Assembly (NCBI RefSeq): GCF_028389875.1
Contig: NC_084665.1
Coordinates: 3,472,001-3,536,000, forward strand
Direction: 5' to 3'
DNA: 64,000 nt
Source of the DNA: Rhea pennata
Taxonomy: Eukaryota; Chordata; Aves; Rheiformes; Rheidae
A program made the position numbers and the translations under genes. The notes under the pieces were generated by a model. The model did not search any database and had not been told where the DNA came from. It worked only from the letters and a program-made list of their open reading frames with translations. This document shows, one piece after another, positions 1 through 64,000 of this stretch (its first letter is position 1; each line of letters begins with the position of its first letter).

Positions 1-345
1 TGTGGCCACCCGTTTTCTTGGGGATGTGCAAGTGCAATGGGACGCCTGTGGCCCGGTGGGGCCAGGTAGCTCTGGGACCAAAGCCGTCGCTCAGCATCTG
101 ATTGCAGGAGTGGCTGTGGGGCTGGCAGTGATGGGGGCAGGGCCTCACTTGAGGCTGGAAGGAGCAACTGTATGGAGGGTACTGTGTTTCCTGGGACTGC
201 AAGTCAGGCCTGGGTGCTTGGAGCTAGTTGTGCCTGCTTGGAGCATCAGCCCTGCGTTGCTGCTCTCCAGGATGGGCTGATCCTCGCCATGGTGTGCACT
301 GCGCAGCCTGCTGGCGTGCCATAGCCACATGTGCTTGCCTTGCAG
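1..345 (+). other. PTK7: PTK7 intron (partial)
   Basis: No exon is recognisable before the acceptor TTGCAG that ends at 345. The open frames here do not resemble the transmembrane or juxtamembrane part of PTK7, so this is read as intron. The preceding PTK7 exons lie outside the window. Confidence 0.7.
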
Positions 346-2255
346 GTGGTGCTTTCCTGCAGAATGGGCAGACAACAGATGAGATCCAAGAAGAAGTGGC
401 CTTGACCAACCTGGGCAGCAGCTCTGGAGCCAGCAAGCGGCACAGCACTGCTGACAAGATGCACTTTCCACGCTCCAACCTGCAGACAATCACTACCCTT
501 GGTATGTCGGGCCACCCTAGCCCCCACCCCAAGTCCTGGCCCAGCAAAACCCCCCCCCGCAACTGAAACCCCAGCATGTCCTAGCTGGAATATGGGACCT
601 GCTGGAGTACGGAGTACCCCACAGCCACTGTCTTTGCGGAGATCCTGGACTGTCCTAACACATGCTGTCCTAATGTGTGCTGTCCTCCTATGTGCTGCCC
701 TCCGCTTACAGGCAGGGGGGAGTTCGGTGAGGTCTTCCTGGCCAAGGCGAAGGGTGTGGAGGATGGCGAAGACGAGGCACTGGTGCTGGTGAAGAGCCTG
801 CAGACCAGGGATGAGCAGCTGCAGCTGGACTTCCGGCGCGAGGCGGAGATGTTTGGCAAGCTGAACCATGCCAATGTGGTGCGGCTGCTGGGGCTGTGCC
901 GCGAGGCAGAGCCACACTACATGGTGCTGGAGTATGTGGACCTGGTAAGGGCCTTGCCAGTGGTGCCTGTGGTAGAAAGGCTGGGTTGGATGGCAGGAAC
1001 ACTGCAAATGTGATGTGGTCCAGGCTGGTGGACTGGCCTTGAATCTCCTGTGGAAGGTCTGGAGTTTATTGGAAAGAAATACATCTGGGGTATTAAAAAC
1101 CTCCTGGAAGCACCAGACCTACTTGCCTTGATCTTAGCCCTTCGAGCCATAGAGACAACATACTGCTTGACCTACCAGGCAGGAGCCAAAAGGGCAGGGA
1201 AGGGCTGTGGCCCAGGATGAGAGGGTCTGCAGTGCTCCTTGTGGGCCTGTTGCGGCTGGGCATGATGGGGACCGATGCAGCTGGCAGCGGGTGGATACTG
1301 CCTCTGAATAATCATTTTCCGTCTCCTCAGGGGGACCTGAAGCAATTCCTGAGGATCTCCAAGAGCAAAGATGAGTCTCTGAAGCCACAGCCCCTCAGCA
1401 CCAAGCACAAGGTGAGGGTGCAGCTGTGGCCATGCTGTGGGGTTAGGGGACCATGGGGAGGGCAGCCAGTGCCAACATCTCTCTGGGAAGTAGGTGTCTC
1501 TCTGCACGCAGGTGGCCCTGGGCATGGAGCATCTGTCCAACAGCAGGTTCGTGCACCGGGACTTGGCAGCAAGGAACTGCTTGGTCAGCGCTCAGCGGCA
1601 GGTCAAGATCTCAGCGCTGAGCCTCAGCAAGGATGTGTATAACAGGTCAGTTGGGAGCCGTGGGGGGAGAGGGGGGTGGGATGGCTTGGGAGGGTGCCTA
1701 TCTCACTGCCTGCCTGTCCTGCCCGCAGCGAGTATTACCACTTCCGCCAGGCCTGGATCCCGCTGCGCTGGATGCCGCCCGAGGCTGTGCTGGAGGATGA
1801 GTTCTCCACCAAGTCGGACGTGTGGTCCTTTGGGGTGCTAATGTGGGAAGTCTTCATGCATGGAGAGATGCCCTACAGCCCGCTGGCAGACGATGAGGTC
1901 CTGGCAGGTACGTGAGGCACTTTGTGCCTTCTCCAGTGTCCTTTCTCAGGGGAGAGGGGCTGGCCGGAGCACTGTTTGCCCTCCGACATGATGCTGGTGC
2001 AGCTGGGGAGGCTGCAGGAGGTCCACGGGTGGAGATGCTGCCGGAGGGCGTCACGCCTCTTCTCAACAGCCTTCGGGGCTTTGCTTTCCTGCAGGTTTGC
2101 AGTCGGGCAAGACGAAGCTCCCGCAGCCTGAGGGCTGCCCTTCGCGACTCGCCAAGCTGATGCAGCGCTGCTGGGCCCCCAGCCCCAAGGACCGGCCCTC
2201 CTTTGGCGAGCTCGCCACCACCCTTGGGGACAACCCGGCTGACAGCAAGGCCTGA
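346..2255 (+). CDS. PTK7: PTK7, C-terminal pseudokinase exons (5' partial)
   Basis: Inactive tyrosine-protein kinase 7, a single-pass membrane co-receptor in Wnt and planar cell polarity signalling. Only the cytoplasmic part is here. Six exons join in frame at 346-501, 712-944, 1331-1411, 1494-1645, 1729-1907 and 2095-2255 (TGA 2253-2255), giving about 320 codons. Family matches include [59 protein letters not shown] and [15 protein letters not shown]. Kinase motifs in order: glycine loop GRGEFGEV (split codon 501/712), VK lysine at 792-794, HRD at 1554-1562, and Ala-Leu-Ser at 1614-1622 where active kinases have DFG. Loss of the metal-binding Asp makes it a pseudokinase. The fourth exon uses a TAG acceptor with a modest pyrimidine tract. 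That start is preferred because it gives the expected ..[13 protein letters not shown]. The upstream exons with seven Ig domains and the TM segment are missing only because the window starts late. Confidence 0.96.
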
Positions 2256-2412
2256 GCGGCCCGGCCCTCGCTGGGGAAGGAGGCGAGGGGGCGGACAGGG
2301 GTGCGGGGTGCTCCCGGGGCGCTCCCAGGTCCCCTGGCTGAGCGCCAGCCTGACGTGCTGGGAGCAGCATGGCGCCAGCAGCGGCTGAACTCAAAGCACA
2401 AACCTGCACACC

Positions 2413-2441
2413 CCACCACCACCACCACCACCACCACCACC
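2413..2441. repeat. (CCA)n microsatellite
   Basis: About nine uninterrupted CCA units lie in the PTK7 3' UTR. The poly-His and poly-Val frames across it are artefacts of the repeat. Confidence 0.95.
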
Positions 2442-2992
2442 CCGTCCCTCTCCTCCCCAGGCCCCCAACGCCAGCCCTCGCTGCCTCTCGCTCTCTGCCT
2501 GCCCAGTCCGGAGCTCCCGGGCTGGCGGCACGGGTGCAGCGCGGCTTCGCCCATGTGCCCAGCGGGAGCCGGGCTCCGGCAGCCGGCTCTGCGTCCCCGC
2601 TCGCCACGCGCGTTAGCTGTCGGCCCCGTCCGGCCAGCCGTCTGCCCGTCTGTGCTAGGCACACCGGTGTCTCTCCTGGGCGGGCACGGGCCCGCCTGCG
2701 GGAACGTGAAGTGCCTGGCATATGAAGGAGACGTCTGCCACCTTTCCCATCGCCCCCGTGCCTTTTTTCTTCTTTTTTTTTTTGTATGATTATTATTTTC
2801 CCCCCTCCCTCCCTCCCTCCCTCCCTGGGGCAGTGCCCCCCCCACCTCCTTTTCTAGTGTGCTGGCTCCTCCCCACCGTAGTATTTCTGTTACTGGAACG
2901 CAGCCTAGAGTTCGGTTAGTTTGTTTGCTTGAGCGGAGGGTACCGCAGCCAAGAAGGGTTGGGTTTTTGTTGTGTTTTTATGTGCTGCTCTC

Positions 2993-2998
2993 AATAAA
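2993..2998 (+). terminator. PTK7: PTK7 poly(A) signal AATAAA
   Basis: A canonical AATAAA lies 740 bases after the stop codon, followed by T-rich and then GTG-containing DNA. It is the only canonical signal noted between the PTK7 stop and the intergenic region. Confidence 0.85.
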
Positions 2999-3015
2999 AA
3001 AAGCCTCTTTTTTAA

Positions 3016-6000
3016 TTATTTTTATTTTGCGGAGGGGGACATGGTCTTTGTGAGCTGCTGCTCTCAGCTGGGTCCTGGGAAAGCCTGGGCGCTGGTTACG
3101 GGTGCTTCTGCCACTCCAGTGTTTTCCCATGGTGTTCGCTGAGGCTCCGGGAGCCCCAGTGCAATCCAGGCGCCGGCTGAGCTGCGGAGCAGTCTGGCTG
3201 GCCGTACGTCCCCACGGTGCTGGAGCTGAATTCTTCCGGGAGGAGGGCTGGACGTGAGACAATGGGCACAAGTTGAAGAAGGGAAATTTGTATTGGGTAC
3301 TAGAGAAAACAGTTGTCCCCTGAGGGTAATTGGGCCCCTGACGGGCATTGAGTTGCATTTGATGCGTTGTTTCCATCTTTACAGTCTGTCACGCTGCTGT
3401 GGCCTTCCCTTCTTGCATCTCCTGCTGCGGGATGGCTGCACATGTTGTGCAGGCCTACAGCTGAGTGCGTTTCCGCTTGTGCCCCCCCCCCCCCCGGTGT
3501 TTATTACTCCTTGAGCACTTCTTGCCCCAGAAATACCCCCAGCTTGTTCAGAAACTGCGTAGCTGGGCATTTTCAGGTAGATCATGTGAGAGAGCCAGGC
3601 GCTAGATTCCTTCAGCTGGACTAGTGCTGCCACATCTCACCTGGTGCTTCGCCAGGGGTTCGCTATTTTTTTCCCAGTTGTTGATGCTCTGCTTTGAGGC
3701 TGCCTGGGACGTCACGGGGAGGTTCAGGGAGTTGCGTAGCATCGGCCGATGGGCCAGCGAGCGCTGTCAAAGCTTTGCCCTGGAAGAAGGCCACTGGCAC
3801 GTCAGATGCAACCAGTGATCCCTGGTCCTGTGCAGCTGGAGAACAGAGGTGTCCAGGACCGCTGGGCTGAGAGTCCCATTCTGCTGGCCTCGTGCTTGCA
3901 GCTCTGCTTCCCAGGAGCAGGGACAACGTGGCTGCAAGGGGGCGGGTCCGGTGAGAGGCATCGGGATGTGGTGCTCAGCTCTACTTCAGCACGTCCTGCG
4001 GACACGGATGTCTGTTCACCACATGGCCCAGATTCAGTGGCTCCAGGGAGGCACCCAAGCACGAAGGACACCAGCGCTAAGACAAAACCCAGGCCTCCAG
4101 GGTGCAGAAAGTCGGGGCTGGTGGGAGAGCGTGTTTTTGCGAGTGATGTCACGAAAAAGCTCTGTATCCTTGGGGACAGCTCAGATGTTGGCCAAACTAA
4201 TTGGAAACAGTAAGCTGAGCAGAGACAGGCCCGGCTAAATGGGGAGCGGGGAATCAGCGCACCCACCTCAAGCCCCTGCAGGAGATGGGGAGGACTCAAA
4301 CAGCAGGGAGGGATCCAGCTGCTCCAGCCCAAGTTGAGGTAATGACATCTTCAAAAACACAGGGGAAGGATGATAACTAGGGTGGCATCTTGCAGCACCC
4401 AGGACTACAAAGAACAGCGTGGCTGCATCAGAACCCAGGTCCACCCAACGGACCACCAAAACATGTGCCCCAAAAATTAATGTTTAGGGAGAAGTATAAG
4501 ACCTGGCAAGCAGGTACACGGCATCCCAGCTGCCAGCTACCCGATAACCTCTGAACCAGGTGTTTCCAGTAGCCCTTGATGACTTCTCTTGCCACAAAGT
4601 CATCCAAGCTCCCCTTAAGCCTGTATACACTTTGGGCACCCATAGCACCCTGGGGACAGATCCACTACGCAGCGAGGAGAAGCACTTCTTGTTTGCTTTG
4701 GTTTCTCCTGGTGTCCTGTGGCTCTCATGCAGCTGTCTCAAGGCCCTGCAGATGCACTAATGGACCCTAACTGCCCTGAACAGCCTCACCTGGGACACCC
4801 ACACCCTCTGCCCATGACCCAGGAGCAGCATTTAAGCTTAGGCCTGGGCCCTTGCTCTTGTTTTTGAGCAACCCTGTGGGTGGACTTGTTCTCAGCTTTG
4901 TCTCCAGCCATTTCCTGGATTGACCTTAGACCTATGTTTCAGCCTTATTTCCAGTCTTGCCTTCCAGCTGGACTCCCTGAACGGATCTAGGATCTTGTTC
5001 TTTGCTTGCTGCATCTAGGCTTGTTGATGGACCATGCTGCCAGCAGCCAGCTCTGGTTGCCCTGCTCAGGTACTGTGGGACTTTACCCATTGGGGAGGGC
5101 ATAGTCCATGCTGGGGTTGGCCCCCTCCCCGTGAGGGGCAGCCCTGTTCATGTAGCTCTCTGACAGCGTACGTGATGGCCGGAGGAGCTCCTCGGCTGAA
5201 ACATCTCTCTGAAATCCTAAACATGAGTTGAGCCTTCCTTCGCGTACGTGCAGCAATAGCTCCAATCCAAGTGCTGCTGCTCGCCCAAGAGATGTGGAGG
5301 TTAGGTGAGAACAGCTCCCCGCACTGCAGCAGGAAGCCCGTGCTGGGGCTGAGCACGAGCATGCTCCCCTGGTCCCGAACGGGTGGAAAATGCTGGAAAG
5401 GGGGTGAGAAAGCGCCTTTGTGCTGCAGCGGCCTAGAGAAGAGGTGCTGAGGGGATGTGGAGGACTATAAAAGATCAGGCAGCGTGGGGGTGCTGAGAGA
5501 GGAATGCTGGCTGGGAAGAGCTGGGGCTCGCTCCCTCTGGGGGGCGGGCGGCTGCAGGAGTGACATCCGCCTGGAGGCTCTGTCGGAGGCCGGGAGAAAC
5601 CAGCCAGAGGGACTGGGGAAGAGCGGCTAACGCCAAAGGCAAAGCAAGCTTGTGGCTCTCAGCTTTGCCAGGGAGGCTAGAAGAGCCTCTGGGTGAGGCC
5701 TAGGTGCGTGGGGGCGTTGCACCCCACCAGGGCGTTAAGGTGCACGTTCCCCACCGCCCCATACGCTTTGGGCACGGCGCAACGGGGAGATGCAGAGACA
5801 CCCCCCCTCCCCACAGTGCTCTGTGCCCTTGCTGGGAAGGGAGGTGCATGGTGGTGTGGGGGCTGCGTCCCCCGTATGAGGGGAGGCCACGGGGACACGG
5901 GGCGGGGAGGTGGGGCAGCAGGGCCCCTGCTGCAGCCGGGCCTCTCCAGGCAGCGGCCCCTCTGGGAGCTCCTCGGCGGTAACTGGAGGAGGGGTGCAGT

Positions 6001-7330
6001 GCCACGCGCCCTACCCATGGACGGAGGGGTGAAGAGGCTCATTTCCCCCCCCCCCCCCCAAACTAGGCTAGGGAGGATGGCGACAGGGGCGAGAGAAGAA
6101 CCAGCCCGAAGCGAGGCTACAGGAGGCAGGCGCCTCCCCGCTCGGCGAGCCCTCAGGCTCACCTGGGCTAGGTGCACCCGGGCTCACCGGCCGCCGGGAA
6201 GGAGAGCGGCCAGGGCATGTGATGGGAGGCATGTGAGCGCCTGCGGGGAGCTATAAATGGCCTGTGTGCTCACCGGAGGAGCACGGCTGGCGGGGAGCAC
6301 GCTGCCGGGGGTGGAGGTCGGGGGGGGGGGTTATGTTTTTGCAGCGATTCCCTCGCTCTGTAGGAGGTCTGCCCTGGGGAGCGGGGTTGGGGGCGCAGCT
6401 GCGAAGGCCGGCGGCGAGGTGGGTGCCGCGGAAGGGCTCGTGCCAGCGGCGAAGCTCTCGCCGTGGTGCCCAGGAGGCAGAGAGGGGCCTGGCGCTGGCC
6501 TTGCTCGGCCTCGGGGTCGCCGGCCGCAGGATGGGGTGCGGGAGAGCCCCCCTCTTTTTCACCAAAGGCCGCATCTCTGTGCATGTGCCCTCGCCTCCGA
6601 ACTGAGAGTTTGCGCTCCGTGAGGGGACGGATAAGTCCCCCGCTGCCCCCTTGCTGACCCACGTGTGCCTGCGCAGCGCCCCGAAATCGGCCTGCTGGCG
6701 GCCCGCAGCACCTCCCAGCAGCGCCGCAAGCCGCAGGGCGGCTCGGGGGGGGCGGCGGATGGAGGGGGGCAGGACCAGTGTCACCCCCTCTGCCTCTCCG
6801 AGGGAGGAAGAGGGGGACGCGGGGCACAGACTGCCCGAGGGTGGCTGCGCGGACGGCTTCTCTCCGCTCCCTGCCTTTTGGCCGGGGGTGTTGCGGCAGC
6901 GCCTGCCCGGTCTCGTGCTCTGCAGAGCGGCGTGCGCCGACGTGAGCCCGCTCTCCTCCTGGGCCTCCCCAGGCCCTGCTAACCTCAGCCGGGGAGAGGC
7001 AGCGCGGCCGCTTCCAAGCCGGGCGGCCGCCCCAGTCAGGTAAGCGCTGTGCGGCCTCCGCAGAGCGGCCTGCGCTTACGCCTGCTGGCGTTGCCCGCGG
7101 GCACGGCAGCGGCTGCTCGAAGGGGCCGGGGCGCTGGGCGAGCGGAGCGGAGCGGAGCAGGGCGGAGCGGAGCTCGGCGCTCCGCGGGGCCGCCGGCGCC
7201 GGCCGCGTTGCGCGCGCCCCCGGCCAGGGCAGACGCGGCGCCCGCGCCCTCGGCGCTCGCTGCTGCCCGGCCCGCGCCGTCCGCGCGGCGCGCGGCGCCT
7301 TTAAGAGCCTCCCCGCGCGCTCCGAGAGGG
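3016..7330. other. PTK7-SRF intergenic region
   Basis: No protein-coding exon is recognised. It contains C runs (about 3481-3496 and 6046-6059), a TATAAAAG at 5466-5473 with no evident gene behind it, and unplaced sequence at 4440-5000 that may be degenerate repeat. From about 5500 it becomes GC-rich, and it is CpG-dense from about 6600, merging with the SRF promoter island. Large frames in the CpG-rich part reflect a lack of stop codons. Confidence 0.6.
6251..6260 (+). promoter_or_regulatory. SRF: CArG-like element CTATAAATGG, distal SRF upstream
   Basis: One mismatch from CC(A/T)6GG (T at position 2), about 1.4 kb before the SRF start codon. It also contains TATAAA. It may be a weak distal SRF site, an upstream TATA, or chance. 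Confidence 0.3.
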
Positions 7331-7451
7331 GGGTGACGCGAGCGCACTCGGCACGTATGCAAATCGACCGCCGCGCGGAGGCCAATGAGCGCGGGCGCTC
7401 GGCGGCCGGCGGCCAATGGGCCGGCGCCTGCCGGCGGGGCGCCGGCTCGCC

Positions 7452-7461
7452 CCATATAAGG
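7452..7461 (+). promoter_or_regulatory. SRF: SRF promoter CArG box 1 (CCATATAAGG)
   Basis: Exact match to the serum-response-factor consensus CC(A/T)6GG, 182 bp before the SRF ATG and 20 bp before a second perfect box, about two helical turns. Confidence 0.9.
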
Positions 7462-7471
7462 AGCGCCTTCG

Positions 7472-7481
7472 CCATAAAAGG
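7472..7481 (+). promoter_or_regulatory. SRF: SRF promoter CArG box 2 (CCATAAAAGG)
   Basis: Exact CC(A/T)6GG match, on the same DNA face as box 1. It is likely bound by SRF itself. Confidence 0.9.
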
Positions 7482-7494
7482 CAACATTGTATCG

Positions 7495-7504
7495 CTTTAT
7501 ATGG
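7495..7504 (+). promoter_or_regulatory. SRF: CArG-like / TATA-like element CTTTATATGG
   Basis: One mismatch from the CArG consensus, placed where a TATA-like element would be expected before the presumed start site. It could serve either role. Confidence 0.5.
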
Positions 7505-7572
7505 GGGCGGCGCGGCGCGGCGGGGGCGGCGGCGCAGCGGGGCCGTGAGCGCGGAGCGGCGCCGGCGGGGCC

Positions 7573-7590
7573 ATGGCGGGGCCGGCCTGA
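7573..7590 (+). promoter_or_regulatory. SRF: Short uORF in the SRF 5' leader (five codons plus stop)
   Basis: ATG in a strong Kozak context (G at -3, G at +4), then four codons and TGA. It ends 43 bases before the SRF ATG. The main ATG has G at -3 but C at +4, a weaker context. The uORF is present in mRNA only if transcription starts upstream of 7573, as the promoter layout suggests. Confidence 0.5.
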
Positions 7591-7633
7591 CCCGGCCCGG
7601 CCCGACCCGACCCGACCCGCGCTCGCCGCCGCG

Positions 7634-10600
7634 ATGCTGCCGAGCCAGGCCGGGGCCGGGAACGGCGCCGCCGCCGCACTGGCCCGCGGCTCGGCCTTGG
7701 GCCGGGCGCCGGTGCCTCGTGGGGCGAACGGCGGCGGGGCGGCGGCGGCGGGGCCGCCCGGCGGCCGCCTGGAGCGGGAGGCGCTCTACAGCGGCAGCGA
7801 GGGCGACTCGGAGTCGGCCGAGGAGGAGGAGCTGGGCGGCGAGCGGCGCGGCGTGAAGCGCGGCCTGGCCGAGGCGGCGGCGGCGGCGGCGGCAGGGCCG
7901 GCGGCGGGAGCGGCGGCGGCGGCCGGCTACAGCGGCGGCGGCGGCGGGGCCGTGAGCGGCGCCAAGCCCGGGAAGAAGACGCGCGGCCGGGTGAAGATCA
8001 AGATGGAGTTCATCGACAACAAGCTGCGGCGCTACACCACCTTCAGCAAGAGGAAGACCGGCATCATGAAGAAGGTGCGGGCCCGGGGGCACCGGCGGGG
8101 CCGGGGCGGGCCCGGAAACGGCGGCCGCTTCCCGCTCGCGGCACCTGGAGCCGAGCGCTGCGGGCGCCGCCGCCGCCGCGGGGCCCGCGGGCCCGGCCCG
8201 CCCCGGGGAGGCCCCGGGGGCGGAGGGCGCCGGGCGCAGCTCTCCGCGGCTGCCCTTTCCCGCCCGGGGTCCGACGGCGCTGGGGCCTTCCCGCGGCCCC
8301 CGGGAGCGGGGTGCCGCTCCACGCGGTTCGGATGCTCCCGGTGCTGCCGGCAGCCGGGGCTCGGCAGGTCGTTCCGTGCCGTCGGGCGCCGCTGCCTCCT
8401 GGCTGGAGCATCCTCCTGCGCGGCTGCTCAGGGCCGCATCCCGGCTTCGCCCGGCCTGGGAGAACTGGCATGGCCGGGGCAGGGGGGATGAGGCCGCCCT
8501 GTCCGTGGCAGCGCCGTGCGCCCGCTCACCCGGGACCTGTGGCGTGGCCGCCTGGCTGGGGCCGGGGTGGGGAGAAGGAGGGGGCTGAGATGCGGGCTGG
8601 CGGAGTAGCATCCTTTCAGCGGGCCCAGCAGAGAGGAGAGCAGCGAGGTATCCAGGTGTGTCTGGAGAGGTTGGTGGGATGTCCAGGACTGGCATAGCCC
8701 AATGCCCCTGTGTCCTCCTGGGAGTATTCAGAGGAGACTTTTTTTTTCCTGTGATCTCTCCCCTAAGGGATCACCCATCCCCTAAGGGTCTCCTGATGGA
8801 GATGGGAACACAGCATGGGATGCTTCAACCTCCAGGGTGCTCTTGGGCCAAAGCTCTTCCTGGGGCAACGGTCAGGGAGCTGGAGCTGGTGCGAGTGAAA
8901 GAGCTGTGGCAGGAGCATGGTGGCATGTTGGGGACTCTTGTCCTGCTGGCATATATGTCTCTGTTGTCCATGACTCCTGATTCTTCCCTTGTGCTCCTGG
9001 CAGGCCTATGAGCTTTCCACACTGACAGGCACCCAAGTCCTGTTGTTGGTGGCCAGCGAGACAGGCCACGTGTACACCTTTGCCACGCGGAAGCTGCAGC
9101 CCATGATCACCAGTGAGACGGGGAAAGCACTGATCCAGACATGTCTCAACTCCCCGGACTCGCCTCCGCGCTCGGACCCCACTACCGACCAGCGCATGAG
9201 CGCCACGGGCTTCGAGGAGACTGACCTCACCTACCAGGTGTCGGAGTCGGACAGCAGCGGGGAGACCAAGGTAACAGCCGTGCACCCAGGAGCGTGGCTG
9301 GGCTCCCTGGGGTGCTGCGGGCCTGCGTCAGGAGCCCTGAACATTTCCAACCCGCGCTGAGTAGTGGATTGGGAGACCGAGGATGGGTCTCCCCTTCTAC
9401 CGTGACTCCAGCAAGCTATTGCCGTGGCCTCCCAGGGTTGGCTTCTTGACTTGGCCGGCGGTGGCCGTGATTCAGGAAGGCAGCGAAGCGGGTGGCAGGT
9501 GTCCCAACCCTGACTTTTGCGGCGAGGCTCCCCCCAGCCCAGGCCACCCCCGGGCAGCTCCTGATGCTGTTATCTCTCCCTGGGTGTCTCCATGCTCTTG
9601 CACTCATTGATAAAAATTTGATTCTGCCTCCATGGCCTTATAAGGCCTGGTTTCCCTCGCCAGAGTCCCTGGCAGGGCCCCTCACATTCCTTATAAGCTG
9701 CAGCTGTCTCTTGCTTTGGTGCCGTTTTGGAAGGGGGCAGGGAGGACATGGGGAATGGAAACATTTGGCTGGACAGGCCGTTTCTGCTCCCTGCCTGGTG
9801 TCCCTGCAGACGCTTGCCTGGGTTACTCGTGGCCCTACTCCCTGGGTGCTGTGGAGGGCCTGCTGGTGGGTGCAACGGCCCCTTTCTGCTGAGGAAAGGA
9901 TCTGTTGTATCTTGGGGCAGGGGGTGCAGGTGGCCTTGCATGCCCGTGGGCTGATCCTGCGGGAAGGCTGGCTCTCTTGTGCCCCGCTGCTTCCTTTGCA
10001 GCTTGGTGCTTGGGTCTGCGGGTGCTAGAAGTTGGGAAGTTGGTGCTGCGAGGCTGGGATGGCGCTGCAAGCTGACGTTTGTGCTGCGGCTTCTGGGCGC
10101 TGTGTGGCGTGCAGCTGGGGTGCTGTGAGTTGCTGCAGCTCCGCTGGACCTGTACTCTTGGGCTGGGAATCGGACCTGTTGCAAAAGCGCCCTGCCAGGC
10201 TGGAGCTCTGGCCGGCTGTGCACGAGCCCTCGCGTAGCCACGGTAGCAGCCCTGCCCTGCGGTGGCCACTCAATGTGAAGCAAAGCGTTTGTCTCTGCGC
10301 TGTTGGCGGTGGTAAAGGCAGCGAGCGCAGCGCTGAGGCATGCCCCCGTGCATCGTGTCTGATGCTGCAGAGATGCTGAGATGCGTGTCTGCGTCCTGTG
10401 GCAGCCCAGCAGCTCTGGTTGTGTTGCTGCTAGGTGCATGGCAGCTGTGGTCTTTGCGTGCCAGCTTCCCAGTGTGTGTGTGCAGCGCTGCTCTGAGCAA
10501 AGCCTCGTTGCTGCTGAGCTCTGCAAAGCATAAGTTGTGCCAGAGGTCTCTGCAGGTGGAGGAACTGCTGCAGGCCAGGTTGTTGTGGGATAGATACCCC

Positions 10601-13600
10601 CACACCAGTTGGGTCCCTGGAAGGTTTCCCACTGATGGGAGCCCTACAGCAGTCCTGGTCTGGCCTAACTCCCTTGAGTGCCTCTGATTTCCAGCCTGAG
10701 CTGTGCCTACCCTTCCTAGTAGGCAAAGGAGCCTGTTGCCACCAGGGGTCTCTCCCTTGTGCAGCCCATGTTTGTAAGCACTTGGATTTGTCGGCTTCTC
10801 TTGGATGAAAAAGCAAACAAGCCCTCTGTGTGTCTTGTGATGAGACAGGTTGTCTGTGCCTGGAGTAACCTGGAGGTGCAGGAAGGGCTGCGCATGGCAG
10901 CTGACCTGTCCCTGCCGTGGTTTGTCCACAAGCTCTCTCTTAAATCTTCCCCTAGAAATGTCAACTGGCCCCAAAGGAAATGAGCTCCTGGGGCAGTTAC
11001 TCCTCAGAGGAGGTCTTCTAGACATAGTGTTTCTCCATCTACTTTCTGATGCAGGTGCTGCTTGGTGCCCTGCGGGCTCCATTTCTGGACTGGCAAGCTG
11101 TGATGCCTGCTGTGGGATGTGTGGTTGCACCTCGTGGCCATGGCCAGGATTTGATGTGGGACTGGAAGAGCCCTGTGGTTGCTATGAGGCTAAGAGCCCG
11201 GCCTGGTGCTCTAGTGGCGATCACCTCTGTTGAGACAAACCCAGGAGCCCTGTAAGGGCAAAGGGAGCCTGTGGGCGGGCCAGGCTACGTGGCTGGTGCT
11301 GAACTGGTAGGCCTTGCTCTGCTGAGGGGTGGGTGGTGTGCAGGGCTGGGCTATAGGTGCCGTGTCTGATGAGGTGACAGGGAGTTAAGTGTCTAGACTG
11401 CTTGTGTTGCAGCTGGGGCTGGGGAGCAGTGCTGTGAAGACAGCAGCTATGCTCTGACAGCAGTGCTGTTGTGCTCTGACCCACATGGTGTTTTTTGAAG
11501 GCCCCAAAGAAATGGCACCCATCAGTAATCCCTTCAATGCTGCTATGTGTGGGAGGGGATTTTAGAGAAAGCTCAAGAGCTTGGGACTGGAGTAAAAGCC
11601 CTCATCTGGTGACCTGCTTTGGGGAGGTGGGGCTCTCTGCCTGAGCTGGAACCTTAGGCAGGTGCTAGAGCCCAGGAAGGGTTCTCCCATGTACCACCAA
11701 GACTGATTCTCCTGTAATGCCCCTGTAATGATGCTGGCTGGTGGGCTTGGGACCTGCTCAGCAGCATCATCCCAGGCAGCCCCTGGGAGCCACAGTGCTG
11801 GAGCAGGATTGACTCATTCATGAAGAGAGGAACTGCCCAGGGTCCTGCTGCAGTACCTGGACTGGCCTGGGCCATGCTGTCTGGTCCCATCCTGTTGAGC
11901 ATTCATGGTGCTGTAGGCCTGGTATAGGCATCTCCCCTCGGTGTGTTGCACCCCTCTACAATGTTTCCCCTAGGCCTTGTTCTGCAAACCAGAGCTTGCA
12001 GTGAGATCTGGAGTTGGGCGGGTTGATATGCAGATGGACCAGCAAGGGGAGGGCCTTCAGGGCTTGCTCTGCTGCCTCAGATGTCCTTGCTCCCCCCTGC
12101 CCCAGGTGATCCTAGCTGGGGGTGGCCCATGGCTTTGCTGCAGAGGCTTGGATTCTGCTGCTGGCTGTCCCTGTGCACATGATCTGGGCTTTGCAGAGTG
12201 CTGGGGAGAGCCAAGGTGCCTGAGGCTTCTAGCCATCACAGTCTGGCTGTGGGAGGCAGTGGGGGTCTCATGCTGTGGGCTGTCCTACCTCCCTTCCTGT
12301 ACTGAGAGCTATCATTGCAGCCTAAGAGAAACGCAGTGGAGGAGGGAGGAACCTGGGTCTCACCTGGGGCACAGTGGGGGGGGGGGGACAGGATTGGAGC
12401 CTGCTGCTGTGGCCTTCTGCCCACGCAACTCTGCTTTTGTGACTGTGCTGGGATTTGCCCTTGTGTCCGCAAAGAGTCCTGATGATTCCCCAATGATGCC
12501 ATGGATCTTCTTAGGATGCCTCTTCCATCCCCAAGAGGATGTAGCAGCAGGGGATGCTGAGAGCCATGGCTGGTTGAGGACTCTGTTTCAGAGGCGTTCA
12601 GCTGCAGGGTTAGATGTGGAGATGAAGGAGCCAACTGAAAACATTGTGGGTCCTCCCTTGGGTGGGGGGTTCTGCCCTGTCACCTGGGTGGGGAGGATGC
12701 CCACAGCCTTCATGCCCTGTGTAGGATGGTGGGAGCCTGCGGTTGAGCTCATGGAAAGTGCATCTGCCTAGCTCTGCTCCGTTATCACGTGCCTTTTCTA
12801 ATTCGGACCACGAGGACTGTGGTGCCAAGGTGGAGGGGCTCTACTCTCCTCCTTCCCTGGGCCCTGGGGCAGGGCTGGGTGCCCAGGATTGGCTCTCCCT
12901 GTCCAAAATGGGCTGCCTTCCCTTTTTTAGCTGTTCGTTGAGCTGTGAATTCCTTGTTCCTGGCAGCTTGACAAGCTGGGAACAAGGCGTAGCACGTGGG
13001 AGACATGGGCCCACCAGCCTGCAGCGGGAGGGGTGGGAGCACAGCGTCCTTAACCCTTCCCAGGCGCGCTGGCGGCCATGGCAGGGCACGGGGACAGCAG
13101 ATCTTTGCGGCACATGCTCGGTGATAGCTTTTGGAACAGCGTCTTCACAATCCAGGCTAGCTGAGCAGGATGGGAGAAGGGCCATGGAGACCTCGAGTAT
13201 CCAAAAGAGGATCTGGGGGAAGGAGGCGTGTTAGGTGCAGCATAACTGCATGGGGCAATCGCAACCGTGCTGGGCTCACTTGGCTCCTGCAGATCCACAC
13301 CATGTCCTGCTGCATGCTTTGTAGCTGCAAAAACCAGGGCACTGGGTGCCCTGCATCCTCCTGCCTTAGTCCCAGACCCAGGAGAGCCCTGTTGCTCCTG
13401 GTGCCTGACTTTCCTGACGTTGCTGTCGTCAGCCTGGCATTGGCGCTCCTTGTAGGAGCATGGTGCACACTGGCTGTAGCTAACGTGTGGGATCCATTGG
13501 AAGCACTTGCATTGTGCCAGTCTCCTGCTAGTGGTCCGGATCCTTACTCTTGGCCATGCTCTCCCTTCTCTTTGGCTCTCGGAGCTTTGCAGAGGCACTG

Positions 13601-16600
13601 TGTTGCCTGGAACGTGCTAAAGAAGTTGTCAGGGCTGAGTTTGGGCCTCACTGGCATTTCTGGTGCTCGGAATCGGGTCCGACCCCTCTCCACCACCCTT
13701 TCCGTGTGTGGCTGACCGCTGTCTTCAACAGCCAGTTCTCAGCTTGCTCTTAGCCCTGTGTTCCCTGCTGTAAGGAATGTGGTGTGTATTCCTGAGAGAC
13801 GATGTTATGTGTGCCTTTGAGACTGTCCCTGCAAGGACTGCTCTTGCCTTTTGGGTGCCAAGGCTCTTCCCTTCTTACAGCCTAAGGTGACTCCTGGGTC
13901 CCTGGAGAGGGAAAGAGTTGCTCTGTCTCATGATGTCTTGTGAGGTTTCTCAGGGGACCTGTGCAGCCCTGGGCTTGCATCCAAGGTTGACACTGAGCTC
14001 TCTCCAGCTCTCCTGGTGCTGCGTTGTTGGGCACAGTCTCATCATGTTTGCTCAAGAGACTCTTCTCTGCTCCATTTGCTTGCAGTGGGCTATGGTTTGG
14101 CACAGAGTTGCAAACTATGGTGTCTAGCTTGGCTGTGTGGGCAGATGTTGACTGGACCAAGGACCTGGGCTGAGCTCTCACCATCTTGTCTCATCCCACA
14201 GGACACGCTGAAGCCGGCGTTTACCGTCACCAACCTGCCAGGAACAACGTCCACCATCCAGACAGCCCCCACCACCTCGACCTCCATGCAGGTCAGCAGC
14301 GGCCCCTCCTTTCCCATCACTAATTACCTGGCGCCTGTGTCTGCCAGCATCAGTCCCAATGCTGTCACAAGTGCCAACGGAACAGTGCTGAAGACTACCG
14401 GAGCCAGTGCGGTGACATCCGGGGGCCTCATGCAGATACCTACCGGCTTCACTCTCATGTCAGGTCAGTGTCTGTCAGGGCTGAGGACTGTGTCCGTCCG
14501 TCTCGTTACCTGGAGTGCATTGCTGCGCTCCCTGGGAGAGGAGGCCGAGTGGCTGGTGGAGGCAGAGTGGCTGCTGCTGTAGGGTGAAGCTGGCTGGGCT
14601 CTGTTGCTTGAGCCCAACCGAGCCAGAGGCTGGAGAAGGGACAAGTAGTGACTGTTTCCCCCAGGGCACTGTTAGCTGGCTCTGTTGCTGGGAATGACGT
14701 GATGGCAGAGAGCTGAGCTGGGACCCTAGGGCAGCACCAAGGAGCCGGGAGGGAGTGAAAAGAGCTGGTCGTGACGAAGCCTTTCTTTCTCCCTCCTTTC
14801 GGCAGGTGCTTCCCTTTCTCCGGGGACCCCTACCATTCCTTTCGCTCAGTTACAGCCGCACTCCCTGGCTCTTTCCAGCCAGCAGGGCCAGGCGGTTGCG
14901 GGTACGGCTGGACAGCTGCAGCAGGCACAGCAGACAGTCTTCCGCTTCCCTGCCAGAGCTGGAGGGCAGATCGTGTCGCTGACAGGTCAGCACTCGCTTC
15001 TCCTCCCCGTGCTTGAGGTGGGGGGATGGAGGTACCCCTAGGGGGGACCCAGGCTGGGTCCCAGGACCTAGCCAGAGAGCTGATCCCAGCAGAGGCAGGA
15101 GTATGGAGGAGGAAGAGTGCAAGGGGCCCTGGCTGCAGCCTTGGGGGGAGAGGTGGGGAGGCAAGAGCAGCATCTTAGAGGATACAAACTAAGGGGAGCA
15201 GCAGGTTGTCCGTCTTCTGCCCTCAGGTTTACCCTGGGTCTGATGAAAGTAGAGGAGACATGTTCACTGGTGGAGCCACACTAAGGCTGAGCTGTGCTGT
15301 TGGGAGGTGTGGCAGACAGAGACTCTGGGGATTCAGATGCCCAGTGAGTGTTGTTTTGCATGTTGGTATTTGGCTCTGAGCAGCTGCCCTTGCTTTTGGA
15401 TACAGATTTGCTGTCAGTTGCTAAACGATAGTGCAGGGGATGAGTTACGAGAGACCCAAAGCGATGGAAGGAAGTGTCATTGTGCTGTCTTGTGCGCATC
15501 ATCCCTTGTAGGAATTCCTCGTTGTGCCAAGTTGAGGCCGCGCAGATGTTGTGCTAGGGCTTGGCGTGTTCCCAGCTGTGGTTTCAGACCGCAGGGCTAG
15601 GCTTTCCTTCGTGGGGGAAGCTGTGACATGGGTACCATGAGACAGCGTATCTCATGTCCTGCCTGTTTGTGCCTAAGACGATGAGTCTGCTGGCCTGTGT
15701 GCTTTCCTGGGGCCTTCAAAGAAGCAGGTGGACAGCGTGGTCCTGCACAAGGGAAGCTGGGTTTCCCTTGTGATCCTCAGGAGCTATGGGGATAATGAAT
15801 GTGTGTCTTTGGTATGGTGAGTGGGCAGATGCCCAGCCTGGGTGAACTGGCCTTGTCTCTGCTCTGCGGTGTCCCTTGCTCTTCTCTCCTAAGCCTGAGC
15901 GTGGAGGTAGTGGAGCCCTGCTGGCCTAGGTATTTGGGCACACAGTTTTTGTGATGCTGTTAGCTGATCTTTGCCTAACAACAAAGTTCTGTTCTGCTTG
16001 GCAGAACATGGGGAGCACTGGGGGTTCATGCTAGTCCTCTTCTGGCACGCCAGGTCTTCTGTGCTGTGCCCTAATGGATCCAGGAGTGGTGAGAAGGTCC
16101 CACATATCCCTGAACTATGCCTGGGAGCTGGAGAAAAACTGCTGTGGCCTTTATTTCCCAGGAAAGAGCCCTGCAGGCCAGCCAGCCCTTCCTTGGCTGC
16201 TGTGTGTCAGCAAAGGCCAGGTTTTAAGGCAGGGCCTTATTTCTGCCACGTGCTGCCCTTGGTTGCCCTTCCCCAGTGCAGGGCAGAGTCAGGCTGCAGA
16301 GCTCTGCGTGGCCTGAATGGGACTGGGGTGGGTAGTGTGGCGGGGTGTCTGCATGCCCTGCGCAAGCCCAGAGCACCCATGTTGGTCTTCAGGCTCCAGG
16401 GCTCCTTTCTTTCCCCAGGTGGTACCATGGCGCAGCAGGTCCCAGTCCAGGCGATCCAGGTGCACCAGGCACCGCAGCAGACGTCCCCCTCTAGTGACAG
16501 CAGCACTGACCTTACCCAGACCTCTTCCAGTGGAACAGGTAATCAGTACACTATCGTAACTGTATTCTCTCTTCCTTCCTAACTGCTGCTGCTAACAACC

Positions 16601-18599
16601 TCCCCTGACAGACTTTTTGTCTGCTCCTTGCCCATGACTCTTCTCAGTCCAGTTCTATCTCAGCTTTTCTGACAGCTTCTTGGGGGTTATTTATCCCCAG
16701 ATTCATGTGTCTGGAAACAGTCCTCCTGTTCCCAGCCCCTGGGGCTGGCTGTGCTACATCTAGATAGATGTTGCTGGGCATAGGGCATCTCACGTGGAGT
16801 TGCTGAGCTTCTACAGATCTGTCACCTGCTCTTATTTGCAGCATGTAGCTAGGGAACAGGCTGCTGTAGTCTTCCCAGTTCCCAGCTGATTTCTTGGGGC
16901 AATGCTCGCTCACTTAGCCCTTAGCACAAGGCATTGTCTCATGTCCACTTGGTTTTTACTGTACATGCAGAGGACAACTCTGCCGTCAGCAAAATCCAAG
17001 TTCAGGTGCCCAGATGTGGACTGAACTGAGTTCAACAGCTTTATTAAAGCATCATTAGGAAACATATCTTGGGTTGAATTAGATTCTGGGATATTGGCTA
17101 CCATGCCTTTCCTTCCTCTCATCCTCACTGACACAGGGAGAGGTTTGAGCTCTCTTGCCCTTTGCCTTGGGTTTTTCCCTGGGAGTTTGGGAGAACAAGA
17201 CTGGTGTTTCTGTGTCCCTGCTGATCCAGGGCACTCTGCCAGAGGACTCCTGGAGCTGGCTGTGCCACCCCTTTGCGGGGGAGAAGGGGCGGGGGGCACG
17301 TAGTAGCTGAGGGAGAGATGCTGAGCAGCCTCCTTTCCTGTGGCTTATGTGTGTCTTGGTGTCAGTGACCCTCCCGGCAACCATCATGACGTCGTCTGTG
17401 CCAACCACTGTGGGTGGCCACATGATGTACCCCAGCCCACATGCGGTGATGTACGCGCCCACGTCTGGCCTCACGGATGGTGGACTCGCAGTCCTCAACG
17501 CTTTCTCACAGGCGCCTTCGGCAATGCAGGTGTCCCACAGCCAGGTCCAGGATCAGGGTAAGCTGTGTGGGGTGATGCTCCCCTACGTACTCTGGCACCT
17601 CCCTTTTGTCTTCCTCACAAATACGAATGTTACATTTTTATTCTGAAGGGATTTCTCCTAAGTGGTCTTAGCTGTGCCATGCAAGGCCTGGCAAGGGTGG
17701 TGCTTGACATGTGCTTTTAGATCTCCCGTCGTTCTCTGTGCAAGGGATTTCTTTCACCATTTGCTAGCGAAAATGTGAGGGTTGCCTGTGGGGTGGGATA
17801 CAGGAGAGGCAGCAGAGAGAGCTGGGGGAGCAGCCCTGCTGGCTGCTCTGGAAAGGGTATGTGGCTGCGTGAGAGGATGAAGCAGAATGAAGCCTTGCAG
17901 GTGACACTTGGATGGGGGCTTATGCCTCTTTCTCGCAGCATTTGGAAAAACAGTGCACGTGGCTTTCACCTGGGATGCCTTAGCGCATGCAAACAGACAC
18001 CTTCATCCTTGTGAAGCTTCACAGAGCTGAGAGGAAGGGCTCAGGAAAGGACCCGTAGGGGAGCGCCACTTAGGGGACATGTCATTCCTGCTTTCCCTCT
18101 GTCCCTGGCAGGTGGTGTCCCCCAAGTGTTCTTGACAGCTCCATCAGGCACTGTTCAGATCCCGGTCTCAGCTGTCCAGCTTCACCAGGTAAGCGTAGAG
18201 GGCTGCTTGCAGGTGTTGAGGGTGTCCTCGCTCCCCTCACGAGGAAGTGTTGAGCCTGCTCTGTCCCTGCTTGCAGGTCCTTTGCAGGTCCTTTGCAGGT
18301 CCAAGCAGACCTGAGCACATGGGTACGGCCGGTCCTCAGGTCTCTGAGAGCTGGGAATGCTGCCTATTCCACCTGCCTCTGGGCCTGGAGGTTTTGTCCT
18401 CCTTGACTGGGTGCCCAGGAGGGATGGTGCCACCCCAGCTGCTGCTGTGTCTGATCTGAGGGCATGCCGTCCCCCAATGCTCGCTCCTCCCTTCTCTCTC
18501 TAGATGGCTGTCATCGGGCAGCAGAGCAGCAGTGGCAGCAGCCTGACGGAGCTGCAGGTGGTCAACTTGGACACCTCACATGGCGCCAAGAGTGACTGA
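7634..18599 (+). CDS. SRF: SRF, serum response factor (complete)
   Basis: Nuclear MADS-box transcription factor that binds CArG boxes as a dimer with MRTF or TCF cofactors. Eight exons join without a frame break: 7634-8074, 9004-9270, 14202-14463, 14806-14985, 16419-16538, 17366-17557, 18112-18188 and 18504-18599 (TGA 18597-18599). That is 544 residues, or 484 without the fourth exon; human is 508. The start MLPSQAG matches the family and is the first in-frame ATG. The N-terminus has an acidic Ser-rich patch (YSGSEGDSESAEEEELG) and Ala/Gly tracts. The MADS core spans about residues 114-200 (GRVKIKMEFIDNKLRRYTTF..), split by the 929-bp intron 1 after GIMKK. Exons 3-8 encode the Q/S/T-rich transactivation domain, ending ELQVVNLD. 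The 192-bp exon at 17366 equals the mammalian exon 5 that is skipped in SRF-delta5. The exon at 14806-14985 is unusual (see separate entry). Confidence 0.97.
8075..9003 (+). other. SRF: SRF intron 1
   Basis: GT..AG intron of 929 bp (donor AAG|GTGCGG, acceptor CAG|GCCTATGAG) within the MADS-domain coding region. The first half continues the CpG island. No other feature is recognised. Confidence 0.9.
9271..14201 (+). other. SRF: SRF intron 2
   Basis: A 4.9-kb intron, the longest in this SRF gene. Apart from the CArG/MCAT/E-box cluster at 9636-9757, no exon, RNA gene or repeat family is recognised. Frames here lack family resemblance. Confidence 0.8.
9636..9757 (+). promoter_or_regulatory. SRF: Candidate intronic SRF enhancer: CArG, MCAT, E-box cluster
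   Basis: Within about 120 bp: a perfect palindromic CArG box CCTTATAAGG (9636-9645); an MCAT/TEAD motif CATTCCT (9685-9691) overlapping a one-mismatch CArG CCTTATAAGC (9689-9698); an E-box CAGCTG (9701-9706); and a second TEAD-type GGAATG (9752-9757). CArG, MCAT and E-box motifs typically combine in cardiac and smooth-muscle enhancers. Motif presence is seen directly. Enhancer function and autoregulation are inferred. Confidence 0.55.
14806..14985 (+). CDS. SRF: SRF additional 60-codon exon (phase 1-1)
   Basis: Bounded by acceptor CTTTCGGCAG and donor ACAG|GTCAGC, with a pyrimidine-rich tract before it. It is exactly 180 bp, enters and leaves in phase 1, and has no stop. The peptide continues the style of the SRF activation domain: SLSPGTPTIPFAQLQPHSLA near its start, a Q-rich LQQAQQ and then VFRFPA near its end. 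In mammalian SRF as I remember it, FTLMPG runs directly into GAVAQQ with no such block. Skipping it keeps the frame (484 residues). It could be constitutive in this lineage, a cassette exon, or an ancestral exon lost in mammals. Confidence 0.7.
14986..16418 (+). other. SRF: SRF intron after the additional exon
   Basis: GT..AG intron of 1.43 kb. Frames inside lack resemblance to SRF or other families. No repeat is recognised. Confidence 0.8.
16539..17365 (+). other. SRF: SRF intron before the exon 5 homologue
   Basis: GT..AG intron of 827 bp directly before the 192-bp exon that is alternatively skipped in mammals. Nothing else is recognised. Confidence 0.8.
17558..18111 (+). other. SRF: SRF intron after the exon 5 homologue
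   Basis: GT..AG intron of 554 bp. No further feature is seen. Confidence 0.8.
18271..18302. repeat. 11-bp direct repeat, three copies
   Basis: TTTGCAGGTCC repeats head to tail about three times (first copy one base short) in the last SRF intron. Each unit contains a CAG|GT. Confidence 0.85.
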
Positions 18600-18719
18600 G
18601 GCCTCTGCTGCTGGCCTTGTGCTGTCCCTGGCCTGTTACGCCGGTGCCGGGGCTGGCAGCAATTCCTTCTCGTACAGACTGCACCAGTTATTTATTGTTG
18701 CCTTTTCACGTTTCCTTCA

Positions 18720-18782
18720 CCCACACATGCACACACACACACACGCATGCACACACACATGCACGCACACACACACACCCCC
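18720..18782. repeat. (CA)n-rich microsatellite in the SRF 3' UTR
   Basis: Interrupted CA repeat with CATG interruptions, followed by a C run. Confidence 0.9.
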
Positions 18783-18956
18783 CTGCCCTCCCCAAACACA
18801 CAGGCACGTGTGTGGGGCTGCTGGACCCACACCATGGATGGAGCTGTGCTGGGGCCATGCAGGGCTTGGGGGCGTTTGGATGCTGCGATAGCTGTGCTTT
18901 TCTCACGCCAGCCAAAGAAACTTGTCCCTCATGGGGAGGGCGTGCTCCGCGCTGTA

Positions 18957-18962
18957 AATAAA
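18957..18962 (+). terminator. SRF: SRF proximal poly(A) signal AATAAA
   Basis: Canonical hexamer 358 bases after the stop codon. Use would give a short transcript. Confidence 0.5.
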
Positions 18963-19952
18963 TACTGCGAGCCGTTCCCAGTTGGAGGCTCTGGCTCCTT
19001 CAGGATGCTCCAAGTCTCCTCAGGCCCAGATCTGTCCCACAGGCCACAACCCAAAGCGGCACAGGCTAAGGCTGTGCTGTTGGCCTCAGCAATGTGCCTT
19101 TGGGAGGGGTGACGCGTCCTGGCCTCAGCAGCTGGCTCTGGGCTTTGAGGAAGAGCAGTCAGCTCAGATGTGCATCTCGGGCTCAGCCTGTGTGCGCTCC
19201 CTCCGGACAGCGGTGGGGGCCTCCTCAGGCAGGGTGCAGCCTGCAGCCCGTGGCCTCGTCCCCCTCGTATGCACTACAGCGAGCCCTCGGCCCTCAGTGC
19301 CTCCTTGTTGGGCCGCCCAGCAGGTTTGAAGCCCACCGTGCTCTGCTGCCGGCAGACGCCACCAAAGTGGTCAGTGGGTGCCCAGGACCGCGATGACACC
19401 CCCAGAGACCTTTTGGGGCACGCTGCGGCTATCCCAGCACCACGCTCTTGTCTTGGCCCTCGCTGTGAGCAGTGCAGCCTCCGTACATCCAGGGGGATGT
19501 GTCTGGGTGTCTCCTACATCCTTCTGCGGCTCTGCTCAGCACTTCCTAAATTCCTGTGTGATACAAGGTGAAGAAACAACACCAGTGTCAAAGAGAAGAG
19601 CTCACAGGGCACCAAGCTGCTGGGCAGGTGGCAGGTGCTTCCTCTGGGCACCAGGGTGGCCAACAGGCTTTCCTAGGCTATGGAGGAGCTGCTGAGACAC
19701 CTGTGCAGGCATGGCAGGGCTGGGGGAAGAGGGCTGGAGCATGCCTGCTCCTGCAGGGTTGTTCCTGCAAGCGGCTCTGCTACCTAGCCCTGTCCCTGGA
19801 GGGAGAGCAAGCAAGTGAGAGAAGCTGCTGAACCCTTAGGGGAAGAAGCAGCTACTGTAACTTTTTTTTAAGTTAAAGACAAAAGAAGCCTTGAAAAAAA
19901 ATGACTTTATTTTTCTAAGTGTTAAACTCAGTATTTATGTAATTCTTTAAGG

Positions 19953-19958
19953 AATAAA
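19953..19958 (+). terminator. SRF: SRF middle poly(A) signal AATAAA
   Basis: Canonical hexamer in AU-rich surroundings, with GT-rich sequence downstream (GTTTGG and GGGGTTTGT). Confidence 0.6.
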
Positions 19959-21048
19959 AGTTTGGCTCCTGTACAGTTTTCATGGGGTTTGTACCTGGGA
20001 GATGGGAGAGGGGTGGGTGGGCATGGAGACAGGAAGGGGCCTTGCTTTTGAGTTTGTATTGTAACCTTGGATAATGTTCCTTCAGCATTAGCGTTTAAGC
20101 TGCGCTTTCTGCCCACCAGCACGTGCCAGGGACTGAGCTGGATGCTTGTGTTCTTCTTCCCTGCACTGAGGACTCAATACCTGTAATTTCAGGCTTAATT
20201 GGTGGGAGGCAAGCAAAGCAGCAGCTGCCCTGTAGGAGTGAAGAACCTGTCCCTTTGGAGTAAGGGGCTTGCAGGAGTGCCTGGCAGCCCCATCCATCTT
20301 TGCTCTAGGGGAGTGTGGCTGTTTTGGCCTGGAACAATGCTGCCCACAACTGCCTGAGGGGCTGTGGGCATCCCCACTCCCCCTGGGGCTCCAGTGGGCT
20401 GATCCCTGCTCTCCATCTGCTTGTGATGCAGGCAGCTTCTCCTAAACTCTGAGCCACTCCTTAACGCGCAGGTACGCACAGGGCCTTTCCAAGTCCCCGT
20501 GTGCCAAGGCATCTCCCAGAATGATCTGCCATGCAGCCTCTGAGGGGCCCATGTGGAGCAGGGTGGCCTGTATGGTGACAGTGACATAGCATGCTGCCTC
20601 CTTTTTGTAGCCTTGCTCGTAACAGTGGTGGGTATCCTGCAGCTGGGAGCAATGGGGTTGTTTTTAGGTATATGGAGGCTGCTCAGTGATGCCTCCAAAA
20701 AACAGAAAAAAAAAAAAAAAGAGTTAGCTAAGAGTTTGCCTACGGAGAAAAACAGGGGTTGGGGTTTGTGTTATACTTTGCCTCAGCAAGATCATCATGG
20801 CCTGGCTTTGCTCTGCTTTGCTTTGCTAGCACTGTGGAGCAGAGCTGTTGGGCTGGGGTGGCAGGAGCACCACTGCTGCTACGGGGTGTTGCGCTGCATC
20901 CCCTCTCTGGCTCCCTAAAGGTAACCGCTGGTTAAACGCTAATGGTGTATTTTATTTAAGTGCAGACTTGTAAGAACACTTGTTTATCAGGGACGAAACG
21001 ACATTTATTGTGTGGTGACATTTTTAGTTCATTTTACTGGTTTGGGGG

Positions 21049-21109
21049 TTGTGTGCGTGTGTGCATGAGTGAGCGTGTGTGTGTGTGTGTATCTATGTGT
21101 GTGTGTGTT
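21049..21109. repeat. (GT)n microsatellite in the SRF 3' UTR
   Basis: Interrupted GT/TG dinucleotide array close to the distal polyadenylation signal. Confidence 0.9.
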
Positions 21110-21219
21110 TGGGGGGATATTTTTTTTCCAGTTTCCAGGGTTGTGTTTCTGGAAGGATGTGGAAGTAATCACAGTACTATGTACAGAGCTTTCTTTTGTA
21201 TTAAAAAAATTACTCTTTC

Positions 21220-21225
21220 AATAAA
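21220..21225 (+). terminator. SRF: SRF distal poly(A) signal AATAAA
   Basis: Canonical hexamer 2.6 kb after the stop, with a GTTATCATTTTGTG stretch downstream. It is the last canonical signal noted before the spacer and gives a transcript near the long mammalian SRF mRNA size. Confidence 0.6.
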
Positions 21226-21245
21226 TGTTATCATTTTGTGCACAG

Positions 21246-23990
21246 ATTTGGGGTCATGGCTCTCCTTTCTGAAAGCTGAGGAACAGTGCTCGTTGCCAGA
21301 GCATGGCGTGGGGTCAGAGAAATAAGAACCAGGAGTTAAGCCAGAATGGGGACCTTGGAAAGCAACTGCCCTGTGTCTCAGGTGGTTACATGCAGGAGCA
21401 TGAAGACCTTTAGCAGGAGTTAAAACAGGGGAAACAGAGCAAGGTTGCCCAAGGTTGGTTACAACATGGAGTAACTAAGGCCAAGCAAAAGGAATTTTTT
21501 GCTGTTGTAACATCAAAACAGATGGTTCCTCAGCCTGGCCCCAGGTGGATTATATATTGAAGAACTACCATGAATAAAATCAGGACAGCATTAGTTTTTA
21601 GTAGTGGCAGAGGAGGTTGCAGGACAGGTAAAGTAGTTTTGTATGAAGATGTTGCTGCTAAGGTATTGTTTAAAGAACTGTTTACCTGATAAGGGACTTC
21701 TCAGATACCTGACGCTGGCCAAGGCCCTCTTACTGTGGGAGATGTCACGCATCTGGTACCATAGGCTCAGCGTGTTCAGATGCGGTGGCATGGGCCATAC
21801 CATCCCCAGGCCTCTGAGCAAGGACGAATGAACTGTGCTGTAAAGTAACGTAGCTGAAAGCATGCAGGCAGAGCAACACCCTCCCCCTGCCACCTCAGCC
21901 CCAAAACTGGCAGGCACCTACCTGGTCCAGTTCTTAAGTGAAAAACAGGTCATTTCCCTTCCTCCCTCCCAATTGCGTTATTTTTGGACACCTGAGGACT
22001 TAAAGGATAGACTGCTGCCACTATAAGGCCCAGCACCAAGGCTGTTAATTCTCTGCAGAAAAAAGCTATGAGAAGATAAGGCAATATTCAAAGTCCAGAC
22101 TGGAGAGGTGTTACTTAAAGCCAGACTGAGGACAGATGTCAATAGGCCCATAAAAGCCAGGTTATGGCACATAGGGGATCAATAATGCGACTAAAGTTGG
22201 GAAGGAAACCTCACTTGTTGGAGACCAAAGGGAGAAGGGCTCATTACACTTATCAGTGCTGCTGGGCCACCAGTATCCCAGCTAATAATGTAACTATTAG
22301 TCACATATGTGCCAAGTCTTGGACCAGGTACCATTTTTTTGAACGATGTAAAGAAGGCATAGCACCGATGAAAAGATGCGTGGCAGAGGAACTGCGTAAT
22401 TCCTCACAGTGCAGTTTGGAGTAAACACATCCCAGTATAGCAGAACAAGAGAGGGTTGTATGGAAGTTGACCAGGAGTAAAACACAGCTGAAATGACTCT
22501 TTCTCTGTCAAAAGGGGAGGTACTTCACTTCCACATTGCGTTGCAGCAAGCCTGCCCCATGCTTGGCACTCCTACGAGGCCGTTCGCTGTGATTCAGCAC
22601 CACAAAACCCCACTCCACCTGTACACAGGGCTCCATGCACACCATGTAATACTCCCAGCACAGGGCAAGGTACTGCAGACCTAGCCTTTATTTTGGGGAT
22701 GAGACTAAGCACAGTATGAAAATAGCAGATCAAGACCATTCACACTGGAGGAGGGCACACAAATATCCATGGAAAAGGTTTCAGCAGCATGGACAAGACT
22801 CCCATGCCCCATCTGGCCACTGCCAGTGATCCTTGGTGGTGGGTTTTGGCTACGGGATGTCGCCTACAGCTGGGTAACAGGTTGCATTTACCACTGTAGA
22901 GCATTATCAGCACCTCACATTTGTGACATTAAACACAGCAACGTTGCAGGTGCAGTACATGCACCAAAGGGCTCACCACAAGAGATCAGAACAGCTGGTT
23001 GTGCATGTTGTATCAGCTTTTACATAGTTACTCTTTTATACAGTTGTGTGGCATTCAGGAAGTCAGTCCCCCCCCCCACACCATTACTGCAAAAACACCC
23101 TGTTCAGCTCAACAGGAGATGAGCTGACTTAAAAAGAAAGGCAAAGCCTGATCTAACTAAACACCAGTTCGATCCCTTAGATGTTAACGTCACTTTGAGG
23201 ATTAATGGGAAAGGAGCATGACATGCTAACAGGAAACACAGATTTCAAGAGCATCCAAGGGAATCTGGAAAGGGAGGATCGATATCAACCCAGGCTATGT
23301 CTAATAATGGAGAAATCATGAGGCTGCCAGGGAAAGACAAACATTTAAGAGTACAGCATGACAGTTTTAGAGGATCGTCCCACTTTGGTTGATGCAACAC
23401 TGCACCTATTTATCCAACCCATCATTCTCCTGCTAGTTGCAACTGTATTTTTAAAAAATAACTGCTCATCTTTATTGTAAATTATGGAAAATGCCTAATC
23501 CGTTTTATCAGTACTGGTGCAGAAATGAGCTTGGACATGTACATGCACTTGCTCTGGGATCAAATGAGGAAGCAGACTCTCTACTGTTTAGCCTTTAATG
23601 TTCATTTATAATCAAAACAAATGTTAATAGACCAGATGGACAGAAACCTATGCCTACTGCATTTGTAAGTGACTGCACCTACAAATCCCATCCATGAAGG
23701 GAAATATGGGAAAAGGATGAACATTTAAATTTATGATACGGGTGTTGCAGTTCAGAAAAGAAAAAAAAACAAACTAAAAAAAAATGGAAACCAGTCCAAA
23801 GTGTACGCAACTGAACTCAACTGCCTCCACAGGCCCGTCACCACCAGAGTGCCAACGGGCCACACTGAAACCTGCCAAGAACTCAAGCAAGCCGGAGGTG
23901 GTACACTGCGGGAACAGGCATTTGACAACACACGAGTGGAGCTCACAACAAAGAAACCCCCCGAGCCTCGAGGCGGGCGCAGCGGAGGCC
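21246..23990. other. SRF-CUL9 spacer
   Basis: AT-richer DNA without a recognised exon on either strand. A TTTATT near 22687 would be AATAAA on the minus strand, so an antisense transcript running from the CUL9 CpG island is conceivable. No minus frame here resembles a known protein. Confidence 0.5.
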
Positions 23991-23999
23991 TGGCCGCAG

Positions 24000-24435
24000 G
24001 GCGCCTCCCCCTTCCCCCCCACCTCCTGACAGGGGCGGCCGCTGAACCCCCCTGGATGCTGCGGCTAGGCCTGCCCCAGACCCTGCGGAGCCGCCGGGGC
24101 CGCCCGGGCTGCGCGGAGCCCCACAGAGGGGCAGCGGCCGGCGGGAGGCCGCTGACCCCGAGAAACTTCTCGAAGGCGGGAGCTGCCCCCCCTCCCCCCG
24201 AGAGCGACAGCAGAGCGCAGGCGCGGGCGCACGCGGAGGGCTCGCGCGCTCCCGCCCCGCCCCGCCCCGCGCGGAGGGGGAGTGCGCAGGCGCACTTCTG
24301 CGAGGTTGCCTGACCCTCGCCGCTACCCGTAGCAGCTGCCGTTTGCGTGGTCGCGCTCAGCAGCGACCCGGAAGTGGGAGCCGCGGCGGCGGCAGCAGCA
24401 GGAGAAGGAGCAGCAGAAGGGCGACTGTAGGAAGG
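24000..24435 (+). promoter_or_regulatory. CUL9: CUL9 CpG-island promoter
   Basis: CpG-dense block with tandem GC boxes (about 24252-24270), an NRF1-type TGCGCAGGCGCA (24283-24294) and an ETS/GABPA-type CCGGAAGTG (24368-24376). This TATA-less combination is typical of constitutively expressed genes. Transcription probably begins just after the ETS site (inference). The sites are near-symmetric, so bidirectional initiation is possible. Confidence 0.7.
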
Positions 24436-24489
24436 AACTAACTAACTAACTAACTAACTAGCTAGCTGTCTGTCTGTCTGTCTGTCTGT
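24436..24489. repeat. CUL9: Compound tetranucleotide microsatellite (AACT)n-(CTGT)n
   Basis: About six AACT units, a short GCTAGCT bridge, then about seven CTGT-type units, ending at a CAG|GT. It lies 60-120 bp after the ETS site, so probably in the CUL9 5' leader or at its first splice junction. Confidence 0.9.
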
Positions 24490-25144
24490 GCAGGTCACGG
24501 TCCAGCTCCCCGTCCGTTCCCCTCGCGGTGCGGCAGGGAGCGGGCCGGGGTCCGGCTCGGCGCTGCTTCGCGCCCCCGCCCCATTGGCGGAGGCGGCGGC
24601 CTCGGCCGCATCGTCGCCTCGGATCGCTAACGGCGAGGCGAGGCGAGGCGAGACGAGACGTCGGGGCATCGCGCGGCGGCTGCGGTGTGACCGGGGGCCC
24701 CGTTTCCCCCGCGCCGAGGGTGTATTTCGGTGCAGCGGTATAAGCAGTGCAGTTACTTAGCTGTGCGTTTCCCTGGCAAAGCCCCAGGGCGCCGCACTTG
24801 GCACCTACGTGATGTGATTCAAGTGCCCTGAATCCAAATTCTCCCCTCCCCACCTACAAATTCTTCTGGGCCCTTTTGGCTCGTTGCGTTGTAAAGCGGT
24901 CGTTGTGCTAAGCGCTAAGATGCGGAGACTGGGTGAAGGGAGTCTCCTCCTCCAGCAGGATAACGCTTCACGCCGATTTTGACTTTTTGTTTACTGGGGT
25001 TTTTATTTTAAGTGAGCCTCTTGGAGCAGGGAATGCCTTTGTGTGCTGTCAGGCATAGCCAGGGAAAACAGCTGCTTGGCTTATGGCAGAGCATCTAAAC
25101 GTGGATGCAAAGCACAGGAGAATAACTTGGGCTTTCCCTTACAG

Positions 25145-25205
25145 GGAGGATGCAAAAAGATCTCAGCCCTGTGCTCTGCTGACTGCAAGGAAGACATAGC
25201 TGAAG
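25145..25205 (+). other. CUL9: Candidate non-coding CUL9 5' exon
   Basis: 61-bp block between a good acceptor (CTTTCCCTTACAG) and a consensus donor AAG|GTGAGTAT, between the CpG-island promoter and the first coding exon. It holds an ATG whose frame closes within the exon. Which transcripts include it cannot be told from sequence. Confidence 0.4.
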
Positions 25206-26339
25206 GTGAGTATGGATCTCCAGGGAATTCCGGCTTTCCCCTTGCCCTGGCCTCTTTGAGTGTGCCTAGTATCATCTTTGAATGGAGTCTCCTTTTCAGT
25301 TGTGTGTGGATAGACAATTTCCTACATGGAATGACTTTTCTTTTTTTTCCTTAAAAAAAGACCTATTACTTCAGCTGAGCAGCATGTCTCTTCATTGCTT
25401 CTCTTGCCTAGGTGTGTAAGTGACCACGAGAGGGCCTGCTTGTATATCTCCATTACAATCTGTGTGGGCTCTTCTGGGATACTACTTTTCTTATCAGACT
25501 CTGGTCTGATGTGCTGAAGTTGGCCAGTTAGGTGCAGTATTGTCTGCAGTTGACCAGCTAACTACTGGCACCCAGTCTTGGACAACCAGTTATTTCAAGC
25601 TTGCCTTTGCATAAATGAAGCAGAGAAGTGTCACAGCTTCTTCTCTGTAGCCCCAAGATATGTAGCACAATCAAACAACAAAGAGCAGCAGCTCCTCACT
25701 TTGGTGAGTTTGCCTGTTGACTAGACTTTTTAAAGGCAAAAAATATTTGAGAGAAGACCAGGAAGGGAATACTGAGCGACTTTTAGATAGTGATGTGATG
25801 GATATGAGCTAGACCTGAGAAATTGCTAGTTATTTTCTTCACACACTGGTGTCTCCTGCTGGGTTCTGCAGTGAGAGAGAGTCTCTGGCTGAACCTTTGA
25901 GCCCTGGGAGACTTTGCAGTCTGAATAGACATGTGAATGTTAAATGGTGGGAGAGAAAAGAGAAGCTAGAAAGCAGCAGCTTCCGCAGTGTTGTGCCATA
26001 GTCAGTGGCAGAGAAGTGAGCAGGATGCAGTTCTTGGGTTTTTATTTACTGTCTTATGAAGGGGATTTGAATGTGCTCTTTTTGCCTCTGGGGGTTTCAC
26101 AGGGAGAGCCTATCTCTGTGTGTGCCAGTAACGCTGGGCACAGGGTTTGTGTGTGAAACACTTCCTCGTTATTTCTGAGGGGGACACAAGCTTCTGTGAA
26201 GTGAGGTTTCCTTTGGGACTTTATTCTGGGTGCAGGATCACAGGATCAAAATCTGTGCCTCAGCCAGCACTTGCTCAGACTCTCCCTGGCACGATGCTTG
26301 AGGTTGAGCACCCGCTTCTCCTTCCCCCCGTCCCCGCAG
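25206..26339 (+). other. CUL9: CUL9 5' intron
   Basis: DNA between the candidate 5' exon and the first coding exon. The acceptor CCCCGCAG ends at 26339. No repeat or other gene is recognised. Confidence 0.55.
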
Positions 26340-26353
26340 GCCCCTTTGCTGTC

Positions 26354-29300
26354 ATGGTGAGCGAGAGGCGGAACGGCAGCCTGCTGGTGCACCTGGGACC
26401 CACGCTGCAGGCCTACCCGGAGGAGCTGCTGCGGCAGCGGCGAGGCCGCGATGGCCGCTCCGAGTACCTGATCCGGTGGAGCGTAGTCAGCTCGGAGGAG
26501 AGCGTGGCCAGCGGTGGCGGCCCCGGCGCAGAAAGCAAGCCGGAGAACATCCTAATGTGGATGTCGGCAGAAGAGGTCTGCGCCAGCTGCCCGGTGCTGC
26601 TGGGCCAGAGGAAGCTGGGCGGGCGGTGGGTGAAAGAGGAGACGGCGCCCAGCCCGTTCCCGGCCGACATCCCGCTGGACGAAGCGTCGCTGCTGGAGAT
26701 GAAGGCTGACGTCGGGAGCCTGGTGCAGCGAGCTGCCCGGCAGATGGCCGGGACCGGGGCTCCCGAGTCCTCCGTCCTCAACACCATCCACGTGCTGAGC
26801 GCGTACGCCAGCATTGGCTCGCTGACGGGCGCCTTCAAGGAGACGGGAGCCCTCGACCTGCTGATGAAGATGCTGTGCCACAAGGAGAAGCAAATCCGCC
26901 GCAGCGCCGGCAAGATGCTGAGGGCGCTGGCTTCGCACGACGCAGGTGGGGGTGCCACCGGCCGCCGAGCGGCGCCGGTCCTTCTGCAGGCCTGGGACGT
27001 CCGAGAAACGGAGCCTCTTGGGGCTGGTTGGCGAAGGGGGAGAAGGAGCCTGAGCTCCGCAAGCGGCTGCCGTGTCGTAGTCGTCTGGGGCGCTCCAAGA
27101 GCAGGCGGGTTTGGGAGCTCTTTTCCCTGGTGGGTTCCCGAGAGCTGGGACGCTGATGAGCTGTTTGGAGGTGGCCCGCTGGTCGCAGGCGGGTGGCAGA
27201 GCGTCAGGAGGGCTCTGCTGCGCGCCGCCGACCGGAGAGGCTCTGGCCTGCTCTTGGCACGGAGCCCCTTCTCAGGCCGTGGTGAGCAGAAGCAGCCTCA
27301 GCTGCTCCTCAGTCGCTCTCTGCGTTTGACAGGAGCTGGCAAGGCTCAGAAGTCCTTAACGTGGCTTGGGTGCACCTGGTAGGAGCCTCTGGGCCAGCGG
27401 GGGTGGTGACGTGTCCAGCTCGAGCTGAGTGACTTTCCCTGCTGCAGTGCCAAAGCTCGTGGTGCAGACGGGGGGCTGGCGCAGGTCAAGGCAGACAGTT
27501 TTTCTTGCCTGACCCCGCTGTTCCGGAGTCAGTTATTCGGAGTGTCTGTTTTGGGGGGAATCTCAGAGCTTTAGATGTGGAAAAACCGCGGTTTTATTTA
27601 GCAGAGCAAAATGTTGCCAATTGAGATCAAGGGACAAAGTGCTGTTCTAGGTGATGCTGAACAGCAAAGCAAGTTGTTTCTTGTTTGCCAAAGTCTGTCC
27701 GCCACAGTTGGGTGGTGTGAGGGGTATCTCTGGGGATCAGAGGGGTCACTGTTGTTTCTGCAGGGAGCCGGGCCTACGTCCTGCTGTCCCTGAGCCAGCA
27801 GGATGGCATCGAGCAGCACATGGACTTTGACAGCCGCTACACCTTGCTGGAGCTGTTTGCTGAGACGATGTCCTCTGAAGAGTACTGCATGTCCTTTGAA
27901 GGGATTCACCTTCCCCAGGTAGCAGCAGGGCCTGTCAGCCTGGGCACGGGGAGCCCCAGGTCTGAGGCCTTTGGGGGGCCAGGAGGGGAGCGAGTGGGTG
28001 CCAGGGCCCTCGTCCTCCTTGCTGGGGACAAGGGAAGGTGGCTGGTGACGAGCAGGACCGGGCGTCGGGAGAGCCGGCCGAGGGCCTGGGCATGGCGTGA
28101 GGCCGAGGGCCGGCGGAGAGCCGGTGAGGAGCCTCGTGTCTGGGCAGGGAGGCGAGGGCAGGCGGAGAGGGCTGGGCTGCTGCCCGCTGGTGCGAGGCCG
28201 TGCCGGGAGCCTGCCTGGAGACGAGCTGGCGGTGCGGAGCGAGCCGGAGACGCCGCGGTGGCTGGGCTGTGACAGCTGTGCCTCTTGCAGATCCCTGGGA
28301 AGCTGCTGTTCGCCCTGGTGAAGCGCTACCTGCGTGTGGCCTCTCTTGAGGACGAGCTCAGCGGCGGTGTGGAGCAGGGAGGGGAGGCGCAGGACCGTGC
28401 CGTGCCCGGCTCGCTGGGCGGGGAGAGGAGCCGCGTGAAGCAGGAGTTTGAGTTCAGCATGGCCATGGCAGGCCTCATCTCAGAGCTGGTGCACGTGATG
28501 GGCTGGGAGCACAGGCACAAGCCGGAGCCGCCGTCCCCGCGGGGGACGCAGCCTCGTGCCGCCCGCTCCATCTTCCAGCCCAAGGCCCCGGCCTGCCCTG
28601 CTGCTCAGGCAAGCCCTGCTCCCCGACCAAAAGAGCCCAGCGCCTTCAAAACGCGCTCAGCCTTCCCAAGCCGTAGCAGCTACGTGGAGTACGTGCAGGC
28701 GAACCTGGTGCGTGGCATGCGGGTGCGTATGCTGGAGGACTGTGGTGAAGTGAGAGCCGGGGACGAAGGCGAGTTTTGCCAGAGCACTGACGGCACGCAC
28801 GCGGTGCAGGTAGGTCACTGCCAGAGGTAGCCTGGCCGGGGCGGCAGAGGGGGCAGTAACGGGTGACTGTTCGGTCTTTTGCTAATCACATCTTCACACT
28901 CTAGAAGTTGGACAGTAAATATAATTTTGACTCTGGCTACAACAATCCTAGCAAAGAAGACAGCCCTCAGAGCCAGAGGGTAGGATCCTGGCTTGAGCTG
29001 GTTTGGCTTAGTCCAGTTTGTCCTGCTAAGATTGTTTGAGCCTCCAGAACAGGTGATTACATCCCACCTCCTAGCCCTGGCCTGTGTTCAATCTTGGAGG
29101 TGGTTTGGGAGCGGGCTAGCTCACAAGTAAGTAATGCAGCAAGAGATGCTCTAGGGTGTTAAGCAAGCCTTGGCATCTGAGTGGCAGTACTTATTCTGCT
29201 GAGTCTGGACACAGCCTACCCAGCTGTGTCTTTTGATTTGTAAGTAGATGCCAGGGTCTGTTTCCCCCCTTGGAAATGTGCTTTGGAACATCAAATTTTG

Positions 29301-32300
29301 CTTTGATTGTTTTTTTTTTCTTTTGAATATCGAGACAAAATACTCTTCCAGTTTTGGATCATGCATAGATTATTTTTCATTGCAGCCTCTCTTTGTTGAA
29401 TAACTGCTGTGTATCTTTTCTCATTTTATTTAAGTGTCTGAAAAGCTTTTTACAGTGTAATATCTTTTATAACCCATCTGTAAAGATTGCAAATTCCTGC
29501 TGATTCTCTATTTGTCCTTGTTCTACTCGATCTCTAAAACAGAATTTTAGAAAAATTCGTATCTTCTGTTTCTTACAAGCTCTTAGTTGCTTTTGCTGTT
29601 ATTGTAACTAAGCCCTTGAAAAGAGGATCTAGATCCTTCCTTTGCAAACTTTTTTTCCTTTTAGATGTGATACAAATTTCAGAGGATGGGTTTTTTTATA
29701 TGCTGTTAACTAAAGTCTGCTGCTGACTTCTAGTGCCTTTAGTCAGATGGGTCATTGGGTTCCTCCTCCTGCTTTTATTTTTCTGTTTAATTAAGCTGAT
29801 TCAACTTGCAATTGCTCCACCGAGGCTTATTTTCGATAGTAGAGCTTTCTGTAAGGCTCCCACTACTGACAAAATCAGATCTAAATGGTAATAAATAGTC
29901 AGTGAAGAAGTTTGTTGGCAGTTTCTACATCAATTAGTAGAGCATGTCCTCTAATCTGTCTAGGAAGTTAACTGCTTGTGATAGTGCAGACTTTGGGGAC
30001 CTTCATCTTTACCTGTCTCTCCCTGTTTTCCCTGCATTCATATCCATGTGTGTGTCTGTAGTAGCTTCCCAAAGCTAAGTAAGAACTTTTGGGTTGAAGC
30101 ATTTGAGGAATTTTCTTTCCACAGAGAGATGGCAGTAATCAAACAGCTCAAAATCATCTTTGTAATGTCATCTCTTGATCATCTTTGTTTTTCTGGACCT
30201 TTGTTATCACTCTCTTTTTCAAAAGAAACTTGATTTTTGTCTCCACTACCTCTTAGGATCTTTCCAGTCTCATGTGTTACACTTGCTTTGTATTGACAGC
30301 TTATTTGCTATCAGCCAGCTTGTCCTAGTGAGTCCTGGTTACAAGAACTGCTTCCCTCTGGTCTCAGTTAAAGTTTTAATCCTTTTCTTTTGGATTTGTT
30401 CTGCTCTTGTGGCCCATCCTTCTTGGGGCTTGCTATCCATCTCCTATGTGCAGAGACATGTGTTTACAGGCATTTTTCATTTCTCCTTGCAGCCAGTGCA
30501 TGAGAGTCTGTCTTATGTCTCCTCTCTTTTTGTTGTTGTTCTCCATTTTTCTCTTGCTTTCTTTGCCTCTCCACACAGATGCAAGGTTGTGCTGACCTTT
30601 ACTGTTGTCTCTGGTCCTTCAGTTCTAGCTTTTTTGACTTCTTTCTGCTGACAATTTGTGCATAACTAGTTTTGGTCAGGGATTCACTGAAGACTAACAG
30701 GTGTTGTGTGTACCATTTAGCTCAGTTTCCAATTGGTGCTTTTTAAAGTCTCTTGGTATCTTACGTCTTCAGCTCTCCAGTATTTTGGAGTTCTGGTAGC
30801 ATTGCTGTGACTCCAAAGAGCTTGGTGAGGCAGCAACACATTTTTTTTTCTCTGCTGTGTTTTTAAAGTCATTGGTGTATTATACTCACTGTTACTGGGT
30901 TCTCTTTCTGCTTAGATGCTGTTTTCTTCTTCAGAGAGCCTAGATACTAGCCCTTCTGTCCTCGTTCCCCATCCCTCTAGGAAAAAACTCTGCCTCTGTC
31001 CTTCATAAGGCTATAGATAGTAGGCACATGAGATGCCTTCGCTGCTTACACACATAGCCATTAGAGAAAAGGAGCATCTCTTGGAGTCACAGAGAATTTT
31101 GTCAATGATACCTTACTGGTGGCATGGCATGGTCCCACCTCCTGACTCACACACCTAACAACATACCTCATGGTATGGAGGATATTAGACTGGTAAAGTA
31201 GAAAGAAATGATCCCATGGGTGGATCTTACTTGCCAGGTGATGGTGATCTAGTACCAAGAAGATCCCTTCAGGAGCAGAGGTTCCGGTGGGCAGAAAGAG
31301 GTGGAATATGTTAGATATAAGAAGAGCTGGATTTGCAGCATCAGAGACCATTGGGGTGACTTGTCTGCTAGATAAGGTGGGATGTCACAAGGTGTCTGGC
31401 TAGGCACCTATGAGGTGCTGGAGAGGAAGCAGAGGTTGTGGCATGTGTGAAGACTGCAAGGGGCTCTAAATCTTGAAGTTGTTAGGTAAGAGGGTAGATA
31501 GCAGTGCTCCGCAAGCTTAGAAGGAGATGGAGGTGTAAAATTTCAACAGGTTGCTGAGAAAATAGTGTAAGACGGAAGAGTTTCCATTCTTGAGTAAACA
31601 AGGTACTCTTAAATAGAAGGAAGTGGTTCAGAAGAGACTGGCTTTACCCAAACCAAACTGCAGCCAGACTGCTGAGCCTACTCAGGGAACTTTTAAACTC
31701 CACAGGGAGGGAGAGATGAAAGAGGTTGAAGGACTAGTGGTCCAGAACGATTTATCTTCCAGGGATAAAAGCATAAAACTGTATCAGAGGTGAAAAAGAC
31801 AACAGAAGCAGGCAATTCAGAAAATAAGAAGGGGGACTAAAGTGTCTGACTTTGATATCTAAAATGTGGCTGAAGGATAATTTATCAGCTAGGCTTTGTG
31901 TATCACTAGGATACTTGTGCTAGGTCTGAGACAGCACAGGTTGATGTGGGAGAGGAGCTAGATAAGACAAATAGGTGAATAGGTGAACTCTTTTAGCTAG
32001 TAAAATAGAAATTGTAAGGACTGAAAGACCAGACATAAATAGGAGAAGCATAATGTTTGGGGCTTTGGTCAACTGTCTGATGAGCAAGGTGCCCTGGTGA
32101 GGGACGTGCTGAGGGAAATTGGCAAAGCTGCCAGGGCAGGAAACCTGAAGACTCTTCAGTTACCTCCCTGTGGGTTGCAAAAGTGTCACATGGAGTTGGG
32201 ATGTCATGAGTAAATATAGACACATCATAAATATCTGCCTCTTGGAGAGGCAATGCTGTGCTGGTTCTGAGCAAAGTGCAGGACTGGGATCTATCCCTTA

Positions 32301-35300
32301 TTCTTGGAAAGCTGCTCTTGGCAGGGACTGCATGTATTTTGATTCTATATTCCTAAATAATGAAAACCAAGAAATCACTACAGTTGTTCATCTTTGGGAT
32401 GAAATGGAAGTGCTTGAACTCTCCTTTATAAAACAGACTGCTAAGAGAGCTAAATGAAAGAGCCTACTTTTCTTGGAGTCTCTACAGAGTACCTTCAAGC
32501 ACTTCACATTCAGAGTACTTCACATTTATCAAAAAAAGATTTATACCAAGGAAAACCTGGATGGAAAAAACAGGATAGGAAAATTATTAGGAATAAGAGA
32601 GAACGTCCTCCAGAAAATTGAAGCCCCTTTTAAATGGGAAAGAGAAAAGAAACTTAGCTCCATAAGGTTAAACATAAAACTACAATATGGGAAGCAAAAA
32701 AGGATTTTGAGAAGCAGCTTGGAAAACCAGAAACAATTATCTTCTTTGAGACACACAAGTCAAGAACAAGAAACCTGTCCAAGAGCCCATAGGGTGGTGA
32801 ATGACCAGAGTATAAAAGTATGACCAAGAGAAGATAGTCGGAGAAAGAAAAAAAAATGTTTTCTCTATGTTCACTGGCAGGTTTTTGTATAGGATTTTTG
32901 CCTAACCTACTGCTGCTGTCCTAGAAGAGATTTGCAATGGTTGCATGCAAAATTTGTGATTCTTCTTACATAAAGAGATCAGGGGAACAGGTTAATGACA
33001 GTATGCTTAAAAAACAGATAACACGCAAGTTGAAATCTGTATGCACATTAGGTTGTCTCGTACTGAAATAGTGCTTTCTCTTTCCATGCATTTGTGAAAG
33101 AGGAGGACAAATATAACACGAGGACTGAGTGAGTGGCAAATGTAATCACCTAGATCTATTTCACCCACAGGTTTTATGGCAGTCAACAGGTCGGACCTAC
33201 TGGGTGCGTTGGCACGTGTTGGAGATTATTGGCTTTGGAGATCAGCGGGAAGAGCCTGCTGGTCAGGAAAAAGTATATAGTCTGATAGAGGGCTTTAACC
33301 TAGACGCAGGTGAGGTTACGTGCTGCATGCGTGTGGCTGTATCATCTCTTTCTGACTCTACTATGGCATATTTTTGAGTGGTAAACCCTAAAAGGCTGGG
33401 CAAATTTTCATTTAGTGGGTTGGATTTAGAAAGCGTCATCATTTTTTAGTTTGTATGACAGTAGGGCTGGTTAAGCAATTATATGGCTTATGGCTGCATG
33501 GGGCTATTTTTGAATCCTGGGCTTTTGTCATGATATAATAAAAAGATAAAATTTGATTTATACTGAGACTGTGAAAAATGTAAGTCGGAATTAACTGAAC
33601 AAACTGCCAAAATCAGAAATACAGAGTCTTTCTGAGGCGAACTTGCCTTGTAGGCTCTCAGATCACATGTTTATTCTTTTTAAAAGCATTTTGTTTAACT
33701 TCATGCCTCTTGGTCTGGGAGGAGTTGAGCATGAAATTTCTTTTCATAAGACAGCTACAGAATCTCGAGGAAGTGGAATCTCCTTTCATGTTGCCCTCAT
33801 ACTGGGCAGCCAAAAATGGGAAAATCCAGACTTCAGATACCCTATCTTGTTTGTTATCTGATGTGACTTGGGCTGGGGAACTTGATCAACTAACAATTTC
33901 ATCAAGCCTCTGATCCTGTAGGACTTCTTTTGGAGAGGCAAGGGGCCTATAAACTGCTGCAAGGGGCATAGTACACATGAGATTAGCAGCTCATTATCCA
34001 CTTTAAAGATGTTATTGCCAGTTGAAAACATTCATTATTGGTTTCTACCCTTGGTAATAAAATCTTACCTGCACATCAGTGTGTGCTGGCTAGATGAAAA
34101 TGAGTTTGGTTAGACTTTGGCTTTTGCCTTTGCTCTGATTTTGGCAGAAACATGGAATTTACTTCACTTCTCCGTAAAAATGTTTTTAATCATCATAACC
34201 TAAATAGAAATAAATTTGAAAAATTAGATGCTTCCTGCTTTGAATCTTGGCACTTGCATAAATTATATCTCATGTTGGCTGACTGTCGGTAACCAGCCAC
34301 GTATGTAGTTGCTGTTGGTGGACATGGGCCTCTTGGAGCGAGTTTGACCCTCTTCCTTTGAATCTTGAAGCAGTATGTCTCCCAGCTTGCGGTTGCAGAA
34401 AGCCTGGAAATGTTGCATGGCGGATATCAGCAAGTGTTGACTGAGCTCCAGCTTCCAAATTATCCGATGAAAACTTAAATAATGGATTTTATCTTCCCTT
34501 CACTGTTTTGGGGTGCATTAGCTAAAAGGAGCTTGGTAGCGCTGCAGCCTCCTTTGCTTTTGCCTGTGAGTACTTACCCTCTTTGCCAGCAGGTGGCACT
34601 AGGAAAAGAGAGAAGTTGCTGGCGGAATTAATTTCCTGCCAACCTGCCTCCTCAGAAGTTGTGATGGGTTTTGTTACCCAAAAAGAGGGGTCTGCGGCTG
34701 AGGACAGCTCTGCTGAGGGGGGATCGGCCGAGCTGACAGCGTTCTCCCTTGCTTTGCTCTCCTGCAGTTGCGCAGCCGCTCTTCTGCAAGCCTTTTGGGG
34801 GGCTCTACACCCTGCCTTACCTCGGGGAGCAGCCAAGCGACGCCACGGAGACCCTGAGCCGAGCCGAGTGGTGGGAGCTGCTCTTCTTCGTGAGGAGCCT
34901 GGGAGCGCAGGAGCAGGACGAGATCACCCGCCTGGTGCAGCAGGAGCAGGCAGAGCAGGTCTGGGATGGCGCCGCGGGGCGGGCGGACGGGAGGGAGGGA
35001 GCAAGGGGGGACGGCAGGGGAGGGACCGGGATGGGAGCAGGGGGCCGCGGGCACCTGCCGCGCAGGCAGGCGGCGAGGGGGGAGAAGCGGCCGAATTAGG
35101 AGGGTGCGTTGGGGGTGCCCGGAGCGTGGGGGGATTGGGCACAGCCGAGGGGAAGGGAGGGAGGGGAGAGACAGCAGCGCCCGGCGAGGCTGGGGCGGGC
35201 GGCGGGGAGCCATGGGGTGACTCAGCCAGCGGCAGGCGGGCGGTGAGGGCGGCGGGAGGGCCGGGCCGGTGCCGGTTGCGTCAGCTGGGGCTGGGGAACG

Positions 35301-38300
35301 GCCCTTCTGCGTGCGGCTCGCGCAGCTTTGCCGTGCGGTGCGACCACGGCCGTCACAGCTGGTGTGGGGCCGCAGCGGGTCCGAGAGGGTTAACTCGGTG
35401 CCGTGCGCCCAGCTGTCGGAGCTGGATGAAGAAGGCCTGATCCAGCTGTCGGCGTCTGCGGAGCTGGCCCAGAAAGTGCTGCGGGCGTTGGAGAAGCGGT
35501 GCCAGGGCAGCGCTCTGAGCGACCTCCGCGGCTCCCGCGTCTATGCCAAGTACTTCCTCGGCAAGGGGGCTGAGCAGGGCGGCAGGGGGAGCGCCGTGGC
35601 GTCCTCGGGGGGCGCCAGCCCCGAAGCCGCGGTGGCCGAGGTGGCAGAAGAAGACCTCCCTGCGGCAGCGCTGCCGCCTGGAGCCCCCGCCACAGTGGAG
35701 AAGTCGGATCGCCAGCTGTTCAGCGAGCTGCTGCAGAGGGAAGGGCTGCGTTTCCCAGAGGTGACGGAGGAGCAGAGCAAACGTAAGTGCCTGCTGTGGG
35801 CCGGGGCACCTGTGGTGCCAGGTGGCTGCGTTGCCCCAGCAGAGGGAGGCTGCGGGCTGGGTGCAGGAGGCCCGGAGGTGCCCTGGGCAGGGGCAGGCCC
35901 GTGGGGGCCGGGGCGGGGGGTGCTGGCAGGCAGCGGCGGCGCTGACGCCCGCGTCTCGGCCTCTCGCCCCCTCCCAGTGTTGGGCAGCTGCAAGGGGGCT
36001 GGCAAGAGGGGCTTGCTGGCGAGGATCGCGGCCGTGGTGGATGCGATGCAGAGGAGCGGCTCCGAGGCGGGTCTGCGCCTGGCCGGGCTCCAGCACATCC
36101 TGGAGATGCTGGAGGAGGAGGCTGGGCTTGAGCGGCAAGTTGGCAAAGCCCAGGGCGGGCTGGGGACCAGGTGGGTGGCGTGCGCCACGGGGGTGCTGCC
36201 GGGCCGGGCCGGGGCCGGCTGGGGGAGGGCTTTGTCCCCGGGGAGGGGGCTGGTGGCAGAGCTGGGAATGTGGGGAGGGGGCGGTGGAGGCGCGACGGCA
36301 GGTGCGTTGCAACGCGGGCGCCAGCAGGGCGGGCGGAGGCCGCGTCCGCGAGGCCCAGCTGGGTCCCTCCCGGGGGCTACCGTGAGCGTGGCAGAGCCGC
36401 ACGGGCGGGGGGAGGCAGCTGGTGAGGCCGGGGTGGTGGCGGCGCTGGTGGCCCCTGCCGAGGTGCCCTTGCCCGTGCAGGGAGAAGGTGGTGAAGATGG
36501 CGGTGGAGTTGCTGAGCAGCGAGGTGGCGGAGAAGGCGCTGGTGGCGCTGGCGCTGCGGCTGCTTGCCGCGCTCATGCTCAAGTTCGAGTGGCGCGTGCC
36601 GTTCGCCGCGGAGGGGGGCGTGCGGGCCGTGCTGGCCCGCATGCGGCAGCACGCGGCCTCCGCCGTGGTGCAGCAGGCCGGCCTGGCGGTGAGTGCAGCG
36701 CGGCACGGCCGGGGAGGAGGCTGGCGCTGGGCGCTGCCCGCGGCCTGTGCGACCTGCCGGCGGCCCTGCAGGCGCTGAAGGTGCTGGTGGGCGCCAGGAG
36801 CGGCGAGCCGGGTGGTGCCACTGGGCAGCCGTCGCCGCTGAGCCAGGCCGACGCGCAGATGATGCGGGAGATCTTTGCCAGCATCGGCTCCGCCTCTGGC
36901 GAGGGCTCGGCGAGCCTGCTGAGCGCCATCCCCGCGGCCACAAGCACCATGCAGAGGGTCGCAGGGTAGGGGCAGGGTGTGGCCGGCGGCGCGGGGGTGG
37001 CCGGCCGCCCTGGGAGCGGGGGGAGGCTCGGGGCGAGGAGGAGGAAGGTGCCGACGTCGCCCCGTCCCCGCAGGGGCTCCTCGGGCGTGCGGAACGGCTT
37101 GCTGGTGGTGAACATGCTGCTCGAGGGCCACCGGGGCCTGGCGGAGCAGCTGGTGAGCTGCGAGCTGCCCGCGGTGCTGCGGAGCTGCTGGCGGGACGGG
37201 CAGGGCGCGGGCTGCCCCGGCAGGAGCCTGGCGCTGAGCGCCATCAACCGCCTGGCGGAGCATGAGGCACCGCGGAGCCTGGAGGCGGCAGGTAGCGAGC
37301 GCCGCGGGCCGCGCCGGGGCCAGCGGGCGCGGGGGGGCTGGGCTGGGCCGGGCCGGGGAAGGGGCCGCGCGGGCAGCGCTGGAGCTGATGGCTCGTGTCA
37401 TCCCTGCCGCGGCAGGTGCCGAGGCCCCGCCGGAGCCGGGGGACGTGGACGTGCGGATGCTGGTGGGCGGCGCACGGGAAGGCGGCCTCTCGGCGGAGGC
37501 GGTGGTGGCCCTGGAGCGGCACCTCTGTGGCGAGGGCGCCATGCGCTCCGGCGAGGCGGCCCGGCTGCTGCGGGACCGCGAGTGCTTCGCGCTGCTGCTG
37601 CGCAGCTTCAAGCTGCTGGGCACGGAGAAGGCTGCGAGCCTGAGCATCCTCAGGTGGGTCCGGGGATGGCCGGCGGGGCCGGGCGGGTGCTGGGCAGCGC
37701 GTGCGGGGGGCCCACGGCGCCTGGGGAAGCCCTGGCTTTCGGCCCCGCGGGCGTCCCGGTGGGGCAGGGCAGCGGGTCCATGCACCCTGGCCCCGGCGGA
37801 GCTGCTGCCTTGCTCAGGATCCTGAACGAGTTCCTGGACGGCGGCCAGGAGGAGCTGCTGCCCTGGCACGAGTGCGTGGAGCCCTGCCTGTCCTCCATGG
37901 GCGCCCACAGCAGCGACCAGGAGGTGAGGGGGCCCCGGGCCGGGGGGCTCTGCCGGCCACGCGGGGGCTGCGGGGCCGGGGCTCCACCCGCCTTGACCCC
38001 CGCCTCGCCACGGCAGCCGCGGAGGCGGGAGGCGGCGGCCGCGTCCTTCGGGCAGGGTGCCGGCGCGGTGCCTGGCCAGGCCGGCGCGTGCGCCGCTGGG
38101 GCCGGGGGGGCCAGAGCGCGGCAGCGCGGCCCGGCCGGGCCCTGGCGGTTTCCCGGCAGCGGCCTGGCTGGGCCCCGGCGGCCCCTCGCTCGGCAGGTGG
38201 TCCGGGAGGTCGTGCGCTTCCTGCACCGCCTGGGCAGCACCAGCAAGGACTGCGTGGTGGTGATGTGCCGCGCGGGTGCCCACGAGGCTCTGGGCAGAGC

Positions 38301-38598
38301 TCTGGAGAGGCACAGGGCGGCGCTGCCGCTGGCGCCGGCCCTGTGCGACCTGCTGAGCGGCTGCGAGAAGCACGCCAGCCTCTACGGGAAGCTGACGGGC
38401 AGCATCTTGGCGGGCTGCATCCAGGTGGGCCGGGGGCGCCGGCGGGGCCTGGCTGCGCCGGAGCCTGCGCCCACGGTCCCCGGTAACGGCCCGTCCGCGT
38501 CGCCCAGCTGGTGCTGGGGCAGATCGAGGAGCACCGCCGGAGCCAGCAGCCCATCAGCATCCCCTTCTTCGACGTCTTTCTGCGCAACCTGTGCCGAG
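26354..38598 (+). CDS. CUL9: CUL9 exons 1-14: N-terminal, CPH and helical-repeat region
   Basis: Residues 1 to about 1147. The N-terminus ([42 protein letters not shown]) matches the CUL7/CUL9 family. The CPH domain, a Tudor-like p53-binding module, runs from about residue 392 ([19 protein letters not shown]) across the exon 3/4 junction to [14 protein letters not shown] near 445. Exons 5-14 encode leucine-rich helical repeats ([46 protein letters not shown]). Exon 4 sits alone in a 5.9-kb AT-rich stretch. Exons 6-14 are GC-saturated with introns down to 83 bp. Confidence 0.93.
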
Positions 38599-41500
38599 GT
38601 GAGCGCGGGGCGCCACGCTCCCGGTCCTGGTCCTGGTCCCTGCTGGCCTGGCGGCTGGAGGCTCTGCGGCCTCTTCCGGCAGGCTCCAGTGTGGAGGTGA
38701 AGGAGGACAAGTGCTGGGAGAAGATTCAGGTCTCCTCCAACCCCCACCGCGCCGGCAAGCTCACGGACGGGAACCCCAAGACCTACTGGGAGTCGAACGG
38801 CAGCACCGGCTCCCACTCCATCACCGTGCACATGCAGCGTGGCGTGGTGATCAGGTGGGGCTGGGCGCGGGGGGCTGGAGCGGCCCGCGAGGCCGGCCGG
38901 GGCGCAGGCCGAGGGCCAGCAGGGCCAGCGCCGGTGGGTTGCGCCCGGCAGCGACGCGGCTGCCGCCCCGCAGGGAGCTGAGCATGCTGGTGGCCGGCGA
39001 GGACTCCAGCTACATGCCGGCCCGCGTCGTGGTGCTGGGGGGAGACGGCCCCATGGCCGCCAACGCCGTGCTCAACGCGGTGAGTGCGACCCGCGCTCCT
39101 CGGGCCGCGGCCGCGCGGCGGGAGCCGCCGGCTGGCACCTGCTGGGCCCAGCAAGGGGCTCATGGCTGGGCTGGAGGCTGGGGGCACCGGAGGCCCCGGG
39201 GCGTGTGCATGGCTGGCCCCGGCTGCGCAGCGTGCTGAGGGCCTGCCGTCTGCCCGCAGGTGACCGTCCTGCCCTCCGACAGCAGAGTGGTCCTGCTGGA
39301 GAACGTGCCCCGCTTCTGGCCCGTCGTGCAGATCCGCGTGAAGCGGTGCCAGCAGGCAGGGAGAGGGGGGAGGACGGGGCCCGGCCGCGCGGGCTCTGCC
39401 CTGGGGCCCCACGCGAGGCGCTGAGGGCCGCGCTCTCCCCCAGGGCGGCATCGACACACGCGTGCGTGGCATCGAGGTGCTGGGCCCCAAGCCCACCTTC
39501 TGGCCGGTCTTCAGGGAGCAGCTCTGCCGGCGGACGGCCCTCTTCTGCGCCGCCCGGGCTCACGCGTGGTGCCGGGAGATCGGCCGGGACCGGGGGCGCC
39601 TGCTGCAGCTCTTCGGCAGGTGAGGTCTCTTCTGGCGGCCCTGCCCGGCGCGCCAGGGTGGCCCCAGGGGAGCGGCTGGGTGCCCCGCGCGGGCAGGGGG
39701 CCCTCGCCGCCCCCGGGTGGGTGCCTGGCCGCGTCGTGCCCGGTCCGCTCTCTGCCGCAGGCTGAACCGGGCGCTGCGGCACGAGCAGGCCTTTGCCGAC
39801 CGCTTCCTTCCCGACGCCGAGGCGGCCCAGGCGCTGGGCAGGACGTACTGGGAGGCCTTGGTGACCCCTCTGGTGCAGAGCATCACCAGCCCAGGTAGCC
39901 TGCGCTTGCCCGGGTCCCTTGCCGCCCAGCGGCAGCCCCGGGCAGCCCGCTGCGAGTCTCTGGCCTTGCAGACCCCAGCGGCGTCAGCCCCCTGGCCTGG
40001 CTGCTCAGCGAGTACCTGGAGCGCGCGGAGCTGCCGCGCCGTGCCGCCGCCTTCGGCTCCCGCGTGCGGCGCCTCACCCGGCTCCTGGTGCACGTGGAGC
40101 CCAGCGGCGCGGAGCTGGAGGAGGCGAGAGCCCCCGGCAGAGCCGGTGAGCGAGGAGGGGGTCTTCCCTCCCGTGGGGCCGCGGGGGCCTCTGGGGAAGG
40201 TGCTGAGGCAGGGGAGGTGTCCGGAGCTGGGGGTGGCCCGCAGCCGTCCGCCAGGGCCACTGTGCCTCCCGTCCCGCGGAGCGCACCCCGCTCAGCCCTG
40301 GGCTTGTGCCCTGGCAGGGGGGAAGGACGGGAAGAGCAAGGAGGTGCCAGCCAGGGCCATCAAGGCGGTGGTGACGGCAGAGCGGAGCAGCCTGTGGGGC
40401 ATCTCGCGGTGCTGGCGTGGGTTGGTGCAGCAGCAGGTAGGGCCAGGAGGGGCCGCGGTGGCCGCCCCGGGCAGGCAGGGCGGGAGCAGGGCTCGGCGGG
40501 GGCCCCGCGGGGGCTGGAGGAGTGTGGGGGCAGCCATCCACATGCTGGTGGCTCTGCTGTCCTCCCGGCTCGGGGTCGCTCCGTTCCCGCTGGGTTCGGC
40601 TCTCTGGCGGCTCCCCGCCCTCAGCCCAGCCCCGGTGCTGGGGCGCTCAGGGGCTGCTTGTTTCTCTCCGGCCGCCTCTGCCTTTCTTGTCCCACTGCGT
40701 GCAGCCCTCGCCCAGCTCTGCTGCCCCTCCGCAAGCTCTCAGCAGCCCGAGGCGCTGGCAAGGCCGCGGCCAGGCCAGCCGGAGCCCCGCACGGTTGGCA
40801 CGGCGGAGCGAGGGCTGGGGCCGCGGGCAGCGCCGCGGAGACGGTCCCGCTCCGGGTTTGGGCCTCCCACGCCGTGTCCCGCAGGTGTGGCGGTTCCTTG
40901 AGGCAGCGTGGCAGGCGCCGGACGTCGTGGAGCGGTTCTGCAGGCTGTACCGGCGGCTGCGCGGTGCCACGGCCGAGCTCTTTGGGCAGCAGGCCGCCTT
41001 CATGCTGGCCCTGGTGCAGGGCTTTGCGGGGGCCCTGCTGCAGCTTTCCTTCCCGACTGCCCTGCACGTGAGTCTGAGGAGGGCTGGGGCATGCAGGGCT
41101 CTGCTGCGGTCCCTGTCCCACCCCACCCCACCCGCCCGCCGGGCCACGGAGCCCTGCTGCAGCCCCGGGCGCTCCCCGGCCCCGCTCCCCGGCTGCTGCC
41201 TGCCCGGGGCTGGTGCCGGGGACGCGCCCAGGCACCGCGCGAAGGCCCGGGGCTCCCTGCCTGCCCCCCGCTGGAGCACGGTGGGCTGCCCCTGCCCTGC
41301 CGTGCCACGGCGAGCCGCGTCTGCAGCCAGCCTCGTCCCTCCGCAGGTGAGCGAGCAGTTTGCCCGCTACCTCGACCAGCGGCTGCGGGAGCTGCGCGGG
41401 GTCGGGGGCGGCGCGGGGCCGTTGCAGCAGGCCCTGGAGCCCTTCGCCGTCTTGTGCGGCCTGGAGCTCGCCCACACCTTCGAGCACTTCTACCGGTGAG

Positions 41501-44500
41501 GGGCGCGGGGCCCCAGGGCTGGCGTGGCGGGGCGGAGGTGGCGCGGGTGCTGTCGAGGCTGCGGCGCGGGCCGGCCCTGCTTCGGCCGCCTCGCTCCCGC
41601 TTTGCGCAGCCCTGGCTCGGAGGGGGAAAGGCCGGGAGCGCACGTGGGCTCTGCCGGGCACGGAGCCCGCGCTCGGCGACGGGGAGCAGGGAGAGCGGCG
41701 CTGCCGGGCCCGTGCGCCTGGGTGGGGGTCCGGGCCGGGACCGGGGCCGGCGGGCACCCGAGGGCCGTGGAGCTGGAGCGGGGCGCGGGCTGGCCCCGTC
41801 CTGATGGCGGTGGCCATGGCAGGTACTACCTGGGGGACCGGTTGCTGGCGCAGGGGCCCTCGTGGCTGGAAGGGGCCGTCGTGGAGCAGCTCGGGCCGTG
41901 CTTCCCCAGTCGCTTCCCGCAGCAGATGCTGAGCGACCTGGCCGAGTCGGAGGAGCTCCAGCAGCAGTTTTACCTCTTCCGGCTGCAGGAGCAGGACAAG
42001 CAGCTGCTGGAGCTGGACGCGGGCCTGGAGAGCCCCGAGGAAGAGGTGAGTGGCCCAGCGGGGAAGGGGGCCAGGGCCTTGCTGTGCTCCCGCGGGGGTC
42101 GTGGGCCCCGTCCCGAGCCCCCGTCGTGCCTCTGTGCCCAGGTGCTGGGGGAGGCGCCCCTGGCAGAGGCGCCGGAGGTGAAGGTGCTGCTCCTGTCGCC
42201 GCGCTGCTGGCCCGTTTCCCCCTTGTGCTATGTGGACGAGCCCGGGAGGTTTTTCCCCACGGCCCTCAGCTCCCCGCTCGCCGAGTTCGCCGACTTCTGG
42301 CGGCAGAGTGAGTGCGGGGGCGCCGGGAGCGCGGGGGCTCGCCAGGGCCCAGGCCCTCCGCAGTAGTTCGGGCCGAGGTGGTCGAGCCCTGGTGTACAGC
42401 GGGAGCAGCCCGGCTGCCGCGCTGATGCCGTCTCCGGCATCTCCGGCAGGCCAGAGCCAGCTGGGCCGGGAGTGCACGAAGCCGCGGCGGCTGCAGTGGA
42501 CGTGGCTGGGCCACGCCGAGCTGCAGTTTGGGGACTGTGTCCTGCATGTGTCCACGCTGCAGATGTACGTGCTGCTGCACTTCAACGGTGCGGAGGTAGG
42601 AGCGGGGCCCGCGGCGGGGCGCGGGTCGGAGCTGGCACCCGCCGGCACGGGGTCTCTGCGGCGTGTGGGGCCGGACCCCCTCGTCTGGCGGGGCTCGCGA
42701 CGGGGCCTCCGTGGCCGGCCGTTGCCCTCCCGTGTCCCCTCCTGCCAGGAGGTGGCCGTGGACGCCTTGCTGCAGGCCACAGGGCTCCCCGCGGACCTGG
42801 TGCGCCACGCGCTGACGCCGCTGACCCAAGGCGAGGGCGTCCTGGTGCAGAGCTGCCCGCAGGGCGGTGAGCGCGGGTCTGGGGCCCCCCGGGGCAGCGG
42901 TGTGGGGGCCTGGGAGGGCCGAGCCCCGGGGTGCTGGGCTGGGCTGCCTGACGTTCGCGGAGTGCTGGGGCGGGCCAGCACCTGGGGTCGCGTGCGGGAC
43001 TCGAGCTCAGGGCCTGGGTGTGCGCGAGAAGCTGCAGCTCGGGGTGCTGCCTGGGGGCGAGTGTCGGGGCCTGGGCCCGCGCGCGCCGTCGGGTCCGGGC
43101 CGACGCGGGCGCGGGCTGGAGGCCGCTTGTGCGGCTGGGGCTCGGAGCTGTGCGTGGGCACAGGGGTAGGGGCGAGGCGGGCGGAAGCGACGGTGGAAGG
43201 CCCGGGGACGGGCGCGCCGGGCACGCGCGTGCCGGGGGGCTCCGCCGGGGCCCGGTGCGGCGCTCGGCTGACCCTGGGCCTGGCGCTCGCTCCAGGCACT
43301 CTGCGGCTGAACCGGACGGCCCTGGCTCGGGCCTCGGGCCGGCGCCTGAGGCTGCTGCCCCAGCAGACGTACCTGCGGGCAGAGCTGGCTGACAGCAGCG
43401 CCCTGGAGAGGAAGAGGAACGTGCTCTGCTGCCTCGTCACCCGCATCCTCAAGGTGGAGAAGCAGCTGCACATCGACAACTTGGTGTTCAGGGTAGGGAG
43501 GGCGGCGGCATGGCAGGGGGGGCGGAGAAGGGCCGCCCAGGCGGCGGGCTGCAGCGTAACGCGGGCTCCCCCGCTGCCGCAGGTGATCGACGCCTGCCGG
43601 AAGGGCGAGTTTGGACCGGGGTTGCAGTTCCTGAGCTTCTGCTGCCATAGCGTGGACGTGCTGTCCTGCGTCCTGCACCTGCTGAACCAGGGCTACCTCC
43701 GGCGCCAGGAGGAGAGGCCCCAGGTCCTGGAATATGTCTTGGCTGAACCAACAACGCCTCTTGGGGGCCAAGCGCAGGTGGTTTTCCAGCGCGTGGCATC
43801 AGAGGCACCTCTGGATGAGGACAGCGTAGGCTCCCTATGTCGGTAAGGATGCACGTTACTGGGTCTGGAGGGACGTGCAGAGCTGAGATCATGGCGTCTC
43901 CGCTCTAGAGAAATCACACATTTCTCCACATCAGGTTGGATCCTGGTGTAGACAGCTCGGCGGAGTTTCTCATGGCAACACTGCGTATGCCGATGGGGCA
44001 CACTCTTAGTCCAGAGGAGGCGAAGCTGCTCATGAACCAGACAGTACAGCAAGTCCAGGATACCCTGAGCATCTCGAGTGATACTGCTCAGCATCTCCTC
44101 ATGCACTGCAGGTGGAATGTGGATTTCCTGATCCAGTGCTACATGGAGGACTGTGAGACATTGCTCATTTCCTCAGGGCTGCAAGTGCAGGATGCTCAGC
44201 ACCCTCCAAGCCCAGGAACGCACTGCCCAGTGTGTATGAACCAGCTGTGTCCTGCTGAGAGCCCACCAACCCTCTGCTGCATGCACTACTGCTGCAAGGT
44301 GAAGGTCCTGGGGCGTTTGGCTTCTGTAACTTGGAAGGGAAAGGCTAGGCTTTGGCTTTTTTTCTAAAACTATTATCAGATGATTTTTATAGAGCGTTTT
44401 CACTCTTTTCAGCTTTCTCGGTTCTGAACGCCCTTCAACCCTTGTTCCGTCTGTTTTCACTGTTGTGTTTTTGAGTACTTAATGATGGTTTGTGGTGGTT

Positions 44501-47500
44501 TTGTGTTTTTGAGTACTTAATGATGGTTTGTGGTGGTTTTGTGTTTGGTGGGATGGGCTCCTAGGGCTGGGGTTTCTTCTTCAGGTGGTGTAGCTCCTGT
44601 TTAGCTCTGATCTGTCCTTTTTTTGCCTTCACAGCCCTGTTGGAGTGAGTATCTCACAACTCGTATTGAGCAGAACATGGTCCTCAAATGCACCTGTCCC
44701 ATTTCTGATTGCTGTGCACAGCCAACTGCAGCCTTCATCCGTTCCATCATTTCTTCTGAAGAGGTCATAGCCAAGGTGAAGTGTGAGAAGTGGCCGTTTG
44801 GTGGGTTTTGTTTTGGTCAGCGCTAGTGGGTATTCTTGCTGCTACTTTTCCCCTTCCCGTTGCTAAAACTGGCAGTGTGAGAATTGAGGCCAACCAGACA
44901 TCTCCCCAGTGGTACCTTCCGTCTCTGGCCATCGTCAATAGCAGATACTCGAGAAAGCATATTATCAGCAAAAGAGCATGGTCGTATTATATCGAAATAT
45001 CTCTCCAGCAAGTAGTGCCTGGGACACGTTATTTGGGGACCGAATGAGAGCTGTAGTAGCAGAGTAGCTCACGATAAGTATTGTATGTTGGTGTGCTGAA
45101 GCAATTCTAAAATCTGGCTCAGAAGAAGAGAAAGCATTTGGGTGATTTAATTTTACCCTTACATCAATGACCCTAGTGTACTTTCTCTTCCATCAGCTTC
45201 TGGTACTGAGTAGCTCAGGTTTTTGTGAAGATGATAGAATTGACTACATTAGACTTAATTTTTACTAGAGGTTTCTTTAACGTGCAGGTTTCTTTAATGT
45301 CAGTGAAGATTTCTTTAATATCTTTAAACCCAGTTTCCTGAGCTCTACTTGCCCTGGTCCTCAGTCAGCAGAAGCAACAAAATTTGCTTGTGTTGGGGCA
45401 GATTCTATTTTTCCCTCATTCTTTTTAACAGCAGAGCTGTGGCTGTTGCATGACAGACTGTTTTTGTTGGTTGTTGGACAAAATGGGTTTCATCTGTTTT
45501 TCACTGCTCTGTTATTTGGTGGGTCTCCACTAGCAGTTTCTTCTTCATAAATATTCTTCTCCTCTTCCAGCCTGTTGCTGTCATTAGGATCCTATCTGAC
45601 CAGTCACACAGGACAAATGAACAGTAGTTCTCTGTGAAGATTTCTTTCTTGCCATTTTCCTTTAATCCTGCAAACTGGCAACGAAATTAGGCAAAAAAGC
45701 TCCAAGAAACCATTTCCTTCTATGTATCTCTTAACTTTTCTGTAAGAAACGCGTAGGGAATTAGTGCATGTATCTGGGCATCCCGTTCTTACTGGCTGTG
45801 CAAATCTTGTAATAACGTCCAGTGCAGAGCAAGATTTAATATCCTGTTGCTATAACAATTATATCACAAAAAATCTTGCAGTTTCTCTGTAATCCCAACC
45901 ATTTTTAACAAGTTGCTCTGCGCTCTCTGAATCATGTCATTTGTTTCCTTTTCTGGTCCACAAGTGGAATTGCTGAAGCTTCCTGCCTCAGAGAGTCACA
46001 TACAGAGTCACAGAATAATTTCTTCTGCAGTAATACCTGGAGGATTCTTGTCCAACCCTGCATTCAAAGCAGAGCCAACAGCATGGATGGATCTAGCAAA
46101 GTCAGAACACATCTGCCAGGGCTGCGTCCAGGCTAGGGTTGAGTATCTCAAAGGATAGTGGTCTCCCAAGCTCTGTGACCTGTCCTAGAATTTGACCACT
46201 GTCACGAGGAAAAAATTCCATGCCTGTTGGCTTTAGGGCAGGTCTCCAGGTATGCAGAAATCTTCACAGGAGGCTTGTAAAGGTCACATCGTGTCTTTTA
46301 AACTCTCTTCCACTTTGTATGTATTTGCACAGTCCTTATGCTAGAATAACCAAGCACAGATCAAAAACTAGGCTCAAAGGATGGAGATCAGCAACATGAA
46401 GTCCAGCTGATGGTCAGTCACTAGTGGTGTCCCCCAGGACTGCATACTGGGGCTGACACTGTTGAACATCTTGTTAATAACCTGGACAATGGGACAGAAT
46501 GCACCCTCAGCAAGTTTTGCAGTAATATACATTTGAGAGGCGTGACTGATAGCCCAGAGGGCTGTGCTGCCATTTAGAGGGACCTGAATAGCCTGGAGAA
46601 GTGGGCAGAGGGAAACCTCATGAAGTTCAGCAGTGGGAAGTGTAGGGTCTTAACACATCAGGAGGAGTAACCCCATGCATCAGGACAGGCAAGAGCCAAC
46701 CTGTTGGAAGGCGGCTTTGCAGGAAAAAAGTTTTGGGGGTATTGGAGAACAGATAGTTGAACGTGAGCGAGCAATGTACAGCTGAGATGTACAAAATGCA
46801 GCTGAGAAGGCCACCAGCATCTTGTGCATTGCATTAGGAAGATGATTCTTCCCCTGTACTCAGCACTGTTAAGATCATCTGAAGCACCATTTCTGGTTTT
46901 GGGCTCCCCAGTACAAGAAATTTGCGGATGTATGGGAGAAAGTCCAGTGAAGGGTTATAAAGTCCATTAAGAGTCTGGAGCATCTGTCATACATGGAGAG
47001 GCTGAGAGAACTGGGACTGTTTAGCTGGAAGCAGAGAAGACTCAAGGGAGATCTTGTCCGTGTTTGTAAGTACATGATGGGAGGGATAAAGAAGATGGAA
47101 TGAGGCTTTTTTCAGTGATATCCAGTGAAAGGGCAAGAAGAAATGGGTACAAATTGAAAAACAAGAAATTCAGTATAAAAATAAGGAAAACTTTTTCACT
47201 GTGAGAGTCATCAAACACTGGAACAGGTTACCCAAGAGAAGCTGTGGAGTCTCCATCATTAGAGATACTCAAAATCCAACTGGACATGGCCATGAATAAC
47301 TTGTTGTAGAGCAGGGGTTTGGACTAGATGATTTCCAGAAGTTACTTCATACCTCAACTATTCTGTGATTCTAGGATTCTGTGAAACATCTTCCAGATAT
47401 GAAATGAAGGAAAGGAAAAGACCTTTTACAAAAAGGAGTTGAAAAGCAAGCTTAACTCAGTGCAGTTGTGTTGTGAGCAGTTGTTGAATTAGGTACAGAA

Positions 47501-50500
47501 GCCACAAGCACTAGACCCCAGTTGAAAGGTCTGTCCATACAGCTTCTCCTCCTTGAATCTTCTCCCTGGCTTCTTGTTACAGTATGAAAAAGCCCTTCTC
47601 AGAGGCTATGTCGAGTGCTGCTCCAACCTGACGTGGTGCACCAACCCGCAGGGCTGTGATCAGATCCTTTGTAAGGATGGACTTGGCTATGGGGAAGCCT
47701 GTTCCAAATGCTCCTGGATATCCTGTTTCAACTGTAGCTTCCCAGAGGTGAGGCTGAGCTGAGTCACAGGGCAATGCTGTCTTGGGTGGAATTGCTTCTG
47801 TATGGCTGACTGGCTCTTTCTTTCAGGCTCATTACCCTGCTAGCTGCAACCACATGTCTCAGTGGGTGGATGATGATGGGTACTATGAGGGAATGACAAG
47901 TGAAGCCCAAAGCAAACATTTGGCTAAGCTGATTTCCAAGCACTGCCCAAGCTGCCACGCTCAGATAGAGAAAAATGAGGGCTGTCTGCAGTGAGTATCC
48001 ACCCTTGTTTGGTACTGGGGGCAGAAAGGCACAAAGACATAATTCATCACGTGCTTTTTTTCTTGTCTGTTGAGTGAGAGATGTAGCAGATTTGGTTTAT
48101 AATTCTAGAGGAATGACTGTGCTGAATTCCTAGGAGAAGGAAAGTGTTTCCCAGCGTTCAGAGTTGAATCCCTCGAAAGCTGTGTGGTAGAACCAAAACT
48201 CATTTTGGAGTACTGTTTTTAGCACACACTTGTCTGCTATCAGCATTCACTGTAGACATACAGAGAAACAGGTTAGAGTGTTGGAGATCTCAGCACTGTT
48301 TTATTTTCCTTTATTGCTAACCTATTTCTGTAACTTCAAGCAATTTCTTTTAACTATCGGCATATGTTTTGAATTGGAGTGGATCTGTGGCAGCTTTTTA
48401 CTTGGCCAGGGAAACACCTCCAGCACCTTCCAGCTTTGAGGCCAGGGCTCAGGAGCTGCCATTTCTTCCTGTCTTGAGGTGGTTCAGGCCTTAGTGCCCA
48501 GCAGCACTTTTTGTGGCCCCAAGGCTATGTTTGGCCCCCAGGCTGTGCAGTGGGATGCTGCATTGCTGAAGGAAGAGGTGAGATGTTCATGTGGATCTCG
48601 CTCCAAACTGCAGGATGCTTAGTTCACCCTCCAGAGCCTGACAGGTCTGCGTTGTGAGATGTACTACCAGTTTTCCCAGCTCATTTTCAGACACAGAGTG
48701 TTTGTTCATGGTTTGATTTTAGGTTTGAGGGTCTTTTTTTGTTTGCTTCCAGAAAAGGGTTTAAAAATGCATATGGGGTAGTGTGTAGTACTGAGCGAAA
48801 AGGGGGGCTGGGCCTGCATGTTTGAGCCCCATGTGTTAGGGGAGCATTGAAAGGAAGTATTTGCAAGAGGCTGTTGGGACTGAGTGGTTTCTGTTCTTCC
48901 CCCTCCAATGCTGTACAGTATGACGTGTGCCAAGTGCAATCATGGCTTCTGCTGGCATTGCCTCAAGCCCTGGAGGCCGACACATAAGGATTATTACAAC
49001 TGCTCTGCTATGGTGAGTGGTTTGCTGCATCCCAGCAGTTCATGTGTGTGTTCAGATGCACCTGGCCTCTCAGATAGACAGTAAGGATCTTGAGCCCCTT
49101 GCTGTGAATTTTACTTGGTTCACCTGCCTATGTTATTGATAGTAGTGTCAAGATCTGTATGTGTGGTAGCAATCTCCTGGATGATCCTGACAGCTGAAGG
49201 AAGTTGTAACAGGTTACTTCCAACTTTCCTTTCAGGTGAGCAAAGCAGCTCGGCAGGAGAAGCGTTTCCAAGATTACAATGAGAGATGCACCTTTCATCA
49301 TCAGGCAAGGGTAAGGACTCCCACTTTCCTTGCAGCTGCAGATCTGTTGCCTTAGCTCTGGTGAGGAGGACAGTGTTTCTGCTCTGTGTCAATGCACTTC
49401 ACCTGAAGCTGATAAACAGACTTCAGATGTACATGAGGACCCTTACTCTGGCCTAAGATAAAGCTGCTGGCTTGCTTTTATTTTCCTGCCCGTTCTGTTA
49501 TGGAAACTGAGCACAGCCCTGGCTTCTGGTGTTTGCCCACTCAAGACAGATGCAGTAGTATGAAACAATTGCAAAGAAGGGTGTGAAGACTACTCTGTTT
49601 AGAGCTCAGATACTGCAAAAGATTGAAGTGGAAAACACAAACAGAAGCACATTGGAGATGCTGTAGCTAGGTGGAGTAATTACTCTCCTGCTGCCTGTAT
49701 TTTCTGGGTGCTTGAAGGTGCTTAGCAATTATCTGTGTGGCAGGTGCTGTATTTTATACCTTGTAGAGTTGCAAATGAACTTATTTCACCTGTGGTTATT
49801 GCAGGAATTTGCCATGAGTCTGAGGAACAGGGTTTCTTCCATCAGCGAGATGCCAGAAATTAGAACTTTGACCTTTGTTCTTAATGCCTGCAAAGTGCTG
49901 GAACAGGCACGGAAGGTAAGAGCAGGCAACGGGTCAGCTGGTGTTTAGGCTTCAATCTGTTGGTGTGCTTTATGACTTCCTAAAGCAAGTGGTGTGCCGC
50001 TGTGAAGACCTTGCTGTGCTCTAACAAGGTGAGACAGAAGAAGCTTGTGGGGAGAAACAGCAGCATGAAGGAAAGAGCCTATGTGTACCTTTCCCTGCTG
50101 TCACCCTGAGCTAGGCACTCTGACACAGTTGGGTGAGTTGGTAAGCTCCAGTAAGAATTGGAGCTTACCTGATGTCTGTGGAATCAGCACAAACCCACTT
50201 TTTGTAAAGTGTGTTTTGACGCGTTACAATATGAAAAGCCTCAGTGGTGGCACTTACCTTTGGAAAGCTCTCTTGATGCTGTGTCACAGCTAGGAAGTCC
50301 CTCTTGATGCTCATTTTATGATCCTTCCTTCCCCCCGCCCCGCCTTCACTTGTTGTGTGAGCACTGAGTTACCTGTGCATGCCCTGGCAGCCACATTATG
50401 AAGGATTAGCAGTGCAGCCACTTGATGCATGCAGTGAGCCTGTGCCAAGATAGGCCTGCGATGTCCTGTCCTCTGAAAAGTAGGAGGAGGTGGGAAAATG

Positions 50501-53317
50501 CACCCGTGCAATACATACCTTGGTTGTGCAGGCAGGCTTGATGTTGGGAGAGATGCACACAATATGGATGGAAGGTGTCTGACTCTACTTCGTCTTCTCA
50601 CTGTGGTAGTCCCTGTATTTGCCAGGGTGTGTGTCACCTTTGCTTGCTGGTGGCATTGCTAGACTAATTTCTTTAAATAGAAGCAGTAGTTGTATTTCTG
50701 CTGGATGCCTGGATGACTTTAGGAGTCACTTGTTATAGTAGGATGTTGTCACTTACTGAAATGCATTTGTCCTGTGCTCTTGGGCAGCCTGTGTAGCACT
50801 ACATGTGCTTTCTGCTTGCCTCCAGGCTCAGTGTTCTCAGTTCACTGCCACTTCAGTTCAACCTGAGCTGCCCAGCAATGTGTGGGTTCCACATGCTGGA
50901 TTTTTGGGCTTCCCACCTTCTGGTCAGAGTTGCCCTTGTTCACAGTTTGCAAACAAAAAAAAATTGCAGTTTGTGTTCCTGCAATGGCTTGTGAGCTGGG
51001 AGCGATCCATTATTTCAGACTTCAGCACAAAATAATTGCATGTTCATTTCCAGTCTTACAAGAAGGTCTAGGTGGCCTGGCATTGCCATCAGCACGCATA
51101 GTGGTTTGCTGGACTGTCACCGTAGACCAGGCTTCTGTCAGCTATTGATTGTCAGTAAAGTCTGGAAGAGTTTGATGCTACTTCATTTGCCCACTCCAAA
51201 ACTGAAGGAGAGTGCTTACAATGTGCTCTGTGCTGTTTCAGGTGTTGGCCTACTCCTGCGTGTACAGCTACTATAGCCAGGACACTGAGAGGATGGACAT
51301 CATAGAACAGCAGACGGAGAGCTTAGAGCTGCACACCAACACTCTGCAGATCTTACTGGGTAAGTCCCACAGCCTCTCTATATAGAGACTGACAGTCCCT
51401 GCTGTCTGATTCAAAAGGTGGCAGCTCTGTAGTGAGGCAGTAGGACACACATCAGCACCCAGCAGGTGCTAGCTTATTTCTTCTGGCCCATCTGTGCCTA
51501 CTTCATGTCATTCGGGGGAGTCCTTTTGTTTCGGGCAGAGGATTTCATGCAGTAAGGAGGATCTTCAACACGTTCCCTTCTGAAGAGGAATGTGTGCACA
51601 AGGGACCTGAGTAGCTGTGGCTGTGGCTTTGTAGTCAGAGCTAAGGGACTTGATTAGTGTGAGGAGCAATATGACTTTACTGGCCTTGAATTGCAGAGGA
51701 AACCCTGCTGCAGTGTCAGGATCTGGCCTCCTCTCTCCAGCTCCTGAAAGCCAAGCATTTCCGCACTGGTTTGGATTTGGCGCACCGGATCCAAGAGCGT
51801 CTCTTTGCAATTCTCTGGCACTCTACACAGGTGAAGTCCACGTTCATATTGGTAGCTTGTCTTATCCCAGTGTATTTTCATCTTGGGGTTTGATGTTGGC
51901 AAACCTAGAAAGGTGCTTCATCAGCTAAGGGGTAGACTCTGAGGTGCTGCACAGTGCCATGAGCATGCATGTGTGTATGGAAGGGGGTTGCAGCAGAAAG
52001 CATATTCCAAATCACATGTTGTGTCTCTTCTGGCTGTTCTTCCACTCTGGCAGGATTTCCGTGTTGGGCTCCAGACTTTGGCAGATCCTGGTCAGAGTAG
52101 GGTGAAAATCTCAAATGTACCTGCTGAGGCCCCTGCTTGTCTAGGGTGAGTAAGAGCAGAAGAAAAACAGATGACCAGAGTTGTCTCCTGTGTTCACTGA
52201 TAGGCCAAAGAGTTAGTATCAGATACCAGTTACTTGCATCCTGTGCTGGGATTTGATATAACAACCTAAGTGACGTAGTGGTGTAGGGAGCTCAGTGAAA
52301 CCTCTGCTTAGTATGTGGGTATGGTTGAAGAAAGCTGGGTCTGCCAGCGACTGAGGGATGGATGTCGCTCTACTCAGGCTCTGTTGGGTTGCTGCAGAGA
52401 GGGCCCACCTTTTCTTCAGAGGAATATTGGAGATCTAGGAGGTGTCCAGATGAGAGCAGCAAGAATAAAAACATGCATGGAGCAAGATGGAAGGGCCTGA
52501 TCTTTTAGGGAAGGGAAGGGGAAGAGATGATGCAACTATAAGATAACTCAGTGTTGAGAGCTGAGATTTGGTTTGTTGTGTCCCTGTCTTAGAGCGCTTA
52601 GCCAGCAGGGTTCAGTATGACTGAAAAGTGAAGAGTTCAAAACAGATGAAACAAGCATTTGTGTGTGACGCATGGATTAAACCAAGGAATGCCAACAAAG
52701 TGTCTGCTATCCCACTGTGACTGATCCCCTCGGACAGCTGCTGGGTTCCCAAAGGCTGAACAATGTGCCAAGGGTTGCAAGAAGAAATGATTTCTCTCAG
52801 CTGAGAGAGACTCAGTTTCAGGGCAGGATTTCCAGTCCTTTCCAAGGAGGCTGAGACACCAGAGCCACTAGCAGACAGTAGCTTCTTGTCCCAGCCACAG
52901 GTGGCTTGCTGGCACAGCCCTGTGTAGCATGCATGGATAAAGCCATTGAATCACTTTCTCTGAGATTCACCTGTGCAGCTGCTGTGTTCCTCAGGCCTGA
53001 CCTTGGCTGGGGATGCTGAAATGATAGTGGTGGGAGGGTGAGGTTGGCATGGGGCTGGGCTGTGGTTGTTGCTTGCAGCCTGGCAAGGGCAAGGCCTCTG
53101 TTCTGATGCTCTCCTTCTGAACAGGCCAAAACATGCCATCTTACCTGACTCCCCTGACACAGATGAAGAGGAAGATGAAGATGAGGAATGTGAACCACAG
53201 TGGCAGGAAGACTATGATGATGATGACCTTGATGAGGACAATTTTCTGTATGACGATGAGTCAGATAACCTTGATCATGACTCCTACTTTGATGATGATG
53301 ATGATGCCTATGACTAG
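26354..53317 (+). CDS. CUL9: CUL9 (PARC), cullin-RBR E3 ubiquitin ligase (complete)
   Basis: Cytoplasmic atypical cullin fused to an RBR ligase; in mammals it binds p53 and CUL7. Forty exons join in frame to 2,503 residues: 26354-26945, 27764-27918, 28291-28809, 33171-33309, 34768-34958, 35413-35782, 35978-36170, 36481-36688, 36772-36965, 37074-37291, 37416-37653, 37818-37923, 38197-38424, 38508-38598, 38683-38854, 38974-39079, 39260-39355, 39444-39619, 39761-39894, 39972-40145, 40318-40436, 40885-41067, 41347-41495, 41823-42045, 42142-42307, 42450-42595, 42749-42866, 43296-43492, 43583-43842, 43935-44298, 44635-44775, 47583-47747, 47827-47990, 48919-49012, 49236-49310, 49805-49915, 51242-51359, 51697-51830, 52054-52145, 53125-53317. 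The start MVSERR matches the human start MVGERH in register. Exon 17 ends at a GC donor; the other 38 coding donors are GT. The length agrees with human CUL9 (about 2,517). Confidence 0.96.
28905..28979 (+). CDS. CUL9: Candidate cassette exon in the CUL9 CPH domain
   Basis: 75-bp open block between TCTTCACACTCTAG and AGG|GTAGGA, with a branch-point-like GCTAATC upstream. Exons 3 and 4 both meet this intron in phase 0 and the block is 25 codons in phase 0-0, so inclusion keeps the CUL9 frame. The peptide is hydrophilic ([14 protein letters not shown]..). I know of no counterpart in human CUL9 or CUL7, so a chance cryptic exon remains possible. It is not counted in the 40 exons. Confidence 0.35.
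28980..33170 (+). other. CUL9: CUL9 intron 3 (main part)
   Basis: 4.2 kb of AT-rich DNA between GC-rich exon 3 and exon 4. Apart from the candidate exon before it, nothing is recognised. Frames such as the one at 32473-32819 lack family resemblance. Confidence 0.75.
33310..34767 (+). other. CUL9: CUL9 intron 4
   Basis: 1.46-kb AT-rich intron (donor GCAG|GTGAGG, acceptor TCCTGCAG). No repeat or exon is recognised. GC content jumps at its 3' end. Confidence 0.8.
38683..39619 (+). CDS. CUL9: CUL9 exons 15-18: DOC/APC10 domain
   Basis: Residues about 1148-1330. The segment begins [13 protein letters not shown] and continues [48 protein letters not shown] and [21 protein letters not shown], the DOC-box beta-sandwich shared by APC10, CUL7, CUL9 and HERC2. 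In APC10 this fold helps capture substrate. Exon 17 ends at a GC donor. Confidence 0.92.
39356..39443 (+). other. CUL9: CUL9 intron 17, non-canonical GC-AG
   Basis: An 88-bp intron with 5' end CAG|GCAGGG and 3' end CCCCCAG. Family alignment (KRCQQ then GGIDTR) fixes both junctions in phase 0. No GT downstream could serve as donor without breaking the frame. Confidence 0.8.
39761..43842 (+). CDS. CUL9: CUL9 exons 19-29: cullin homology region
   Basis: Residues about 1331-1953. Cullin-type helices ([66 protein letters not shown]) are followed by the cullin C-terminal region ([43 protein letters not shown]). In the winged-helix part, RILK at 43442-43453 carries the lysine aligned with the known CUL9 neddylation site, followed by [15 protein letters not shown] partner would bind here in a standard cullin. 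Introns are short and extremely GC-rich, so long frames run through introns and on the antisense strand. Confidence 0.92.
43935..49915 (+). CDS. CUL9: CUL9 exons 30-36: RBR (RING1-IBR-RING2) ligase
   Basis: Residues about 1954-2325. RING1 begins [10 protein letters not shown] and crosses the exon 30/31 junction (CCMHYCC / [11 protein letters not shown]). The IBR follows ([30 protein letters not shown]). RING2 ([19 protein letters not shown]) has its catalytic cysteine codon at 47983-47985, residue about 2230, by analogy with ARIH1. Exon 33 ends five bases after that codon. The sequence [20 protein letters not shown] continues into the Ariadne-like region. Codons here are far less GC-biased than in exons 5-29. 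Confidence 0.95.
44473..44546. repeat. 38-bp tandem duplication in CUL9 intron 30
   Basis: A unit beginning GAGTACTTAATGATGG at 44473 recurs at 44511. The two copies are identical for about 36 of 38 bases. Confidence 0.9.
46009..46300 (-). mobile_element. CR1 LINE fragment, minus orientation
   Basis: It starts at CACAGAAT (46009-46016), the reverse complement of the CR1 3' octamer ATTCTGTG. The following sequence resembles the antisense CR1 3' end (GGATTCTTGTCCAACCCTGC). It is old and diverged, and its inner boundary is approximate. Confidence 0.6.
46366..47383 (+). mobile_element. CR1 LINE fragment, plus orientation, decayed
   Basis: CR1 ORF2-like DNA with many breaks: GTGTCCCCCAGGACTG (the VPQG region), GGCTGTGCTGCCATTTAGAG, then CTGGAACAGGTTACCCAAGAG near the ORF end. 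The 3' tail carries ATTCTGTG at 47360-47367 and 47376-47383. It is 5'-truncated and clearly inactive. Confidence 0.8.
47991..48918 (+). other. CUL9: CUL9 intron 33
   Basis: 928-bp GT..AG intron directly after the RING2 catalytic cysteine. Nothing further is recognised. Confidence 0.85.
49916..51241 (+). other. CUL9: CUL9 intron 36
   Basis: 1.3-kb intron with donor AAG|GTAAGA. No recognised element. Confidence 0.85.
51242..53317 (+). CDS. CUL9: CUL9 exons 37-40: C-terminal helical region and acidic tail
   Basis: Residues about 2326-2503. Exons 37-38 encode the Ariadne-like helical end ([24 protein letters not shown]). After DFRVGLQ the last exon encodes a tail of almost uninterrupted Asp and Glu ending DDAYD, then TAG. 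The human protein has the same acidic end. The linker between DFRVGLQ and the acidic tail is poorly conserved. Confidence 0.93.
52146..53124 (+). other. CUL9: CUL9 intron 39
   Basis: 979-bp intron with donor GG|GTGAGT and acceptor CTGAACAG. No recognised element. Confidence 0.8.
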
Positions 53318-54115
53318 AGGTGGGCTGTCACCTGGCATGCCAGCCCAGACCCTTGACTCCAGGTTGTCTCACCCTGCTTGTCTCTGTATCTTTTCTCAAA
53401 GACTAGAGGGAGGTCTCAGACTGAATGAAGAAACATTTCCTTTGGGGACTGCTTGCTCGCTGACTCTGATTTAACACGCAGAGCCATTGCTCTGGACACA
53501 TGGACTGTGTTACTGTGGTCACCTCTCTCAAAAAGGCATCTCCCCTTTCTCCCTTGTGTCCAAAGGGCCATTCTATCCCTAGATCTAACTATCTTATTGA
53601 ACTAGAAAATTGCAGCCCAGGTCTGAAGTGAAGACTGCTTGCCACCTGTTAAAAGTTTGTTTAGCATCCTCTGGGGTACTGTCCACAAGGACTGGGCACG
53701 GGGACCATGCAGTGGCATGAGTCCGGTCAGGGTACTGTCTAATTCAGCCAGTGGTGAGAAACATTGTAAAGCAATGTGTTTACACTCAAGTGAAATCCTT
53801 TCCCCTGGAGCTGGTGGGGTCTCCTCTGGAGTAACACATATCTCTCGGATGGACACGGCTCAGTGCGTACGTCTAGCTGAGAGGACAGTTTTCTCCCCCA
53901 GCTTTTTTGCTGTTTTGTTGTTGTTTCTTTCTCTCCTGTGAAGCAAGAAGGGTCGCTGTGAGTGGCACAAGTTTGCAGGGGTATTTTTCAGGGTATAAAT
54001 ACATGAAACACATGTGCATAGAGCTGTTCAGATTATACTTTACCAAAAAAAAGGCCCTGAAGCAATGAGGATTGAAGAAAGTTGTGTTTATAAAATAAAT
54101 ATTTTTCTTCTAGCA
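53318..54115 (+). other. CUL9: CUL9 3' UTR
   Basis: About 0.8 kb from the TAG to just past the AATAAA at 54094. No repeat is recognised in it. Confidence 0.8.
54094..54099 (+). terminator. CUL9: CUL9 poly(A) signal AATAAA
   Basis: Canonical hexamer in an AT-rich context 777 bases after the stop. It is the first canonical signal noted after the CDS. Confidence 0.85.
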
Positions 54116-54901
54116 TCAGGCTCTGTATCCTCTATGGGGGCTGCAGATACAAAGTCAGAGCAGGACATCCTGGAATGAGGGAATGTGACCCAGAGAAGCT
54201 CATCCCAGGAATTAGTTATGAAACTCATGTGATTTTGGGGTCTATGCCCAGGTCAAACCATCTGCTCTACAAAGAGGCCTTTCCTTCCTGGATGGTTCAG
54301 TGAGCAGCAGGAGGTGTGTGTGGAATGGGGAAGAGGATGTGGGACCAAACTGCAGAGTGATGGGAACCAGTGATGCTGGTGTTCATGTCTGCATGCTGCT
54401 GCTGCTGACATCTGGAGCCTTGTAGGAGGCTGGCATAGGGCTACTCTCAAGGCTTGGGAGACAATTTGGGTGTGTGTGGGACTGTTCTGTAGGTGCCAGG
54501 GCTGTTCTCAGGGTCTGAAGGGTCGTTCCCTGGGGCTGCATTTGTTACCTGAGGTTGGGGGGTGTTATAGGGAGTGTGGGGTTGTTCTGATCTGGAGGCC
54601 CTTTGGGGCAGGGGACAACTGGCAGGGGCAGACTGGGGCTAATGGGGACACCAGAGTTCCATGTGGCAGGGCCTCCATGGTTGCTTGGATTTCCTGAGGT
54701 ATATGGGACAGAGCAGAGCACTGTGTGGTGTAGAACAGGGTCTCCTGGATGACTGGGTTTTCTGGGATTTGTGTGGCTGAGCAAGGCCTCCTACCCACCT
54801 TGGTTTCTTGGGTTGTTTGTGGCAGGGCAGAGCCTCCTAGATGCCTGGATTCTCAGGGCCATTGGGATCCAGAAACATGGGATGGAAATATCTGGGAATC
54901 T
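54116..54901. other. Intergenic, no recognised feature
   Basis: Moderately GC-rich spacer between the CUL9 poly(A) site and the next CR1 copy. No exon is recognised. Confidence 0.6.
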
Positions 54902-56150
54902 CATAGAATAATTTTAGGCTGGAAGGGACCTCAGATTGTCATCTAGTCCAACCCCCTGCTCAAAGCAGGTCTAATTACATCATGTTGCTTAGGGCCATAT
55001 CCAGTCAAGTCCTGAACACCTTTAAGCATGGAGATTGCAGAACCTTTCTGGGCAACCTGTTCCAGTGACTACTGTCATGGTAAACGTTTTTTCCCGTAAT
55101 ATCTAATAAGAATTTCCCGTGTTCCAGTTTGTGTCTGTTGCCTCTTGTCCTACTGCTGTGCACCTCTGAGAAGAATCTGGTTCCATCTTCCTTGTAACCT
55201 CGGATCAGGTAGTTTTAGTCAGTAATGAGGTCTCCTTCACCTTTTCTTCTCCAAGCTAAGCAAACCCAGCTCCCTCAGCCTCTCCTCGTTTCTCCTGTCT
55301 GGCCCCCTAAATAACTTGGTGGTCTCTCCTGGGATCTCTCTAGCATGTCAATGTCTGTCTTGTACTGGGGAGCTGAAAACTGGACATGGTGCAGTTAGTC
55401 TGATAGTCTCTCATGTGCCAAATCGAGGGGAAATTTATTTCCCCAAACATGCAGGCTCTATTCTTGGTAATGCCAGGATGCATCAGTCTCTCTCTGCCAT
55501 GTGGCTATCTTGCTACCTCCAGGTCAACTTGTCCAGCAGGACCCCGAGTCCTTTTCTGTAAAGCTGCTTTCTTACCAGTCAGCCCCAGTGGGGATTTTAC
55601 AGTTGCTTTTGTAATAGCATCCCTGCCCTACAACAAAATGACTGCTCCCCATGACTTGATGTTGTCCACAAGCTCACTAATAAAGGCATTGAACAGGATT
55701 GGTCTCACCACTAGCTCCTGAAGGATGCCACTACTTACAGGATGCCAGCTGGCCATCACAATGCTTTACTCGGTCAGTTTTCCAACCACTTGATTGGCCT
55801 CTCAGCCAGTCCATGTCTTGCTGCCTTGGTGATTAAGGAGACTACGGGCCACTCTATCAAAAAACCTTGCTTAAGTCAAGTTATGTAACATCCGCTGCTC
55901 TCCCCTTGCCCGCAGTGCCAGCCAACTTTGTCAGGCATGATTTGCCCTGGATAAACTTACGGTACCTGCTGCCACTCACTTTCTTTTGCTCCCTAACTTT
56001 CCCAAGGACTGAGGTGAGGCTGATGGACCTGTAGTTCCCTGGATTCTCCTCGTTCCTGCTCTTGAAAATGTCTGCCCTGACCTTTCAAAGATGTCAGAGA
56101 GTGGCTGTGCAATGAAATCTGCTGGCTCCTTCAGCATCCTCAGATGCATC
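54902..56150 (-). mobile_element. CR1 LINE 3' region, minus orientation
   Basis: It begins with CATAGAAT (54902-54909), the reverse complement of the CR1 3' octamer. It continues with typical antisense CR1 sequence: GGCTGGAAGGGACCT, TCTAGTCCAACCCCCTG, ACCCAGCTCCCTCAGCCTCT, GGACCTGTAGTTCCCTGG. No intact coding frame survives. The far end is approximate. Confidence 0.75.
55161..55278. repeat. 118-bp direct duplication, copy 1
   Basis: Lies inside the minus-oriented CR1. It recurs at 56425-56544 with about four substitutions and one 2-base insertion. Confidence 0.9.
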
Positions 56151-56424
56151 TCATTTGTCGTTGGGTGCCCTGCTGGCATCTGTCATGACTTTACCCAATG
56201 GATCTAGGCTCTCCTGCCTGCCTGCACCCACTGCCAAGCTGAATGCCAGAAAGAGCCCTCCCTCCAGCGCTCGGGTACCCTCTCCCCCCCGCTCCCCACT
56301 AGGTGACACAAAGGTCAGCAGCACAGTGGATCGGGCCAGGTCAGGGAGCACCAGCTCCTTTGGTCATATATGCTGGGATTGGCTTTGGGGCCAGTTCCAA
56401 CACGCCCCTCCTCCCCAAAGCTGC

Positions 56425-56544
56425 CACCTCTGGGAAGAATCTGGTTCCATCTTCCTTGTAACCTCAGATCAGGTAGTTTTAGACAGTAAAGAGGTCTCCC
56501 CTTCACCTTTTCTTCTCCAAGCTAAGCAAACCCAGCTCCCTCAG
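56425..56544. repeat. 118-bp direct duplication, copy 2
   Basis: About 96% identical to 55161-55278, in the same orientation, with abrupt loss of similarity at both ends. The flanks are not CR1-like as far as I can see. Confidence 0.9.
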
Positions 56545-58007
56545 CACTGCAGCTGCTGCACGCAGGCTCTCACCTCCTCGTCTTCCTTGGCCTGGTAGTG
56601 GCCTTGCGTGCTGCTCATTTTTGGCCCTGCTTGAGGACAACAGTCCTTGGCCTCCCTGAGAGTCCAGGTGAGGGAGGCCACAAGGACCCACAGGGATCAC
56701 AGGCACCGGTGGGGTCAGCATGAGGCAATGGGGAGAGGGAAAAGCACAAGGAGTTGGTGAGGAGCAGGAAAGATGTTCTCCTGCTCCGTGTGGGCTGCAG
56801 CTGTGCCGGATGCCAACTGCAGCTGTGATTAACATCCATCAGCTGGAGCTGGAGCCGGAGCCGGAGCCGAGCCCGGCCTTGCGCTCCCCTGAGAGCCCAG
56901 GCTCTGTGCTCAGCAGCAGAGCCCTAACGAAACCCCTCCTGCTGAAGCCTGTGGCCTCGGTCGTGGGTTTGGGGATACCTGGGCACTGATCCTGCTGCTC
57001 GCCTGGGCCAGCATCTGGCTCAGCTCTCCTGGCCCTCTGCAGAGCCTGGACAAGAGAAGCAGGCCCTGTCCTCTGAGACCTTTGAATCAGCTGTGCCTAA
57101 GTGCCAGAGCAGGGCTTGGGGTGGTGTGCCACGGAGCCCTTTTCCCAGTCCCCGGCCAGAGCTGCAGCTTGCCAACAGCATCGGACACGGCCTGAGCCGC
57201 CCTCTTCCAGCTACCCGACCAGCACACGAGGGGAAGCTCTTGAGGGGCCGCAGACAGCCCAGGTTGGGGCCAGCTGCCATGGGGCCATGGGCCAGCAGGA
57301 GCGCATTTGAGGCTGGTAAGCATGGCTGTGAGAGCGATGGGTGAGCTGGGCAGCAGCCAGGCTGCCCTGGAGCCTCGCATGGCACAGGTGGCAGCAGCGC
57401 CACGGTGCTCTGGCACAAGGGCATTTTGTGCCCTTGGCAAGCACCCAAGCAGCAGAGTGGCTTTTCAGGGGTAGGTTGCCCATGACCAGCCTGCTGGGTG
57501 CAAGTCAGGACTGCCTGGCCTGGGGGCTGCGCAGGGCTTGCTCTAGCAAGTGCAGCAGTGCAGAGCCCCCAGGAAGAGACAGGCAGCACAAGCGGCTCAT
57601 GTGCCCATGGCTGAGGCTGGAGGCACTGGAGGCCCAGGCCGGTGTGGCGGTGGCTGCCGAGAGCCTGCCGGCGCTGGTGAAGGCGCTGAGGCGAGTGCTG
57701 TGCACACTGCCTTGGAAGACATCGCTGCTCCCAGCTGCGATGCCCCAAGTGCCAGGTGCCTTCCTGGATGCAGCGCCAGCATGCCAAGGGCCTCCATGTG
57801 CAGTGGGTGGCAGCCGGGGCCACACCCCCCCCCCCCCCCCCCCAGTCTTCCTGGGGCAGGAGGGCAATAAAACTCCATGTGCATGGGGAAGGGGCTGGCC
57901 GTGTCCGGGGTGTGGATGGGGGCATCCAGGGGGTGCTGGGGGCCCTGGGAGGTGCTTGGGGCCACTGGAGGGGGGGGCATGGGGCTGGAGGCAGAGCAGA
58001 GGCTGAC

Positions 58008-58008
<1 letters not shown>
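56545..58008. other. Unassigned GC-rich region after CUL9
   Basis: No gene is recognised. A helix-like open stretch at about 57600-57720 (LRLEALEAQAGVAV, then LPALVKALRRVL) might be an exon of an unknown protein, but it has no clear splice sites. Long minus-strand frames here run through homopolymers and are discounted. Confidence 0.4.
57825..57843. repeat. Poly-C run (19)
   Basis: Nineteen uninterrupted C. Confidence 0.9.

Positions 58009-58045
<37 letters not shown>
58009..58045. repeat. Poly-C run (37)
   Basis: Thirty-seven uninterrupted C as written. The exact length in a genome assembly is unreliable. Confidence 0.85.
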
Positions 58046-58046
<1 letters not shown>

Positions 58047-58162
58047 CCCAGGAGCCATGGGAAGAGGAGGGACTCTGGAGAGCCAGAGGCGCCTGGGTGC
58101 CAGTGGGGAATTGGAAGCCTGAGCCCTGCAGTAGGGGCAACAGATGGGGTTATGGCCCTAAA

Positions 58163-58197
58163 TTTTTTTTTTTTTTTTTTTTTGGGGGGGGGGGGGG
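58163..58197. repeat. T21-G14 homopolymer junction
   Basis: Twenty-one T followed directly by fourteen G, about 70 bases before the CR1 element. Confidence 0.85.
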
Positions 58198-58269
58198 AAG
58201 GGGGGAGGCTCCCAGGGCAGCGGAAGGCATGAGGTTTTGGGCCTGAAAACAGAGACTTGGGGATGTCAG

Positions 58270-59714
58270 GTGCACTCACTGCCTGAGAACTGGAAGAAGG
58301 CTGCCAATGTCACACCAATCTTCAGAAAGGGCAAGAAGGACTCAGGAAACTACAGGCCGGTCAGCCTCACCTCCAGCCCTGGAAAGGGCATGGAACAACT
58401 CATCCCAAATGTCATCTCCAAGTATATCGAGGAAAAGAAGGTGATCAGCAGCAGTCAGCATGGATTCACAAAGAGGAAATCCTGCTTAACCAATCTGAGA
58501 GCCGTCGCTGATGGAGTGACTGGCTGGGTGGATGAGGGGAGAGCAGTGGACATTGTGTCCCTTGACTTCTGCAAGGCTTTTGACACTGTCTCCCCTAACA
58601 TCCTCCTAGAGAAGCTCAGGCAGTGTGCGTTAGACGAGTGGATAGTGAGGAGGCTTGCGAACTGGCTGAATGGCAGAGCTCAGAGGGTCGTCATCAGTGG
58701 CGTGGAGTCTAGTTGGAGGCCCGTGGCTAGTGGAGTCCCCCAGGGGTCAGCACCGGCTCCCATCCTGTTCAAAACTTCTTCATCAAAGAAAGACCTGGAT
58801 GAGGGGACAGAGTGCCTCCGCAGCAAGGTTGCTGATGCTACCAAGCTGGGAGGAGTGGCTGACACACCTGAGGGCTGTGCTGCCATTCAGAGAGACCTGG
58901 ACAGGCTGGACAGCTGGGCAGAGAGGAACCTCCTGAGGTTCAACAAGGGCAAGTGCAGGGTCCTGCACCTAGGGAGGAATAACTCCATGCACCAGTACAA
59001 GCTGGGGGCTGACCTTGTGGAGAGCAGCTCTGCAGAGGAGGACCTGGGAGTGCTGGTGGATGACAAGTTGACCATGAGGCATCAATGTGCCCTTGTGGCC
59101 AGGAAGGCCAATGGTCTCCTGGGCGGCATTAGGAGGAGTGTTGCCAGCAGGTGGAGGGAGGTGATCCTGCCCCTCTACTCAGCCCTGAGGAGGCCTCATC
59201 TCGAGTCCTTTGTCCACTTCTGGGTTCTCCAGGACAAGAGAGACATGGAGCTACTGCAGAGAGTCCAGCGTAGGGCTACACAGATGCTCAGAGGGCTGGA
59301 GCACCTGCCCTATGAGGAACGGCTGCGAAAGCTGGGCCTCTTCAGCCTGGGGAAGAGAAGACTGAGGGGGAAACGTTACCAATGTGTACATTGGTACCTG
59401 AAGGGAGGGTGTCATGGGGACGGGGACAAACTCTTTTCAGTTCTCCCGTGTGACAGGAGGAGAGGCAATGGGCAGAAATTGAAGCACAGGAAGTTCTGCC
59501 TGAACGTGAGGGGGAATTTCTTCCCTGTGAGAGTGACGGAGCACTGGACCAGGTTGCCCAGAGAGGTTGTGGAGTCTCCTTCTCTGCGGACATTCAAAGC
59601 CTGCCTGGATGCAACCCTGTCTGACATGATCTAGGTGGCCCTGCTTGAGTAGGAAGGTTGGACTGGATGATCTTCAGAGGTCCCTTCCAACCTCAACCGT
59701 TCTCTGATTCTGTG
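58270..59714 (+). mobile_element. CR1 LINE, 5'-truncated, with long open frame
   Basis: CR1 retrotransposon covering part of the reverse transcriptase to the 3' end. An uninterrupted frame of 465 codons ends at TAG 59632-59634. RT landmarks: FRKGKKDSGNYRPVSL, LDFCKAFDTVS, GVPQGS, then conserved post-RT blocks ([53 protein letters not shown]). The catalytic FADD box reads VADA (58828-58839), and the endonuclease and ORF1 are missing, so the copy cannot move. The 3' tail has the CR1 hairpin-like GGATGATCTTCAGAGG and a terminal ATTCTGTG (59707-59714). The frame before about 58270 is not CR1. Confidence 0.92.
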
Positions 59715-62700
59715 TGTCCTAGATCTCCACCTTACCAACCCTAAACAGAAGGGGACACACAGGATTTTTGATGGGAACGTCTCATATTTTATCTATAAGA
59801 TTTCGAGATTTTCATCTTGGGCAGAGTAGTCATATGAGGTGGGGTTTTTTTTTGTTTTTGTTTGGTTTTTTTGGGGGGTTTTTTTGCAGCATGCATGAAG
59901 GATATGTGCAAATTCAGTAGCACAGTTGTTGTATTTAACAGAACTCCCATGAGACTTCTGTGAAAGAACCAGCGAAATTTCGAGTGGCCATCTACCTGTT
60001 ACCTGCACAGCTGCCTCTCTGGAAGAATTTCAGGGAGAAAAGCCTTTCCAGCAGAGGAAACTGTTTCCTTTCCAAATTTGGTGCCAATGCTAGAGATTAG
60101 CTTCCATAGAAGAGCCATTCTTCTCCCATCACCAGAAGTCACATTATGAGGTGCATTTTTTTCCCCCCACCTCTGAGGAACTGGAGAGAAAGGTGTCGGC
60201 AGTTTCCATAGGCTGACAAGAATAGCTTTTACTGAAATCTTTACTAAGCTAACTGGCATGTATGAGATATTCAGACAGGAGGAAAGCAAGCTACTGAGGT
60301 GGGGGAAACAAGTGAACAAGAGGGTGGCCAGTCCTGAAAGTGCTCCAAAACTCAAAGTCTGCAAGATCGGTCACCTTCCATCTACATCATCTTGTTGGTA
60401 ACAAAACCCATCCATCCTAAAATCCTACTTGTTTCTGAAGCAAATCACATGGCTCTAAAGATTGTAGCCATCATTAACCATCAATATTTTTAAGCCAAGA
60501 ACCATATGATTTAAGAAAGCACACCAAAGCCTAGCATGTTTGCATCATGCAATGTGAGCAGTAGAACAGCATGTACTCAGTACTTGAGCATTAATTTATT
60601 TGGAAAAAAACATCAGTAAAAGAATAAGGTTTATACAAACACGACTGTTTTTATCAGCAGATCAGCTCCATAGCAGAGCCTGCCAGAGAGCTGGCAGCAT
60701 CAGACGCATAGATCCTTATGTACTGGAAAGGTTCCTATCAAACTACCAGTCCCACCTGGCATGACAGGCCATTTCAAAAAATGGAGATTAAAGACAATAA
60801 CCAGAAAACGAGCTAACTTTGAGTTTTAAGCAGTTATGCTTCTGTAAGGACTTTCTGAAAGCAGCTTACAAGTTAGGCATCTGGGAAACAGCAGAAAATG
60901 AATGGTATGTAGCAAAGGGGATATAGGCACAGTAATGAAGTTAGGAACATTTTAATTGTGAGGGATCAATTTAGATATGAACTTGTACATGAGTACTACC
61001 ACAAGATCATCCTTGATATGCTAAATGCTAGAGGTTGGTAGGAGACATGGATGTTCCCACAATTTTATGGTACGGCACCACAGAGGCTCAGAACGAGAGA
61101 GGAGGCACATACCCTAGCTGTACTGGAGTCTTATTCTAGCCCAAACCTAAGTGATACATGAACTACATTGCTTAGCACGACCCCATTAGTCATCTGCACA
61201 GCCTATTTATTAGGTTTCAGTTGCACACAAAAAGCTTACCTGAGATGCTGCAAGTTAACAGCTTTGTAGCTTTGTCTAATTTTATGGCAGTCTGCTTTAG
61301 ACACCTAGTCACTGTGGCTAAGGACTGAATTGTTTTGGCACAGTTTTTGTCTCAATGATGCATAGGCCGCACCAGCTCTGCCACATAATGCTGAAGCACG
61401 TGCCTCCTCTCACTGATCCGCAGCTACGACATCGCAGAAACCTAGGAGCACCTGCCTCTTCAACGGGTCTTCTACCGAACTCCAATAGCTAGCATAGTAA
61501 GGTTGATGAGCTTGTGCTGGTACTTGCTCTGTATCCCCAGATCATTTCTAAATTGACCCTGGCAACTAAATTGCTCCTAATTTCATTAACGTAAAGGTAT
61601 ATACAGTCAAGGCTCAGCCTATTTAGAAATATGAATTAAAAGTATCATAAATATACACCTCCAAAGCTGATGTAGCAACTGCTGTCCTGAGATAGATGGT
61701 ACATCCACGATGCACTCTCGCTTCTCTGTATTGGATCCTGCCATTCCTCCTGCAGCAGCACTAACATATTTACATAATTAACTATAGTCAGAGAGAGTTT
61801 AATCATGTAACTAACTCCAAAAATTGACCTCCAAGTACTTTCACTCAACCCATATATGTATTTAAGTTCATGCGTATTTTGATCTACACTCAGCCCACTA
61901 GACTGCAATGCATACTTGACTCACTGAAAAAACACTGCATAACTTGACATAAAAAAAGAAGGAAAAAAGAAATAAAGAGAAAAAGTGTTCTGAGTAATCT
62001 TCTCTGTACCTTGAACTGAGTAGTTCTGATCAACATTCAACTATCTTCTGGAGTAATAAGTCTGTCCATCCAGAAGCATAAAAATACATTTTGCGGTTAA
62101 GGAAAGAATACACGAACAGAAAAATATTCTTAAACAGGCATCACCACCACTTCAGTTTACCATTATGTAGCAGCTTGATTACAGCTTTGACATTTCCAAG
62201 GTACTACTTTGGTCATACGTAATTTTTCAAACCTGAGGCATCAGTAACAAACTCAATCTATCATGCAAAACTAGGAACAATTTCTAGATTTGTTTTTGTG
62301 ATTACATATCTGACTGGAAGCCTGCAGTAATGAAAAGCTATTTCTACCTGCAAAGTAAATTATAATGTAACTTCTTAGAATATAAATATATACCAATTAT
62401 AAGTTTAAATAGTCTTTTACAGTGTAACACTACAACACAGAATGTTTCTGCTTGACACTACAAAAACCAACCAGTTAGATTCTTTTTATATGAAATAGCT
62501 CTAATAAATAAATCAATTACTCTCATGTTCTCAAAATAGAATCAGAATGGTCACTAATCATGAATGTTTCTATTTTCAGTATCTACATTTTTCAGAGAAA
62601 GTTTCAATACACAATTGGCCAAAACATTATCCTGCACCCCAAAACAGGTTGCGGAAGTTAGTAATTTATTTAAAGCAATTTTCTGAAGATCTTGCAACAG

Positions 62701-64000
62701 AGTTACATTGTCAGAGTACACACCTGAACAGCTTCTGATAGCACTCAACCTCCTCAAGCATGGAACTACAACTACATATAAAAAGAAAAGGTCAAAAAAA
62801 AAATGCAAGACTGCAAAATCATATTAAAGAGGCAGGGACCTAACTTATGTAATCTTTAAGGATAACACGTGCACTATGAGATCTTCAGTGTTCTAGTTTC
62901 ACTCTCATTCCCAATTAAAATACAAAACTGAACACAAATCTTGTGTTAGTTAAGCTCCACATTCACTTCTCCAGTTGCCCTTCTGCCTTACCTCTGATCT
63001 TTAGCCTCCTGCATTTCAGCCTGTTCACTTCCTTTTTTTTTTCTTTTTTTTCTCCCTACACCAGTTTCATAATTAATGCAAGTAAAAGACAGGCTGGGGC
63101 AGTTCTGACAGCACAGAAGAAAAAAATCCTTCTTCTCCTAAATGCTCTACAGCAGCCACAGCACACAGAAGGGGCAACTACAAAGTTTTCTTCCGAAGCC
63201 CAGGAACGTAGTGTTCTCGTCCACGCTGCAGGGACAGGCTCCACGAGCAGCTGGGCTGCAGGAGAGCTGGAACAGGCACTCCCTGAAGTGTACCTGCAGA
63301 AAGCATTTCGCCACCAACCTAAAAGGCTCGCGTTTATTTGGATTCCTATTATTCCACCATAATTGGACAGATTTTCACAGCGTATCAAAAGGCACACAAG
63401 AATGATTCCCCTGCCTAATTTCAGTATTATGTATCAAAACAAAGTGCAAGATCAACACAGAAAAGTGTCAATTTTCTCCTAATCATATTCTTAGAAATGG
63501 CTTAAGTCATCTGCCCTGAAACATATTAAAAATGTTTAATTCAAGAGAGGCCAAGTTTCTTTCCAGAAAGTTCAGGAAAGTTTTGAACACAGTGAAGGTA
63601 GGTTTCTACAGCATATTCTTTAGAAGTCTCATGCAGAGACAGAGTTTCTAATTTTTCCTACAGTATACCAATTATAAGTTTAATTGTTTTCCGTATAAAA
63701 AACCTGAGTCATTAAAATTTTTTCTTTGCTGTAAAACTGAACACAATTCCAGTGATGCATGTGTCTGAGAGATACTGCAATTAGAGCAAACACTCCATGA
63801 TTGGTGTTGGGACATAACCAGAGGTTCTGTACACTTAGATATTCCTGTTCCCAAGTTTAGACTGCCTGTGTATAGCTACTGTACATCAAAGCATCCAAGA
63901 AATAACACCTAAAGGAAAGCTATTAGCAGACTAATGAAATCTAAGATTACAGTAGCTCAGAAGAACATTAAAAGAAGGGTTTAGATATATTCTCCACTGA
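59715..64000. other. AT-rich terminal region, no recognised gene
   Basis: Open frames are short and unlike known proteins. A TTTATT at 60595-60600 reads AATAAA on the minus strand, and the AT-rich, ORF-poor character to the window end would suit the 3' UTR of a minus-strand gene lying beyond the window (speculative). A T/G tract sits near 59844-59886. Confidence 0.4.

Follow-up and report, generated by a model that had tools for sequence, protein, structure and literature searches.

A candidate additional exon in the activation-domain region of a non-mammalian SRF gene

Introduction

Serum response factor (SRF) acts as a master regulator of genes for muscle, the cytoskeleton and the growth response. 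The human gene is described as having seven exons and encoding 508 amino acids, and its published isoforms comprise the full-length form together with delta5, delta4,5 and delta3,4,5 forms (PMC9185982). According to the same source, a delta3 form runs into a premature stop, and splicing within the activation domain is known to alter the activity of SRF.

Alternative exons that act on activation domains have been described in other transcription factors. The nearest proven parallel that we can name to the case considered here is NF-YA, in which the alternative exon 3 lengthens a glutamine-rich activation domain by 28 residues and leaves DNA binding unaffected (PMC5852603); mouse C2C12 cells that have only the short form of NF-YA fail to differentiate (PMC7140862). 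MEF2, like SRF a MADS-box factor, is credited in the title of a cited reference with an alternative acidic exon in its activation domain that is spliced alternatively in striated muscle and brain.

Here we analyze a 64-kb stretch of DNA, hereafter the window, that contains a complete SRF coding region. Within its third intron lies a 180-bp block, designated X, that we consider likely to be a genuine SRF coding exon included in at least some transcripts, given its sequence, frame, splice signals, residue composition and resemblance to an SRF motif.

Results and discussion

The SRF gene model

The SRF coding region lies on the + strand and was modelled from translation and splice frame as eight coding blocks including X, with AG/GT at the internal borders of all eight. 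The coding part of exon 1 (7634..8074, +) provides the ATG, the N-terminus and the first part of the MADS box, and exon 2 (9004..9270, +; 267 bp) encodes the remainder of the MADS core. Exon 3 (14202..14463, +; 262 bp) begins in phase 0 and ends in phase 1. It is followed by X (14806..14985, +; 180 bp), exon 4 (16419..16538, +; 120 bp) and exon 5 (17366..17557, +; 192 bp), the last being the exon skipped in published delta5 forms; X and exons 4 and 5 each start and end in phase 1. Exon 6 (18112..18188, +; 77 bp) and the coding part of exon 7 up to the TGA stop (18504..18599, +) complete the model. The conceptual product has 544 amino acids with X and 484 without it, ending in a single terminal stop either way. 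Exon 2 aligned with PDB entry 1k6o_B, a serum response factor chain, with 64 of 64 residues identical, and the MADS core of the window scored 31.4 bits against the Pfam SRF-TF cut-off of 26.

Subtraction of the coordinates quoted in PMC12385735 gives 267, 262, 120, 192 and 77 bp for human exons 2–6. All five sizes are found exactly in the window, so the gene model around X is secure. By the same quoted coordinates, human intron 3 measures 580 bp and has no listed exon; intron 3 of the window measures 1955 bp and has X inside it. Between exons 2 and 6, X is the sole difference in exon number from the human list as quoted there. A preliminary description of this DNA, which had proposed X as an extra exon, gave the mammalian gene seven exons and took the extra exon to be missing from it. 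Both points agree, for human SRF, with the exon number given in PMC9185982 and with the exon coordinates quoted in PMC12385735.

Downstream of SRF we found a CUL7/CUL9-type coding sequence, probably CUL9 (26132-28827, +), with the Pfam families CUL7_CUL9_N and Cul7 detected between 26.1 and 28.8 kb at E-values of 4.5e-40 and 8.8e-14, respectively. In the human genome, CUL9 follows SRF as well. The locus resembles mammalian SRF, as far as the exon coordinates and isoforms quoted for the latter extend, in the sizes of exons 2–6, in its downstream CUL7/CUL9-type gene and in having activation-domain exons that can be skipped in frame. It differs in that X would enlarge the activation domain, which the known isoforms listed in PMC9185982 shorten.

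Two perfect CArG boxes (CCWWWWWWGG), at 7452-7461 and 7472-7481, lie upstream of the SRF start codon at a distance of less than 200 bp, and a third is found at 9636-9645 in intron 2. Such a placement would be expected if SRF regulated its own gene. The whole window has six perfect CArG boxes against 3.4 expected, a total reached in 14 of 100 shuffles and therefore unremarkable, so that their position alone is notable.

Frame and splice signals of X

Block X, at 14806-14985 within intron 3, is bounded by AG and GT, is phase 1 at both ends and lacks a stop in the SRF frame. We could thereby reproduce its coordinates, length, borders, phase and absence of an SRF-frame stop as they had been reported in the preliminary description. 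One of the two remaining frames has a stop and the other is open as well, so openness by itself says little. The 59 whole codons of X read ASLSPGTPTIPFAQLQPHSLALSSQQGQAVAGTAGQLQQAQQTVFRFPARAGGQIVSLT, with 11 Q, 9 A, 6 S, 6 L, 6 G, 5 P and 5 T and neither C nor W. In the window, X is flanked by FTLMSG on the exon 3 side and by GTMAQQ on the exon 4 side. The junction FTLMPG/GAVAQQ that had been quoted earlier refers to mammalian SRF, and the window has its own variants of both flanks.

Splice sites were scored with tables that, like the codon tables used below, are approximate. The polypyrimidine tract and acceptor of X (14786..14805, +) reached 9.7 bits, the best of 683 AG sites within the six SRF introns, a set that excludes 25 bases at the intron ends and so omits the known acceptors. 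The donor, CAG/GTCAGC (14983..14991, +; ACAG/GTCAGC with the preceding base), has a disfavoured C at +3 and reached 2.47 bits. Seven SRF donors were scored, and this one is the weakest, with 3.3 to 6.96 bits for the other six; still, no more than 17 of 569 intronic GT sites reach its score, that of X being counted among the 17. Of the "good acceptor and donor" claimed originally, the acceptor is upheld and the donor needs correction. Intron 3 also contains the RBFOX-type hexamer TGCATG twice, at 15357 and 16350, against about 0.5 expected per 1955 random bases by an arithmetic estimate.

Because X, like exons 4 and 5, is phase 1 at both ends, its inclusion or skipping would leave the frame undisturbed, and any combination of skips among the three exons stays in frame. 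Exon 3, by contrast, runs from phase 0 to phase 1, so its skipping breaks the frame, which fits the premature stop described for the delta3 form in PMC9185982. X thus sits in an exon block already used for SRF isoforms, exons 4 and 5 being among those skipped in the forms listed in that source. If X is real, its weak donor and its place in this block of skippable exons make a cassette exon somewhat more probable than a constitutive one. Moreover, the combination of a very strong acceptor with a weak donor leads us to expect partial, tissue-dependent inclusion.

We also weighed a constitutive eighth coding exon, by which SRF in this lineage would always have a longer activation domain. This is a sub-case of a real exon and overlaps with our preferred explanation. 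It would account for the very strong acceptor and for the SRF-like composition of X described below, and the donor of exon 3, GTCAGT, likewise has C at +3. That X has the weakest donor in the gene, however, and lies among symmetric exons subject to alternative splicing in mammals, as far as the isoforms in PMC9185982 show, speaks against invariable inclusion, and we regard a constitutive exon as a tentative possibility.

Chance expectation and residue composition

Candidate exons in the six SRF introns were defined as frame-preserving, open blocks of 60–300 bp with an acceptor of at least 4 bits and a donor of at least 1.5 bits. Three were above threshold, namely X, with a splice-plus-codon sum of 6.87, and the blocks at 16005-16088 (0.1) and 11974-12105 (-3.5). 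As a null, we made 300 dinucleotide shuffles of the SRF introns with X cut out. A frame-preserving exon matching the splice-plus-codon sum of X appeared in 36 of the 300 shuffles over all six introns, and intron 3 by itself provided one in 9 of 300. A stricter requirement, that the acceptor come within 1 bit of X, the donor within 0.5 bit and the codon score be about as good, was satisfied in 4 of 300 shuffles. By splice-plus-codon measures alone, X is suggestive and not proven.

These shuffles are what would speak for X being an unused pseudo-exon that arose by chance in intron 3 and happens to be open with good borders, as would the weak codon-usage signal of X and the human exon list quoted in PMC12385735, which has no exon there. 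Residue composition is more telling than the splice-plus-codon score. We trained a composition score on SRF exons 3–7 without X (245 residues); X obtained +12.8 bits in the SRF frame, and its other two frames obtained -69.9 (stop ignored) and -30.5. Among open frames of the SRF introns, none of the 1749 on the + strand reached the composition score of X (highest, -16.2), and one of 4252 did when both strands were taken, counts drawn from overlapping windows that are therefore not independent trials. The likeness to neighbouring exons in Q/P/S-rich composition, noted in the preliminary description, is thus borne out. A second background set came from a further 7.0 kb and 12.8 kb of the window, both unannotated and read on both strands (38,894 positions). 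There, the composition score of X was attained by 28 of 4047 open frames, from windows overlapping in the same way. No open frame of either background set combined 11 or more Q with an absence of C and W. For X to be an unused pseudo-exon, the best acceptor, SRF-like residues and an SRF-like motif would all have to coincide in one correct frame, and we consider this unlikely.

Codon usage

In a general codon-usage score, X obtained -0.09 per codon against +0.006 to +0.336 in the six other exons tested, a level that 5.1% of open intronic frames reach. When the score was trained on SRF itself (370 codons from the other exons), X had a total of -1.5, which 28 of the 1749 open intronic frames equalled or exceeded; leave-one-out totals of the six other SRF exons ranged from -1.8 to +36.9. 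GC by codon position in X is 0.69/0.56/0.64, with no third-position peak, unlike most of its neighbours, although exon 6 is without such a peak too. X thus has the look of an activation-domain peptide, whereas its likeness to well-used codons is not strong.

If intron sequence had been exonised in this lineage only, with low-level use and no conservation, its codon usage and third-position GC could well appear less settled than those of most other exons, as they do in X. The residues and motif of X, however, resemble those of the SRF activation domain. Furthermore, X had no match elsewhere in the 64 kb at E 0.01 or better, and an exact-or-near search with one 27-base piece of X returned only itself, so there is no sign of a local repeat. 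We judge exonisation of this kind to be improbable. Loss of an old exon on the way to mammals would explain an SRF-like peptide more readily than recent exonisation would.

Internal motif and duplication tests

Exon 4 and exon 6/7 have a common motif, VPVQAIQVHQAP in the former and IPVSAVQLHQMA in the latter, which 1 of 2000 shuffles aligned as well. The stretch IPFAQLQPHSLA in X (14835..14870, +) resembles both. Scored against the mean of the two source motifs, IPFAQLQPHSLA ranked 8th when all six frames of the 64 kb were scanned in open windows of 12 residues (89,945 in total); the source motifs took the first two places, and five unrelated windows scored above or level with it. Residue shuffles of X scored as well in 36 of 5000 cases. 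As the motif had been spotted before it was tested, following an alignment of X with the remaining C-terminal region, the resemblance is to be discounted. A second possible resemblance, between VFRFPARAGGQI and the exon 6 stretch VFLTAPSGTVQI, was rejected: in an ungapped comparison the best window of X lay elsewhere, and 4643 of 5000 shuffles equalled the score.

Aligned with the rest of the SRF C-terminal region, X was matched by 86 of 1000 shuffles, and against a hand-picked 35-residue stretch spanning exons 5–7 by 20 of 1000. At the DNA level, an in-frame match between X and exon 4 was equalled by 7 of 1000 codon shuffles and by none of 534 noncoding pieces. The DNA match to exon 6 was equalled by 10 of 1000 codon shuffles and is out of codon register, so CAG/CTG-rich sequence alone can give such matches. 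Gapped protein alignments of X with each SRF exon gave no significant result (exon 6 did best, equalled by 164 of 2000 shuffles; exon 4 was equalled by 1625 of 2000), and exon duplication is therefore not claimed. An origin of X as a partial copy of exon 4 or exon 6, usable in the place of exon 4, is thus very improbable in spite of its motif, the hand-picked stretch and the exon 4 DNA match, and tandem exon duplication was rejected as unsupported by the gapped protein alignments and DNA matches taken together, despite single comparisons leaning towards it.

Homology and literature searches

Searches of X against viral contigs, PDB (up to E 10) and Pfam yielded no useful homologue. The sole Pfam row, DUF4774, had E 0.07 and, with 13.4 bits, fell short of its cut-off of 25, and was rejected; Rfam gave nothing at the gathering threshold. 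Probes from SRF itself, exon 3 against viral contigs and exon 2 against genome and viral contig collections, found no SRF gene. With no vertebrate SRF recovered from those nucleotide collections, the absence of X there is uninformative. The literature searched, as titles and abstract openings among the matches listed and mostly outside subscription papers, contained no description of an extra SRF exon. Automatic genome annotation may already contain X.

Predicted consequences and age of X

We infer that X is probably included in mRNA and, as a coding exon, would insert 60 residues rich in Gln, Pro, Ser and Ala, with spaced hydrophobics, between exons 3 and 4 of the activation domain. The inserted part would bring a further stretch of the [IV]P[VF]xx[ILV]QxH type, as already present in exons 4 and 6/7. 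By eye, X adds one S-Q and two S/T-P pairs, and the segment it encodes may be disordered. Inclusion would probably shift activation strength or co-activator preference, with DNA binding and the MADS core untouched, by analogy with exon 3 of NF-YA. That exon likewise extends a Q-rich activation domain by alternative splicing; the gene is unrelated, the addition is 28 rather than 60 residues, and its effect has been demonstrated experimentally (PMC5852603), whereas that of X is a prediction. The alternative acidic exon of MEF2, so far as the title of its reference goes, is similar as an alternatively spliced activation-domain exon of a MADS-box factor and dissimilar in being acidic, where X is Q/P/S-rich, and in its location. 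The original proposal of an eighth exon enlarging the transactivation domain can accordingly be kept in a guarded form, as a frame-preserving and probably coding block in the activation-domain region that is absent from the human exon list quoted in PMC12385735.

A broader reading, which we offer as speculation, is that non-mammalian vertebrate SRF has an ancestral, regulated activation-domain exon that was lost in mammals, the seven-exon form being the reduced one. Birds or reptiles might then adjust the output of SRF through an added module that bears the motif, and not solely through dominant-negative skipping. Exons 2–7 with X would here encode 397 residues, more than the 375 amino acids of the published chicken SRF record. 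Xenopus SRF, at 448 amino acids, would with X have about 51 residues left for exon 1. If these lengths are right, some non-mammalian SRF is without X, and a cassette exon or one of narrow distribution is then favoured. Should X be used, the activation-domain content of SRF would differ between vertebrate lineages, and this would bear on the transfer of work in chick and other non-mammalian species to human. As a class of event, exon gain, exon loss or a cassette, X would be ordinary if real.

Other features of the window

Beyond SRF and its CUL7/CUL9-type neighbour, the window has a 490-aa open frame at 58162-59634 (+) that encodes a reverse transcriptase domain of the non-LTR type (RVT_1, 1.9e-19), whose solved relatives among the matches listed include R2 and LINE-1 proteins. 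A diverged copy of this element, with 65% identity, lies at 46372-47257, and pieces on the opposite strand lie at 55-56 kb. An 8-kb region at 36001-44000 has 72-76% GC, and each of its strands holds very long open frames, reaching 1066 aa; the two longest had no Pfam match at E 0.01. Finally, a 38-bp unit is repeated 2.2 times with 100% identity at 44463-44546, probably through a recent duplication.
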